A DNA stretch of 64,000 nucleotides, taken from positions 39,827,606 through 39,891,605 of the forward strand of contig NC_030387.2 in the NCBI RefSeq assembly GCF_001625215.2. Direction: 5' to 3'. Every line of letters starts with the position of its first letter. Within the stretch, counting starts at the first letter, position 1. Below, piece by piece: positions 1-64,000 of the stretch. The position numbers and the translations under genes were made by a program. The notes beneath the pieces were generated by a model, which was not told where the DNA came from, made no database searches, and saw nothing but the letters and a program-made list of their open reading frames with translations. Source of the stretch: Daucus carota subsp. sativus (taxonomy: Eukaryota; Streptophyta; Magnoliopsida; Apiales; Apiaceae).

Positions 1-219
1 TTTCCTTTCTTTTCATTTCCCTTTCTGTATCCCATTCTGTTTCCCTGAGTCGAACCAAACGGCCCCTAGTTTCTCATGTCTCGTGTACAGCAGGCACACG
101 TAATAAAACCTAATTAACTACCGAAACATGTCTGTGGATCACACCTACGACTCTGACCATTGGTTTTAAATTCTAACAAATTGGTTTGTAGTGCGATTAT
201 ACTATCTAAAAACGCGCTT

Positions 220-381
220 ATAATTTATAGGCATAGACAGTGAAGAACCTGTCTCAGATCGAGATTCTCATTCTAATCAGTTTAGATAAAAGTTTTGAAT
301 ATAATTTATAGGCATAGACAGTGAAGAACCTGTCTCGGACCGAGATTCTCATTCTAATCAGTTTATATAAAAGTTTCGAAT
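220..381. repeat. 81-bp direct tandem duplication
   Basis: Two adjacent near-identical units, 220-300 and 301-381. Each contains the words GGCATAGACAGTGAAGAACC and GAGATTCTCATTCTAATCAG and differs at only a few positions. No coding capacity is visible. It lies about 500 bp beyond the 3' end of the minus-strand P450. Confidence 0.85.
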
Positions 382-871
382 TTCATTAATCGAACTCATT
401 AATTATGAATTAAAGAGCTATGCTTGTCGACGTGGTTTCCTTAGACACGATTGATAGTCGGTTTCCTAGACCCGATTTCTAGACTCGATTTTAATCGGTT
501 CCCTGGACCAGATTTCTAGTCCGGAAATATTTTTAGGCGCAGAATAATATCCCAGACTTACAAATATACAGATATATTTTGAGTTCCAATTACATTTTCA
601 AACGTGGAATAATATCTAAAATTTATAAATTATGGATATATTCGAGTTCCAATTATTTTATAATTCTGGTTCCGCCAACGGTCTTACGTTTCGGGTTCAG
701 GGTTAACTGGAGAAGATTGCAGGTAGATTTGGAATGAGTCTCATGACGCTGATAAACTGTGGGGGGCACTATCACCAAAACTATATATATATACAAAATT
801 ATCTCAATTTACATCCTACAATTTACTTGAACAGTGTGTACTAGAAATTATAATACAAAATTAATTAATAT

Positions 872-2464
872 TCAAACTCTCTTGAACACCCTAACTTTAA
901 GTCCACCGGCCATGTGACCCGTCAACAAAGGAACAAAAACCGGCTGGTCCAAACAAACCGGTTTTATCACAAACCGTCTCAAAACCGATGCCACCGCATA
1001 TTTCATCTGTATGAAAGCCATTTCCTTTCCCAAGCACACTCTCGGACCGGCCTGGAAAACCGGATACTTGTAAGGACTCACCATCTTTAAACCACCCGAT
1101 TCATCGAGCCACCGGTCCGGTCTAAACTCCAACCGGTCTTTCCCCCAAAGCTCCTCCATTCTCCCCATTCCATAAGGAAAATAGGTCACTCTGTTCCCCT
1201 TGTACACCACCGTCCCGTCAGGCAAAACGTCGTCGTTGGCCGCGTGTTTCGAGTCCCAAACCACCGGTGGATACAGCCTCATTGACTCGGAAATGCAGGC
1301 TTTCATGTACCTCATTTCCTTCAATTCATCGAATACTAATTCCTCACTAGACAAAAGAATTTCATTCAACAGCCTTTCCTCAACGTCCTGATTTTGCGAA
1401 ATTAGCCAGAACAGCCAGGTCATTGCTGAGGACGTCGTGTCCCGACCCGCCATCAGGAAACTGATGACCATGTCTCGAACCAGTCCATCATCAATTCCCG
1501 CTGATAAAAGCCTCCATAGTAGACTTTTTTCGCTATTTTCACTATTTTCCCCGCGATTCAACCTCATTTTATTTTTCTCGACTAAAATAATCTCATCAAC
1601 CGCGTCATGCACCACTGCCACGGCCTCTTTAAGCCGTTTCTCCGATCCAACATTAAGCCATCTCTTCAATTTCCACACCGCATTCACCATTGCGCCCCCG
1701 CGCATGGCACTAAACATCGAGGCCGTATCAAATGCACAAGCTAACCGATCCGTCTCAGACGAATCCATCTGAGACGGATCAAACCCTAACGCAACTTTAC
1801 AAATAGTATCAAAAGCAAACCTCTTCAAAACCACTTGCAAATCCACCACACTTTCATTCTCCACCGCATTCTCAAGCACTCGCACGAGCTGATTCTCCAC
1901 CTCGTCTTCCAAAACCTTAACAACAAACTCCCGTAAACACCTCGTGCTAAACTCATGACACGCAAGCTTCCTCTGCGACTTCCACATCTCCCCGTCCACA
2001 TTAAAAATCCCGTACCCGAGAAAATCCCCCAGAAATTCCGTAAACGCTTTCCCCTTAGGAAAATTACTAAACTTCGTTTTCAAAATATACTCCACATTTT
2101 TCTCATTAGCCGTCACAATAGTTCGTTGCGCGCCGAGCCGCCTGACTACAATAGTCCCCGAACTCGACTCCGCGAGAAGCTCAGTGTACCAATGTATCAA
2201 CCGATATCGATTTTTGTAAAATGCTACTAGGCTACCAATAAGAGACTCCGAGAGGAGCTCAGTGTACCAATATATTAACCGATATCGATTTTTGTAAAAT
2301 GCTACTAGGCTAGCATGTATCAACCGATATCGATTTTTGTAAAATACGAATAGGCTATCGATAAGAGGATACGATATCGGATTTTTACGAGATAAGAAAA
2401 ATGTGAGAAGAAACGAGAGTAGCGTGAGGCAGAGCGAGAGACAGAGGAGCAAGGAGAGAAACAT
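872..2464 (-). CDS. CYP94B-like cytochrome P450 with duplicated N-terminal segment
   Basis: Single-exon P450 of 530 residues, start ATG at 2464. Visible motifs are an N-terminal hydrophobic anchor (about 1-24, Leu/Ser/Phe-rich), the I-helix AGRDTT (339-344), the ExxR motif ESMR (393-396), FRPDRW (447-452) and the heme loop FQAGPRVCLG (470-479) with Cys477 as the expected iron ligand. The stretch TKFSNFPKG...LGDFLGYGIFNVDG (130-158) is typical of the CYP94 fatty-acid omega-hydroxylase family. The VVRRLGAQRTIVTAN region looks closest to CYP94B, whose known members include jasmonoyl-isoleucine 12-hydroxylases in the ER membrane. Substrate is inferred from family only. Residues 37-103 hold three copies of a short segment, adding about 41 residues over the expected length. 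All catalytic motifs are present, so the gene looks intact apart from that insertion. Confidence 0.93.
   Translation of the reverse strand: MFLSLLLCLSLCLTLLSFLLTFFLSRKNPISYPLIDSLFVFYKNRYRLIHASLVAFYKNRYRLIYWYTELLSESLIGSLVAFYKNRYRLIHWYTELLAESSSGTIVVRRLGAQRTIVTANEKNVEYILKTKFSNFPKGKAFTEFLGDFLGYGIFNVDGEMWKSQRKLACHEFSTRCLREFVVKVLEDEVENQLVRVLENAVENESVVDLQVVLKRFAFDTICKVALGFDPSQMDSSETDRLACAFDTASMFSAMRGGAMVNAVWKLKRWLNVGSEKRLKEAVAVVHDAVDEIILVEKNKMRLNRGENSENSEKSLLWRLLSAGIDDGLVRDMVISFLMAGRDTTSSAMTWLFWLISQNQDVEERLLNEILLSSEELVFDELKEMRYMKACISESMRLYPPVVWDSKHAANDDVLPDGTVVYKGNRVTYFPYGMGRMEELWGKDRLEFRPDRWLDESGGLKMVSPYKYPVFQAGPRVCLGKEMAFIQMKYAVASVLRRFVIKPVCLDQPVFVPLLTGHMAGGLKVRVFKRV
2171..2365 (-). repeat. In-frame tandem triplication inside the P450 CDS
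   Basis: Three successive copies of one coding unit. Two are full (78 bp, 26 residues: SLVAFYKNRYRLI + YWYTELLSES and a near-identical copy) and the third, nearest the start codon, is a 45-bp partial copy (SLFVFYKNRYRLIH). The DNA word CCGATATCGATTTTTGTAAA recurs in each. Frame is kept throughout. The segment lies between the membrane anchor and the first beta-strand of the P450 fold. Confidence 0.9.
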
Positions 2465-2517
2465 GGTGAGTACTTGGAATATAGAATGAGTTGGAACGAG
2501 AGATGAGTTGAGGTTGT

Positions 2518-2525
2518 TTATATAA
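2518..2525 (-). promoter_or_regulatory. Probable TATA box of the P450
   Basis: On the minus strand this reads TATATAAA and lies 54 bp upstream of the ATG. That would give a short 5' leader of about 20-25 nt if transcription starts about 30 nt downstream. Confidence 0.55.
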
Positions 2526-5500
2526 ATAATGTTGCGGATTAAATTAAATTTGTGTGTCCCGCGTATAAGTACGTGTTTGTGGTGGGAGCCTTAACGTACC
2601 TAAAAGTTTAGATTTTTATGGAGAAATGATTGATATTTGATTATTATTGTTATTATTATATTTTGGTATTATTATATGTTGTAAATACGTAGTCATATAA
2701 TTCTGTATAGTTTGCGGTCCCGGGATGAAAGGGGTTTTGATATTGATGTTCGAGTCCAGCTGTTTTAAACCTTTAACGTGTGTTCTGGATTTTAAACATT
2801 TTTCTGGTCTAGAATAGGACAGGGGAATTGAAATTTTAGTGTTTGTTTATTATATTATATAACCAATGTTTCAAATAAATCCTAAACCGACTAGCTAATC
2901 AGTTTCTTTTTAATGATGTATCTATCAGATATTGAGATCTAGAATGACCTTAGATTATTGTTAGAAAATTTCCTGTAAAATCCTTTTGTATTTGACCTTT
3001 TAAGATGTTATTTTGTTTAAGATGTTCTTTTGTATCGTTTGAATCGATCGAATTTAACGACGGTTGAAACTGCCAACCATTTTTTTTCCTTGCAATACCG
3101 GGATTTAGACTCTGATATCATTTTAGATTTTGAACTTTTCTTATTTTTTAAATATATTTAGCTAATTATCAAAAAAATTTAGTTGTCCATCATCATCTAA
3201 TGCACATATTATTAATGTTTTAGCAACCTAAAAAAGTTCAAAGCTCGGAAATCTATAGAGTTCTATTAATCGTCGAAAACGAGTTAAAACAAAAAAAATC
3301 CTACCAGAAATGGTCTTGTGGAAAAATTCAAAGCTGGGAAATGATTAGGATTTGGACTAAGGAATTAGTATTACTAGTAATTATTTGCAATCAATCTAGA
3401 TCAACATCACCTATTTGATTTTCCCATCTTATCCAATCATATCATATTTGTACTTTTTATATTTAGCTTTTTATAATTTACTTTAACTGTAAATCAACTC
3501 ATAACAATCATTTATGTCTCGCCAAAGCTAATCATATTTGTCATAATAACGAAAATAATTTAACAATATATTCAAAAATCTTAATTCTCCCTCACTCGAA
3601 AATTGAATTAATATATCTTGTCATGATATACTTATAAGATGAATATATTTATCTTACAAATATAATTTTAACGAAGAATTTTCTTTCAAGAAAATGTATT
3701 ATCGAACCGAAAGACATGCTGATCAGTAATCAAACGTAGAAAGACGAAGAACTGAGCTTGTTATGTAGGGTCGGTGAGTTATATCAAGGAGACAAGTTGA
3801 GCTTATATGTGGTGAACATTCTAGCTGGAGATGAGCAACTCAAAATATTGTGGCTAAACTATAAATGAAACGTGCACAAATTCGAAGAGAAACGCATATG
3901 ATAAACGTGCGTTGCATGTAAAGACGTCGATTTGACGCACCGAATGTGGGCAATAGCTGTTAAGTCTGCGGCTCGTGAGTCTGGAGTCGACGAATAAACA
4001 AGTGGATTAGATGAGGGCCAGTGCTGCTTGCTGGTGTAACAAGACTGCAGACTTGTACTTTGTACTAGACCAGTTGTAGGACTTCCACAACGTGGGCAAC
4101 CAACGCTCGCTGCTCATTATTTTCCACACATCACGTGTGTACAAACAGTCATGACTCCTTATCGACACAAGTCCGGTTAACAAAAATCAGAATCTCAAAC
4201 GCATGTGTTGATATTTAGATTAGTAATTTTGTAATATGGAATGAGAATTTCAACCCCACTTTGAGGATGAATCATTCCTTATATTTCTTTTGAAATCCTG
4301 TTCTCATAACACTTTATTTCCATTCTTGATTCTCATTCTCGCTCATAATCCAAAAGCCCTTTACGCGTTTATTATCCGTGGAAAAAGATGTCTGGTACTT
4401 TTTGCTAAAAATGCGAGAAAATAGTTCAGGTCTAAGTGCATATAAAAATAACTCATTTTCATATCCGCTAGCAATAAACTCGAAAAGAGATAAGACAAGT
4501 CTATACTAGTCATTCATAGTTTGTAGGTAAGATCCAGTCATATAAAAAGTGTCAAGTTTGAGAGCTGATTTATTTTTTACCTTGTTCTGTTAACACCAGC
4601 CCCTATGACAGATCTGGTTTTAAGTTTATAATATATTAAAAACAGATATTTGAGATCTTAAATAAAGTTTACTCCACTTTCAAGTAGATGAAACTAACAG
4701 AGGCCAAGACCATTTTAATCTAAAGGCTGAGAGATGAGATGGTCCTGCAATTAACAGGTACATGAAACTCCACCTCCCACGTCGCCTGAAAGAAAAAACT
4801 ATGTTTTTCAGATTCATAGATACAACGCCCTAAAATCCAAATCTAAATGCACAGCTATCAGGCCTGCACAAGGCTTTGCTACAAAGATACCGCAACTAAG
4901 AGCGTGGAAGCTAACCGAATAGTCATGGGTCACCTGGCTATCTACTGCTGAGTATTAGAACTTAGACTCAGGTCAGCTACTTGTGGGTCTGCCAATGGCA
5001 GTGGTAGTTGCTTCTTCTGGTTCATCCAAACTATTTGGAGTTCAAAAAAAGGCATGACCCGATACTTTAAATAGCTACAAAAAGACTCGGCACATTACTT
5101 GCACTTCTTTCTAATGATAATTACAATTATGTGGTCGATATATTTTTAAAATGGATTTGATAGACCTAACAATTTGTTCTAGGGGGAGCAAAAATGTCAG
5201 AAACCAAGCATAAAAAGACCCAGTGCTCAGTACATAAGTTTATGATAAAATTATTGTGCTAAAGTTGCAATCCACTGCTAGAGAATACTCCATTATGGAG
5301 ATCACATAACTCGACACAGTCTAAAAAGCATACTAATAAATAACTCACATCAAATGGACATTAAAAATCTACATTCCTCTTGCTTTGGAAGTTGCACAAA
5401 TCCAGATAGCAGAATAAGTTTTATAGACATTAATTATCCATTTGAAGAGTGTACAATTTGTACTCCGCTCGACCCTGTAGACAATGAATATCAATCAGAT

Positions 5501-5584
5501 CTATATAAAGAAAGCCAACAATTGATAGGTTACCTATTAAAATACTCATTTATGCAAATCTTTTTGCACCTCTAGAAACATGAT
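2526..5584. other. Intergenic, AT-rich, no gene recognised
   Basis: No ORF with recognisable motifs or splice-consistent exons was found. Short open frames here (for example 5354-5575, plus) lack codon structure and look accidental. The stretch 4230-4340 (a GAATGAGAATTTCAACCCC-type run) resembles diffuse low-complexity repeats seen again near 26.2-26.4 kb. Confidence 0.5.
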
Positions 5585-8500
5585 TTAGCCATTTGCAGCT
5601 CTCAAGCGTGCAATCAATTCATCCTGCACAGGTAATTCACTATCAGTACTGCAAATGTCTACCAGTAAAGTAAATGAACAGGAATGACTAAAGCAGTTTG
5701 TCACGGGTTTAGAGTTTCGACCCTTTCAAAACTCAGTTTGGAGATAACACAGGACAAGTTGCTAACTATGACATGATACCCCTACTTAAGTTGTGAACAA
5801 GAATTTGATTCTTCGATGTAACAATACTTGAGAAGTTGGGACAATTAAAAACTAATTATAGAATTCTGAACAGCGTATTTTTGTTACTCAAGACAATTTA
5901 ATGACGTATAACTATTATTACGTATACTAGTCTAGTATACGTAATAACTATTATTACGTATACTAGTCTAGTTAGAGGTTGAATTTTGTCGGGGCGTGAC
6001 AAGTTGCTCAGTTTGGAGATAACACAGGACAACCATGCTAACTATGACATGATACCCCTACTTAAGTTGTGAACAAGAATTTGATTCTTCGATGTAACAA
6101 TACTTGAGAAGTTGGGACAATTAAAAACTAATTATAGAATTCTGAACAGCGTATTTTTGTTACTCAAGACAATTTAATGACGTATAACTATTATTACGTA
6201 TACTAGTCTAGTATATGTTCCCCATCTTTGATGAGGGATATTTAAGTCAGTATTTATCATCTTGCAATATATACAAGTACAGAGTTTAATTTTGACCAAT
6301 ATTAGTTTAAAATTATTGTAAGTATTGCTATAATCCTTTCATTCTATAAGTGGTCTGATTCATAATTCATTTTCAAGACTTCTAATAATCTATATCTTAT
6401 TGAATCTCCAAACCTATCAACCTTTCTTGGACCTGTACCACATCAACTTCCTCCATATACTTGCTCAAAAATTATGCTTTCCGTCAGTCCATAATACTTG
6501 TCATTGCAGCAAACTCTGTATTTGGTGTAAACATGTAGCCAAAGTAACAGCCTTACACAGAGAATGAGAAGGACAAGATTACATTAAGGTCATAACTTAA
6601 GAATGCAAGGCTTTCAGGAAAATCAATTATGTTAGTCATGTTACATGTTTCCTATTAAGAGTTATCCTTTCTTTTCCTAATGAGGTCTGAACAAATTTCT
6701 ACCAGGTTCTTCGCATTATCAGCTAGTGGTTGCACACATTCATAATTTAGTAGTTAAACGACAATAACTTTCTTTGAGACATGAAACAGAAGAACTTAAA
6801 TGACTATAGTAACACTTGCCTTTTTCCCCTTTGCTGAAAGACCTTTTTCTCTTAGAATTGCACGAAGTCTTTCCACAGTCAAACTCTGCAGATCCTTTTC
6901 AGGTGCACGAGACCTAGACCCCTCTGAATAATAAAACAATAGCCATTAGATACTTGTCAGATAATATCACAGCATCTACATTTACCATAATTTTAATAAC
7001 TAAACGAGGTATGCAGGCCTTAAATCACTTGTGAAGTACGTTTTTGGAAGAAAATATTAAAGCTGTACAAAATAGAGCATAGCACACGAAGTCATGGCAT
7101 TTACGCTGGGATCACTAATCTGGTGGGGGTTGGATTATTCGCTAATAATTCGGTTGTCCCATAGACTAAGTTGTATTATTTAATAGTTCATTTAATGGAG
7201 ATTAAAAAGTACCATGAAGAGGGCGTAATTTAGTTGTCCCTTTCTAGGGATAAAAAAAGATAATAAATAGAAAAAAAAAATAGCATATGATTATTAAAGG
7301 ATTAAGTTGTTCAAAAAGAGCAGATAGTCCAATACAAAAGTAATATCAATATCTTAAAATAACATATGCGGAGAAGACACATTAAGAGATAGATTAAACA
7401 CAATTTAGTAATAAAAAGATATATTAGAACCATCACCAACATAGAAACATTACTTAAACACGGATAATGTGTACAAAGTAATTAAAAGGCATTAGATTGG
7501 CTTCATCATCATCACTGCAAAACTATATAATCAACTATCCCACAGATTTCATGTTGGTATGCTTATTGTGGAAGATTAAACAACTACATAGCACACCTGG
7601 TTGAGAGTGGGTATTCGACACACCCCTCTTAGAAGAAGTTCTTCCCTCCAAAGTCCTCTCTGGAGCCCTGAAAGAGAATACTATGTTATTTTATATTTAC
7701 AAGGCAAAAATCAATGAGGGAATTACTCGAAGCGTGGTGGTATTAGTTATTCATATACAAAAATGAAAAAACTTAAGTCCTGAAGTCCTGGGTTGATTCA
7801 GGGTTTCAAAAGAGACGCCCGAGTAATGTAGACAGATAAAGAAAAGCAAAATATACCTCTTTCTAGAACTCTCAGCAACAGAAACAGCCTTTCCATCTTT
7901 TAAATTTGAATCTACCTTCCGTTTCTTAAGAACAAGAGACCTTATAAGTATGTTAGTCTGGTTTGTCTTTATCAGCTGGTCCTCTGAAAATTCAAACATT
8001 TAAAAAATAGAATAATCAATAACATATGTTGTGTAGAACACGGAGATCTAAACTCCCGTAAAATACAAAGAGATTGAGTAGATGTGTCAGCAATGCTTTT
8101 CAATTTGATTTCCATGTGTTATGCTATTTGAATATAATCAGCAGATTCATAAACATGTATTTTATGCACAACTAAATAAATTTTGTTCGAATTTAAACCT
8201 GAACTATCGGATCATTGATACCTTAGTTCATTAAACTCGGCGCATAATGTTTTTTTTTTTGGGACAAAAATTCGGCACATAATGAAGACAGTGAATACTT
8301 CACAAGGAGAATAATTATTATTAATAAATCAAAATTACAAATTGATCATAATACAATACTATAATCATTAGATATGAACTTGAAAGGAAAATGCCTAAAT
8401 ATACTACAAATACCTGGCGGTGATGTGTCATGCTCGCATATGTAGACACGCATACCACCCTGCTAGAACAAATTAAATAATTAAGAAAGTGCATTTAAGT

Positions 8501-9373
8501 CGATCAGTCAATTACAGTGCTATGCTTTTCACGTATATAAACTAAAGATCACACATTTCACATAATATACACGTTTCCCCATAAGAAAGTACATAAAACC
8601 ATTCAGTTGAATGATGAACTGTGTTCAAAAAGTACCCATCTAGGATTTCGGCAGTTCCTATTACCGCCTAAACTTACACAGCCACTACAAAAAAACAGAT
8701 TTCAATCGACCTCCAAGCTCTATACTTTATAAACAAAAAGAACCCGTCACATTCTTATATCCTAAGAAAAATGAACACAAATTCATAACAATTAAGACCA
8801 ACATCCGTATCCGTTTCATTTTAAAATTCATTTAAGTCCCGCCATAACACGCTCCCGCGTATCCACGTCTGGATCCGTTTCATTTTAAAATTCATCTAAC
8901 TACATCCTTAAACCCCCCCCCCCCCCCCAAGAAAAAAAAAAAAGATTCTACCCTAAACAGATCAACACATACGAAGATAACTACCTAGCACAGCCATACT
9001 TAAAATCAAATTCACCACGGCAGCATCAATCTAAACAAACACATAAATTTCCAATCAACCAAATCACCCAAAAAATTACTACACATCTCATCAATTCACA
9101 ATCTTTCTTCAATTAAACCAACTACAAGCATCTAAAATTCAAGAATCATTAACAATTCGCAATTAAATTGATAATAAAAGAAGCTAGGGTTTATCATCTA
9201 TATATGTTAAATGAAAGAGAGAGGGGGGAGAGAGAGAGAGAGATGACCGGATTAGTGGAGTAGACAGTGGATGAGGATAAGAGGCCGCGATTGGGGAGAT
9301 TAGCGAGGAATTTAGAAGCGCCGGACGCCGGAGATTGAGACGGCGGCGCCGACGAAGATGAAGAGCCGGCCAT
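5585..9373 (-). CDS. DDA1-like protein with C-terminal SAP motif
   Basis: Six exons in consistent phase: 9373-9248, 8459-8414, 7983-7857, 7667-7597, 6923-6820 and 5623-5585, giving 170 residues. The N-terminal part reads FLANLPNRG (22-30), [21 protein letters not shown] and then [21 protein letters not shown]. This matches the layout of the DDA1 domain, which in known proteins associates with the DDB1-CUL4 ubiquitin ligase. The C-terminus [18 protein letters not shown], then [16 protein letters not shown], is a SAP motif, a putative DNA/RNA-binding helix pair. A KKRKVD-type basic patch could be a nuclear signal. Intron 5 has a GC donor (AAAAAG/GCAAGT at 6820). Intron 1 holds a 16-base poly-C run (8913-8928). 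A nuclear role is inferred, not shown. The canonical plant DDA1 is a shorter protein without SAP. Confidence 0.8.
5732..6215. repeat. 208-bp direct duplication inside intron 5 of the DDA1/SAP gene
   Basis: Copy 1 spans 5732-5939 and copy 2 spans 6007-6215. They share long identical words such as GACATGATACCCCTACTTAA and ACGTATACTAGTCTAGTATA. Between them lies a 67-bp spacer that partly repeats the palindromic TATACGTAATAACTATTATTACG end. The duplication is recent, judged by very few differences, and lies wholly in the intron. Confidence 0.85.
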
Positions 9374-11353
9374 TAGAGTTGATTTGGCGCCTAAATTGTT
9401 GTTCTTAGCCCCAGGGATATAGCGAGTGTCGAAATAAAAAGCTGCAGTGCATATACAGACCAGGGCATATAGACACCGATTTTAAAGACCGACGGTGCCC
9501 GAAAATCACAAGTATTTTAGGGAAAATAAAGCCATTTATCTTGAGATATTAGGGATTTTATTATTTTGATCAAAAAAATTTTGATGCTTTAAATAGGTAT
9601 TTAGTTTTAGAATTTTAAATTCTGTTAAATTTTGATAAACAATTGATGTGTTCGTATTTATACGACAAAAATAATGTAACCGGAAGTTATAATTATCATT
9701 TAGCTGATAGGGTAATTATAAATAAAGTGACTACTTGTATGTGAATGAGATTAATGACTGTATGAGTGATTTCGATAATACCTTGATAATTAATATTACG
9801 ATTATTATATATTAACGATGATTTGTCGGTTAGTTGAGAAGGAATAAAGATGATGAAATTAAGGAGAGGTGGAAGATCTTATCATTTGTAAATAAATTAG
9901 ATTTCCGTTTAATGTTTAGATGAAATGATGAGAAAGAATAAAAAGGATGGAATTACTACTGTCTACTAAGTCAGTTATTTAGTCATATATATTAATGAGT
10001 AAGTATAATAATCGTGGATGATTTTGTAAATATGTGTATAAGATTGAGGTTAATTGTGCTGAATTTTATTAGGTAAATGAGAGTAAATAATAATTCGAAT
10101 AATATTGTTATTGTCACTAGTTAACGATCATCGTAAAATGTAGGATGAATATATAATTTATGTTATACATGGCTGCATAAATTTTTATAAACAGTGATTA
10201 ATAAAAAATGTTACATGTATATATAATACACACATACATATCTGTATATGTGTGTGTAACCTATTTATATATTAAAAATTTTGAGTGTCTAAATTAAATG
10301 AGTTAATATATATATGTATGCATATATATTCGGTTGTCTTCTGAAATTATCTCGATCACAATCATATTTCATCCTTCTATAATTACGCGCATAATGTGAT
10401 GTTTATGCTCAATATATATGGTTACTTTGTGGGATCGGGTTTTTCGAATTTGTCATAATCTCAATATTATTCAACACATCATTAAGATAAACCTTACATT
10501 ATCATATTACCATCTTTTTTATGATTGCAAAATGATCCATAGACAAATTAGATATGTATGTTTATGTTATCAGAAATGAGATGGCACTATAGTTGCAAAA
10601 CTCAAAAAGCAAAAATGTATTTTCAGAAAAATCAAAAAAATTAATACTTGAGAGTTGGAGGATAAAAAGCAAAGAAAGCGTTTGACATATCCTGCTTTTC
10701 AAAACTAAAAATCTAAAGTATTAAAAAAAGTAGATAAGTATTTTTTTTTTAGCAGATACGTCTATATTTTTGCTAAATGACGAATATTAAACCGTTGAGA
10801 ACATTTTATATTTTACACATGAGAATAATGAGAACAAATATTCTGCACTTTTCAAATGATACATGACAATTATTCTAGAGATATTTCATATTTTCAATAT
10901 TATATTATTTTACATCAGAATGGTAATATTACCAAACTATTAAAGCCTTCTCGATATTAATTTCTACAAAATTAATAAATATATACTTCCCATCATGCCC
11001 TAGCCCTACTATGAGTAATTTTTAAAGAAATGCTACCAATTACAAACAACGGGGGTGATTAAAATGCGGATAAGCATGGATGGTTTCCAGAAAATAACGG
11101 GTCACTCTTTGACCATGCACCTGCATCATCACACTATCTTACACACACAACACTATCTCCACCGTTCAATAATTGTCCAGATAAAAACAAGCAAAGCTCA
11201 CATTTCAGGTCAGCAATAATGCATTCATGCATGCACTGTTACCAATCTGCCTCAAACAAAAGTGAAAAGACAATATTTTAATAAAAGATACTTGGGATTG
11301 TAGTTGCACTAACTTTTATCTGAATTTTGCTCAACAATTCTGTTTTAGTATAG
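9374..11353. other. Intergenic spacer, AT-rich, no gene recognised
   Basis: About 2 kb between two divergent genes (minus-strand DDA1/SAP and plus-strand KING1), so it must contain both promoters. A CT/GA-rich run at 9216-9242 lies in intron 1 just past exon 1 of the minus gene. I see no ORF or repeat with clear ends; 10.1-10.3 kb is TA/TG-rich microsatellite-like sequence. Confidence 0.5.
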
Positions 11354-14300
11354 ATGCAGGAGATTAGAACTTCAAGAAGAAGTGCAAGTGCAGAGATGTC
11401 AAGCCCAGAGGCAAAGTTGGGTTTGCAGGTTGAGGATCTGTGGGATATTCAAGAACCTCAGCTCAGTCCTTCTGAGAAGCTTAATGCTTGCTTTGAGAGC
11501 ATCCCTGTTTCGGCCTTCCCTCATGCTGCTGATTCTCAAGGTATCGTGATGTCGAGACTTGGTCTAAGTTCTCATTTTTATAGGCTTCGCGGTTTAATAT
11601 ATCTATGTCACTGTATAAGTTTGATTAGTGAGTTGTATTTTTATTGTTATCGAGTCGATGATTAAACATCTAATTATTTTTGTTGATTTTTTATTGAAAG
11701 CAATGTGCCGTAAAGGTCGAGATTTGGTCTCAGTTCTTATAAAAATAGTTCTCATTTTTATAGATGTCGTGCTTATCAGGGGCGGATATAGGAATAGGCA
11801 AGGGGGACACGTGTCCCCCCTAAATTTTTTTTTTACATTTTTTCACCATTTTAAATTTTACAAAATTATAGAAGTGCCCCCACAAAATTTAAAAATATAT
11901 AGTTGTTTTGTGAAAATTTGCTTGGTGCCCCCCCAAATTTACATCCTAGATCCGCCCTGTGTGCTTTAATATATCTGTGTCATTATATCAATTTGATTAG
12001 TGAGTTGTATTTTTATTACTATTGATTGGATGATTAAACATCTAAATATTTTTGTTGAAAGTAATGTGTCGTAAAGGTCGAGATTTGGTCTCAGGTTCTC
12101 ATTTTAATAGAGGGCGAGATTTGGTCTCGGTTCTCATTTAATAGGCGTTACTTTAATATATGTGTTATGATGTGTAAATCTGATTCGTGAGTTGTAATTT
12201 TATTGCTATTGAGTGAATGATCAGACATTCAATTTTTGTTAAATTTTTCTTTAAATTAATGTTGCTGTTCGCAGTTATTGAGATCAATTCGGATACTAGT
12301 GTGGCTGAAGCTGTGAAGTTAATGGCCCAACATAATATACTTAGTGTTCCTGTTGTGGATGTTGATGCACCAGAGGATTCTACTTGGATTGATAGATATC
12401 TGGGCATCATAGAGTTTGCTGGCATTGTTGTATGGATTCTGCATCAGGTTCGAATATCTTTAGAGAGCTTGAAATAAATTGTTTGATAAATCTTTACTTT
12501 TCGAGTTGAAGTTTACATCTTGTTTTCCTAATTGCTGATGACAGGGTAACAAACTTGAATTAAATGACAAATGATGAAATTGATATGAAATAAAATCAGT
12601 ATTGAGGCAAAGTACCCTGATTGTTTTCGTGTTTAAAGTGTTATTAGTTGCTGCTAATTGGAGCATCTAGGTACTGTAGGAAGCACGAGTTCTGTTTCTG
12701 AATTTGTCTGTCCATTCGATGATATAAACGAGACAGCCTTCAGCAACAAAATTCAGAGAATTATGAGTTTCATTTTCAATCTTTTGCAGTCAGAAAAGAA
12801 GGATGGATCACCAAACACGGATTTCATACCTGAATCAGAAGAAATCATGAGCCCTGCAATTGCAAGAGCAGCTTCTGGAATGTCTTCTCCAAGATATAAA
12901 GGCGCAAACCCTTTTGATGAGGCCTCAATCTCTGGAGACTTTTTTGAGGCTTTGACTAACTCTGAATTTTATAAGAATGCCAAGGTATGTTAAGCTTCTA
13001 TATTATTGTCTGTGTAATGTCAATCATTTCCCCCCCCCCCTTTTTAATCCCAAATATCCAACTACACAGGTCCGAGACATATCAGGGTCATTTCGCTGGG
13101 CTCCCTTCCTTGCTTTGCAGTCAGAAAACTCGTTTTTGACCATGCTTCTGCTGCTATCAAAATACAGAATGAAGAGTGTTCCCGTGGTTAATCTTGGGGA
13201 AGGAATGATCGAGAACATCATTACCCAGTCTGCCGTAATTCACATGTTAGAGGAATGTGCTGGTCTGCAATGGTTTGAAAGTTGGGGTACTAAGAAACTT
13301 TCTGAACTTGGTCTTCCTCTGATGAAGCCTAGTCGTGTCATAAAGGTACTGTCACTTGTTTATCTTTCTGATCCGATCGATATACAATAAAGATTGACCA
13401 TATCATATATTCTCTCTGTAGTGTACCAAAGGTTAAGGGGTGAGAAGGATAATTGATTATAATATGATGAATAAAAACTGCAGTACTTTCCTCATATACT
13501 GGTCGACTTCGTGAAGCCTTCCTGGCTCTGCATATTAGCTTCAAATTTGTGAACAATTATGTGTTAGTTTGCTTCCGACTGAACTACTTCAATGCTCTCC
13601 TTCTTTAAAGGTGTACGAGGATAAGCCAGTGCTGGAGGCATTTAAATTGATGAGGCAGAAGGCAGTAGGTGCAGTGCCAGTGGTTGAAAGTGGAGGCAAA
13701 GCAATTGGAAATATAAGCATCAGAGACATTCAGTACCTTCTACTTGCACCTGCTATCTATAAAAATTATAGGTTTGTCACCAAACTTTTGCAGATCTTGA
13801 TCAGATATAGTCCTCTTCAGTCTTCGTGTATGCCTGCCAACATACAGAAGAACGATACGAGACCTAGTGTTTGTACACCATTTGATTGGATGCCTTTGTT
13901 GTGTGTTTACGATATATTTGTCATCTCTTTACGATATATTTGTCATCTCTTTAAATCTTTTTACGATACAGAAGCCTTTACGATATATTTGTCATCTCTT
14001 TAAATCTTTTTGCATCCTTTTGTCACACTGTTTCAACTACCTGGTACATAACCTATATTCTGGCAAAAGAGAACAACAAGGAATAGAATTTTTGACGTGT
14101 TTGATCAAATTAATTAGCTGAACTATGAATCTCTCATTTATATCATTTTCATGCATTGCCGCAGATCTATCACAGCCAAGAACTTCCTTTCTGCTGTTAG
14201 AAGCTATCTTGAAGATAATCAAAAGTCATCTCCAGTACTAAGTGATATAGTCATGTGCACAAGGAATGATACACTGAAAGAAGTAATCATGAAGCTCGAT

Positions 14301-14462
14301 TCTATGAAGATTCACCGAATTTATGTTGCTGAAGATGAGGGAAGTCTAGGTGGCGTGATCACTCTGAGAGATATCATTTCAAAGCTAGTACACGAGCCTC
14401 ATGGTTACTTTGGGGATTTCTTCGATGGAGTTTTACCTACACCAATCAACAGCAGGGTCTGA
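11354..14462 (+). CDS. KING1: SnRK1 regulatory subunit gamma-like (KING1-type CBS protein)
   Basis: Six exons in consistent phase: 11354-11540, 12275-12447, 12790-12984, 13070-13345, 13611-13771 and 14165-14462, giving 429 residues, close to the 424 of Arabidopsis KING1. It opens with SSPEAKLGLQVEDLWD...LSPSEKLNACFESIPVSAFP. It then shows CBS-type blocks: SVAEAVKLMAQHNILSVPVV, then FLTMLLLLSKYRMKSVPVV, then VLEAFKLMRQKAVGAVPVV and a last one with MKIHRIYVAEDEGSLGGVIT. It ends HEPHGYFGDFFDGVLP...SRV. The family is the four-CBS, AMPK-gamma-related regulatory subunit linked to SnRK1 energy-sensing kinase complexes. No carbohydrate-binding module is encoded, which separates it from the plant beta-gamma type. 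A linker in exon 3 (about 121-165) is Ser/Pro/Glu-rich and variable. Intron 1 carries tandem repeats and a MITE. Confidence 0.92.
11552..12180. repeat. Three diverged tandem units in KING1 intron 1
   Basis: A unit of roughly 165-190 bp recurs about three times. Shared words are GTCGAGATTTGGTCTC, TTAATATATCT, TTGATTAGTGAGTTGTATTT and GATGATTAAACATCTAA. The middle unit is interrupted by the MITE at 11777-11959. The last unit runs up to the acceptor of exon 2, so intron length grew by tandem duplication. Confidence 0.75.
11777..11959. mobile_element. Short hAT-like MITE (Tip100-type ends)
   Basis: A 183-bp element starting CAGGGGCGGATATAGG and ending CCTAGATCCGCCCTG, which are inverted repeats of each other with one base lost at the right end. 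The CAGGGGCGGA terminus is typical of Tip100-like hAT elements. Flanks GTGCTTAT and GTGCTTTA resemble an imperfect 8-bp target duplication. No coding capacity. Confidence 0.7.
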
Positions 14463-14705
14463 AGGTTTAAATCTTGAAAAGATAAGCTGATGGGATCTTT
14501 AGTTTATATTAACCTCCTTTTTGTTGTATTTCCTCGGTATATTTCTTCTTCCAACTACTTATCAGTCTGTGTAACCTGAAAAAAGGCAAACGAGTCACTG
14601 GAATCGGAGTAACTTATGCTAAAGCTTATTGTAACTTATCTAACTTTGTCGGTCATAGTCCTGAGTCTCCTGACTCCAGAACTTCGAATCAGGATGTGGG
14701 CGGAG

Positions 14706-14711
14706 AATAAA
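14706..14711 (+). terminator. Possible poly(A) signal of the KING1 gene
   Basis: AATAAA lies 244 bp after the stop codon in T-rich sequence. Plant poly(A) signals are loose, so this is only a candidate. Confidence 0.4.
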
Positions 14712-15524
14712 ATGCATAATTGGGAAGTATTTTACTTGTATTATGTGAATTATTGTTTTTTGCTTACATTAAGGCCACTGCTTCTCTTCATTTTAAGTCT
14801 TAATCTGTTAATCACCTCAGGATTAAATATGTCACAGCTAATGTCTCAGTTGATTGTAATATATGAAATCTTGATTTTAAGCTGCTGAAGGTTATAATTC
14901 AGTCTGCATTAAGAGAAATTTTCGACAGATAAATCTGCATCAAGAGAAACTCAACAGAACCATTTCTGTCCAAATAACAAACAAGACTGTCATAAGATTC
15001 ATTAACAACTTCACATATCCTATAATACTTTTTTTTTTTTTTTGCTAATTCATATCCTATAATACTTGTGTTACACTAGCAGCATCAGCCTGTCTGGCAT
15101 ACTCCGTCGAGTACCTCCCTTCGATCACGAAACTTAAAATTCTTTCAAGAATGCAGTTGCTTTGATAAACTTTATGGAGAGATCCTTTTGTTTACAGTAT
15201 TACAATAATCATTTTGTACATGAATTACTTCCGGGTGCCATCTTTTCCAAATTCCTATGGTCTCCATATCTTCCGTCCTTTTTATCTATTCAAGATTTTC
15301 TTGTCTGATTGCCATATCTTCTTGTCTGATGTCCTGTCAATTTAAATTAATTCTTTAAAATTCCTTCAAGAATGCAGTTGCTTTGATAAACTTTACGGCG
15401 CAACATCACCAAAAGCTATGATAACAAGAGTTCAACATTACTACTAGATTAGAACAAAGCTAATCAAAACCTGATAATCAGGAGGATGGGAACATATATC
15501 AAGAATTTCAAAATTTGCCAACAA
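14712..15524. other. Spacer with a short direct repeat, no gene recognised
   Basis: The phrase TTCAAGAATGCAGTTGCTTT occurs at about 15146 and again at about 15364, each followed by GATAAACTTTA, a direct duplication of roughly 40 bp. Nothing else is recognised. Confidence 0.5.
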
Positions 15525-15564
15525 GTCGAGATGGCCGAGTTGGTCTAAGGCGCCAGATTAAGGT

Positions 15565-15597
<33 letters not shown>

Positions 15598-15605
15598 TCT
15601 CGACA
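15525..15605 (+). tRNA. tRNA-Leu(AAG)
   Basis: An 81-nt cloverleaf. The acceptor stem GTCGAGA pairs with TCTCGAC, with discriminator A. The anticodon stem CCAGA/TCTGG encloses loop TTAAGGT, so the anticodon is AAG (Leu). A short variable arm (TCCGAAAGGGC) suits a class II tRNA. The A box TGGCCGAGTTGG and B box GGGTTCAAATCC are intact. A CAA motif sits just upstream and a T run (TAGTTTTT) follows, as expected for Pol III. There is no intron and the CCA is not encoded, as normal for plants. Confidence 0.95.
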
Positions 15606-18042
15606 TTAGTTTTTCATATTTTCCTATTACTACATTTTAGTTTTTGCTGCCGTTGCTTCACTTATGTTATATTTTTCTTTTTGCTTCAGAAATCAGAAGC
15701 GAAAATTAGCCAACTTCTTGTGACATTCTCTGGTAGAGTTCAGTGTACATTTCGAGCTCTGCAAACAATGACAAATAAGTCAGGCGAAAAAATTCTGCCA
15801 AAAGCCATCGGAGTTACTCAAATCCTTGTAAATTTGGCTGCAGACTTGCCACGATTTTCAGTTTGCTTTAGACTTTCTGAGGCCACATCACAAAAGTTCG
15901 AACTCATAAATAACAGCATCATGTTTACAAATTGTATTGTCAAACTCGCAGGGAAGTTTCAAGAACACGTCGTAAAAATCCTATAATTGCCATCTCGGTT
16001 CAGGAGGATCTTATTTAGTCTATACGCAAGCTGCAACCATATGACACGAAAGAGTTAAAGTCTTTCTGTTCTAATTTATCCCATTTTATCCGACCAAGCA
16101 CTGGAACACGATCTTAGTCTAGTCTAACTAACATTACGAGGCTTCTTTGAATTGGTAAAACCGAGTGAATCCCCAGTTATAGAGTAGACAGAGTCCTTCT
16201 CTGCTTTCATACTAGATTGTGAAAAAAGGAATATTTCCAAAAAGAATATTTTTTTTTGACAGAAAAAAAATGTTTAGAATATTAGTTAGTGAACATTGTC
16301 TTGCGAAAATGAGTTGCCAACAGTCTGACATACTGACGTTCCTCCAACCTTGGCTCGAATACAGCTGCTATATACCAGAACATATTAATTTATACTAAGT
16401 GTAGTATATATGTACGGCTGCTAAATTTTACTACAGGATGCTCCTTAACAGTTTTTAGTTTTGCTACCATTTTTATATATCCTGTAACGTATTTTCCTGT
16501 CCCGAGTCCATTTTTGTGTCGTAAACTGCAACTGTTTGTAGATCAGTTTCAAAATGATAACCTGAGAACACTACTAAACAGTAAAAAAGAAAGAAAATTG
16601 CAAAACGTCACAATTCTAGCTACGTCGCGTTCTCATTTGAGTCGGACCACGACCTTAAATGTATATGTTCGCTTTTTCTGTTATCACTCAGACATGCCAT
16701 TTGACCTGAAATGCATATCAGATTTATTCGTATTAGTATTTAACTTATTTTTTGGTGTTAGGATCTCTAAATCCGAACACAAAATAACTCGTCAATTCTC
16801 TCAAAACCTTAAGTTTGAGAAATGTGTTTCAGTAAAAGGCATCTCTGAAGATTGAAGTGCTCTAGCACACTGAGACAAGATGAAAAATATATGGAAAAAA
16901 ACTTGCAGTGCATTGCTTTTATCGATCTGATAACGAAATGCTTGGCATTTCTGCAATAAATATAGTCTCTGAATTCTTTAATGTCATCACCACCATTGAT
17001 TAAAAATTATAATAACAGTAGAGACTAACATTTTAAATTGCATTTCAGCCCCACTCATTTCGGTTGGTATGCTTTTATTTGTTGTTCTTTTAATTGTTTC
17101 CATCAACAGAAAAAAATTCCACTTGTCGTTTCGATTGTCACTGTCTTCAGAAAAAAGCACAAAATTGAAAACATATATTTTATTTCAAGTTGAATACAAA
17201 ATCCTTCTGTATTATTAATTTCAACAATTAAAAAATAATAATGAGTCATGGCATCTAATTTCATTGGCAGAAGTCTCCATCAACACTTCTGAAAACTTAA
17301 CTAATCACCACTTGCATAATGTTCTTTTAATAAAAAAATTAATTACACAGTAAATATGAGAATGAGTTGGCTGAGATTAGCTCACCCGAGATATCTCAAC
17401 GCGTTGTTAATATGAGAACGAGTTTCCCGAGATTAGCTCACTCGAGATATCTCAATAAAACTACACCGCAGTTGTTAATTTACAAAGCCAACTAAATTAT
17501 TTTTCAAATCTCGGAAACATTATTCTCGATAAATATAAACAATGTTATTTAGAATATGTAACCTTAGGTATAGTGATTTAAGTGAACCATAGTTAACCTT
17601 GCTATTGTCACAATGACAGCAACTGACATAGCTTCCTTGAAGCCAACTCTTTATTTCTTTAAATATTAAGTGAACTATGGCTTGGTCTTTGTCCCTTGGT
17701 TCCCTTGTGATCATGTTCTTCTAAGCAGCTTCCTTTATAAGTATTACTAATACCTCATCCGAATTCAACTATGCAAGTACAGGTTTACTGAAACAGGATT
17801 TTCCAGTTCTTTAGAGTTTGTTCCTCCAGCTGCTGCTTCATTGTTCCGAAAAACTTTCTTTAGATTCATATTCTTGATACAGGTCGAGGCCTAAATTGAC
17901 AACGAGACATCTCCTGGAGAAATATAGAGTTGGCTTTTGTTTCGACAGCTATATCTGTTATTTCATGCACCACAGAGATTATTAGGTTACGTCGTGGTTA
18001 CGTTCTGTTGACATACAGATAATTATTTCACATCATAAGTTT
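15606..18042. other. Intergenic, no gene recognised
   Basis: Open frames of up to 113 codons (15681-15986, 16514-16855) have no recognisable motif and no supporting splice pattern. A 17.36-17.45 kb stretch contains a short duplicated phrase (GAGATTAGCTCAC + CGAGATATCTCAA). This region must include the promoter and probably the 5' UTR of the next gene. Confidence 0.45.
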
Positions 18043-19345
18043 ATGATGGGGAGAAACAGCGAAGAACAAGTTATAATACATAAGAGATCAAAGGTCAGTA
18101 GATTAGGTGCTTCTACAGTTATGTTAAGAAAGAAAGTCTTTTTTTTTTTTTTTTATGTTAGATTTATATTAAAAGGTTCAATTATTCTGTAATGATGAAT
18201 TTCTGACATTTTATAATGAACATTTCAGGCTAGTATGGATGTTGATCTGAGGAGAGCCCTGTTTACTCAGAAGCCAAGGTCACCAACTGAAAATGGCAGG
18301 CCAAGCAGTATGGTTTTTAAGGTAAATTAAAAAAATTCTGTCTTTTTTCAGTTTTATGCAAGTGGTCATCTATATCAGAAGCTGATCTATCATATAAAAT
18401 TGTTATAAACAGAAAGCCCACGTGGTGATTCCGGCTCATATAGTAGCAGAAGCAATTTCAACACTCCATGGTCTTGATTTGAGATGGTCAGGGCCTATCA
18501 CACCTACAGAAATGAATTATGTTGAACAGTATGTTCTAGCCAAGTATCCAGAATACTCAAATGCGCTTGTTGAAGGAGGAGAAAAGACAGATCTTTATGA
18601 TCTTTGCATCAAAGAAGAGCCTGCACATCTGTCGCCTGATGACAAGCGAAAATCTCCCAGAGGTGGTTTTAGGGATTCAGTGGCGCCAACATTTGGAAGC
18701 AACCATCCTGATTTAGACAAAACACAGTTAGAACCGTCAAGGCTTCAAGACGTTCTTACAAAGAAGTCGTCCTTCTTAGGAAGTTTCATCTCCATACCAG
18801 AAATTCAAGCCAGAAATAAAGTTTTGAAGCAGTGTGGATTACCTGATGAGGAGTACCTTGTTATCTTCACTTCAAACTACAAAAACGCAATGATGTTGGT
18901 TGGGGAGAGCTATCCCTTCTTCCGAGGGAATTACTACATGACAATTATTAAGGAAGGAGATGATTACATTAGAGAATTTGCAAGTTACAAGGAATCAAAA
19001 GTGATTGCAGCACCGGAGACTTGGTTGGATTTGAGGATCCGTGGATCACAGCTCAGCCAGTACTTCAGAAGGAAGAGTAAGCACACTCCAAAGGGTCTAT
19101 TTTCATATCCAGCTGATGTAGATGGCACCAAATACTCTATGCATTGGGTTTCTGAAGCGCATAGGAATTCCTGGCATGTTTTGCTTGATGCCACTGCACT
19201 AAACGTGGGGGAGGAACGAATGAACCTGTCGCTCCACAGGCCAGATTTTGTTCTGTGCAAGCCTGACAATACTAATGCTCACCCTTCAGATATCACATGT
19301 CTGCTAATCAGGAGAAGATCTTTCGATACAGGAGCTTCAGTTTAG
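18043..19345 (+). CDS. PLP-transferase-fold protein, Moco-sulfurase-like family
   Basis: Three exons in consistent phase: 18043-18093 (MMGRNSEEQVIIHKRSK), 18229-18321 (ASMDVDLRRALFTQKPRSP...) and 18413-19345, giving 358 residues. Recognisable blocks include VAEAISTLHGLDLRWSGPIT, LDKTQLEPSRLQDVLTKKSS, YLVIFTSNYKNAMMLVGESY, APETWLDLRIRGSQLS and MHWVSEAHRNSWHVLLDAT. These are typical of a plant family annotated as PLP-dependent transferases related to the N-terminal half of molybdenum cofactor sulfurase. The class V aminotransferase Lys block (SFYK-type) is not seen at the expected place, which reads RPDFVLCKPDNT, so catalytic activity is doubtful. An alternative start is the Met at 18235 in exon 2; I prefer 18043 because the upstream exon is in frame with good splice sites. 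Confidence 0.78.
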
Positions 19346-20340
19346 GCATACGAGCAAGCAGATCACATCTCACAAGAAACATTAGTATGAATTGGCTAAT
19401 TATCTGCTGGAGACTGTTTCATTATAGACCGGTTCAGTTTAAATCGTATATGGTAACCTCTGAACTGGCTCAACTCCTTTCTAAAACTCAACCTCACTTA
19501 ACATTGCGGTGTTTAACTAAGGGCTGATTGCCCTATGCCACCGCATTCAAATTTCTTCTAGTACGAACGTGATACAATAATTTCTATCAGTTACAATTGC
19601 ATCACAGATAAATCTAGCAATTTGTATTAGTTGCCAGTCAGGTAGCGATGATGACACGGGTATTTGCTAGAAATTTGTATATGCAACAGATCCACCACGA
19701 GTGTAGATTACATGGTGAATAACTGAATATTGTTGGGGAGGACTGAACTTCAAGATATCTAGTCTAGTATATGAAGTTTTTGATAATACATGAATACACG
19801 AGCCCTCGTGAAGTTATTAAACAAGATATCGTAGCTGTGATAACTCCCAAGTGTAAAAATGCTATCACCATAGATACTTCAATTGCAAGCTTGAGCTCAC
19901 CCACATTTTAGTTTTCTTTGCTTTTTTTTTTTTTTTGGAAAAACAAAGTAGTTGATATGAAGTATGAACACGCCTTCCACACTATAGTAGAAAATCACTG
20001 TAAACAGAAATCATCAGGTAGCTCCATTCCTGGTCTAACGTTTCAGCGACTCACCATATATTAAACTATATAGGGTTCACACTTCAGTCCACCGATTTAC
20101 ACAACCAACAAAAAGAATAGGTCTTCATCTTTAAGAAAAAAGTGCTATTTGTTCGTTTTACTAAACATTACAACATGGATCTGAATGTTTAAGACCAATG
20201 AAGCTGTGATGGAGACTTAGTTATAAGATGGGTTCAACAGAGGTTTTAGCCTAGGTTAGCCTCTTCGAGTTTTGTATAAAGCATGGTTTGTACTCTGTAG
20301 AATAGGGGCATGGTTAATACTTGAAAGATATACCCTTCCG
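19346..20340. other. Spacer between the PLP-fold gene and the snRNA cluster
   Basis: No gene recognised. From about 20260 the sequence matches the region before the second U1 gene at about 24345, so the duplication block starts just upstream of the U1 promoter. Confidence 0.5.
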
Positions 20341-20390
20341 AACCCACATCGAAAAGGAACAAAACATCAGCCTAACAGGGACCTATAAAT
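20341..20390 (+). promoter_or_regulatory. Plant snRNA promoter (USE + TATA) of U1 copy A
   Basis: The upstream sequence element AACCCACATCG (20341-20351) is followed 32 bp later by TATAAAT (20384-20390). This is the Pol II-type spacing known for plant U1/U2/U5 genes, longer by about one helical turn than Pol III U6 genes. The predicted start at 20416 is 32 bp past the TATA. Confidence 0.88.
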
Positions 20391-20415
20391 AACGAGGAGG
20401 CTGCATCCTTGCAAA

Positions 20416-20580
20416 GTACTTACCTGGACGGGGTCGATGGCTGATCAAGAAGGGCCATGGCCTAGGTTAGAGGCTTCCATTGCACTGAGGAAGGGCTCTC
20501 CCCTAAGGTCTACCCAAGTGGTGGAGCCTACGTCATAATTTGTGACAGGTGGAGCCTGCGTTCGCGCAGCTCCACGCCAA
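20416..20580 (+). ncRNA. U1 spliceosomal RNA, copy A
   Basis: A 165-nt gene. It has the 5' splice-site-pairing end ACTTACCTGG (base 1 is G instead of A), GATCAAGAAG in stem-loop I (U1-70K-type loop), CCATTGCACTGAGG in stem-loop II, GCCTACGTCATAATTTGTG with the Sm site AATTTGTG, and the 3' hairpin GGAGCCTGCG-TTCG-CGCAGCTCC. The plant 3' box CA(N)AGTNNAA follows as CAATTCTAGTTAAA at 20579. With an intact promoter it looks functional. It is nearly identical to copy C at 24489. Confidence 0.93.
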
Positions 20581-20730
20581 TTCTAGTTAAACTTTATTTT
20601 TATTTAATTTTAACATTTATTCGTTGCCAAAGGACACGCCAAGTGAGAGTTAAGTAAAATAACAAGGATGGATTTTTCGTTGGCAAATCACAGGCCAAGT
20701 TAGAGTTAAGTTTTGTTGCTATGTTTCTCC

Positions 20731-20779
20731 TCCCACATCGAGAAAATGAGAGAGTAGGGGATGGAGAGGAGCTATAAGA
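20731..20779 (+). promoter_or_regulatory. USE + TATA of divergent U1 copy B
   Basis: TCCCACATCG (20731-20740) and TATAAGA (20773-20779) with a 32-bp gap. The Pol II snRNA spacing is intact although the RNA downstream has diverged. Confidence 0.8.
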
Positions 20780-20805
20780 TGAGAGGAAGATGCAAGCGTA
20801 GAGGA

Positions 20806-21044
20806 TAAGGCACGCACTTGGCGTCGATGGCTGATCAATAAGGGCCGAGGCTTCCTTACACTGAGGATGAGCACTCGCCTAAGGTCTGCCCGATTGGTAG
20901 ATATGCCTACGTCCTAATTTGTGGCGTCGATGGCTGATCAATAAGGGCGTAAGGGCGTGGCCTAGGCTTGAGTCTTCCTTGCCCGATTGGTAGATATGCC
21001 TACGTCATAATTTGTGCTAAGTGGCAAACGCAGCTCCACGACAA
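20806..21044 (+). pseudogene. Divergent U1 snRNA copy B with internal duplication
   Basis: Aligned on GTCGATGGCTGATCA, the predicted 5' end reads ATAAGGCACGCACTTGGC instead of ATACTTACCTGGACGGG, so it cannot pair with a normal 5' splice site. The stem-loop I word GATCAATAAG remains. The middle of the RNA (GTCGATGG to TAATTTGTG) is duplicated, so it is about 239 nt with two Sm-like sites. The 3' hairpin is damaged (GTGGCAAACGCAGCTCC) and the 3' box remains as CAATTCTAGTTCAA. It is either a pseudogene or an expressed variant; copies D and E share the same 5' arm. Confidence 0.8.
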
Positions 21045-21240
21045 TTCTAGTTCAACTTTATTTAATTTTAACATTTATTAGTTTTAGAAGAGAACATAGT
21101 TTTATATTGCACCCATTTTTACTTAGGGATGAACATTAACTCCGGCCCATAAGATGGACATTAACCCCGGCCCATCTGATCCCGCAATGAATGGTGCGGG
21201 ATTTTTTTTTTTGGGAGCCAATAATTTTTTTTTTTTTTTT

Positions 21241-21648
21241 CACCTTGATGCGACTCTTGGTAGTTGAGTTGGTTTGTAATAAGTGGCCAGTGAAACCAAC
21301 AACCAATTTTTAATTTTTTGCATCTTGATGAGACTCGATAATGCTGAGTTAGCCTGTAATAAGTGGACCAACGGCGAGCTAGGATTGAAGCTTCGGAGCC
21401 AAAATGAAATGCTACAATTTTTTCATTTTTTTTTCACCTTGATGAGACTCGCTAGCTGAGTTATCCTGTAATAAATAAACTAACGGCGAGACAGGATAGA
21501 GGTTTCGGAGCCAAAATGAAATGCCACAATTTTAATTTTTTTGGATCTTGATGAGACTCTTGGTAGGGCTGAGTTGTAAGTGCATCACCAACGAGCCATG
21601 ATCAAAACTTCGGAGCCAAAACGAAATTCCACAATTTTGTGAAATCAA
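21241..21648. repeat. Minisatellite, about four units of 105-115 bp
   Basis: Units begin near 21241, 21322, 21436 and 21541 with a CTTGATGAGACTC word. They continue through GCTGAGTTATCCTGTAATAA, CGGAGCCAAAATGAAATGC and CACAATTTT. The units have diverged by point changes and small indels. There is no coding capacity. It lies inside the snRNA cluster between U1 copy B and the U5 remnant. Confidence 0.8.
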
Positions 21649-21728
21649 CATATGAGATTTTCGCTATATAAAAGAATGTTTGGCTCCTTGCGTTATGCAG
21701 CTTATTTATCAACCATAGATAAATAGGG

Positions 21729-21765
21729 TGGAGTTCGCGTTCGCGCAGCTACACGCCAAATCTAG
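21729..21765 (+). pseudogene. U1 3'-end remnant
   Basis: The short stretch GTGGAGTTCGCGTTCGCGCA then GCTACACGCCAAATCTAG matches only the 3' hairpin and 3' box of U1. A second, smaller remnant (GTTAGCTCCACACCAACTCTAG) is at 22173-22194. Confidence 0.65.
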
Positions 21766-22708
21766 TCTTAAATCTTAATTTTTAGCTTGGTTGATTGATA
21801 GTGTTAATGTTCTGATTCTTATTTTAAAGCAGCAGTTAAAAGTCGCAAGAAGATACCAGCTTTTTTTACTTTTCCTCCACTACCAAAAAACTTCTCGGAA
21901 ACCCCATGAACCCCACCAAAACTAGTTCATAATGATTTTAAGATTAATGACAGGCAAGAAGTAATTAATTGTGTGCTTGTTTAGTAATTGAAAATTGTAG
22001 CAACTAACATAGTTTTTGTTCTCCCTGAAACTCCTCTTTCAGCAACAAATTGAACATATGTACTAGTTTGAGCTTTGTTTTGTGCCCATTAAGGTTAGCT
22101 TTACCCATCCTTAATGAAGTTGGTATATCCTCATCATTTTGAAACAACTTACCCTTGTATTCAAGTTAGTAAGGTTAGCTCCACACCAACTCTAGTGCAA
22201 GTTCTTTTTTTATTTTATTTTTATAAGCATAATTTTCTCAGTTTTTAGTTGGGTGCATGGTTGTAATCGGGATATGCTGATTAGAGGGATTAATTGGATG
22301 GTTGGGGATTAATCAGATTTTGTTAATTTTATTAAGAAAATTTACGGTGATTAACCGCATATTAAAAATCAGTCAAGAAAAATTATAGTGACTATATTCC
22401 ATTTTAAAATTTGAAGCGGAGGCACCTTGCACGAGATTAATCCGCAAAGGGGAATTTTAGAACTATAGCTAGGTGTGAGCCTTCCGAGCCCAAATCCAAG
22501 TTCCTCGTAAAATCCACAATTTTTCAATAAACAATATTAGTGTGACAAACCTGACAAAAAAAGAAAATATTAGTGTAATAAAAATTTAAACAAATACCGA
22601 AGTACAACAGATAATCTATTCACTGAAAAATTTAAAAAGTGTTGGCCTGTTTTGGCCACTAGATGGGATTGTATATTCGTAGTACTCGTACTTCGTAATT
22701 GTAAGAGA

Positions 22709-22830
22709 GTCCCACATCGCAAGGTTAATAAACACAGACGGACGCTCAGCTATAAGAATGCTCAGCCTATTTTTGGAGGGTTGTTCCTTTAGAGCAATTC
22801 CTGCAATACGAGTCTTAAATTTTCAGCAGT
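22709..22830 (+). pseudogene. U5 snRNA remnant with intact promoter and internal deletion
   Basis: USE GTCCCACATCG (22709-22719) and TATAAGA (22751-22757) are spaced as in Pol II snRNA genes. The transcribed part lacks the U5 5' stem and loop 1. It resumes at GCCTATTTTTGGAGGG (Sm-like site) and the 3' hairpin GGTTGTTCC...GGAACAACC-type (here TTGTTCCTTTAGAGCAA), followed by CTGCAATACGAGTCTTAA. A further 3' fragment lies at 22926-22960. Confidence 0.8.
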
Positions 22831-22924
22831 GTAAAAAATTGACACACTGAGAGGGAGTAGTAAAGAGTGCATTGAATTGTTACAAGAAATTGTAACACAG
22901 CCAAATGAGAGTTTAGTTTTGTTT

Positions 22925-23700
22925 GGAGCAACTCCTGCAATACGAGTCTCAAATTTTTAGGAGTGGAACATTATAGTCAGAAGGTTTGAGAAAAATTCTA
23001 GCTCAATTTCGTTGTTGGTTTGTAGTTTATGTGTTCATAGTAAGAAAAAAGTTGATGTTCTGAGTGGGAGTTGGAAAGAGTGGATGATCTTTAAAGACCT
23101 TAACAGTAATATGGAGACCTTAAAAAGTTGATCTTAGTCCTTCAATATGTGAGAAGTAAGAGTATGAAATAATAAAAATCAAAACTAACATATGACTTGA
23201 CAATTGATGAGTAATATGGAGACCTTAAAAAGTTGATCTTAGTCCTTCAATATGTGAGAAGTAAGAGTATGAAATAATAAAAATCAAAACTAACATATGA
23301 CTTGACAATTGATGAGTAACAGGTGAAGAAATGACTGAACCTTGACAGTGGATGAGTAGTTAGAAATGTTTTGAGGCATTCCGCAAAGCTTGTAATACAA
23401 TGGGAGATCAAGCTCAATGTTAACCTTGGGAAACTTCAGAATCAAAGCTCAATGTAACAGCATTCTTCCAAGAACATAAAAGAAAACGCGTTCTAGTGTT
23501 TGCAACTGAAGTTCAGCAAACATGGCGCAAGGGGGTCTGATATCCACATTTGTACTTGGGTATTATCTATCCGAAGGAGAGAGGGAGGGAGAAGAGAGAG
23601 AGAGAGAGGGAGAGAGGGAGGGGGAGAAGAGAGAGAGAGAGAGGGAGAGGCAAAGAAAGTTTCACTTTGTCATCCTGTTGCATAGCATTGCACGAGAGAG
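22925..23700. repeat. Duplicated block, copy 1 (pair of 28258-28945)
   Basis: Begins with the U5 3' end (GCAACTCCTGCAATACGAGT) and runs through GTGGAACATTATAGTCAGAA to a GA-rich tract. It is nearly identical to 28258-28945. Copy 1 has an extra tandem duplication of about 102 bp (23112-23213 and 23214-23315), absent from copy 2, so that duplication is younger than the block duplication. Confidence 0.88.
23577..23656. repeat. GA-rich microsatellite
   Basis: GAGAGGGAGGGAGAAGAGAG-type tract. The same tract recurs, slightly longer, at 28798-28886. Apparent ORFs through it on either strand are low-complexity artefacts. Confidence 0.9.
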
Positions 23701-23733
23701 ATGGCGATTTATATCAAACTGTGCAAGTAGATA

Positions 23734-24292
23734 TCTATTAAACAGTTTCATATACTAAAAACACTCCTCATGTATATTAATATCTTTTTAAATATAATTT
23801 ATAATTAGTTAAAAAAAAAGGTGAAACTACTGTTAATAACATATATTAATATTAAAAATTACTTATAGATAAACGTATAACTAATTATAAATATACAATT
23901 TTGAATATCTTTTGTCTAAAATACATATAAATAATTAAAGACGCTACTTTTTAATTATAACGTATTCTACTCGAAATTTAACACTTACGTATTCTATTTC
24001 ATTACAAACACGAGCCATTACGTAACATATGAAGATATATGAAATATGAAAATTTTGATTTAAATTGAATAATAAACTGTCACATATTAATATAGAAAAA
24101 TATTTATAGATAGATAATAAATTGTGAAAGCTAAATTTCCGTTAGAAAATATAACGAGTTGGTTAATATAATTTAACTAAAATCCAATTCATTAATACTA
24201 AAATACTAATAAAATGGAGTAAAGAATTAAATTATAATTAATAAATTACGAATCATATACCCGCCCGTGCTTTGCACGGGGTTAAAGGCTAG
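23734..24292 (+). mobile_element. Small non-autonomous Helitron-like element
   Basis: The right end has the hairpin CCCGTGC-TTT-GCACGGG (24264-24280), followed 8 bp later by a CTAG terminus (24289-24292) and a T, the classic plant Helitron 3' structure. The left end is probably the TC at 23734-23735 preceded by A. The interior is AT-rich with no helicase ORF. The boundary on the left is less certain than on the right. Confidence 0.62.
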
Positions 24293-24413
24293 TACTAAAA
24301 AAACAGTCACTGATCTTTTGGGTTTAGCAGGGGTTTTTTGGCTCTTCAAGTTTTGTATAAAGCATGGTTGTAGAATAGGGGCATGGTTAATACTTGAAAG
24401 ATATACCCTTGGG

Positions 24414-24463
24414 AACCCACATCGAGAAGGAACAAAACATTAGCCTAACAGGGACCTATAAAT
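24414..24463 (+). promoter_or_regulatory. USE + TATA of U1 copy C
   Basis: AACCCACATCG (24414-24424) and TATAAAT (24457-24463), 32 bp apart, identical in arrangement to copy A. Confidence 0.88.
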
Positions 24464-24488
24464 AAAGAGGAGGCTGCAACCTTCCAAA

Positions 24489-24653
24489 GTACTTACCTGG
24501 ACGGGGTCGATGGCTGATCAAGAAGGGCCATGGCCTAGGTTAGAGGCTTCCATTGCACTGAGGAAGGGCTCTCGCCTAAGGTCTACCCAAGTGGTGGAGC
24601 CTATGTCATAATTTGTGCCAGGTGGAGCCTGCGTTCGCGCAGCTCCACGCCAA
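24489..24653 (+). ncRNA. U1 spliceosomal RNA, copy C
   Basis: A 165-nt gene almost identical to copy A: ACTTACCTGG 5' end, GATCAAGAAG loop I, ATTGCACTGAGG loop II, Sm site AATTTGTG, and 3' hairpin GGAGCCTGCGTTCGCGCAGC. The 3' box CAATTCTAGTTAAA follows. It differs from copy A at a few bases (for example CTCGCC versus CTCCCC). It looks functional and arose with copy A by block duplication. Confidence 0.93.
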
Positions 24654-24817
24654 TTCTAGTTAAACTTTATTTTTATTTCCAGAAAGGAATTATTTAATTT
24701 TAACATTTATTCGTTGCCAAAGGACACGAAGTGAGAGTTAAGTAAAATAACAAGGATGGATTTTTAGTTGGCAAATCACAGGCCCAGTGAGAGTTGAGTT
24801 TTGTTGGTATGTTTGTG

Positions 24818-24867
24818 TTCCCACATCGAGAATATGAGAGAATAGGGGATGGAGAGGAGCTATAAGA
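24818..24867 (+). promoter_or_regulatory. USE + TATA of divergent U1 copy D
   Basis: TTCCCACATCG (24818-24828) and TATAAGA (24861-24867), 32 bp apart. Confidence 0.8.
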
Positions 24868-24893
24868 TGAGAGGAAGATGCAAGCGTACAGGA

Positions 24894-25042
24894 TAAGGCA
24901 CGCACTTGGCGTCGATGGCTGATCAATAAGGGCCGAGGCTTCCTTACACTGAGGATGGGTACTCGCCTATGGTCTGCTCGATTGGTAGATATGCCTACAA
25001 TTTGTGCTAAGTGGAGCCTGCGCTCGCGCAGCTCCACGCCAA
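24894..25042 (+). pseudogene. Divergent U1 snRNA copy D (single-unit form)
   Basis: About 149 nt. It shares the altered 5' arm GATAAGGCACGCACTTGGC with copies B and E. It lacks the internal duplication of B and E and has a small deletion just before the Sm-like CAATTTGTG. The 3' hairpin GGAGCCTGCGCTCGCGCAGC is intact and the 3' box reads CAAATCTAGTTCAAA. It has kept promoter, Sm site and 3' hairpin while changing the splice-site-pairing end. Confidence 0.8.
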
Positions 25043-25261
25043 ATCTAGTTCAAATTTATTTTATCTCCTGAAAGTAATTATTTAATTTTAACATTTATTA
25101 TCTACTTCGCATGCCGGGTTCTGAAGGATACAAATAAAAACATATTTGAAGTTGGAAATAATGAAATTGGAAATAATTTTAACATTTATTTTCTACTACA
25201 GTGTGCATTATAGTGAAGTATTGCTTGGTTGGTATCTTGATTCTTGCTTTCCCTATTTTCC

Positions 25262-25505
25262 ATAATTCACTTTGTATGTTTTTACTTGGCCGATGACACC
25301 ACAACGACATACTAATTAGCGATTTAGTAGTTTGACTTTGATCACTTAAGTCATGGAACTTTACAAGGCAAAAGGCCATGTGCTTCATGTTTTACGTAAT
25401 TCACTTGCATGTTTTTACTTGACCGATGACACCACAACGATTTAGTAGTTCGAGTTTGATCACTTAAGTTGTGGAACTTTAAAAAGCCATGTGCTTCATA
25501 TTTGC
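25262..25505. repeat. Tandem duplication of about 120 bp
   Basis: Units 25262-25392 and 25385-25505 share GTTTTTACTTG, CCGATGACACCACAACGA, TTTAGTAGTT, TGATCACTTAAGT and GCCATGTGCTTCAT. A diverged third relative is at about 26040-26130 (TCACTTGTATG, CCGATAACACTACAAAGAC). No function seen. Confidence 0.75.
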
Positions 25506-25636
25506 CGTTAATAGCTGTATATAATTTCACATTGGAGACATATGATGGAAAAGAGAAAGAAGAAAAAGAACCCACACCGGCTAAGTAAATGAATCAACAT
25601 CTATTCATGTAGAGAGAAATGAAGACATGTCAACCA

Positions 25637-25920
25637 GCTGGGCCTTGTAGCGGGGGCCTGTAACTCAAGTGAGAGCTTTAAGTTGGTTGGAGTTTGGCTT
25701 GATTCAGACGGTCGGGCTTTGCTGAGATATGCACAGGCTTGCCCATTCCAAGTATGGAGTTGTGCCTTGGCCACTGGGTGAAGGCTCGGGGGTAGGCACA
25801 GCGCTAGGCTGGCTTCACAGAGCAGCGATCACTTCCCTCTCTTGTCGGTGGAAGGATAACAAGCTTGTTCTCAGCGAGTCCATTAAACACTCGATGGACC
25901 CACTCAAACCAACAACCATC
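25637..25920 (+). ncRNA. 7SL RNA (SRP RNA) locus, possibly decayed
   Basis: Starts GCTGGGCCTTGTAGCG, then GGGCCTGTAACTCAAG, matching the Alu-domain start of plant 7SL. Downstream are GCACAGGCTTGCCCATTCC, AAGTATGGAGTTGTGCC, then the S-domain words AGAGCAGCGATCACTTCC and TCTCTTGTCGGTGGAAGGAT. It ends CCACTCAAACCAACAACCAT before a TTTTT terminator at 25921. A USE-like AACCCACACCG lies at 25569-25579 (about -68), with one change from consensus, and the TATA is weak (CTATTCATG). Substitutions in helix regions and the weak promoter leave it unclear whether the gene is active. Confidence 0.75.
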
Positions 25921-26989
25921 TTTTTGGCCCTCAAGCTATTTTTTTGTGCACCTTAATTCTAAATGAGAGGATTTTACAGTAAAGCAACACATCATGACTT
26001 GGGTTGGGGGAACTTGTTTTTGCAGCAGTTGCAATTATTGTGAAATATTCTTGGTTAGTATCTTGCTTTCCTATTTTCCGTAATTCACTTGTATGTTTTT
26101 TACCCCAACCGATAACACTACAAAGACATCTCAGGTCTCTGTGTTGGGTTTTATAGCATGGAATGAGATAAATGAGTTCATGGTTAATGAGTCCGGATTA
26201 ATCGGAGTCAAAGTTAATGAATCTGAATAACGATAAGCGAAATCTCAAATTCACGTGTTAGGTTTTGTGGCATGAAATGGGATTAATGAGCTCGGTTAAC
26301 AGGAGTCATAACCTTGAAATCCATGTGTTGAGGTTTCGTGGATGGAATGGGAATAACAATCTAACTTTGAGGGTAAATCATTTCTTACACTCTCTTTTCA
26401 TTTTCATTCATATTCACGATTCAAACGCTTCTAAATTTCTCCACTTCTCAACTTGTTATATTAAAAAGAAGAAGTGGTGGGAAAAGAACTTTTAAATATC
26501 TCGATATCTAAACACACTTAATCTGGATATCTATACAAGCATTTAATCCGGACATGTATTCAAACGGAGGAATCCAATTGAAACCTTGGCTAGTTGGGTG
26601 TTTTAGTTCTAGAAAATTTGTCTGTGATTTAAACAATTCGAGATGAGGCTAGAAGTGTTGCTGAGCAGGAGCAGAAATACCTTGTTTTCCTGAAGATTAA
26701 GCAGCCTTATAGAATCCAAAATCTAAAGCAAGCAAGCAATGCGAGGTTTTTAATGCGAGGTTTCTATGAACTTGATTTTCAGAAAGAGAATGAGCTTGGT
26801 TGGTTTTTAATTGGCAATAGTGTTGTGAAATAACATAATAGGGTAACCATTGAGTACTTGGCCTGTTTTTATGCTTATATCGTTGCAGAGCACATTCTCA
26901 GAAAATTAATGCACTTGAATATGTTCAGAGGAGCAACCTTGCCTGCAAATTCTATTTTGGTCATTAGAGAAAGTGTCAAAGAGGTTCGA

Positions 26990-27335
26990 CAGAGGACAGA
27001 CATTCCACCAGTTCTCGGAAACCCATCAAGAATAAATCCTTTTTGACATGAAAGCTTCTTCAATTATCCCCACAACCAGTTCATCAGAAACAAGTGCTCC
27101 CTGCGGAAAAAATAAAAACAATAAAAAAATGCCTCATTAGTAAACAAATGCAGCAGCCATACATTAAACTTTTTAGTACCTTGTCCATAGCTTCCTTGGC
27201 TTTGATGCCAAGAGGAGTTTTAGCAGCCACAGCTGCTCTCAGCATGTCACCAGTAGCCAAGTGGCACAAGCAATACTCGTCCTTAATGAACGGAGATTGT
27301 GTTCCTTTTCCTGATCCAGGGGGTCCTGCCACATG
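26990..27335 (-). pseudogene. Adenylate kinase gene fragment
   Basis: Two exon-like pieces. The first (about 27335-27184) encodes [14 protein letters not shown], then [19 protein letters not shown] and KAKEAMDK, with a GT donor after GACAAG: the P-loop and AMP-binding start of plant adenylate kinase. The second (about 27107-26990), after a good acceptor, encodes [15 protein letters not shown] and then, in another frame, SCQKGFILDGFPRT. The frame break and the loss of everything after GFPRT show it is non-functional. The N-terminus before the P-loop is also missing. It is flanked by cluster repeats, so it may have been captured during rearrangement. Confidence 0.8.
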
Positions 27336-27615
27336 TACTACTTATAATAAGTAACTAAACAATACTTTCACCTAGTTCCAACACTCTTCATAAACTATCG
27401 GCATTTTACAATGTAGGAAGATTTCGACCTCAATTTCAACGTCACAAACACTCACTAAAGTTCAATAAATGTCTAGTTCCAATGATTTATCAAGAGCTTC
27501 TTAATTAGTACTTTGGTGCATTGAATTGTTACATGAAATTGTCACCTCAGAGATGAGGAGATAGCATGCCAAAGCACAGGCCAAGTGAGAGTTAAGTTTT
27601 GTTGGTATGTTTCTC

Positions 27616-27664
27616 CTCCCACATCGAGAAAATGAGAGAGTAGGGGATGGAGAGGAGCTATAAG
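27616..27664 (+). promoter_or_regulatory. USE + TATA of divergent U1 copy E
   Basis: CTCCCACATCG (27616-27626) and TATAAG (27659-27664) with the same spacing as the other copies. Confidence 0.8.
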
Positions 27665-27691
27665 ATGAGAGGAAGATGCAAGCCTTCAGTA

Positions 27692-27930
27692 TAAGGCACG
27701 CACTTGGCGTCGATGGCTGATCAATAAGGGCCGAGGCTTCCTTACACTGAGGATGGGTACTCGCCTATGGTCTGCCCGATTGGTAGATATGCCTACGTCC
27801 TAATTTGTGGCGTTGATGGCTGATCAATAAGGGCGTGGCCTAGGTTTGAGGCTTCCTTGCCCAATTGGTAGATATGCCTATGTCATATTTTGTGCTAAGT
27901 GGAGCCTGCGTTCGCGCAGCTCCACGCCAA
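27692..27930 (+). pseudogene. Divergent U1 snRNA copy E with internal duplication
   Basis: Same structure as copy B: altered 5' arm TATAAGGCACGCACTTGGC, GATCAATAAG, a first Sm-like TAATTTGTGG, then a second partial U1 body and a second Sm-like region (ATATTTTGTG). The 3' hairpin GGAGCCTGCGTTCGCGCAGC is intact but the 3' box is changed (CTATTCTAAA). The shared duplication shows B and E descend from one copy. Confidence 0.8.
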
Positions 27931-28064
27931 ATCTATTCTAAATTTTCTTTATAGTAAGTAGCACAACTTTGTTTTTCATTTCAGCAAGTAGTCTGACTAA
28001 TTTTTATCTTACAAAGTTAATTTGATAAAACACAATATTCTTAGTCAAATGACAACTCAAGAGA

Positions 28065-28113
28065 AACCCACATCGCAAGGTTAATAAACACAGACGGACG
28101 CTCAGCTATAAGA
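28065..28113 (+). promoter_or_regulatory. USE + TATA of U5
   Basis: AACCCACATCG (28065-28075) and TATAAGA (28107-28113), 31 bp apart, Pol II snRNA type. Confidence 0.85.
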
Positions 28114-28138
28114 ATTCACTAGCCCCTGTTGTTTGAAG

Positions 28139-28266
28139 CACGCAGCCATGTGGTGAGCACAAAGCGAACTATTCTTTCGCCTTTTACTAAAGAAATACCG
28201 TGCGCTCGCCACCCATAGTGGCATACGCCTATTTTTGAAGAGTTGTTCATTTTGGGCAACTCCTGC
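28139..28266 (+). ncRNA. U5 spliceosomal RNA
   Basis: The 5' stem GTGGTGAGCAC pairs with GTGCGCTCGCCAC. It encloses TTCTTTCGCCTTTTACTAAA, which contains the invariant U5 loop 1 GCCTTTTAC that aligns exons during splicing. The Sm-like site CTATTTTTGA follows, then the 3' hairpin GAGTTG-TTCATTTTGGG-CAACTC. A 3'-box-like CAATACGAGTCTCAAA is next. The exact start is set by the TATA (+32) and the end by the hairpin. With its promoter intact it looks functional; other copies nearby are remnants. Confidence 0.88.
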
Positions 28267-28945
28267 AATACGAGTCTCAAATTTTTAGGAGTGGAACATT
28301 ATAGTCAGAAGGTTTGCGAAAAATTCTAGCTCAATTTCGTTGATGGTTTGTAGTTTATGTGTTCATAGTAAGAAAAAAGTTGGCGTTCTGAGTGGGAGTT
28401 GGAAAGAGTGGATGATCTTTAAAGACCTTAACAGTAATATGGAGACCTTAAAAATTGATCTTAGTCCTTCAATATGTGAGAAGTAAGAGTATGAAATAAT
28501 AAAAATCAAAACTAACATATGACTTGACAATTGATGAGTAACAGGTGAAGAAATGACTGAACCTTGACAGTGGATGAGTAGTTAGAAATGTTTAGAGGCA
28601 TTCCGCAAAGCTTGTAATACAATGGGAGATCAAGCTCAATGTAAACCTTGGGAAACTTCAGAATCAAAGCTCAATGTAACAGCATTCTTCCAAGAACATA
28701 AAAGAAAACGCGTTCTAGTGTTTGCTACTGAAGTTCTGCAAACATGGCGCAAGGGGGTCTGATATCCACATTTGTACTTGGGTATTATCTATCCGAAGGA
28801 GAGAGGGAGGGAGAAGAGAGAGAGAGAGAGAGAGAGGGAGAGAGGGAGAGAGGGAGGGGGAGAAGAGAGAGAGAGAGAGGGAGAGGCAAAGAAAGTTTCA
28901 CCTTGTCATCCTGTTGAATAGCATTGCACGAGAGAGATGGCGATG
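28258..28945. repeat. Duplicated block, copy 2 (pair of 22925-23700)
   Basis: Near-identical to the earlier block from the U5 3' end to the GA tract (28798-28886). The earlier copy follows a deleted U5 while this one follows the intact U5, so this one is closer to the ancestral arrangement. Confidence 0.88.
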
Positions 28946-29165
28946 ATAAATGGAAAGAAAGTTTCATCTGATTATTCTATTCAATAGCATCGCATGAGAT
29001 TAATTATAAGTACATTGTAAGATTCTGGTCTTCCCAGACTCCAAATAGTTGAATTTCAATCTATTGCGGCTTTTGTGTTCAACTCCTCGAGTACTCACTA
29101 CTCAGTAGGCTTACGGAGTCAAACCAAGTCGTCTCCTGCGAAATTCACTCCCTCCTCTTCTGCCT

Positions 29166-29440
29166 TTGGTCTCTTCCTGCATAATTCACTCCCTCCTCTA
29201 CGCGCCTTTGGTCTCTTCATCGAACGCCCCCTTGATATCGATATTTCTTATAAAGTTTATTTCGTTCCTCCAGAGTCTGGACAATCAAAACCTCGATTTT
29301 GGTCATGACCCTTATGATATTGACGATTCTGCTTATGACCTTCATGATCACGAAAAATATGTATTCTGCAATCCAGCACTGGCCTCCTTTTGGGGTGAGG
29401 TCAGTTTCAAGAACAAGGACTGTGTTTTGGAGAATCCTTC
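29166..29440 (+). pseudogene. Unidentified protein-gene-like fragment
   Basis: Coding-like sequence in two overlapping frames: LRAFGLFIERPLDIDISYK then a stop, and DPYDIDDSAYDLHDHEKYVF then CNPALASFWGEVSFKNK in the next frame. I do not recognise the family. It runs directly into a U5 snRNA fragment, so it cannot be an intact gene. Confidence 0.35.
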
Positions 29441-29515
29441 TACTAAAGAATACCGTGTGCTCGCCACTCACAGTGGCATACGCCTCTTTTTGGAGAGTTG
29501 TTACTTTTGCAAATT
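29439..29515 (+). pseudogene. U5 snRNA fragment
   Basis: CTACTAAAGAATACCGTGTG then CTCGCCACTCACAGTGG, ATACGCCTCTTTTTGGAGAG and TTGTTACTTTTGCAA match U5 from loop 1 to the 3' hairpin. There is no promoter and no 5' half. Confidence 0.8.
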
Positions 29516-29738
29516 AGAAATAAGTGTAATCTGTTTTATATCAAACTGTGCTACTTAAAATTTCAGGGGCTCTACAGCTAACGTGTCTCTTGTAAAAAAG
29601 CAAGAGGGCATCAGGTTACTGACCTATGGCACGAATCAACAAGGATGAGACAGCTCATGAGGTCCGTTTACTTGGGAAAGGCAAAGCATTTTTAACAGAT
29701 ACTGCAGTGTTCCACCTCTACTAACACTACTAGCTATA

Positions 29739-29878
29739 CTGAAGCTATCAAAGCATTCCAAAGGCAAGAAACAAGTCATCGAGAGTGATGGACTTAGTTT
29801 GATTTTTGATGCCTTCATGGAGGGACTTGAGTTGGAAGCGCGACTAACAGCAACTATACTTTTATCTGTCTTCAGTAG
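29739..29878 (+). pseudogene. ARM-repeat-like host gene fragment
   Basis: One frame reads LAILKLSKHSKGKKQVIESD then GLSLIFDAFMEGLELEARLT and ATILLSVFS, resembling an armadillo/HEAT helix pair. It ends at the boundary of a dispersed 1.1 kb repeat. Assignment is tentative. Confidence 0.35.
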
Positions 29879-31030
29879 ACAAATAATGGAAAATGCTGGC
29901 AGAAACAGCTGAGGCAATACAATCACCTTCTGGCTTCTACATCATGTACTTAATTAGTTGTTACTACAGATTGTTTATAACTTTTGTGATCTACTATTTC
30001 GAAATTTTTAACTTAATAAAAAACTATATTCTGGCAAAAAAAAAAAACTATATTCTAGTTTGATCGTTTTATATACTTTATTGTTTGTGAATTTAAATTA
30101 GAAAAAGCTATCAATAAGTACGAGTGTATTTTAAACATGATTTTCTAAATAAGTCTGATAATAATAAAATTTCAGTTCAATAGATCAAAATCATATTTCT
30201 TATTCTTGTAAATTGAACTAATTAATTATTTAGAATCTATTACATTGATACGTTGGCACACCTAAATGAGGCAAAAATAAGAAATACCTTCAATGAAACA
30301 AGTTCAAATATAATTTTTTTACTCAGATTCAAGTTTGAGCTTGGAATTGAAATATATATTTACCAATAATACATTGATCATTTTATAACTATCAAAATCC
30401 AACTACCTCTAGTAAAAGAGCTCTAGCAGTGAAACATTGTGGCAGCTGCAATGCAACAGTGCCGGAGCAACTGATGAGGGAGTGTACTTCTGCATGTTAC
30501 GCCCTGTGGCAGCTGCAATGCAACATAGTGGGAGCGACTGATATCCCAGATGGGATGTCTTAGACATGCGTTTTGCAGCCGGAGATTAATCACAGAACGA
30601 AACAGACATGACAGTTCCTAAGAGCTCGGTGAGTTCCATATAATTGCATCAGAGATTAATGACAACATAAGAACAGATGTGCATGAACAATGCATATGTA
30701 TGTTTCGAACAGGCAAAACCTAAAAAAGTGGAGGGGTCTGTCAGACGACTGCAAGGCCAACCATGCCAGGACTAACTGGCCAGAAACGATCCTCTACAGT
30801 TCAGGACAGTCGCACTGGACTATCGAGAACTGCCAATCACGCTCTGACCTTGCAGTCAGGTTTCATCCACCAGATCTGGTCGCCTGCCTCCTTGGAAATC
30901 AAGGATACAGATGTATGACCTCTAGAAATGATCCTGTTCTAGTATGGTCATGGCTGAGATACCTTAACAATCAAATCAAATAGCCAATATGCTTTATGTT
31001 AGATATTAATGTGGGACATTAATATCTTAG
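29853..31030. repeat. Dispersed 1.1 kb repeat, copy R1
   Basis: Closely matches 54173-55325 along its whole length, from TACTTTTATCTGTCTTCAG to ATGTGGGACATTAATATCTT. The inner part has two nearby copies of GTGGCAGCTGCAATGCAACA. There are no terminal inverted or direct repeats I can define and no convincing ORF. Its right end abuts a 7SL fragment. Confidence 0.8.
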
Positions 31031-31300
31031 TAGCGTGAGCCGGTAACTCGAGCGAGAGCTTTAAGCTGGTTGGAGTTTGGCTTGGTCCAGAGGGTCGGGC
31101 TCTGCTGGGTAATGCACAGGCATGCCCATCTCAAGTATAGAGTTGGCTCATGGTCACTTAGCGAAGGCTTTGTGGTCCTGGTCAATAATGTGGAAGGCAC
31201 TCCAGTTAGGCTGGTTGAAACCAGAGCAGCGATCACTTTCCTCTCTTGGGCGTGAGCCTGTAACTGGAGCGAGATTTTTAAGCTTAGTATGATATTTTCT
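31029..31300 (+). pseudogene. 7SL RNA fragment
   Basis: TAGCGTGAGCCGGTAACTCG, GGGTCGGGCTCTGCTGGG, CATGCCCATCTCAAGTATAG, GTGGTCCTGGTCAATAA and AGAGCAGCGATCACTTTCC follow the order of plant 7SL. The 3' quarter is missing. Instead a second partial 5' piece (GCGTGAGCCTGTAACTGGAG) follows at 31250. Confidence 0.75.
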
Positions 31301-32470
31301 ACACCTGATTGTAGTGATGGATGCCAAAAGAGGGACACTTGGAATTGGAAACATGGTATTTACTGTAGACTATGCCTTGTATCATTCCTAATAATATATG
31401 CCTTAGCAATCCTTTATATATGACTCTTTCTAAACAAGACGAATGTGATAATAATAAAAATTCGGTTTAATAAAATTATAAACAGATTTGTTAACAAGTT
31501 CATTAATTCATTTTTCTGGCTAAAATTAATCCTTTTTTCATTATTTTATTATATTTCATACTTACTATATATAATTATTTAAGTAAAATATATTACATTT
31601 AATTTATAGCTATTTAATAATTATATTAACATACAATCATTTAATTAACTAAATATACAAAAGATAAAAAATTATTATTATATTATTAACTAAATATACA
31701 AAAAATAAAAAATTATTATTATATTACCAAAAAGATATAGGCCAATAAACAGGGCAGACCTAAATTTAGGCATTACTGTATTTAGGCCCTGATTTATGAA
31801 TTAAACAGACTGTTGAAATTGGAGCCTTGGAGGGCAGGATTTTGAACTAATTACTTCAATTTTTTTTGTGGGCGTAGACATATAGCCATATAGGGTAGTA
31901 TAAATTAATGGGGCTGAGCAATTTTTTGTGCAGGAGTTGTATAAAAAGTTGTGCTTCAAACATATACTACTTGTATGCATCTCCAAGATGTTATTTCAAA
32001 GCTGTTTCGATCCCCTTGACCTACTTGAGATGGACTCACTTTTATTTGCAAGCATCCCCGTGTTCCTCTGTCCCAGGTTAGAAACTTGCAAGTATTATAT
32101 AATGTATTGATTGTTTGAATATGATTGAACTTTCTTGTAAAGATTTTATCTTTCTAATTGAATGGTTGGTTTGTATGGCTAAAGATTTTATCTTTTTAAT
32201 TGAATCATTCTATACTATGGCTAAAGATTTATCTTTTTAATTGAATGTTTGGTTAGTATGGGAAAATTTGTTATCTTTTTTGTTAGTATTCAGTTGTTTA
32301 GCTTTGATCGGAAAATAACAAAATTTAACCTGTTTGTAAAGGTAGTACAGTATCTTTTTGTATGATTTGCCTGTTAAAAACGGGAAATTTGTGTTTCTTG
32401 ACGAGTCCTTTTGGTAAAATTTAAAAAAATAAATTTGCTTAGAGTTAATTTAAAATTTACTAATTTGACA
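31301..32470. other. Spacer before the nucleoredoxin-like gene
   Basis: AT-rich. A short tandem phrase (ACTAAATATACAAAA + AAAAATTATTATTATATTA) is duplicated at 31640-31725. Three near-copies of AAAGATTTTATCTTT + TTAATTGAAT occur at 32140-32245. The first exon or 5' UTR of the next gene may lie here but I cannot place it. Confidence 0.45.
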
Positions 32471-35400
32471 GAAAAACCTCAAGGTAAGTACCCTGGAGCG
32501 GGGGAGAAAACAAAAAGATATATTGATTTATTGTCCAATAAGGGGTATGAGCACCTGTGGGAAGAGCTTGAACCTGTAAGAAAGGGAGACATGATTAATT
32601 TACATGACCTTCTTTTCACCAAAAACAGAGATTACCTCGTCAAATATAATGACGATCAACAGGTATGTTAATCTTGTCTGTATCTCTATCTGAATATAGT
32701 AGGAAAAAGTTTCTGGAATGTCACAGTGAACATGCAAGGCTGTGGTGAATCAAATATGCTTATTTTAAAGGTCATAAACAATCTACTGTATTATTATATT
32801 AATATCCAATTAAGCCCTTTTCTTAAAGCTCCATGTTTCTGGGGTGCTGATAACATAATATTGTAACAGAGCATAGGTATCGAGTTCAAACCTCATTGTC
32901 CCCAATGTTATGAAATATTTAATGTAGCCTGGACCAAAATGACTACTAAACTTAAATAGAGAGTATTATATCTAAATTTCGTGAAATTTTCTCTTTACCG
33001 TACATGCACTCACAGGAATGTTATATTTAATCATTCAGAATTTGGATTGGTCCACAATCTATTACATGCTTCAAATATGCTTATGACTGTTGTAACCTCA
33101 AGATATGAAGTACTTTATGAATATGTTATATGTTTGATGGTATTTTTAATTCATAAGCCAGCATTTTCGATTGTTCAAAATTTTGAGTACCAATTAAATA
33201 TCGACCTAATTTCGAAGCAGGTTCTTGGAACATTTTTGAATATAGTAAGAATTCTCTGGATTCATTTTGCCACTGGCCAACTTCTGAATTTAATAGTTCA
33301 TAGTACCACAGATTTCATTTAGTACATTACTTAGACTAAGAATCTCGGAAACTTCTGGCACTGCACCTTAGACCGAACTTAATACTTCACTTGACTTGTA
33401 ATCTTGGAAACTTCTAGTAACTCCGACTTAAAACTCCAACTGTTGGAAAAATGATTCCGAAAAATTCTCCTAATAGTCATGAATGTTCCGCAATCTGCAT
33501 CACTCTGTCTCTCTTTTCATCCATACAAAAGTATAAAATACTAAATGCATATTTATATACTTCTTCCACATATTTGGTAATAGTATATAATGATATGGGT
33601 AAAAGACACTGTTCTGAAAACAACATTACTTCCTTTTACTTTAACAATTAGCCATGTCAGGAAAGGAGAGTTTTTTTTCACTCACAAAAAACACATTATA
33701 AGCAAGTGGGGAGAAGTGAGAAGCTGTGATTTTTGCAGGTGAAGGCTGCACAGTTGGCAGGCAAGGTTATAATTTTGTATTTTGTACGATTAAACAGTGA
33801 TCCTTTGGAATCAGTGTACATATTATCCTTGGTAGAAACATACACTTATCTGCTGCCTGATCACTGTCTTGAGGTTGTCTTGGTTGCTTATGGGAGTGAG
33901 GAAGATATATTTTCAATTTCGTGTGATTCTCATACAAGCTCTGCAGAAAAGTTCGAAGCTGTGTTCTCTCTCATGCCATGGACTGCAATACCATTTTCGG
34001 ATATTGCATCCAGAGTACGTCTGTCAGGTAGATTTGGTTTCGACATACTGAGGAAGCCTAGCACCTCGTTTGTCATTGATTCAAGTGGAATAGTTCTGCA
34101 AAGTGATAGTTGTGATTTATTTGATAAGTATGGAGGTTTGGGTTATCCTTTCACTGATGAAAGGATAAAATTTCTAAAAGCTCAAGTTGCTGCAACTGTT
34201 CAGCAGCCCTCTATAAAGTCACTCTTGGCTTCTCCAAAACGTGATTATGTCATCTCAAACACAAGAGATAAGGTATCATTTGGTATCATAATGTAGAGTT
34301 GTGACAACATTATAACAAGTTTGACATTTGATATTCCTCTCTAGTTGTGATATACCTGTTCATTTCAGGATATCCTGATTTAGAAATAATCTATTACTGC
34401 TCTTCTTTACAGGTACCTGTTGATACTCTTGAAGAAAAGGTGGTGGCACTGTATTTTTTTGAAGAGGGTATTACTGATAATTGGCATACAGAAAGTATTA
34501 AGATGGCGTACGAAGAATTCAGACAAAATAAATCTTCTTTTGAGGTTGTGCTCATTTATCTTTATGATACAATAAGTACTTATGATTGTACAAGTGAAGA
34601 GTCTTTTTGGAATACATTTAAGACTATGCCTTGGTTGGCCCTTCCATTCAAAGATTTAAAATGTAGGGAATTGGAGCGCTATCTTGGTTATCCTTTTAAT
34701 CCGCTTGATGCCAAATCTCCTACACTTGTAATCGTTGGGCCTCGTGGGAGATACATTGAACCTTGGGGTGCTCTCATTATTGATCAATTTAAGCTTTCAG
34801 TGTACCCGTTTACTCGTGAGCAAGCTGCTAAGTTAGACACTGAAAAGGTAAGGGAACTAAAGCTGGAGATGCTCTGGGATCAGAACACTATATTTAGGGG
34901 AAAAGATGGTAGAAAGGTTAGTTTTTTTGATGTCTAATTATCTTGTCTTAAATCTCTTCTTTGTCTAGATAGCTTCGACCTCCGGTTCATTTTCATTCAT
35001 ATAACCAGTTCCTGTTCTTTAAGTACTTAAGTTACTAGAGGAAATAGTGGAGACTTATATCTTACATTTTACCAACATGCCTTTGGTGATAAAATAATAT
35101 TGAACTCTTAAAAATGCCATCAAATCAACAAATTTGTTAGGTTTGCATTGGTATGTATTTAGTATATAACCCTTGGCAGACGTATTCTCACGTAGATGTG
35201 TTACTTGTCTGCATGTTACTGTGTTAGGGGAATAGGGGTTATATATTTAGATAAAGATACAATACAATATGCCGATTCTAGAGAAACCATATGTCTGCAA
35301 GTGGATCAAAATTTGAAGGAGATGAGATATAATACAAATACTGTTTCTAGAGACACCACATGTCTGCAAGTGTATCAAAGGTAAAAGGCAGTAGTTTCTT

Positions 35401-38400
35401 TTTGAGGCCAGTGCTCTATAACATTGCCTACAATATCACCATTGCACTTTATATAATTTTCAACTAAAATCAGTTTGCATCCCCAAACCCATTATCCTTT
35501 TAATATTAGACTGTTACACTTTAGGTTGCCCACACTTTTCCTGCTACTTTAGAATGTTTAGATTGGCTTATTATACATTGTTTGCACATTTATTTTGATG
35601 ATTATAGGGGTTTTATATCAAAGTGACCACTGTTCTCGTCAATATATCTTCTCTAGCTACCCGATCTCCACGGGAACTCATTTGAAGCACTCAAATCACT
35701 ATACATATCACTCTTGTTAAATCTTGGAGGAAAAAAATTGGGGATTTTTTCTTCTAATAGATTAATTTAGATATGCAATTTGGATTTTGGTTTAACATTC
35801 ACCTAATCAAGTACAAGAACAAATTAAATTAAAAAAAAACATATTATCTATGTTCATATATGTGTATAACGTACCTCTAAATGCATAATGCATAATTGTG
35901 ATTTATATTTATTATATGAGTCACATCTCATGTAGTACATATCATCTCGTAAATAGAATTCCGCTAAGTTATATGTTACTCTGTCCGTTTCATATTATAT
36001 GTCCGCTTTTGAAAAAAAATTTTATTTCAAATTACTTTTCCACTTGTATTTTCAATGTTAGTTCGTATTTACAAGATAAAATATACACCACATACAAGTA
36101 TTTAATCTTTGATTTGTATTTCCAAGACTAAATCTATACCACAAACAACTACTCAATTAATATGGTCAATGCAATTTTGTTATTAAGATTTGAACTTTTT
36201 AATATGCGTAATTTTTTTCAAAGTAGACATATAATATGAATGGAGTATTATTTTTTCTAGATTTAACGCAGTGATTATATACTAATTTAAGTGTTTAAAA
36301 TGAGTCCCCATGAATATCGGGTAGCTAGGTCAGATATTTTATTGAGAACGGTGGTTACTTGATATAAAACCCGATAATACAGAGGATTGGTGATGTTTTT
36401 AGCAAGGGTTTTATATTATTATAGTGCCCGTTTTCGTCAAGAAATTTATCCATCTATCCAATCTCCACGAGGACTCCATTCAAAACACATTACGTACTAT
36501 ATATATCACCCCATTAATTCTAGGAAGAAAAGTAACAAAAACCTTAACGGAATTATAGTCACAAGATGAAGTCTACTCTACATGGCTCATAAAATAAAAA
36601 AAATTATAAGTATATAATATATATACAGAGGCACATTAAAAAGCATGAACATAGATACACACACACACATATACAGGGTCGCGCTCAAGAGAGAATATCG
36701 TCACCGTGAAAATAGATTTTTAGGATCTAAATCTAAATACATGTTTTTTTCATGTTTTTTCATCGTTGTGTGTGTTTAAAAATATTTTTAAAATATAATA
36801 CATAGATATTGACATTTTTTTGCATGTGAAGTTCTGCAGCAGAACCCTAACTAATACTAGAAATAAGGTAAGGGTTCTATGGGCTCAAAAAAACATGTAT
36901 TTAGATTTAGATCCTAAAAATATATATATGTATTTGTTTATCCTTAACATATTCAACTTTAATATAGATATTTTTTATGGATTTAACAGAGTGATATATA
37001 GTGATTTGAGTACTTTAAATGAGTTCCTGTGGAGAAGATATTTTCACGGTGACGACATTATTATGGAACGGTGACGACATTATAATGAAACCCTTTTAGC
37101 AAGTGTGCATTGTCTCGTGATTACTGTATAATGGCCCCGAAAATAAGGGTTAATTATCAAAGTAATCACTTGTCACATTCAAATATATTAAGTGAGTCAT
37201 TCATTATAAAAGTGACTCACCTCAATCACCGATCTAAGATTTTGTATCAACTTAGTAATTCAGAAATTGAAAATTTGTATCAACTTAGTCACTGACAGAT
37301 GCTTTCCTTGGGGATTTTGAATTAACGAATAAAATGAGTCACTTTTGCGAATGAGTGAATCACTGTATATTTGGATGCAACGAGTGATGATTTTGATCAT
37401 TAACTCTCTGAAATAATTCTTCGCATTTAACTACCCCAAAGCCTTTAAGCAGAAATAATTTAGTAAAAAATTATTATTTAGTCCAAAACAAGAATGTTGC
37501 TAATATGAAGGTATTAAAATTTTAGACAACATAGAGGATTTGTGAAGTTTCCAGCTAAAAATATGCAGAAAATATAATGTTCGACATAAATATGGATTGA
37601 GTGCATGCATCGGAACCCAAATATAATTGTTAGGCTTCATAAGTGGGATATGCCTAAATTATATTTTCTAGTTCTTGGTGAAAAAAGAAAAGATAAATTT
37701 TCACAGACTTCTTTTCATCCCAACATAACTTACTAAGTTTCTTATCGCGAAAACCCAACTCTAAATCCAATAAAGCTTCTTCACCTCTTCCGTCAGCAAT
37801 GTCATAAACAGCATATTACATTACCCTAGACTTAATCCAACTGCAAGGGTATTGATATTGGTCTTTAGTTGTATTGTTTTTACATGGGAGTCTCTGAGAA
37901 AGGACAAGTAGAAATTGTACTTTGGCGATCTCCTCACCAGCTTAGAGTTTATATTAGTTTTGTTCTGAGCTCTAAAAATACTTCATCTTATATTTTGTTC
38001 TAATCTGGTTTTTGCTGCTGTGTATTGACAACTTCAGATAATTGTATAATGGACCACTTTAAAACAGATTACATGGAGTCCTTGCTTATACATATTACAT
38101 ATCCAGATTTTGTTGACCTGGTGTTTAAGTGTCTAACTACTCATGTTACAACCACGAGAAGTGTAAGGCTTCAGCAGTTACGTCAGACAATTCATTTGGA
38201 CAATCATTCATTACATTTCTTAAGCAGACCTTTACAGAAACTTTGACAATTACAAATCTCATATGGACAATCAGCATATATTATCCTTGTCAAACCATCT
38301 TAGAGTTCCCCACCATGTCATTTCATTACCGCCAAATTGATTGAACCCTGATTTCAAATTCTTCATATATCATCAGGCTCTTCTGATTTAGAAGAAAAAA

Positions 38401-39359
38401 ATCAACGGAACTTGAGTATCTGGCAGTGAAGATAGTGATATTCGGTGTTTACTTTAGTGACCAATTTTATATTTAACCCATTATTTAACTTAAGTGCAAG
38501 GTCTTAGTACAAGCATGTTGAAGTGTCATTGGTGATATATTGGATTATTGGGGATGTATAGTGCAACTAACTCAAACTTCTGCACTTAATGAATGTTATT
38601 TTACGAATGTTATGTCTTTATTATCTTCATTAAATGTTAGAGTACCCAATAACAAGCCTATCATAAGATGAAGATGTATGAGTATGTTGTTGTTCACTTG
38701 AAGTTCTTGTTATTCCTCAATTCCTCAAAACTATGCTCAATATGATTTAGACATGTGAATTCTCTTAATCTTATCCTTGATACAATATTATGGTCTTAAA
38801 ACTTATCTCTACTTGGTTGCTAACTAGTCCTTCATCGCAGGTTCGCTTTTCTGAACTTGTTGGAAAGAAAATAATACTCTTTTTTGAGGGTGATTATTTT
38901 TTGCAAGTGGAACTTGAGTTCCTAATCATGTTGGAAGAGAGGTATTTAGATTGTAAGGATACTAGGGATGAGTTTGAAGTAATATATATCACCAATAGCA
39001 AAAAGAACTCCCCCTACAGTGAGCAGATCGCATGTATGACATGGTTTGTATCAATGACATCCGAGCTGTTACCCACTGATCTTAGTTTGTATCGTTGTTA
39101 TTGTCACTTGAAGTCGGGACGTACTTGTTCGCATAGTCAAGAATCTTCAATTCTCGCCTTTGACGGAGATGGAAGAGTTGTGAGGAAATCAATAGAGCTT
39201 TCTTTCGACCACATTGATTTCCCCTTCTATGCTGGGAATATGCAAGAGGAGGCTTTTCATGGAATGAATCGTCTTTACGGCTGGCGGCAACTGGATCACT
39301 TTTACTGGGGGCTGCTGATCAATCCATACCACAAAAATACATACTTACCCTGTATATAG
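32471..39359 (+). CDS. Nucleoredoxin-like protein without CxxC active sites
   Basis: Exons (about) 32471-32662, 33739-34272, 34413-34916 and 38841-39359, all joined in phase 0, giving roughly 580 residues if the open frame from 32471 is used. The true start is not resolved (an in-frame Met is at 32591, giving 542). Exon 1 ends NLHDLLFTKNRDYLVKYNDD, the usual lead-in to nucleoredoxin. Exons 2-4 each encode a thioredoxin-like unit with the family signature: MPWTAIPFSD...RFGFDILRKPS, MPWLALPFKD...YPFT, and a third unit with an IDFPFYAG end. The positions where WCPPC-type sites belong read FVRLNSDPLESVY, FFEEGITDNWHTES and FFEGDYFLQVELE, so no redox pair remains. Intron 3 is 3.9 kb and full of MITEs. 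A non-redox scaffold role is possible; this is inference. Confidence 0.78.
35608..36372. mobile_element. Fold-back MITE 1 in nucleoredoxin intron 3
   Basis: Long terminal inverted repeats of about 90 bp. The left arm starts GGGTTTTATATCAAAGTGAC and the right arm ends GTTACTTGATATAAAACCC. Both arms include a CTAGCTACCCGAT word. A Stowaway-like MITE is nested inside. Long inverted arms suggest a MULE-like or fold-back family. Confidence 0.75.
35979..36245. mobile_element. Stowaway-like MITE nested in fold-back element 1
   Basis: 267 bp. The left end CTCTGTCCGTTTCATATTAT and right end ATAATATGAATGGAG are inverted repeats, flanked by TA on both sides, the Tc1/mariner target duplication. Confidence 0.8.
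36404..37096. mobile_element. Fold-back MITE 2, related to element 1
   Basis: The left end AAGGGTTTTATATTATTATA and right end TATAATGAAACCCTTTT are inverted. Inner arm words (CCAATCTCCACGAGGACTCC versus GAGTTCCTGTGGAGAAG) also pair. It is more decayed than element 1. Confidence 0.6.
37147..37406. mobile_element. Fold-back MITE 3
   Basis: About 260 bp with inverted arms of about 70 bp. The left arm is GGGTTAATTATCAAAGTAAT then CACTTGTCACATTCAAATAT. The right arm is TATATTTGGATGCAACGAGT then GATGATTTTGATCATTAACT. The GGGTTWATATCAAAGT start links it to the two preceding elements. Confidence 0.7.
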
Positions 39360-39681
39360 GCTTGCTTGACCAGCTCTTTCTAATTTCACAACACCACAAC
39401 AAAGTTTGGCTTCATTTATATACACTCCTGCACCTATTTATCACTTGAAGCTTACATATTTATAGTCACAATTATATTGATGCCACAATAATTATCGTTA
39501 AATTTTGGTTAACAACAACAAAGAAATGTACTGGATCACCTAATTATAATAAAAAATGAATTAAGAACAAGAGTATAAATTCAAACAGAGTATAGGACAT
39601 GATGTTAAATAAAAGGGTAGAGTAACAAAAGTCTGGAGTTTATGCAATTAGGAGTTGCTTTTTCAGATGACTATAATTATC

Positions 39682-40287
39682 ATCTACAAACTTAAAATAA
39701 TGCCATCTGGAATGTGAGACGGAAATGGATAATCCATCTTGGTCTCATCCTCTCCGTATAGTAAATACAAAGTGCGTGGGACATAAGTCGCAGTGTCTTT
39801 CTCAAACTCAAACGCAAGCTCGACCTTCTTACCAAATCCCTTTACAATAGCCTCGTACAGATCCTTGCAAGTATTAACTTCATTTGTCTATGAAACAGGC
39901 TATCCTCACCAGATCTCTTCACCACCAACGGCCGACACAATCTATAAATAATCCCAAAATAGTCCTCTAACACTATAGCCCCACCTTGCACGCCATGTCT
40001 GAGAGTCTGCCGAATCCAAAACTCCAAGTATTTGCCGTCCAAAACTTTTCCATTCTTATCAAACCAGTAGGTCTTCATCTCCTCGATGATATCTATAGGC
40101 AACTCACTGATTTTGCCCACCACATAATTGTAAAGAGGCTCCTTCTTGATGTCCGCTTTGACATAATTTCTCAAACAAATCACCCCACCCTTTCCCATTG
40201 CATCTAACTCTCCTATCCAAAGGCCATGGACAACAAATCCGTAGCCTTTGATATAATAAAATGTCAACAACAGTACTTTTTTCCTGG
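39682..40287 (-). pseudogene. RNase T2-like gene fragment
   Basis: Reading from an acceptor at 40288, the frame gives GYGFVVHGLWIGELDAMG, with the HGLW of RNase T2 active-site block I. It then gives ISELPIDIIEEMKTYWFDKN and GKVLDGKYLEFWIRQTLRHG, at the place of block II (FW.HEW.KHG), where only the final His-Gly remains. Near 39885 the frame ends, and the family-like continuation TNEVNTCKDLYEAIVKGFGK to YPFPSHIPDGIILSL-stop is in another frame. The 5' exons (signal peptide) are not found upstream. Missing block II residues and the frame break argue for a dead fragment, although a very short intron cannot be fully excluded. Confidence 0.6.
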
Positions 40288-40420
40288 CTGTTCAAAAAGA
40301 CGTTACAAATTTAAATAAGAGGCAGTGATAATAGAATTAAAAATCTAACAGTAAGTTATGTGGAAAGTAATTTCAATTTGTAGCCCATAATTTTGCTAAA
40401 AATTAGAGTAACATATCTAA

Positions 40421-40792
40421 GAGCAAGTCTAATAGGTGTGCTAAATCAAGTCTTAAATCCAAAAATAGGGAATATGGGATAAAATTGCACTCCAACACTA
40501 TGCTAGTGATGTGCTAAATCACTAGCACAAGCCTCCCCTTCCCTATTTTTAGAATATGCTAGCCACTTCTAAACTATTTTTATCATTAAAATATTCATTT
40601 CATTCTCTCCTCCACATCATTTCCCTCTCTCCTCCACACCAAAGTTGTTTAAATTTAATATTATTATAATAATAGAGAATGAATATAGTGAAAACTATTG
40701 GAGCTCATGTGCTAAATCTAGTGCTAAATTACTAAGACATATTATTTTATAATATTTTTGGAAAATCTATTAGCATAGTGTTGGACTTGCTC
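40421..40792. mobile_element. Tourist-like MITE
   Basis: 372 bp. The left end GAGCAAGTCTAATAGG and right end TTGGACTTGCTC are inverted repeats, flanked by TAA on both sides, as expected for PIF/Harbinger. Inner subterminal words (GTGCTAAATC) also recur in inverse orientation. Confidence 0.8.
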
Positions 40793-41580
40793 TAAGGGCC
40801 GAAGAGAACTAGTAGGCTGATGGTCAGGGTCAGGGCCTCAGGGGTCAAAGAAGTATAAAAATACTATCCTCCATGTGTTCCATATATTCATGTGTGCAAC
40901 AGTAACACGCACTATGTTTAATAAAATGAAATCAAACATAAGCTTGAATGTACAAATTATTAATATTATTTCTTTTTGACTTTGCTCGGATTCAATATAT
41001 TTACGGTAAATGAGATGAACTTGACCAAAATTCACATGAAAGCCACGAGCCTTAAACAAAAAAGGCCATGTTACTGGGCAACACATAGATGAGCCCATGG
41101 GTCCAAACTCTAAAGCCTGCTAAATGTTCTTGCATGCTGTCGCTGAAAGGCCCAATATAAAGTACGAACAAAATGTTCTCATCCATTTGACCGGAATACT
41201 TTCGGTGATAATCAAAAAATTATAGTTTCTTATATAATCTAAAATTATATATTCTTTCGATTTATAAGTTGCTTATAAACACCACCAGTTGTACTGAGTT
41301 TCAATTAATTTGTTGTTAATGTTTTAATATGAACCGAAACTACTAAAAAATTTAAGCCCTTCAGCCAAGGGGATGTCAGTTTTAAAGAAATCCAGTTAGC
41401 ACTTGGCATGCTGAAAACACAGACACGGTCATGATTGAATGCAGCTACTAAACATGCAATAAACTTTGCAATTTAGATATCTTAACACATTGAAAAAAAA
41501 TGCAGAAACAATGTTTGTTAATGATGAAATATTATGCATCACACCACATGCCATAAACTTAAGTCACAAACAAAAACATT

Positions 41581-43172
41581 TTATATTCGAGACATACTAG
41601 TTAAATTTGCCGAGGGTGTTGGAGTTAACCATGCCTTATCTTCCAGCTCAAGAAAATAATCCAAATCCTGTATACATACAATACATAATTGGTTACAAAA
41701 TAAGTTGTTGTTTTTGATTTTTCTTTCAATTTATATGAAATGTGAGATCTGTAGCCTTACATAAGAGTTATCTCTCTGACTACTAAAGACACCGCGCATC
41801 GCATTTTGCCAAAAGACTTTGGAGAATCTGAAAAAATATCATAAATTGCAATCTGATTAAGTGAAATCACCAAATAGCAGATAGTTCAAGAGTCAGGTTA
41901 CTAACTGTAATTCATCATCCTCGGAAAAATCCCAAGCATCAGATAATAAAGTGTAGTTCACCTAACAAAGTGAAAGAGATTTCCAAACAAGTCACAAATA
42001 ATATAATTTGGAATATGTAAGTGTTCAAAATTATATATACTTATACACACACACCATGTTGAGTTTTTGAGGAAAAGATTTTGAAACACAAAGCAGATGG
42101 TAAGTATTCCAAGTTGATAAACAAACAACTATTGCTTTATCCTTCCCGCATATATGACAAATAAACCAATGCGGCTCCTCCAACAGCTTAGACAATATTT
42201 TGTTAATACAAACTCCTCCTGTAGAGCACTTTGCAGATAACCTGTCAAATGCATTTTATCTTACTTAGTTAACTTCACATATAAAAATCATAAAATATTC
42301 AAATATTGTTTTCCATAAATATAATTCATGATTTTAGTGTTATTACTTTATCCTATTAACTTATTGAAATTAGAATCTTACCAACTAAAACAAGTCTGGT
42401 GCATGAGGAAATTCCTAGCACCAACAGATGCTAAACTAACAGGGCCAGTGACCTACAATATTTTATCAAAACCTTTTCACACACCTTCTTAACAAATAAT
42501 ACTTGATCAGAAAGAAAATGAGGAAAAATAAGAACTCACAGAATTTATCTCGGAAGAATGACAAATTAAACAGTGTTTGTCACTCTTATCATCATCTAGT
42601 GAACTATGGATGAATTTTTTTGTCTCAAACAATCTGCATTTCATTAGTTTAAATAATTTAGAAAAATATAAGCAATGGAATGAAAAAACTCGATGTACAC
42701 ATGACCTTTTAAAACCAATTATACTATACGACATATAATAATTCTAAAAGTGTTTAATTATTAAGTTGATCTATATACGTGTGTATAAACAAACATTAGA
42801 AAGTGATACATTAGTTCATTTTAACTTAATATTATTTTCAATAAATAAAACATCTACCAAATCCAATCTAAAGGTATAAAAAATAAGTCACATGTATGAT
42901 ACTAGAAAGAGTCATTCATATTATAAAAGAAATAGGCTTCTCTGTGTACTGTAAATATGTAGACTGGGTCGTCAAAGCAGCCGATCTGTGAAGTCCATAA
43001 CATGATCCAGTAGTCAATGGAACTGTATAAATTTAACCGAAACAATTAAAAATTACACCACAAAATATTCCATGAATAATATTTTAGACCAAGAAGAATT
43101 ACCAAGAGCTCTGGCCCGTGTGGATGACAGGAAACGTGAAACTGATTCAATCATCATTGTGTCATTGTCCAT
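41581..43172 (-). CDS. Unrecognised Cys-rich, possibly zinc-binding protein
   Basis: Eight small exons in fully consistent phase: 43172-43103, 43022-42950, 42633-42540, 42452-42382, 42241-42055, 41961-41906, 41827-41761 and 41667-41581, giving 234 residues. I do not recognise the family. The centre is rich in Cys/His: KHCLICHSSEINS, NFLMHQTCFSW, AKCSTGGVCINK, WFICHICGKDK and YHLLCVS, spaced like paired CxxC zinc ligands. The N-terminus is SVSRFLSSTRARAL. The C-terminus is acidic and aromatic (LLSDAWDFSEDDELQFSKVF, DLDYFLELEDKAW). The donor of exon 2 is ambiguous (42950 or 42965, same phase). That eight exons keep one open frame supports a real gene. Confidence 0.62.
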
Positions 43173-44752
43173 TTTATTATTATAAAAGTTTACATTAGCA
43201 CACTTCACAAATAGAAGCAGATGATATCCAAGGTGAATTTGATAAAAAGAAAAAAGAATTGATTGCAGTTTCTAAAATACAATCTGCACATTTACTAATG
43301 GAGCACTAACCGTCAAGAAAATATATGTATAATTAATAATTACAAAATCGATATGATATGGAGGTATAAAATATAATTTGCTTAATTATTGCACGAATAT
43401 AAAAGCAAAAAAATATAAAAACACCGACTAAGTTTTAAAAATCCTCCTCTCCTACTGTATCTCCATCCATTTATCAATTCTCTTGCTATAATCCCCTCTT
43501 CTCCACTTGTCCAACTCCATCACCATCACTCCTGTATTAAAAAACAGGCCTTTTTCCCCTCAAACACCTGCGAAAATTCAGGGACCTGCCAGAACTCATC
43601 AGTGAAGTAGCTCTTGAAATCTACATGGCAGTACTCAGGAGCTGCAATCACTCTTGACCCTGGTAGAGTCCAGGTAAATCACATGGCCAACACAAAGATC
43701 AAGCATCTCAACTATGTAAATCCTTGCATAGTTCAAAGGCTTATCAAGAGCTTCTCTGATAGAAGACGAGATGAGCCCTTTAACATGATTTCATCAAACA
43801 CATGCACCTTGAAATGCAAAGATGGGAAAGTTGACTTGAGTGTTCTTCAGGGCAAGAAGTGTGCTTCAAAACAGAGTGTATAGCAGCAATGGAGCCTCTC
43901 AAGTAATGTGAATCAAGGGTCATCTCAAGTTGTTCATGAATGCAAAGCTTGTTGCATACTTGGTTGATAGAGATTTATAATTATGTGTACTGTTATTTAA
44001 AAGTTATTTTCGAGCTAAAATCAATAAATACACGTAGCATAAGACACTCAACTATTGGAAAACCCTGATTCTTACTAAGCAAGTAAACATGGCTACCATT
44101 AATTATTGGCAATACCCCATTCTTTCCAAGCAATTAGACACTTAACCAGTGTAACAAGAGTGTAAGGCCCACCTCGTCGATGCAGAATTAAAGCCTTATA
44201 GCTCTCTGCCTCTATACAAACCATCTTGAGCTCCCATGTTTCCACTCTATACACTTTCACTCAGAACAATCACTAGATACATAATTCAGTTTGTCATAGT
44301 TCTTTGGCCACTAAAATCCTACCCTGATACAATACACTTTCCTAGACTGCAAAATCTCCTTTTTTTTAAATAAAAAATAAAAAAATCACAGTTTTGTAGT
44401 AGCAAGTCCAAACCAATTTCTGGAAATCTCCCTGTTTTTCAAATATCCAGGGAGTCTAGATATTTGGAAGATAATTTAAAGGGGAGGAGTGGGGGATTGT
44501 TAAATTTATAATACCACTGGATTTTTTCAGTACAATGATTCTGTCGAACAAAGATTGCAATGTATTGAAATCCTCTGCAATTCTTGAAAAGAAGTTTTGT
44601 GTTGGCAAAAGTTTCTATTTTTGGATCTTTCAAATTTTCAGTAGGTGCAGTCTCGGCACTTAGGAAAGGCCGGTGGAACATTCGGAAACTTGTTTATACA
44701 TTCTTCTCTTTTGTCCTTTCTTCTTCACTAGATATATAGTAGTTTTAGTCGA
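43173..44752. other. Spacer with one uncertain ORF
   Basis: A plus-strand open frame at 43614-43883 (89 codons, TWQYSGAAITLDPGRVQ... LKCKDGKVDLSVLQGKKCAS) has a coding-like look but no family I recognise and no clear splice partners. Otherwise nothing is seen except the promoter of the minus-strand Cys-rich gene. Confidence 0.4.
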
Positions 44753-44780
44753 AAAGGAAGACGGGAAGGGGATCACTCCC

Positions 44781-44916
44781 ACCCGGATTAGGTTTCACCC
44801 TACCGATGAGGAATTAGTTGGCTATTACCCGAAACTGAAACTAGAGGGACTTGAAATTAAGCTTGAAGTGATTCCAGAAGTCAATCTTTACAAGTTTGAT
44901 CCATGGGAGTTGCCAG
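44781..44916 (+). pseudogene. Orphan first exon of a NAC transcription factor
   Basis: Encodes IRFHPTDEELVGYYPKLKLE then EIKLEVIPEVNLYKFDPWEL and P, i.e. NAC subdomains A and B, ending at a GT donor (CCAG/GTAAC) where NAC intron 1 normally lies. The normal PGFRFHP start is altered to PTRIRFHP and YYL to YYP. No NAC subdomain C-E exon is visible in the next 2 kb, so this is a remnant of an ancestral NAC gene. Confidence 0.75.
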
Positions 44917-45459
44917 GTAACATTTCTAGAAATTATACTTATTTCTTCTAGGATGTAATTTGGTAGACAAATGACAATTGACACGTCTCTATGAAAACTA
45001 AAACAATCCTCGACCTCTTGTTACCTAGTGAGGAGGGTTATATACTAGGCTAGAATACAAGAGATTCTTTAAATACAAAAACTGCATGTATTCTGAAATG
45101 GCCACAATATGTACAATATAAATGTGTTTGTTTATGTGTGAGTTTGTTTAGCAATTTTCTTCCAACTCTTTTTTTTTGCATCTAAAGTACACATGGTAAT
45201 TTTTGCAGATTACAATAGTTTAAAAACATATAGTTTTAATAAGCAACCAATTATGCTGCACAAAAGTCATTTCTCCTGGACAGAAAATATCCAAACAGAT
45301 CAAGAACAAACCGAACTACAGACATAGGATACTGAAAAGTCATTTTATACTTGTTGCAAATCATACACCAACTTATTAACATTTACTAATATATACATTC
45401 ATATGTTTAATTCAACACAAGAACTAATAAACATCAGCTGCATATCATGAAAAAAATAA

Positions 45460-45706
45460 TTACTTGTTGGAAATCATCTCCGGTGCAAGCCCTCCCTTGC
45501 CACCACAAAGCCCTCCCTTGCCACCACCCTTGCCACCACAAAGCCTCTTAACCACATCTAGCTTAGATTCTACACCCAACAAACACAATTCATAAGTTGA
45601 TTAATTAATTTAAAAACACGCGAACAACATAACGTTTTCCTTCTACATAACATAACTCACTTCTACATAACATTTTGCTGCTCAACCATTTCACATGATT
45701 CTGCAT
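45460..45706 (-). CDS. Candidate 51-residue Gly/Lys/Cys-rich microprotein
   Basis: Two exons, 45706-45661 and 45569-45460, with donor GTGAGT and a 91-bp intron ending GTGTAG. The product begins MQNHVKWLSSKMLCRKSKLD. It continues VVKRLCGGKGGGKGGLCGGK and ends GGLAPEMISNK. The GGKGG motif is repeated three times with two CGGKG units. A TATA-like TATATATAC lies about 115 bp upstream on the same strand (near 45820-45828) and the presumed leader is CT-rich. I do not recognise the family; there is no clear signal peptide. A related-looking open segment with KLSGGKGSSE lies at 46940-46905, minus. This is a prediction only. Confidence 0.4.
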
Positions 45707-48168
45707 TTTCCTCAGCTCTCAACAAACTCTCTCTAGCTCTCTCTCTCAAGTGTGTGTCAGTTGAGGGAGGTAGTGTGTGTATGAGGGAAGTGGTGCATGT
45801 ATGTATGAAAGAATATATGTATATATAGGTGGAAATGCATGGAGGGTAGTTATGACCTGGAGAGATATTATATGTATAAATATAATTTGCTAGCACACAA
45901 CTAGGTAGAAATTCGAAAGGTCTAGACATCAAAGGTACAAATTCTACCACACAATGCAGAAGCCGGCTAGGAACCAGGAAGTACAGAGAAATAGCACTAG
46001 CACATAACTAGGTAGGCTTTTTAAGTCCAAACTGTCAAAGCCACATGTTTTTGTTTCTGTGAAACCTTTCACTCTTCTATACTTCATTTATCTTTCATCT
46101 ATGTGAAATCACAATGCTGCATGCATGAACGGGTAAATATTGTGGGGGTGAAAACAGAAAGTCTGGGTTTGTGCAGCTACAGAGGACCGGCTAAAGTTGA
46201 GCAAAAAAGATCAACATCGTATCTCTGAACCAGGTTGGTCTCACAAAACATCTTCCAATGACCATATATTACCCACACTCTCTCCGCTCATATTTTTTTA
46301 CATTATTTATCAGCACGTTTTTTAAGACTTATTTAATGTACTGTTCTATAATATATTTTTATTTTTATTTCTTGAATAAAAATTTGATATTTAAACTTTT
46401 ATTCAACAAATGAAAATTTTAAGAAAAAGTTATGAAATCATATTTTATAAGAGTTTTAAAATGTGTACGAACAGTGAACGTAAACAACCCTTTTGAAGGA
46501 AGTGCTATATTATGTGCATGATTTAAGAAGCAGTTTGTTATATATATGCAATATATTATTATTTTTTTTACTATTTTTAATGTATATTTTCGATGCATGC
46601 AAGCTATGTACGTGTGTGTGTAAAATAAAAGTGATACAATGAACATTTTTAATATATTTTAAATTTAATATAAATAATTAAAGATTTTGAGAACAAAACG
46701 ATTTAAGAAACAAAATATTTTTAACACTAATAAAAAATTTAAAACTTTTATAACCAATACAGTATTAGAGTAATATTTTAATCATATCTTGCAAGTCTCC
46801 ACTGGCTCTGAATGTATCATACAAGTATAAAATGTGGGTTCCTGTGTACATGTTGGTTGTGCATGGAAAGTGGAAACCTCCATTCACGTATCCACTGCAT
46901 ATAGGATTGGTATTAATCTCCGAAGAGCCTTTTCCTCCAGACAACTTTGAAATTATAGAAAATGTATCCTGCATACGAATGATAACGACGTATTATTAAC
47001 ATTTTTTACATTATGAGCATTAATTTGAAATTGTTATGTGAACAAAGAAAGATACAGTTGTACGGTGCCCTTGCAGCTTTTTTTCTTCTTCTTATTTTAG
47101 AGTTTTAAAGGGCGAATACTATCAACATGAAATATTAGAGGATCTTAATTAGCTCTGTCAGAAGAAGATTGGAACATATTTTTGTATATCAATAGCGCAA
47201 TACGCTTCGAAAGTTGTCGATTAGTTGTGATTAAAAAATCGTTGATGGAAACATGTAGATCAAAATGATTGCTTTGTGCATGTAATTACTTTGTGTATGA
47301 TAACTTTTTTACTCTTCAGGATGTTATACCTTGCGTTTGTTTTTTCTGAGTTCATTCTTGGATATATATTATTAGTGTGCTTGTTTTAGTTTATCCATTT
47401 GACTTAATATAATTATATACAAACAATCAGAAATGATAAATATTTATTGAATAATATGTACAAAATATTTGGAACACGCCTTGTGATATTTTAAATACCA
47501 AACTTAGTATACATAAAAAGCATATATGTATTGACTATATTCCTAGGTTTTATGATTATACTACGTAAACCTGTCCGTCACACAAGGCATATACGGGATT
47601 TTTCGGATAATACGCAGGAAAAAAAAAGAATAAATACACACACATATATAATGTACGCATATTTTATAATCTTATACGTATAAAGTATACACGGTCTATC
47701 ACAAAAAGAAGAATATGTAGAATAGTATGCAGGAAAAGCACATATGTATGTCCATATAACCCTGATTTTAGGATATACTCATGATTACATACCAAATATG
47801 TCTAAACACATTTTAGCACACAAGGCAGAAGGCGGCTGGGAAGTGGGAAGTACAAAGAAGTAGCACATAACTAGGCAGGCTTTTCAAGTTCAAACTGTCA
47901 AAGTCACATGTTTTTGCAAGTCCAAACCTTTCACTCTTCTATACTGGCTCATTTATCTTTCATCTATCAATTTCTTTCATACGCTTTGAAGTTTTATGAT
48001 TTTGTAAAAAGGTGCACGTATTTAAATTTTTTGTACATCTTTCCAACTAGCATATTACTAATTGTTTTTGATAATATTCACAATAAAAATAGGTTACGTG
48101 TAATTTGTGATTTTGGTATAATGTGCTCTGTGCATTCTTTAAGAAGCAGTTTGATGTATACAATATAT

Positions 48169-48426
48169 GGGACGTTTGGATGATCTTAAAATAGGTTCTT
48201 CTTACTTAAAGTAAAAAAAAATGAAATAGAAGTTGGAAATTAGTTAAAGCTTATAAATGATTAAAATATTTGGGAAAGTATTTGGGAAAAAGCAGAAGTC
48301 ATGAAACAAAATTTAGGATTCTTAACTTTTTATAAATTCTTCTCGACTTTTTACACAAACAATATGAATAAGTGCTTCTAACTTATAAGTTCAGAAGCGG
48401 AGCTTAAAAGCTCCACCCAAACGCCC
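48169..48426. mobile_element. MITE with GGGMGTTTGG ends
   Basis: 258 bp. The left end GGGACGTTTGGATG and right end CCACCCAAACGCCC are inverted repeats. Inner TAACTTATAAGTTCAGAAGC suggests further self-pairing. The target duplication is not clear, so the superfamily is left open. Confidence 0.65.
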
Positions 48427-48430
48427 ACTA

Positions 48431-48641
48431 CTCCCTCCGTCCTAGTGAGTAATATACATTCACTGTTTGCACATATAGTTTCATAACATATTAGAAAAAA
48501 ATTCTTTTTCGAATAAAAATCTAAACATCAAAATTTTATTCCGGCAAAAAAAATTTAAAAAAAAACATTATAAAACTATACTTTAAAAGAGTCTTAAAAA
48601 ACGTGTCAAATAATAACGTATACAGAACGGGACGAAGGGAG
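48431..48641. mobile_element. Stowaway-like MITE
   Basis: Starts CTCCCTCCGTCCTAGTGAG after a TA and ends GGGACGAAGGGAG. It begins 5 bp after the previous MITE. The right-hand TA has been lost. Confidence 0.65.
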
Positions 48642-49040
48642 AATATATTTATCATTCTTAATGTACATTTTCAATGCATGCAAAGGCTGCATGTACATAT
48701 AATAAGAATGCATACCTCAAAAATGTTTAATAGATTATAAAAATTAAAATTAATAATTTAAAGATTTTGAGAACAAAAGATAACATATTTGTGACACTAG
48801 TGAAAAATTTAAAGCTTTTCAGATTAAATCAAGATTAGAGTAAGCTTTTAACAGTAAGCAAGTCAACTCCCGTTGAATGGAGTATCATAAAAGTATAAAA
48901 TGTGGGTCCCGTATCCACTGCCTGGAATTTGGTTTATAGTGGCGTTCTGATTATTCTTCGTGTCTTGTTGAGTGTCTTGTATACTTGTATCAAGCAGGTT
49001 GTCCGAGGAGCCTTTTCAACCATCCACCTTTAAAGTAATA

Positions 49041-49304
49041 CTCCCTCCCTTCCTTTATTCTTTTCTCGTTTCATATATCGGTATTGTTCATAACATGAGA
49101 AAAATTACTAATTTACGTCTAATCTATAAGACTAAATAACGTCTAATCTATAAGACTAAATATAATGGTGAGTGATCTTGTTGGATTCGTATTCACAAGT
49201 TTTATATTTAATACCAATACAAAATTAATGATATTAAAGATCAAAAATGTGTGTTGGCAAACGTGCCGAAGAGAAACAGGAAAAGTAATAAGAGACGGAG
49301 GGAG
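49041..49304. mobile_element. Stowaway-like MITE
   Basis: 264 bp, CTCCCTCCCTTCC at the left and GACGGAGGGAG at the right, flanked by TA on both sides. An internal 28-bp phrase (ACGTCTAATCTATAAGACTA) is tandemly duplicated at 49114-49160. Confidence 0.8.
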
Positions 49305-49725
49305 TATAAATTATCAAGGGATGTTAATATTTGCTCAGTTAGAAAAAGATTGGAATATATTTTTTTATTAATATTTTAAAAGTCTCCAATTAATTAAAAT
49401 TTATTATTTTTTAAATTAAAATTGGTTAGAATATGTTAAAATCAAGTTAGTAAATTAAAGATATTAATTAGTCAAAAACTGGTTATAAGTCAATCAATTG
49501 TAAGTAAAAATTAAAATATATAAAAAAATAATTTAAATAATAACAAAAAGTATAGAAGATATAATATTTTAGAATAAAATACAGATCAGTGCTTTAGATG
49601 AATATAATTAAACTTTTTTATATTGTGCATCCCTTAGCTTTGGCTAATTACACTATAAATCCGCCTGACAAAAAAAGAATACACGATAAATCCGGTTGAT
49701 TAAATTTGCTTTATATCCACAACTT

Positions 49726-50012
49726 TAATGTTGTGTTTGCTTGGGGTGAATGATTCCGGAATAATTAAAATGAAAAATGAACTATTTTATGAGCAAATTT
49801 TAAGAAATTTTATTCTTTCTTTTATTTCATCCATTATCTCATGTGTTAGATATATATCACACTTTCGGCTGCTCCATTCTCTTTCATACACAATTTCTTC
49901 TCAAATCTCATTATATCATGCGCTTCCTCAATTTTTTTTCTTTCTTTCTATTTCTATTAGTTTCAAATATTTTGACTAATTTCATTCAATTCTCTCAAAT
50001 CAAACACAACGT
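49726..50012. mobile_element. MITE-like element
   Basis: The left end ATGTTGTGTTTGCTTGG and right end CAAATCAAACACAACGT are imperfect inverted repeats. The target duplication is uncertain. The interior is pyrimidine-rich with no coding function. Confidence 0.55.
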
Positions 50013-50049
50013 TAAAAGTCCCACCATAATTTCGATTGTTTAGATGCTT

Positions 50050-52007
50050 TCCTATCTTGCCTGGTTGTATTAGTCGATGCAAGATGTTTAGGATATTTCA
50101 AACTAAAAAAATTAGTTGATAAGTGTGTTATGACAGTCTATAAAAATTATATTAAAGATTCATATTATTATTTGTGGAATAAAATACATTTACGACGGTA
50201 AAAAAATGTTTATGTTAAAGTTCACAATGACCGACTCAATTTATAGATGTTGATTTGAGAAAAAATCGGGTTATCAAAAATATTTTCTATTTTTAATATA
50301 CACATTTTCCAAAAATATGGCAATTGTTTTGCAAGAAAAATAAGCCTTTTTGTTATCAAAATAATTGAAAAGGCCGAGTTTCAAATTTTGATTTGATGTC
50401 TATTAAGGTAGGTAGTTTTTATTTGTAATATAATGAAAAAGGTAGTTTTGGAACTTTTTTTCAATATATCCGAAACTAAAAAGATAATTTTTATTTTTGA
50501 TATTTTAAAATTAAATTCATAATTTGAAACTTTCTTAATATAATTTTGATATTAAAAACGGCAGGTAGATTTTTTTTGATATTTTGCAGAAGGTAGTTTT
50601 GAAATTTGCTTTCAATGTATCCGAAACTAAAAAATTAATTTATTTTTGATATTTTTCATCCAAAAATTCCAAAAAAATTAGAAAAATATAACATAGCTCT
50701 CTGAGAGGCGCCACCTAAACGCGCCCTCCCCGCTTCCCCTTTATGTAAGTATATTAATATTGACGATTGATGATTGATTATAACAAAAAAACTTTGCCTT
50801 CAAAAAAAACAAAAAAACTTTAATATGTATTTATTAAGGGTAGATTTTCTGAAATATCCTTACTTTAGATTTAATAATTATACTCAAAAGGTCTTTAGAC
50901 ATAATCGAGATTAATCGCTTTTCTCTGGGAAAATTCTATCTCGATTAAGTATTAATTAATTCAAAAATTATTTTTCTAAATCAATTAAAATAAAATTGAA
51001 CTAATAGATCAAAGATCGGATTAATTGGTCAAAAAATTGACTATAAGCCGGTCAATTATAAATAAAATATAAAAATTTTGAAAACAAAAAATTAACTTAA
51101 TAAAAACAGAAAGTACGAAAGATAAAATATTTTAAAATGGAAATTGGATCATGAATTTTAGAATAATATAATTATAGATGATATATAATTTTATATATAT
51201 TTTTTGTAAATATTTGTTATATATTATTTTTTAAAAAAAATACTATTTTGTTTGTAATATTTGCTATATATATTAAGTACTACACACACACATATATAAA
51301 TACACACACCCACATATTATTTTGTTTTTATAAAATCATAAATTTATATTAGTAGAGCAGAGTAATGTTTTAAAAGTCGTTGATTAGTCGGAATTAATAA
51401 TTTTTAAATTAAAAGTGGTTTTAATTAGTTAAAATCTAATTAATCAATCAAATATTAGATTAAGTCAAAAATTGGTTATAGTCAGTCAATTATAAAAAAG
51501 AAATAAATATTGAAAAATAAAATATAATAATTTAATAAAAACAAGAAGTATGAGAAATATAATATTTTAAATGAAAATTGGTTATAGACAGAATGAATGC
51601 ATACCTCAAACATATTTAACATATTTGTTCTTATTTTGAAGAATAATAAATTTAATTCAATAATAAAAAATCATACGATATTTATACAAATGATCGAGTC
51701 GAACAAATATAAAATGTACCAAATCACCGGTCTTCGTGCATATCTTCATGCATAAACCATCAAGCGAAAAAAAAAAAAATTATATGTACCGGCTTCATAA
51801 TCACATATTAATTGTCATGCAGAAACCATCAAGCGAAAAAAGATAAATTTATATATACCGGGTTCATAATCACAAATAAATTGTATTAGTTCAAATTTCT
51901 GATAAAGATTCTAATTTGACAAATAAATCTATTAGTACGACAAATAATCTATTTACTAATAACTACTTAACATATATTTATGAAAATTTAACAAAGGGTT
52001 AGCCCTG
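50050..52007. other. AT-rich spacer, no gene
   Basis: Strongly AT-rich. A pair of diverged phrases (GGTAGTTTTGGAACTTTTTT and GGTAGTTTTGAAATTTGC) is repeated at 50.45-50.6 kb. A second pair (CATGCAKAAACCATCAAGCG) is at 51749 and 51818. Nothing gene-like was seen. Confidence 0.55.
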
Positions 52008-53420
52008 TTTTGGCCTGATTAAGCAAGTATTTGAGACTACCTTCGTTTATTGGCAAGGCAAAGAAAAGTGCTTTTGGCTTTCAATTCTTAAGGACCGTAT
52101 GTGGAAGAAACTACAAGGATGGGGGACAAAATGCTTATCGAAGGCAGTGTTACTTCGCAATGTAGCACGGGCAGTGCCCTCGTATGCGATGTCTTGTTTT
52201 CTTCTACCCAAATCACTCTATAAAGAGTTAGAAAATATGATGAATAGTTTTTGGTGGGGATCGAAGGAGGACAGTAGGAAAGGCATAAAGTGGTTATCGT
52301 GATCAAATATGTGTATGAGCAAAAGTATGGGAGGTTTGGCTTTCTGTGATCTGCATGGATTTAATTTGGCGTTACCTGGGAAACATTGTTGGAATTTTCT
52401 GAAAAACCCAGACTCTTTGGTGGCTAGAGTGTTTAAAGCCAAGTACTATAACCATACTACAGTCTTTGAAGCTAGTAGAGGAGGAAGATCGAGTTTTGTG
52501 TGGTCTGGTTTGTGGCAAGCTAAGTAAGTATTGAAACAGGGGTACAAATGGATTCTTGGGGATGGAGAAACTATAAAAGCTTTCACAGATCCATGGGTGA
52601 GAGGTAAAAACATGTATAAGGTAAATAATATATTGACTACTGTTTCCAATGACATTAAGTAAGTGAGCTTCTTATTCCTGGTGAGTGATCATGGGATGGG
52701 ATGTTACTAGGGTAAGCAGTCTATGTTCAAGCTGCGATGCTAAAGCAATTTTAGCAATGCCTGTCCCAAAATATCTGGTTCCAGACCACTTAGCTTGGAT
52801 GAACTCGGTTGACGGTAGTTATACAGTGAAAACATGTTATAGATACTGGTATCAGCAATGTGGTGAAGGGAGACAAGCTTCAAGGCACAAAGGTTGGTGT
52901 AATCTGTGGAATTTAACAGTACCCCACAAAGTGAGGGTTTTTCTTTGGCGTTTATGTAGAAATATTATTCCAGTTCGACGTCGTCTACTAAGAAGACGGG
53001 GTGTTCAAACAACAATCTTATGTCCGATGTGTGAATATGATGTAGAACATTTGTTGCATATATTCTTAGACTGTCGATTTGCTAAAGGGGTCGGCAGAGT
53101 ATGAAAATAGAGGTTAATGCGAGTGCTTTCGAAGATTGTACTGGATGGATTTTACAATGCTTAGCTGATTACACTCCAGAGAAGTCAGCAACCATGGCAA
53201 TGGTTCTGTGGGGGATTTGGTCAGCAAGAAACCTCAAAGTTTAGGAAGGGAAAGATAGCCAAACAGATAGTACAGGGGCAAGAAGTTCACAAGCACAAAG
53301 GAACATGTATGAGCCTAAATCAGAAAGTTCAATGTCAAACTATCTCGCGTTGGAAACCTCCAGTCAAAGGACAACTCAAAATTAATGTGGACGCAGATAC
53401 TCATTTGTTAGAAAACAAGC
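52008..53420 (+). mobile_element. LINE (L1-type) 3' fragment
   Basis: Encodes, in broken frames, the C-terminal part of a plant non-LTR reverse transcriptase. Landmarks are VLLRNVARAVPSYAMSCFLL, FWWGSKEDSRKGIKW, GGLAFCDLHGFNLALPGKHC, then the zf-RVT region YRYWYQQC...WNLTVPHKVRVFLWRL and CPMCEYDVEHLLHIFLDC. It ends with the start of an RNase H-like segment KGQLKINVDADTH. Stops interrupt it (for example after GIKWLS at 52300), and both the N-terminal endonuclease/RT and the RNase H end are missing. It is flanked on the right by the R3 repeat. Confidence 0.88.
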
Positions 53421-53480
53421 CAATAGAGTTGCCTATTGTTTGCGAGAGACTTATGTGTGATGTCTGTTCAAATTACTTGG

Positions 53481-53835
53481 CATTCAAGGATGCAGATGTA
53501 TGGCCTCTAGAAATGATCCTGTTCTAGTAAGGTCATGCCTGAAATGCCTTAACAATCAAATCAAATAGCCAATATGCTTTATGTTAAATATTAATGTGGG
53601 ACATTAATATCTTAAATATCAAAATAATAAAGTAGTTATTTAGGTAAAAATAATAAGTTTTGTATTAAAATAAAAAGGTTATTAAAATGGCTTGTTGAAG
53701 GAGGAGAAAAGACTTAACTGATTGCTCATATACACATTATAACTTGTAACTTAAACAAAGATGACTGTTATCTGCAGTCTCATCAAAATGTACAAAGACC
53801 GTTCAGGTGTAGGATGATCCTATATTAGTGGTTCA
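53481..53835. repeat. Dispersed repeat, copy R3 (right end only)
   Basis: Matches the right end of R1 and R2 (GATGTATGRCCTCTAGAAAT, GTGGGACATTAATATCTT). It then matches the sequence following R2 at 55326-55590 (TGGCTTGTTGAAGGAGGAGA, GATGACTGTTATCTGCAGTC). It joins the LINE fragment at its left. Confidence 0.8.
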
Positions 53836-53837
53836 TG

Positions 53838-54130
53838 TACAGATGCCCGGTCTTTTCTGAGGTTATACACAGGCGTGCCCATTCCAAGTATGGAATTGGC
53901 TCATGGCCACTGGGCAAAGGCTCGGTGGTCCTGGTCACTAAGGTGGAAGGCACCGTGCTAGGCTGGTTTCACAGAGCAGCGATCACTTCCCTCTCTTGTC
54001 GGTGGAAGGATTACATGCTTGTTCTTGGCAAGTCTCACTTCCCTCTCTTGTCGGTGGAAGGATTACATGCTTGTTCTTGGCAAGTCCTTTTAACACCTGA
54101 TGGACCACTCAAATCAACAACCAGCTTCTT
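53838..54130 (+). pseudogene. 7SL RNA 3' portion
   Basis: Contains the S domain in well-preserved form: GTGCCCATTCCAAGTATGG, CTCATGGCCACTGGGCAAAG, GGTGGTCCTGGTCACTAAGG, GGTTTCACAGAGCAGCGATC, CTCTCTTGTCGGTGGAAGG. The Alu-domain 5' part and promoter are missing, and a 49-bp segment (ACTTCCCTCTCTTGTCGGTG...) is tandemly duplicated at 53985-54085. It is non-functional but younger looking than the copy at 31029. Confidence 0.78.
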
Positions 54131-54172
54131 ATTGGCTCAAGACTTTTCTGGTTTCATCTCTTTTTTTGCTCA

Positions 54173-55325
54173 GGCTATACTTTTATCTGTCTTCAGCTGA
54201 CAAATAATGGAAAGAAGAATGCTGTGGTGGCAATTTTTAGGGGGCACAATCACCTTCTGGCTTTACATCATGTACTTAATTAGTTGTTACTACAGGTTGT
54301 TTATAACTTTTGTGATCTACTATTTCGAAATTTTTAACTTAATAAAAACTATATTCAAGTTTGATCGTTTTATATACTTTAGTGTTTGTGAATTTTAATT
54401 AGAAAAAGCTATAATAGTTACGAGCATATCTTAAACATGATTTTCTACATAAGTCTGATAATAATTAAATTTTGGTTCCACAGATCAAAATTATATTTAT
54501 TATTCTTGTAAATTGAACTGATTAATTATTTGGAATCTATTATATGATACGTTGGCACACCTAAATGAGGCAAAAATAATATTTACCTTTAATGAAACAA
54601 GTTCAGATATAATTTTTTACTCGATTCAAGTTTGAGCTCGGAATTGAAATATATTTACCAATTTACATGATCATTCTATAAGTATCAAAATCCAACTGCC
54701 TCTAGAAAAAGAGCTCCAGCAGTGAAACATTGTGGCAGCTGCAATGCAACAGTGCCGGAGCAACTGATGAGGGAGTGCACTTCTACATGTTACGCCCTGT
54801 GGCAGCTGCAATGTAACATAGTGGGAGTGACTGATATCCCAGCTGGGATGTCTTAGACATTCGTTTTGCAGCCGGAGATTAATCACAGAACGAAACAGAC
54901 ATGACAATTTCTAGGAGCTCGGTGAGTTCCATATAATTGCGTCAGAGATTCATGACAACATAAGGACAAAAAAGGCTGAACAATGAATATGTATGTTTCA
55001 AACAGGCAAAACTTAAAAAAGTGGAGGGGTCTGTGAGACAACTGCAAGGCCAACCATGCCAGGACTAACTGGCCAGGAACGATCCTCTACAGTTCAGGAC
55101 AGTCGCACTGGACTATCGAGAACTGCCAATCACGCTCTGACCTTGCAGTCAGGTTTCATCCACCAGACCTGGTCGCCTGCCTCCTTGGAAATCAAGGATA
55201 CAGATGTATGACCTCTAGAAATGATCCTGTTCTAGTATGGTCATGGCTGAGATACCTTAACAATCAAATCAAATAGCCAATATGCTTTATGTTAAATATT
55301 AATGTGGGACATTAATATCTTAAAT
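54173..55325. repeat. Dispersed 1.1 kb repeat, copy R2
   Basis: Counterpart of R1 (29853-31030), in the same orientation, with scattered substitutions and small indels. The pair again sits next to 7SL sequence, here on its left. Confidence 0.8.
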
Positions 55326-55522
55326 ATCAAAAAAATAAAGTAGTTATTTAGGTAAAAAATAATAAATAGTTTTGTATTAAAATGAAAAGGTTATTAAAAT
55401 GGCTTGTTGAAGGAGGAGAAAAGACTTAACTGATTGCTCATATACACATTATATGATTGTTCTCCGTCTACAATATGTCAATATTTAACTTGTAACTTAA
55501 GCACAGATGACTGTTATCTGCA

Positions 55523-55875
55523 GTCTCATCAACATGTACAAAGACCGTTCAAGTGTAGGATGATCCTACATCAGTGGTTCATGTAGTTTCTTGGGAATCA
55601 CATGTTTCGCATTAATGTGAGTCATATCCTCTACAAGCACGAATATTAATGTGAGTCACACATGCCTTTATATTATTCCTAATAAAGAATTATTTTAATG
55701 TAATGATATTTATTCAAATTCTCGGTTACCAATGAATACGAAAAACACAATCTTTGTGCTTGTAGATGATATGACTCACATTAATAAGGAACATATCATT
55801 CCCGAGAAACTACATAAATCACATATGCAGGATCATCATACACCTAATCGGGTCTTTATACATGTTAATGAGCCT
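55523..55875. repeat. Inverted repeat, arms about 125 bp
   Basis: The left arm (about 55523-55646) contains GTTTCTTGGGAATCACATG and ATTAATGTGAGTCATATCCT. The right arm (about 55748-55875) contains ATATGACTCACATTAATAAG and CATATCATTCCCGAGAAACT. The spacer is about 100 bp. The left arm is also present, without partner, at 53760-53835. Confidence 0.75.
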
Positions 55876-55920
55876 GCTGATGACAATATCCCGTTGTCAA
55901 AGAAACTTTGTTGCTCCAGA

Positions 55921-56473
55921 TGTACATTGAGATTAATCAAATTAAAGAAAGAAGAATGGAAGATTTGAATCATTAAAATATTTCAAAGATGCACTAACTA
56001 AATTTGTTGAAAAGATATTAAAATCTTTTGGCGATAATATTACATGAGCATGGTGGTTTTCAAGATAATAGTCCAGAAAACTGTTGATAAGGTCTTAGGT
56101 TCTTTAAAACCACACCACATACTGAACTCACAGGTGAAGATCAACCGCTATATTAAATTGTCGCAGAATAAATTGACCAATGTTGTAATGGGAAGAAGGT
56201 TTACCATTACATCATTGGTCAATTTACTCCGTGACAATTCAATATAGCGGTTTATCTTCACCTAGGAGTTCGGTATGTGGTGCGGTTTCACAGAACCTTA
56301 GACCTTATCAACAGCTTTATGGACTATCATCTTGAAAACCACCATGCTCATGTAAACATTGTCGCTAAAAGACTCTAACATCTTTTTAACAAATTTAATT
56401 AGTGCATCTTTGAAATATTTTAATGATTCAAATCTTTCATTCTACTTTCTGTTTTCACTAATCTCAACATACA
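55921..56473 (+). ncRNA. Near-complete hairpin from a CCCH zinc-finger-like gene; candidate small-RNA precursor
   Basis: The left arm 55921-56191 and right arm 56204-56473 are reverse complements over about 270 bp with few mismatches. The loop is only 12 nt (56192-56203). Pairing examples: GAGCATGGTGGTTTTCAAGA with TCTTGAAAACCACCATGCTC (written as the right arm, its reverse complement), and GGTGAAGATCAACCGCTATA with TATAGCGGTTTATCTTCACC. Translated, the left arm gives FKDALTKFVEKILKSFGDN and, in another frame, FKIIVQKTVDKVLGS...YIKLSQNKLTNVV. This is like the C-terminal region of plant CCCH zinc-finger 38-type proteins (FK.AL..FVK...LK; IVKK.VDKV; KLTKLV). A transcript would fold into a perfect substrate for DICER-LIKE enzymes. 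Expression is not known; no snRNA-type promoter is present. Confidence 0.6.
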
Positions 56474-58547
56474 TCCACATAATATATGACGCATTATAAG
56501 CAGAATCATCAAAGAACAATTGCAAACGTTCTCACCTCAAGATTATGTCTCTACAAGACTGCCCAAATAACTGGCAGGTTGATTTCTCCCGGCGAAGTAC
56601 TCATCATTCACGACTGTGCTTCTTCAAATGATTGATGAAAATCTAGATTGCAGAGTGGACATTTAAGTCACTTAAGCAGTCCAATTCATCTTGTTGTTTT
56701 ATATGTTAAAACTATAAGGAAGAGACAACTAAATTTCACAATACGTTAAAACATAAATGTCAAGTTAAAGATTGATTACTAACTAGTCGGCCCTTATAAA
56801 AAGGGAAGGATATAAAAACATGCCTTGGGTATTATCAGTAAATAGGTTGACATTTGCAGCAAACTCTCATCAATCCATTTGACTGGAGACATGTCGTGGT
56901 GCTCAGGCATTGATTGTATGCAATCTTTGCAATCGTGCGCACAAATCCTTCTAATCATTGCTATTTCTGTGTAAACCAAAAAAATTGAGATCAGTATAGT
57001 ATTTGCAACAACGAATTATATATAGTGATGGATGCCAAAAAATGAATACTTGAAACATGAAACTAGAGCAGTATTAAGAAAGTGACAACAGCGGAAACCT
57101 TCAATTATCAAAGTAATGAAAGCACATTTCTATATTGTTTCCTATACAGTCAACAAAAACCTAAAAACATGCTGAGAAAATGATCAGACAAAAACTGAAA
57201 GGCAATTGCAAAATCCCAAGTCAAGCAACAAAATTCCATATATGACAAACAATGAAGTAAAGTGAACTTTAGCATTCCTAGTTAAATATTGTGTAATGAC
57301 AAACATAAATATGTATATAACAATACATATAGCTACAAGGGCTACGTGTCATCCATGAATTAAGATCTTAGTCTTAAAACCTTATTTTCGAGGCTACTAC
57401 AACTTTAAAATAGTTACGACTCTAGCAAACCAAGCATCTTACCAAAATTTAATTTACATTGAACTAGTGGCCGAACAATCTAGGAAAAATCTGATTTTTT
57501 TTATACCTACAAATCCGATCTTTAACACCCTCGCATTGTATTTATATTAACAATTAATTTTCAGGTCTTATATTCACCACCACTGTCAGTTCATTAAACA
57601 TGAAAAATCAAAGAAATCAACACAACTTTAAATAGGACAAGAGATATCGAAAGAAATATTAAAAAACAAAAGAATATTGAGTCTGAATGCTTTGAAAACT
57701 GTTAGATGCTACCCAATTTTAAGAGATGGACCGTGCATCTATATAAAGTGTACCAATGAAAAATTAAACTCTACCGCTATATCAACAATGAAACTTTTGG
57801 ACTTGGAATTATACAAGAGGGTACAAATCAGATGAGATGAAACATTTAAGAAATCTTAAGCAATTGAAGCTAGATCGAAAAAAATTAAAAAGCATAGCCA
57901 TGATTGATTATACTCCCGGAAATCAAACATACAATTTGTAACCTCATTTAAATAATGAAACATATAAATCAACTCAGCAAAATTCAACTAATCATATAAC
58001 TAATACATGGCCTTATCAAATATTCACAAATCTGTTAGACATCAAGGAACAACTGTGAATTGTGGAGAAAGATTTGAACCAGACCTGGTTTATGAACTGG
58101 AGAGATGCAATGAATCTGGAGAGACTTGGGGTCTGGTCTGATACAGTACAATACAGGGAATGTGGTGCAGGATATATAGCAGAAGTTTTTGATGTTTCTG
58201 TTGTGCTTTACCCCTCTTTTATGGTACTTGAAAATTGTAGTGGGCCCACTCAAGTAAAATGATTGGATATTTAGGATTTGTATTTTATTGAGATTTTTCA
58301 AGATTTTTTTCATTTGTGAAATCCGAGTGTATTCATTTCTCAGGATCTTGGGGTATTTTTTGAAAATTTTGAATTATGTTACAAAATATGGTGATATTCA
58401 ATTAGGATTCTAAATTATGTTTAAAAGTCCGAGAGTATTCAATTGAAATTATTTAAAACCCAAATATATTCAAATGCTGATGAATTTTTTGGACTTCATA
58501 AAGTGATGAATTCTTACATCAATTATGCGACATCCAGGGGGTGTATT

Positions 58548-59055
58548 TAACTGCAATTTTAATAGTTTTTATATAACATGTATATTTTAATGGTATTTAG
58601 GGGGTATATTCAAATGAGATTTTGACGGACTTTTTATGGTTTGTAAATTTTAATGGATTGTGTTTGATTATGAATTTATGTGGATCCTAAATAATATATC
58701 GTAAAGTTGATGTAGCGTCTTTATTAGGATTTAAGCACAGTACTTCAAAATTTTATGGATTTTAGTGAAATTTCAAATATTATTAAATATACCAAACAAT
58801 CTGATAAAATGTATCATTTTGTGAAATTCAAAAAAAAGACATCAACATTGGAATACTATCAGATTTTAATGAATTTTATATAATCGCAATTGAATACCAT
58901 CAAATTTTAAGTATAATTTAAAATCCTGATTGAGCGTATAATTTAAAGTCCTAATTGAATACACATATATTTTTAAAATCCGAGTTGAATACCCTCAAAT
59001 TTCACAAATGAAAAAAAAAAGATTCTTTAAAATCCCAATTCGATATATCCCTTAA
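58548..59055. mobile_element. MITE-like inverted element
   Basis: The left end GGGGGTGTATTTAACTGCAA and right end AAAATCCCAATTCGATATAT + CCCTT form an inverted pair of the GGGTGTATTCAATTGGGATT type often seen in plants. Inner shorter inverse words (TGAATACCCTCAAATTTCAC) suggest nesting. Further relatives lie at 58262-58545. Confidence 0.5.
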
Positions 59056-59822
59056 TCTGGGAACCACATAAAATTAAAATCAGATGCAATTCAATTGGAT
59101 CCAAATTATATATAATTTATTAAAATCACAGTTGAATACATTCATCTTAATACCGATTTTTAGGACCGTTTTTCAGAAAAATGAAGAAGAATAATTTGTT
59201 GGTATAATTTACTTCACAACAAGTCCGGTTTGTGATTATTTTACGGACAACCGGACAATTGCAAAATTAATTTCAGCTCTCGACCACTTGTTACATAAAT
59301 GAATAATATTACTTTGTCCGTCCTTTTTAGTTGTCATATTTGGTTATGTGCCAGTCAAATTGACCAAAGTTTGACTGAAATTAATCAACATTTTATCAAT
59401 TGATAAAATAGAAAAAATATCATCAAAAATAATTTTTTATCTATTTTAAGATTTAATTTTCAGTTTTTTAAAATAATGAAAGAATAGCTTAATAAAAAAA
59501 TAGAGGATCAACATACCCAACAGGGAACCTATTGCTTGATACAGCAAACTAACCATGCATGTATTTTTTTTCCTTGTACAAGTTACAGACTTACAGACAC
59601 AGTAGCACTCGAACACTAGGGGTTCAGTAAATTTGAAAAAACCAACCACAGAATCCTCATTGAATTACACAAATACAATTCCAAAAGGATAACTAATTAA
59701 AGAAACACTATCCAAAATAAGTTACCTCTTTTCTTACTGAAAATTACAACTCGGCTTGACTGCAGTTAACTCGCTCAGTAGTCAGTATTAAACTGCCGCA
59801 GTAGGTATTACTTGTTAGCAGG

Positions 59823-60545
59823 TTAATCTAACAAATACGCGAAATCATTTTCAATTGTAGCGTAAAATGCATTGAGTTTCTCCTCGGCAAGTGATTCCTG
59901 GCTCTTATCCCCATCAAGATCACGAGAATCTGAATCCGGAACCTCCATAGTCTTGAGCCCATCCTTTTTTGGATCCTCTACGGCTGCAGCATCGTGTCCA
60001 CCGTGATCCATGACAGCAGCATCCGGTTCATGTAGCTGGCTTGGAACCACATTCCTAGCTTTCTTCGTTGAAACGTTCCGTTCTACATCTGATGCCCTCT
60101 TCTTTCTCTTTTTCTTGCTACTTCCAGATGAGCTTGCCTGTGTCACAGCCAAGGCATTCTGTTGTAAATCTCTCGATCTTCTCCTGAGATCATAATCATT
60201 TCTTGTATTTTTTTCAGACAAGATGGCCCATGCTCTAGTCACGAGCCTATATGCTTCACGCGACCTAGTTAGTCTTATACTCTTAGCCACTTCCACGTAA
60301 AGTTTCTTTATTGTCTTGAGATCAGCTGAAGGATCGGCACCAAGAACTGAGTACCAGTCGGTTTCCTCATCCTCGCTGGAAACCTGCACAATGATTTGGG
60401 ACAGAAAACGCGAAAGTCTTCTGAGCTTTCTAGATGAAGTTTGCACCTTCTTGGCAAACTCTATAGCACCTTTGACATCATTTTTGTGCAAAAGGTTTTC
60501 CAACGTTTGTATGCCACTGGTATGGTACGACGTTTTGAAGTCCAT
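59823..60545 (-). CDS. J-domain-like nuclear protein lacking HPD
   Basis: Single coding exon, 240 residues, start ATG at 60545. Residues 1-50 (LENLLHKNDVKGAIEFAKKV...) resemble the N-terminal helices of plant DnaJ proteins of the MECNKDEA...AKK type. Residues 62-121, DWYSVLGADPSADLKTIKKL ... YRLVTRAWAILSEKNTRNDY + DLRRR, follow a J-domain. The loop that should carry HPD reads AKSIRLTRSREAY, so it should not stimulate Hsp70 ATPase in the usual way. KKKRKKR (144-150) and KKAR (161-164) form a likely bipartite nuclear signal, followed by an acidic tail. A splice acceptor (TTATTCAG) just upstream at about 60570 suggests an intron in the 5' UTR. Confidence 0.82.
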   Translation of the reverse strand: MDFKTSYHTSGIQTLENLLHKNDVKGAIEFAKKVQTSSRKLRRLSRFLSQIIVQVSSEDEETDWYSVLGADPSADLKTIKKLYVEVAKSIRLTRSREAYRLVTRAWAILSEKNTRNDYDLRRRSRDLQQNALAVTQASSSGSSKKKRKKRASDVERNVSTKKARNVVPSQLHEPDAAVMDHGGHDAAAVEDPKKDGLKTMEVPDSDSRDLDGDKSQESLAEEKLNAFYATIENDFAYLLD

Positions 60546-61330
60546 TCTAATGAGATTCAGCTCTACACCCTGAATAAGTGAATTTCAAATGTTATTCTTG
60601 CTTGAGCAGAAACATTTCTTGTAACCTATGCAGTCCTTGATGTGAACTAAAAGAATTAGGGCAAGAATAAGTGAATGAACAACAACAGTACACTATGGCA
60701 GTATGAAATATGGAAGATTTTTTTTTACTGTTAATCAAAATCAAGAAACAACACTGCCAGAAAAATTGTTAATTTTGACAGAACATTTTCAGACAGATTC
60801 TATTTCTTCTGGTTTAGACTACTGTATTTCATTGCTAGGAGGGTCCTTAACCTATGCGAAATCTTGAAATAATCATCAACAATTTGTTGGTAAAATCTTC
60901 TACACAACATGTCCCGTTTGTGATTATTCACACACAAACATACAATACCTGAAATTTGAATACTCACATGTTCACATACTCTATTGGTACAACGTTAAAT
61001 AAATAAGCAACGGAGGATGGATATTCATAACCCTGCCAAAACCCTGAACAGAAACCTACTGAGTGATAACAAACTAACCAGGCATGGAATTTATTGTATA
61101 TATTTGTAGAAGTTACAATAGCACTCAGATTTGCTACAACTAATTATACTGATGGATGCCAGAAAAGGAATTCTTTAAACATGTATTAGCGCGCTAATAA
61201 GAGAATGAACAACAGCAGAAATAAATTATCACAGTAATAAAAGAACAAATCTACACATAAGGGATATGTTTCCAATATAGTCCACAGAAACTCAAAATAA
61301 GTATGAGAAAATAATCCAACGAACACTAAA

Positions 61331-61436
61331 AGGCACTTGTAAGATCTCAAGTCAAGCTGCACCTTTACATATACAACAATAGCAAGGCACTTGTAAAATC
61401 CCAAGTCAAGCTGCACACTTACATATACAACAATAG
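61331..61436. repeat. 53-bp tandem duplication
   Basis: Two adjacent copies of AAGGCACTTGTAARATC then TCAAGTCAAGCTGCAC and ACATATACAACAATAG. It lies in the upstream duplicated segment of the J-like gene. A separate 29-bp pair (TGCATGTATTATATTGAGCA) is at 62353-62400. Confidence 0.85.
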
Positions 61437-62464
61437 TGTGAATTAGAATTAAATCGAGACAACTACAACTTTATAATAGTTATCAAAGAACAACTTACAC
61501 CCCAGATGACCAAAGTTTAACTTGGATATACTGAGGGAAATTTTAAACAAAAAATCTGACTTTTTATGCTTACAAAACAATCTTAAACACATCCCTTGCA
61601 TTGTTTTATCTCTACAAATCATTTTCATGTCTTCTCAGTTTCACCACCACTACCAGTTCATTACATCTTAAAGATCAAATTAATCGACACAACTGAAAAT
61701 AAAACAAGAACTAATGAAAGTCTTCTTAACAAAAAAGACAAAAAAAACAAATTGAGCTACTACTTCATAACTAAAAGAATGTTTTCTATTCATAAAAACA
61801 TGTAAAACGTTGATCTGAAAACAGAATACAGAAAACAACACCTAAATCATCCGAAAATCAATCGATGCTAATGAATCTACAGAAGGAGATGGACTACTGC
61901 ACATCTAAACTGATGTACACCAAAAAATTTAATACTTGAATTACACAAAAAGCACAAATTAGTTAGATGAGTGTATACATTTATAAGAATTTTCAACAAT
62001 TGAGGCTTGATTGAAAAAGTTAATAAGCACAGCTATGATCAATTACAATTGCCGGAAATAAACATACCGTATACAATCGAATTTCAACTGATCAGAATTG
62101 AAAGACTGATGCACCTTGATACAGAGGGGAAGGAATACCGCGCATCTAAACTGATGTACACCAACAATTGAACTTTATCTGCATATGGAATTTTTTTTAG
62201 AATTTAATATTCGAACTAAATTTTTTTAGAATTTGTGAAAGATCGAGAGTAATAAGAATGGTCTTGACGAGGGGTGCAATGGGATATATACCAGAGAGGT
62301 GCATAACGGGACAATTTAGTTGTGCTGTACTTTTGAGAATACACACTGAGCTGCATGTATTATATTGAGCAACTGAGATGCATGTATTATATTGAGCAAA
62401 AGCCTCAGGCAAATCTAGACAAAAAGTGACCCCACAACACATTTTTGTTGGTTGGAAATATTAG

Positions 62465-63707
62465 AGGGCCCACCGGAAAAATGAGGAACAATATTGAATA
62501 TGGATATCTTCAAGAATCCGTATTTAAAAACATTAGAGGGCCCACTAAAAAAATATTGAAAATATTTATCGGGGATTTTTTACATTGTAGGAGCGGGGTT
62601 GGCTAAATTGGATATATTATGTAAAATTTGTCGAACCCGTAAGATATTGTGCTTTGATAATATTGGTTATATTGATCGATTATAATTTAAAAATATTATG
62701 TTATTAATATTTTAGATTGTTAAAATAGAATATATCAGTACAATATTATAATAAATATTGTGCAATCTTCCTACAAATTTTTTACAGCTAAAATTATAGA
62801 TAAAGGGTGAGGATGATTGAAGGATGATATTTTCAAGACATTGGTTATATTTCTTATTTTTGGTATGCGAACTCAGTTTTTAGATAAAGATTTTTATATT
62901 TGGAGATGCTTTAACATTTATCATTTGATTCGCCAAGTAACATGAGATTGGAATGAGAAATTAGATTAAAATTATATGAGTTTAAAGTATCATATCTAAT
63001 ATCATGTTTTTGGTTAAATGATTAATCAATATATATTCAATTTTAAAAAAAATTAAGTCATTAATATATATTATAAATTAAAAATTATTAGTATTATATA
63101 TTTTGCATCTTAATTATTCTTGTATCAAAAATTAATATTTTTTGACAAAATACATTCATTAAAACACTGACACATAGTCAGGACAAATCCCCGAACTGAT
63201 TATACAATCAGATTGAAAAATAAAAATGAGCTAAATAACTAGTCATTTTATTTTCAGATTGCTTAAGAAATAGAATATAAATAAAATGATTGTTTTTTTC
63301 GTATTTTTGTTTGATGATAATCACCATTTACTATTTCTGTTTGATTTCTTTGATTTTTTTCGGTGTTTAAAAATCTTTCTAATTATTACAAGTTTTGTGA
63401 CCTAGTTTTCACAGCACATGTAATGTAATGTATCATGTTGTCTCCTAAGAAAAATTTAATGAACATGAAATGTATCTTAAATAAATTTTCTAATCTAGCA
63501 TAAATTGTATATATTTGTGATTTTAACCTATTAAAAACACAATTAGAAATGATTGTGCAAATCAAAACATTACGATCTAATTTTATTAATAATACGAGAA
63601 AAGTTATTTGAGATGTATCTTAATGTGTGTGTATTCTTATTAATGTATTTAAGAGGCCAGAACTTATGACTTTACGTGACTTATCTGATAAGCTGGTAGT
63701 TTAAAAT
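62465..63707. other. AT-rich spacer, no gene
   Basis: No ORF, RNA gene or clear repeat ends seen. Confidence 0.5.
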
Positions 63708-63986
63708 GTCTGTTTCGGTAATTTTTACTTATTAATAGCTTATGGGTTATTAAAAATATAATAATAAATATAAAAGTGTTTTATGAGTAATTTATGACTT
63801 ATGGGTAATTTTTATCAAAAAATAAGTTCAAAAAAATTAAATCACTAAAAAAATACCTCAAACTAATTTCTAACTTTAAGTCAGCTACTAGCTTATTTAT
63901 GGCTTTAAGCTGGCTTCTGACTTATTACACAAATAGACATTTTTCAGCTTAAATTATGAAACAGCTTAAAGCTACCACAAACAGGC
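63708..63986. mobile_element. hAT-like MITE near the window end
   Basis: The left end GTCTGTTTCGGTAA and right end TACCACAAACAGGC are inverted. The interior carries repeated AGCTTATTTATGGCTTTAAG-type words common in plant hAT-derived MITEs. The target duplication is only approximate. Confidence 0.6.
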
Positions 63987-64000
63987 TCTAAATGTCTAAG

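Follow-up and report, generated by a model that had tools for sequence, protein, structure and literature searches.

Hairpins apparently derived from a decayed CCCH-family exon beside a U3 gene in carrot

RNA genes and hairpins in the window

The window analysed here is the whole stretch C7:39827606-39891605 (64,000 nucleotides) of Daucus carota subsp. sativus. Between 15525 and 55244 it holds a mixed cluster of small-RNA genes (U1, U5, SRP, U3, and tRNA) matched at the Rfam cut-off: a tRNA at 15525-15605, two U1 genes at 20416-20576 and 24489-24649, an SRP RNA at 25637-25923 with a partial SRP at 53850-54034, a U5 at 28144-28261, and two minus-strand U3 genes at 30735-30951 and 55028-55244, the latter matching Plant_U3 with 150.5 bits (cut-off 80). 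The U3 and SRP models that match are the plant versions in Rfam. USE-like boxes with at most 2 mismatches number 26 in the window versus 12.7 expected, and none of 100 shuffles gave as many. Both U1 genes, both U3 genes, the U5, and the full SRP each have such a box starting 66-79 bp ahead of them. USE and TATA-like stretches at 20730, 24818, and 27616 (plus strand) precede degenerate U1-like sequences (16.9, 38.8, and 30.8 bits; cut-off 69.5), and a perfect USE box at 22709 (plus strand) precedes a sequence that resembles, by eye, the 3' side of the U5 gene. These U1-like and U5-like sequences behind the extra boxes may be decayed or divergent variants. Open frames with a DnaJ domain (59826-60584, minus) and a NAC/NAM domain (44664-44948, plus) are also present, as is a zf-RVT-domain frame near the hairpins (52685-53101), which is probably a fragment of a non-LTR retroelement.

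The U3 gene at 55028-55244 is the direct neighbour of the hairpins. It lies 190 bp left of their first wing and is read away from them, with the hairpins on its promoter side and its USE-like box at 55300-55310 on the minus strand; no hint was seen that this promoter reads the hairpin. A further U3 gene at C7:32.867 Mb (L054, 1802-2020) shares this left flank and parts of the right one, and no hairpin was found within the 3.5 kb examined at that locus.

A minus-strand BLAST of the stretch on itself aligned 55919-56475 with its own reverse complement (86.4% over 560 columns), the chance of such a palindrome being judged by the BLAST E-value (0.0). Three arm pairs, 56040-56194/56201-56355 (155 nt, 89% complementary), 55946-56041/56355-56450 (96 nt, 90%), and 55919-55941/56453-56475 (23 nt, 83%), join into this single inverted repeat. 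The corresponding RNA is predicted to fold with -335.1 kcal/mol, a 12-nt apical loop, 240 pairs taking in 87% of the bases, and a longest unbroken Watson-Crick run of 38, and the stem is predicted to be strongly paired whichever strand is read (-335 and -365 kcal/mol). The repeat is thus of the long kind that can fold as one RNA. The self-alignment and the predicted fold confirm the hairpin and 12-nt loop of the original prediction, which had been made from the letters of the window, but its description of the arms as almost perfect was too strong, since the multiple alignment gives 88% identity (33 differences in 275 aligned bases), about one base in eight. The second inverted repeat that it placed at 55523-55875 is real and comes from the adjacent part of the same exon, but it is weaker than the large one, with 83% over its best 103 nt and 73% over the whole (384 columns).

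Exon origin of the arms

A genome-wide DNA search was run with the large hairpin on the 441-Mb, 11-contig assembly and returned at least 14 matches: two to the hairpin itself, two to a recent copy, four to a third locus on C7, four on C3 (two places, at 15.952 and 16.605 Mb, which hold the relatives C3a and C3b), and two on C6. The C3 relatives are 77-80% similar to the arms and the C6 gene 70-72%, far above random sequence, and this supports the proposed origin of the arms in the C-terminal coding region of a CCCH gene. The C6 relative is the end of an open frame of 1125 aa with a C-x7-C-x5-C-x3-H motif, which we take to be the CCCH zinc-finger pattern. The CCCH label also rests on this visible motif because both Pfam matches of the frame, PF16131 (21.1 bits, cut-off 29) and PF22628 zf-CCCH_10 (18.3 bits, cut-off 27), fall below cut-off. 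Downstream of the C6 frame, an AG is followed by a short readable frame, GYVDKYVKV-stop, consistent with a last exon and with an intron that begins GTAAAC, both splice sites being putative. In C3a, the 1.6 kb that follow showed no GYVDKYVK frame when read in three frames.

C3a and C3b retain the C-terminal exon and a proline-rich exon; the latter, in C3a only, weakly matches the N-terminal frame of C6 (25% over 339 aa). In about 23 kb searched around each, the finger frame of C6 matched C3a and C3b at its end only, and two open frames of C3a gave no match in Pfam. The matched stretch is open in C3a and carries two stops in C3b. Differences between the two fall on codon positions 1, 2, and 3 in the numbers 13, 10, and 11; the codons with a single change comprise 6 synonymous and 18 non-synonymous ones, and 5 codons hold more changes. 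This pattern suggests that at least one of the two is not constrained as a protein. The nearest relatives of the arms therefore appear to be two fragments that have neither the finger part nor coding constraint and that look non-coding.

Within the window the exon can be followed in the order A'-A-B-B'-D', a sense block (A-B) with an antisense wing on either side. A and B are adjoining parts of one exon, and D lies upstream of the open frame of that exon. The A' wing (55434-55640, minus), which repeats the opening part of the exon in antisense and forms the left arm of the smaller inverted repeat, is 75% identical to C3b (55440-55640) and 77% to C3a (55483-55640). Its sense counterpart and right arm, A (55729-55885, plus), is 78% identical to C3a and 80% to C3b, with 24 nt exact to both. 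B (55901-56195, plus), the sense exon end and left arm of the large hairpin, is 80% identical to C3a (55935-56194) and 77% to C3b (55901-56191), with 22 nt exact to C3a, and the antisense right arm B' (56191-56475, minus) is 88% identical to the left arm and 78% to C3a (56191-56456). D' (56472-56828, minus) carries the right arm onward, the A' part missing between, as an antisense copy of the sequence upstream of the open frame (74% to C3b over 56472-56747, 72% to C3a over 56639-56828). The left flank and the edge of A' have a truncated second copy in direct repeat at 53688-53839 (minus, 78% to 55400-55585); 53476-53741 and 53736-53839 match 55184-55453 and 55483-55585.

The apex of B' holds 14 nt from past the exon end, GTAAACCTTCTTCC of C3a. 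Since the right arm keeps these 14 nt and runs on into sequence upstream of the exon, the copied material was genomic DNA and not a spliced mRNA. By the same alignments the large hairpin took its arms from the final long exon of a gene of the CCCH family, and the smaller repeat comes from the preceding part of that exon. Stops interrupt all three frames of B and B', as they do in all four B copies of this locus and its recent duplicate and in the two arms at the third locus; block A of the window, in sense orientation, is stop-free in the frame of the gene. The longest open frame on the sense side is 89 aa (55699-55968), with none of 90 aa or more; another listing gives 182 aa, and the 89-aa value is used here.

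Copies, age, and constraint

The recent copy of the hairpin (C7:39899832-39900385, 98%) is found 16.3 kb further downstream, within a tandem segmental duplication that pairs 52.4-64.6 kb with 68.8-83.5 kb of the window and its downstream sequence joined. At a larger scale, 45025-64000 of the window is in tandem duplication with the stretch just downstream (66.8-83.5 kb joined) at an offset of about 16-22 kb, and both copies of the duplication carry a U3 gene and the hairpins. A third, older palindrome 33 kb downstream, around C7:39916412-39917112 (713 columns at 84%), has the order A-B(part)-B'(part)-A'-D' and a centre that differs from that of the first locus. Over the roughly 110 B columns shared by the first and third loci, all 9 informative columns unite the two arms of one locus and none unites like arms of different loci, which fits two independent foldbacks, or one foldback with later conversion between the arms. 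Inverted pairs of at least 100 nt (at least 75%, less than 1 kb apart) numbered 7 in 192,798 bases, a sample that is not random, and 3 of them are these loci.

Jukes-Cantor distances over B are 0.131 from arm to arm, 0.018-0.024 between the recent copies, 0.265-0.266 from the arms to C3a, 0.081 from C3a to C3b, and 0.164 between the arms of the third locus. The locus had been called a young MIRNA candidate, and this age was not borne out: the arms differ by 12% from each other and by 22% from their nearest relatives. In a young proto-MIRNA the arms would be near-identical to each other and to a functional parent, which was not found here, C3a showing no coding constraint when compared with C3b. 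Plant sequences change at a rate near 6.5e-9 per site per year; taken at this rate, the divergence of the arms would correspond very roughly to ten million years and the segmental duplication to one to two million.

Changes since the segmental duplication amount to 15 of 1034 sites in the hairpins (3/459 in the A part, 12/575 in the B part), 18/1343 in the left flank, 7/355 in D', and 23/688 in the right flank. The hairpins do not differ from all flanks pooled (48/2386, Fisher p 0.33) and are like the left flank (p 0.86); they are slower than the right side with D' (30/1043, p 0.034, uncorrected and one of two tests). The power of these comparisons is low at about 2% divergence. Taken together the three tests point to no clear constraint on the hairpins, and weak constraint remains compatible with them; the sense A block shows 0 changes over 186 aligned bases. 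Among codon positions 1, 2, and 3, the 34 changes common to both arms fall 13/9/12, those of the left arm 3/6/2, and those of the right arm 3/3/7, so that neither shared nor arm-specific changes have a consistent third-position excess. The four B arms vary at 39 columns: at 28 of them the left and right arms differ in the same way in either copy, and 11 are later changes. We read 8 of these 11 as weakening the pairing of one copy, 1 as a mismatch that the two copies share, and 2 as keeping or restoring the pairing. The last two are column 145, where both arms of one copy underwent the same change, and column 256, shifted towards its partner; either could be a pairing-keeping change or an arm-to-arm conversion.

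Two further signals were considered and set aside. A conserved miRNA-like core was rejected, as the longest difference-free run between the arms (38) was reached in 1697 of 10000 shuffles, and C-to-T decay as a trace of methylation was uninformative (CpG observed/expected 0.57 in both the large hairpin and the right flank, 0.42 in the left flank, and 0.63 across the window).

Foldback of genomic DNA and possible small RNAs

We favour, with a probability of about 0.78, a decayed fragment of a CCCH-family gene that folded back as genomic DNA, was rearranged, was tandemly duplicated together with its flanks, and evolves much like its surroundings. The starting point would have been a decayed copy covering the 3' part of the gene, in minus orientation on C7, with a foldback (inverted) duplication of genomic DNA at the exon end; the right A' part would then have been lost and an A' wing gained on the left, before the tandem duplication of the locus with its flanks. 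This order of events is inferred. With no clear mark of selection for silencing RNAs in its sequence, the hairpin seems to be mostly a commonplace result of local DNA duplication. If it were transcribed, long hairpin RNA and siRNA output is possible on the predicted fold: read-through would give long double-stranded RNA, Dicer-like cutting would yield siRNAs, and these would chiefly affect the three C7 loci in cis, with the C3 fragments as further possible targets.

An active long-hairpin siRNA locus, a proto-MIRNA that arose through inverted duplication and silences relatives of the C3a type in trans, is unlikely by comparison. The predicted stem of either strand, the three loci of this kind, and the slower change relative to the right side would suit it, and so would two exact stretches, one of 22 nt that the left arm shares with C3a and one of 24 nt that block A shares with C3a and C3b. 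With at most 2 mismatches, these 22-nt and 24-nt stretches occur only at the C3a, C3b, and C7 loci (6 and 7 places), and for this reason any siRNAs made here would be likely to target the C7 loci themselves and the C3 fragments. Other relatives lie on C1, C2, C3:44.95 Mb, and C4; the window-by-window comparison took in C3a, C3b, and C6. Counted in 21-nt windows, exact matches to the C3a exon number 2 in the left B arm and 0 in the right, and matches with one mismatch 19 and 5; the sense block A has 4 windows identical to C3a and 4 to C3b. The closest 21-nt match to the C6 exon end has 3 mismatches for left B, 2 for right B, and 6 for each A arm (G-U counted as mismatch). Against an siRNA locus, the hairpins change no more slowly than the left or the pooled flanks, the nearest relatives look non-coding, and no 21-mer comes closer than 2 mismatches to the homologous exon of the intact C6 gene. 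The last two points also weaken the suggestion that the hairpin silences its parental CCCH gene, the nearest relatives being without the CCCH part. No known MIRNA family matched the hairpin at cut-off, the best being MIR6135 (57.4 bits versus 99). We regard as improbable the fuller scenario of a three-locus hairpin cluster beside U3 genes, made of foldbacks of one decaying exon with two centres, possibly formed twice, whose siRNAs silence the C3 relatives.

A foldback transposon or MITE with captured gene sequence is very improbable: the palindromic form would suit it, and another palindrome at 122136-122367 of the joined stretch has a relative near C3b, which would be expected of a MITE, but among the matches listed no dispersed copies were found, the arms matching only the C7 cluster and the exon on C3 and C6, and both arms are exon sequence. 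Misassembly can affect inverted repeats and tandem copies, but a misjoin would give near-identical arms, and arms 12% apart, two copies about 2% apart, and a third locus with another centre make an artefact the least probable explanation.

The inverted-duplication model of MIRNA birth reportedly goes back to Allen et al. in 2004. In the description of this model in PMC3237417, the features in common with the carrot locus are an inverted copy of a gene fragment, a long stem, and related genes in the genome; unlike it, the carrot hairpin is old, its nearest relatives are decayed fragments, and it has no clear constraint. The fit to the model originally proposed thus holds for the inverted gene fragment with related genes and fails for a young, almost perfect duplication. 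Rice pseudogene-derived siRNAs were observed as small-RNA reads (PMC2708354) and share with our case a pseudogene with possible antisense RNA, in cis or on paralogues; siRNAs of the carrot locus are putative. The Arabidopsis siRNA02 inverted-duplication loci are likewise endogenous and differ in being two loci about 2.1 kb apart with 24-nt siRNAs detected (PMC350667). No title on this locus was among the matches listed for literature on inverted duplications with small RNAs and on snRNA clusters.

The locus is ordinary in kind and mildly interesting for its three-locus history. Hairpin anatomy alone should not be read as a small-RNA gene. If siRNAs are made, the locus would exemplify a hairpin born of a gene copy that had decayed beforehand, and its recent duplicate and older relative would allow comparison; at present it mainly shows that inverted gene fragments of such length can survive with no clear mark of selection.
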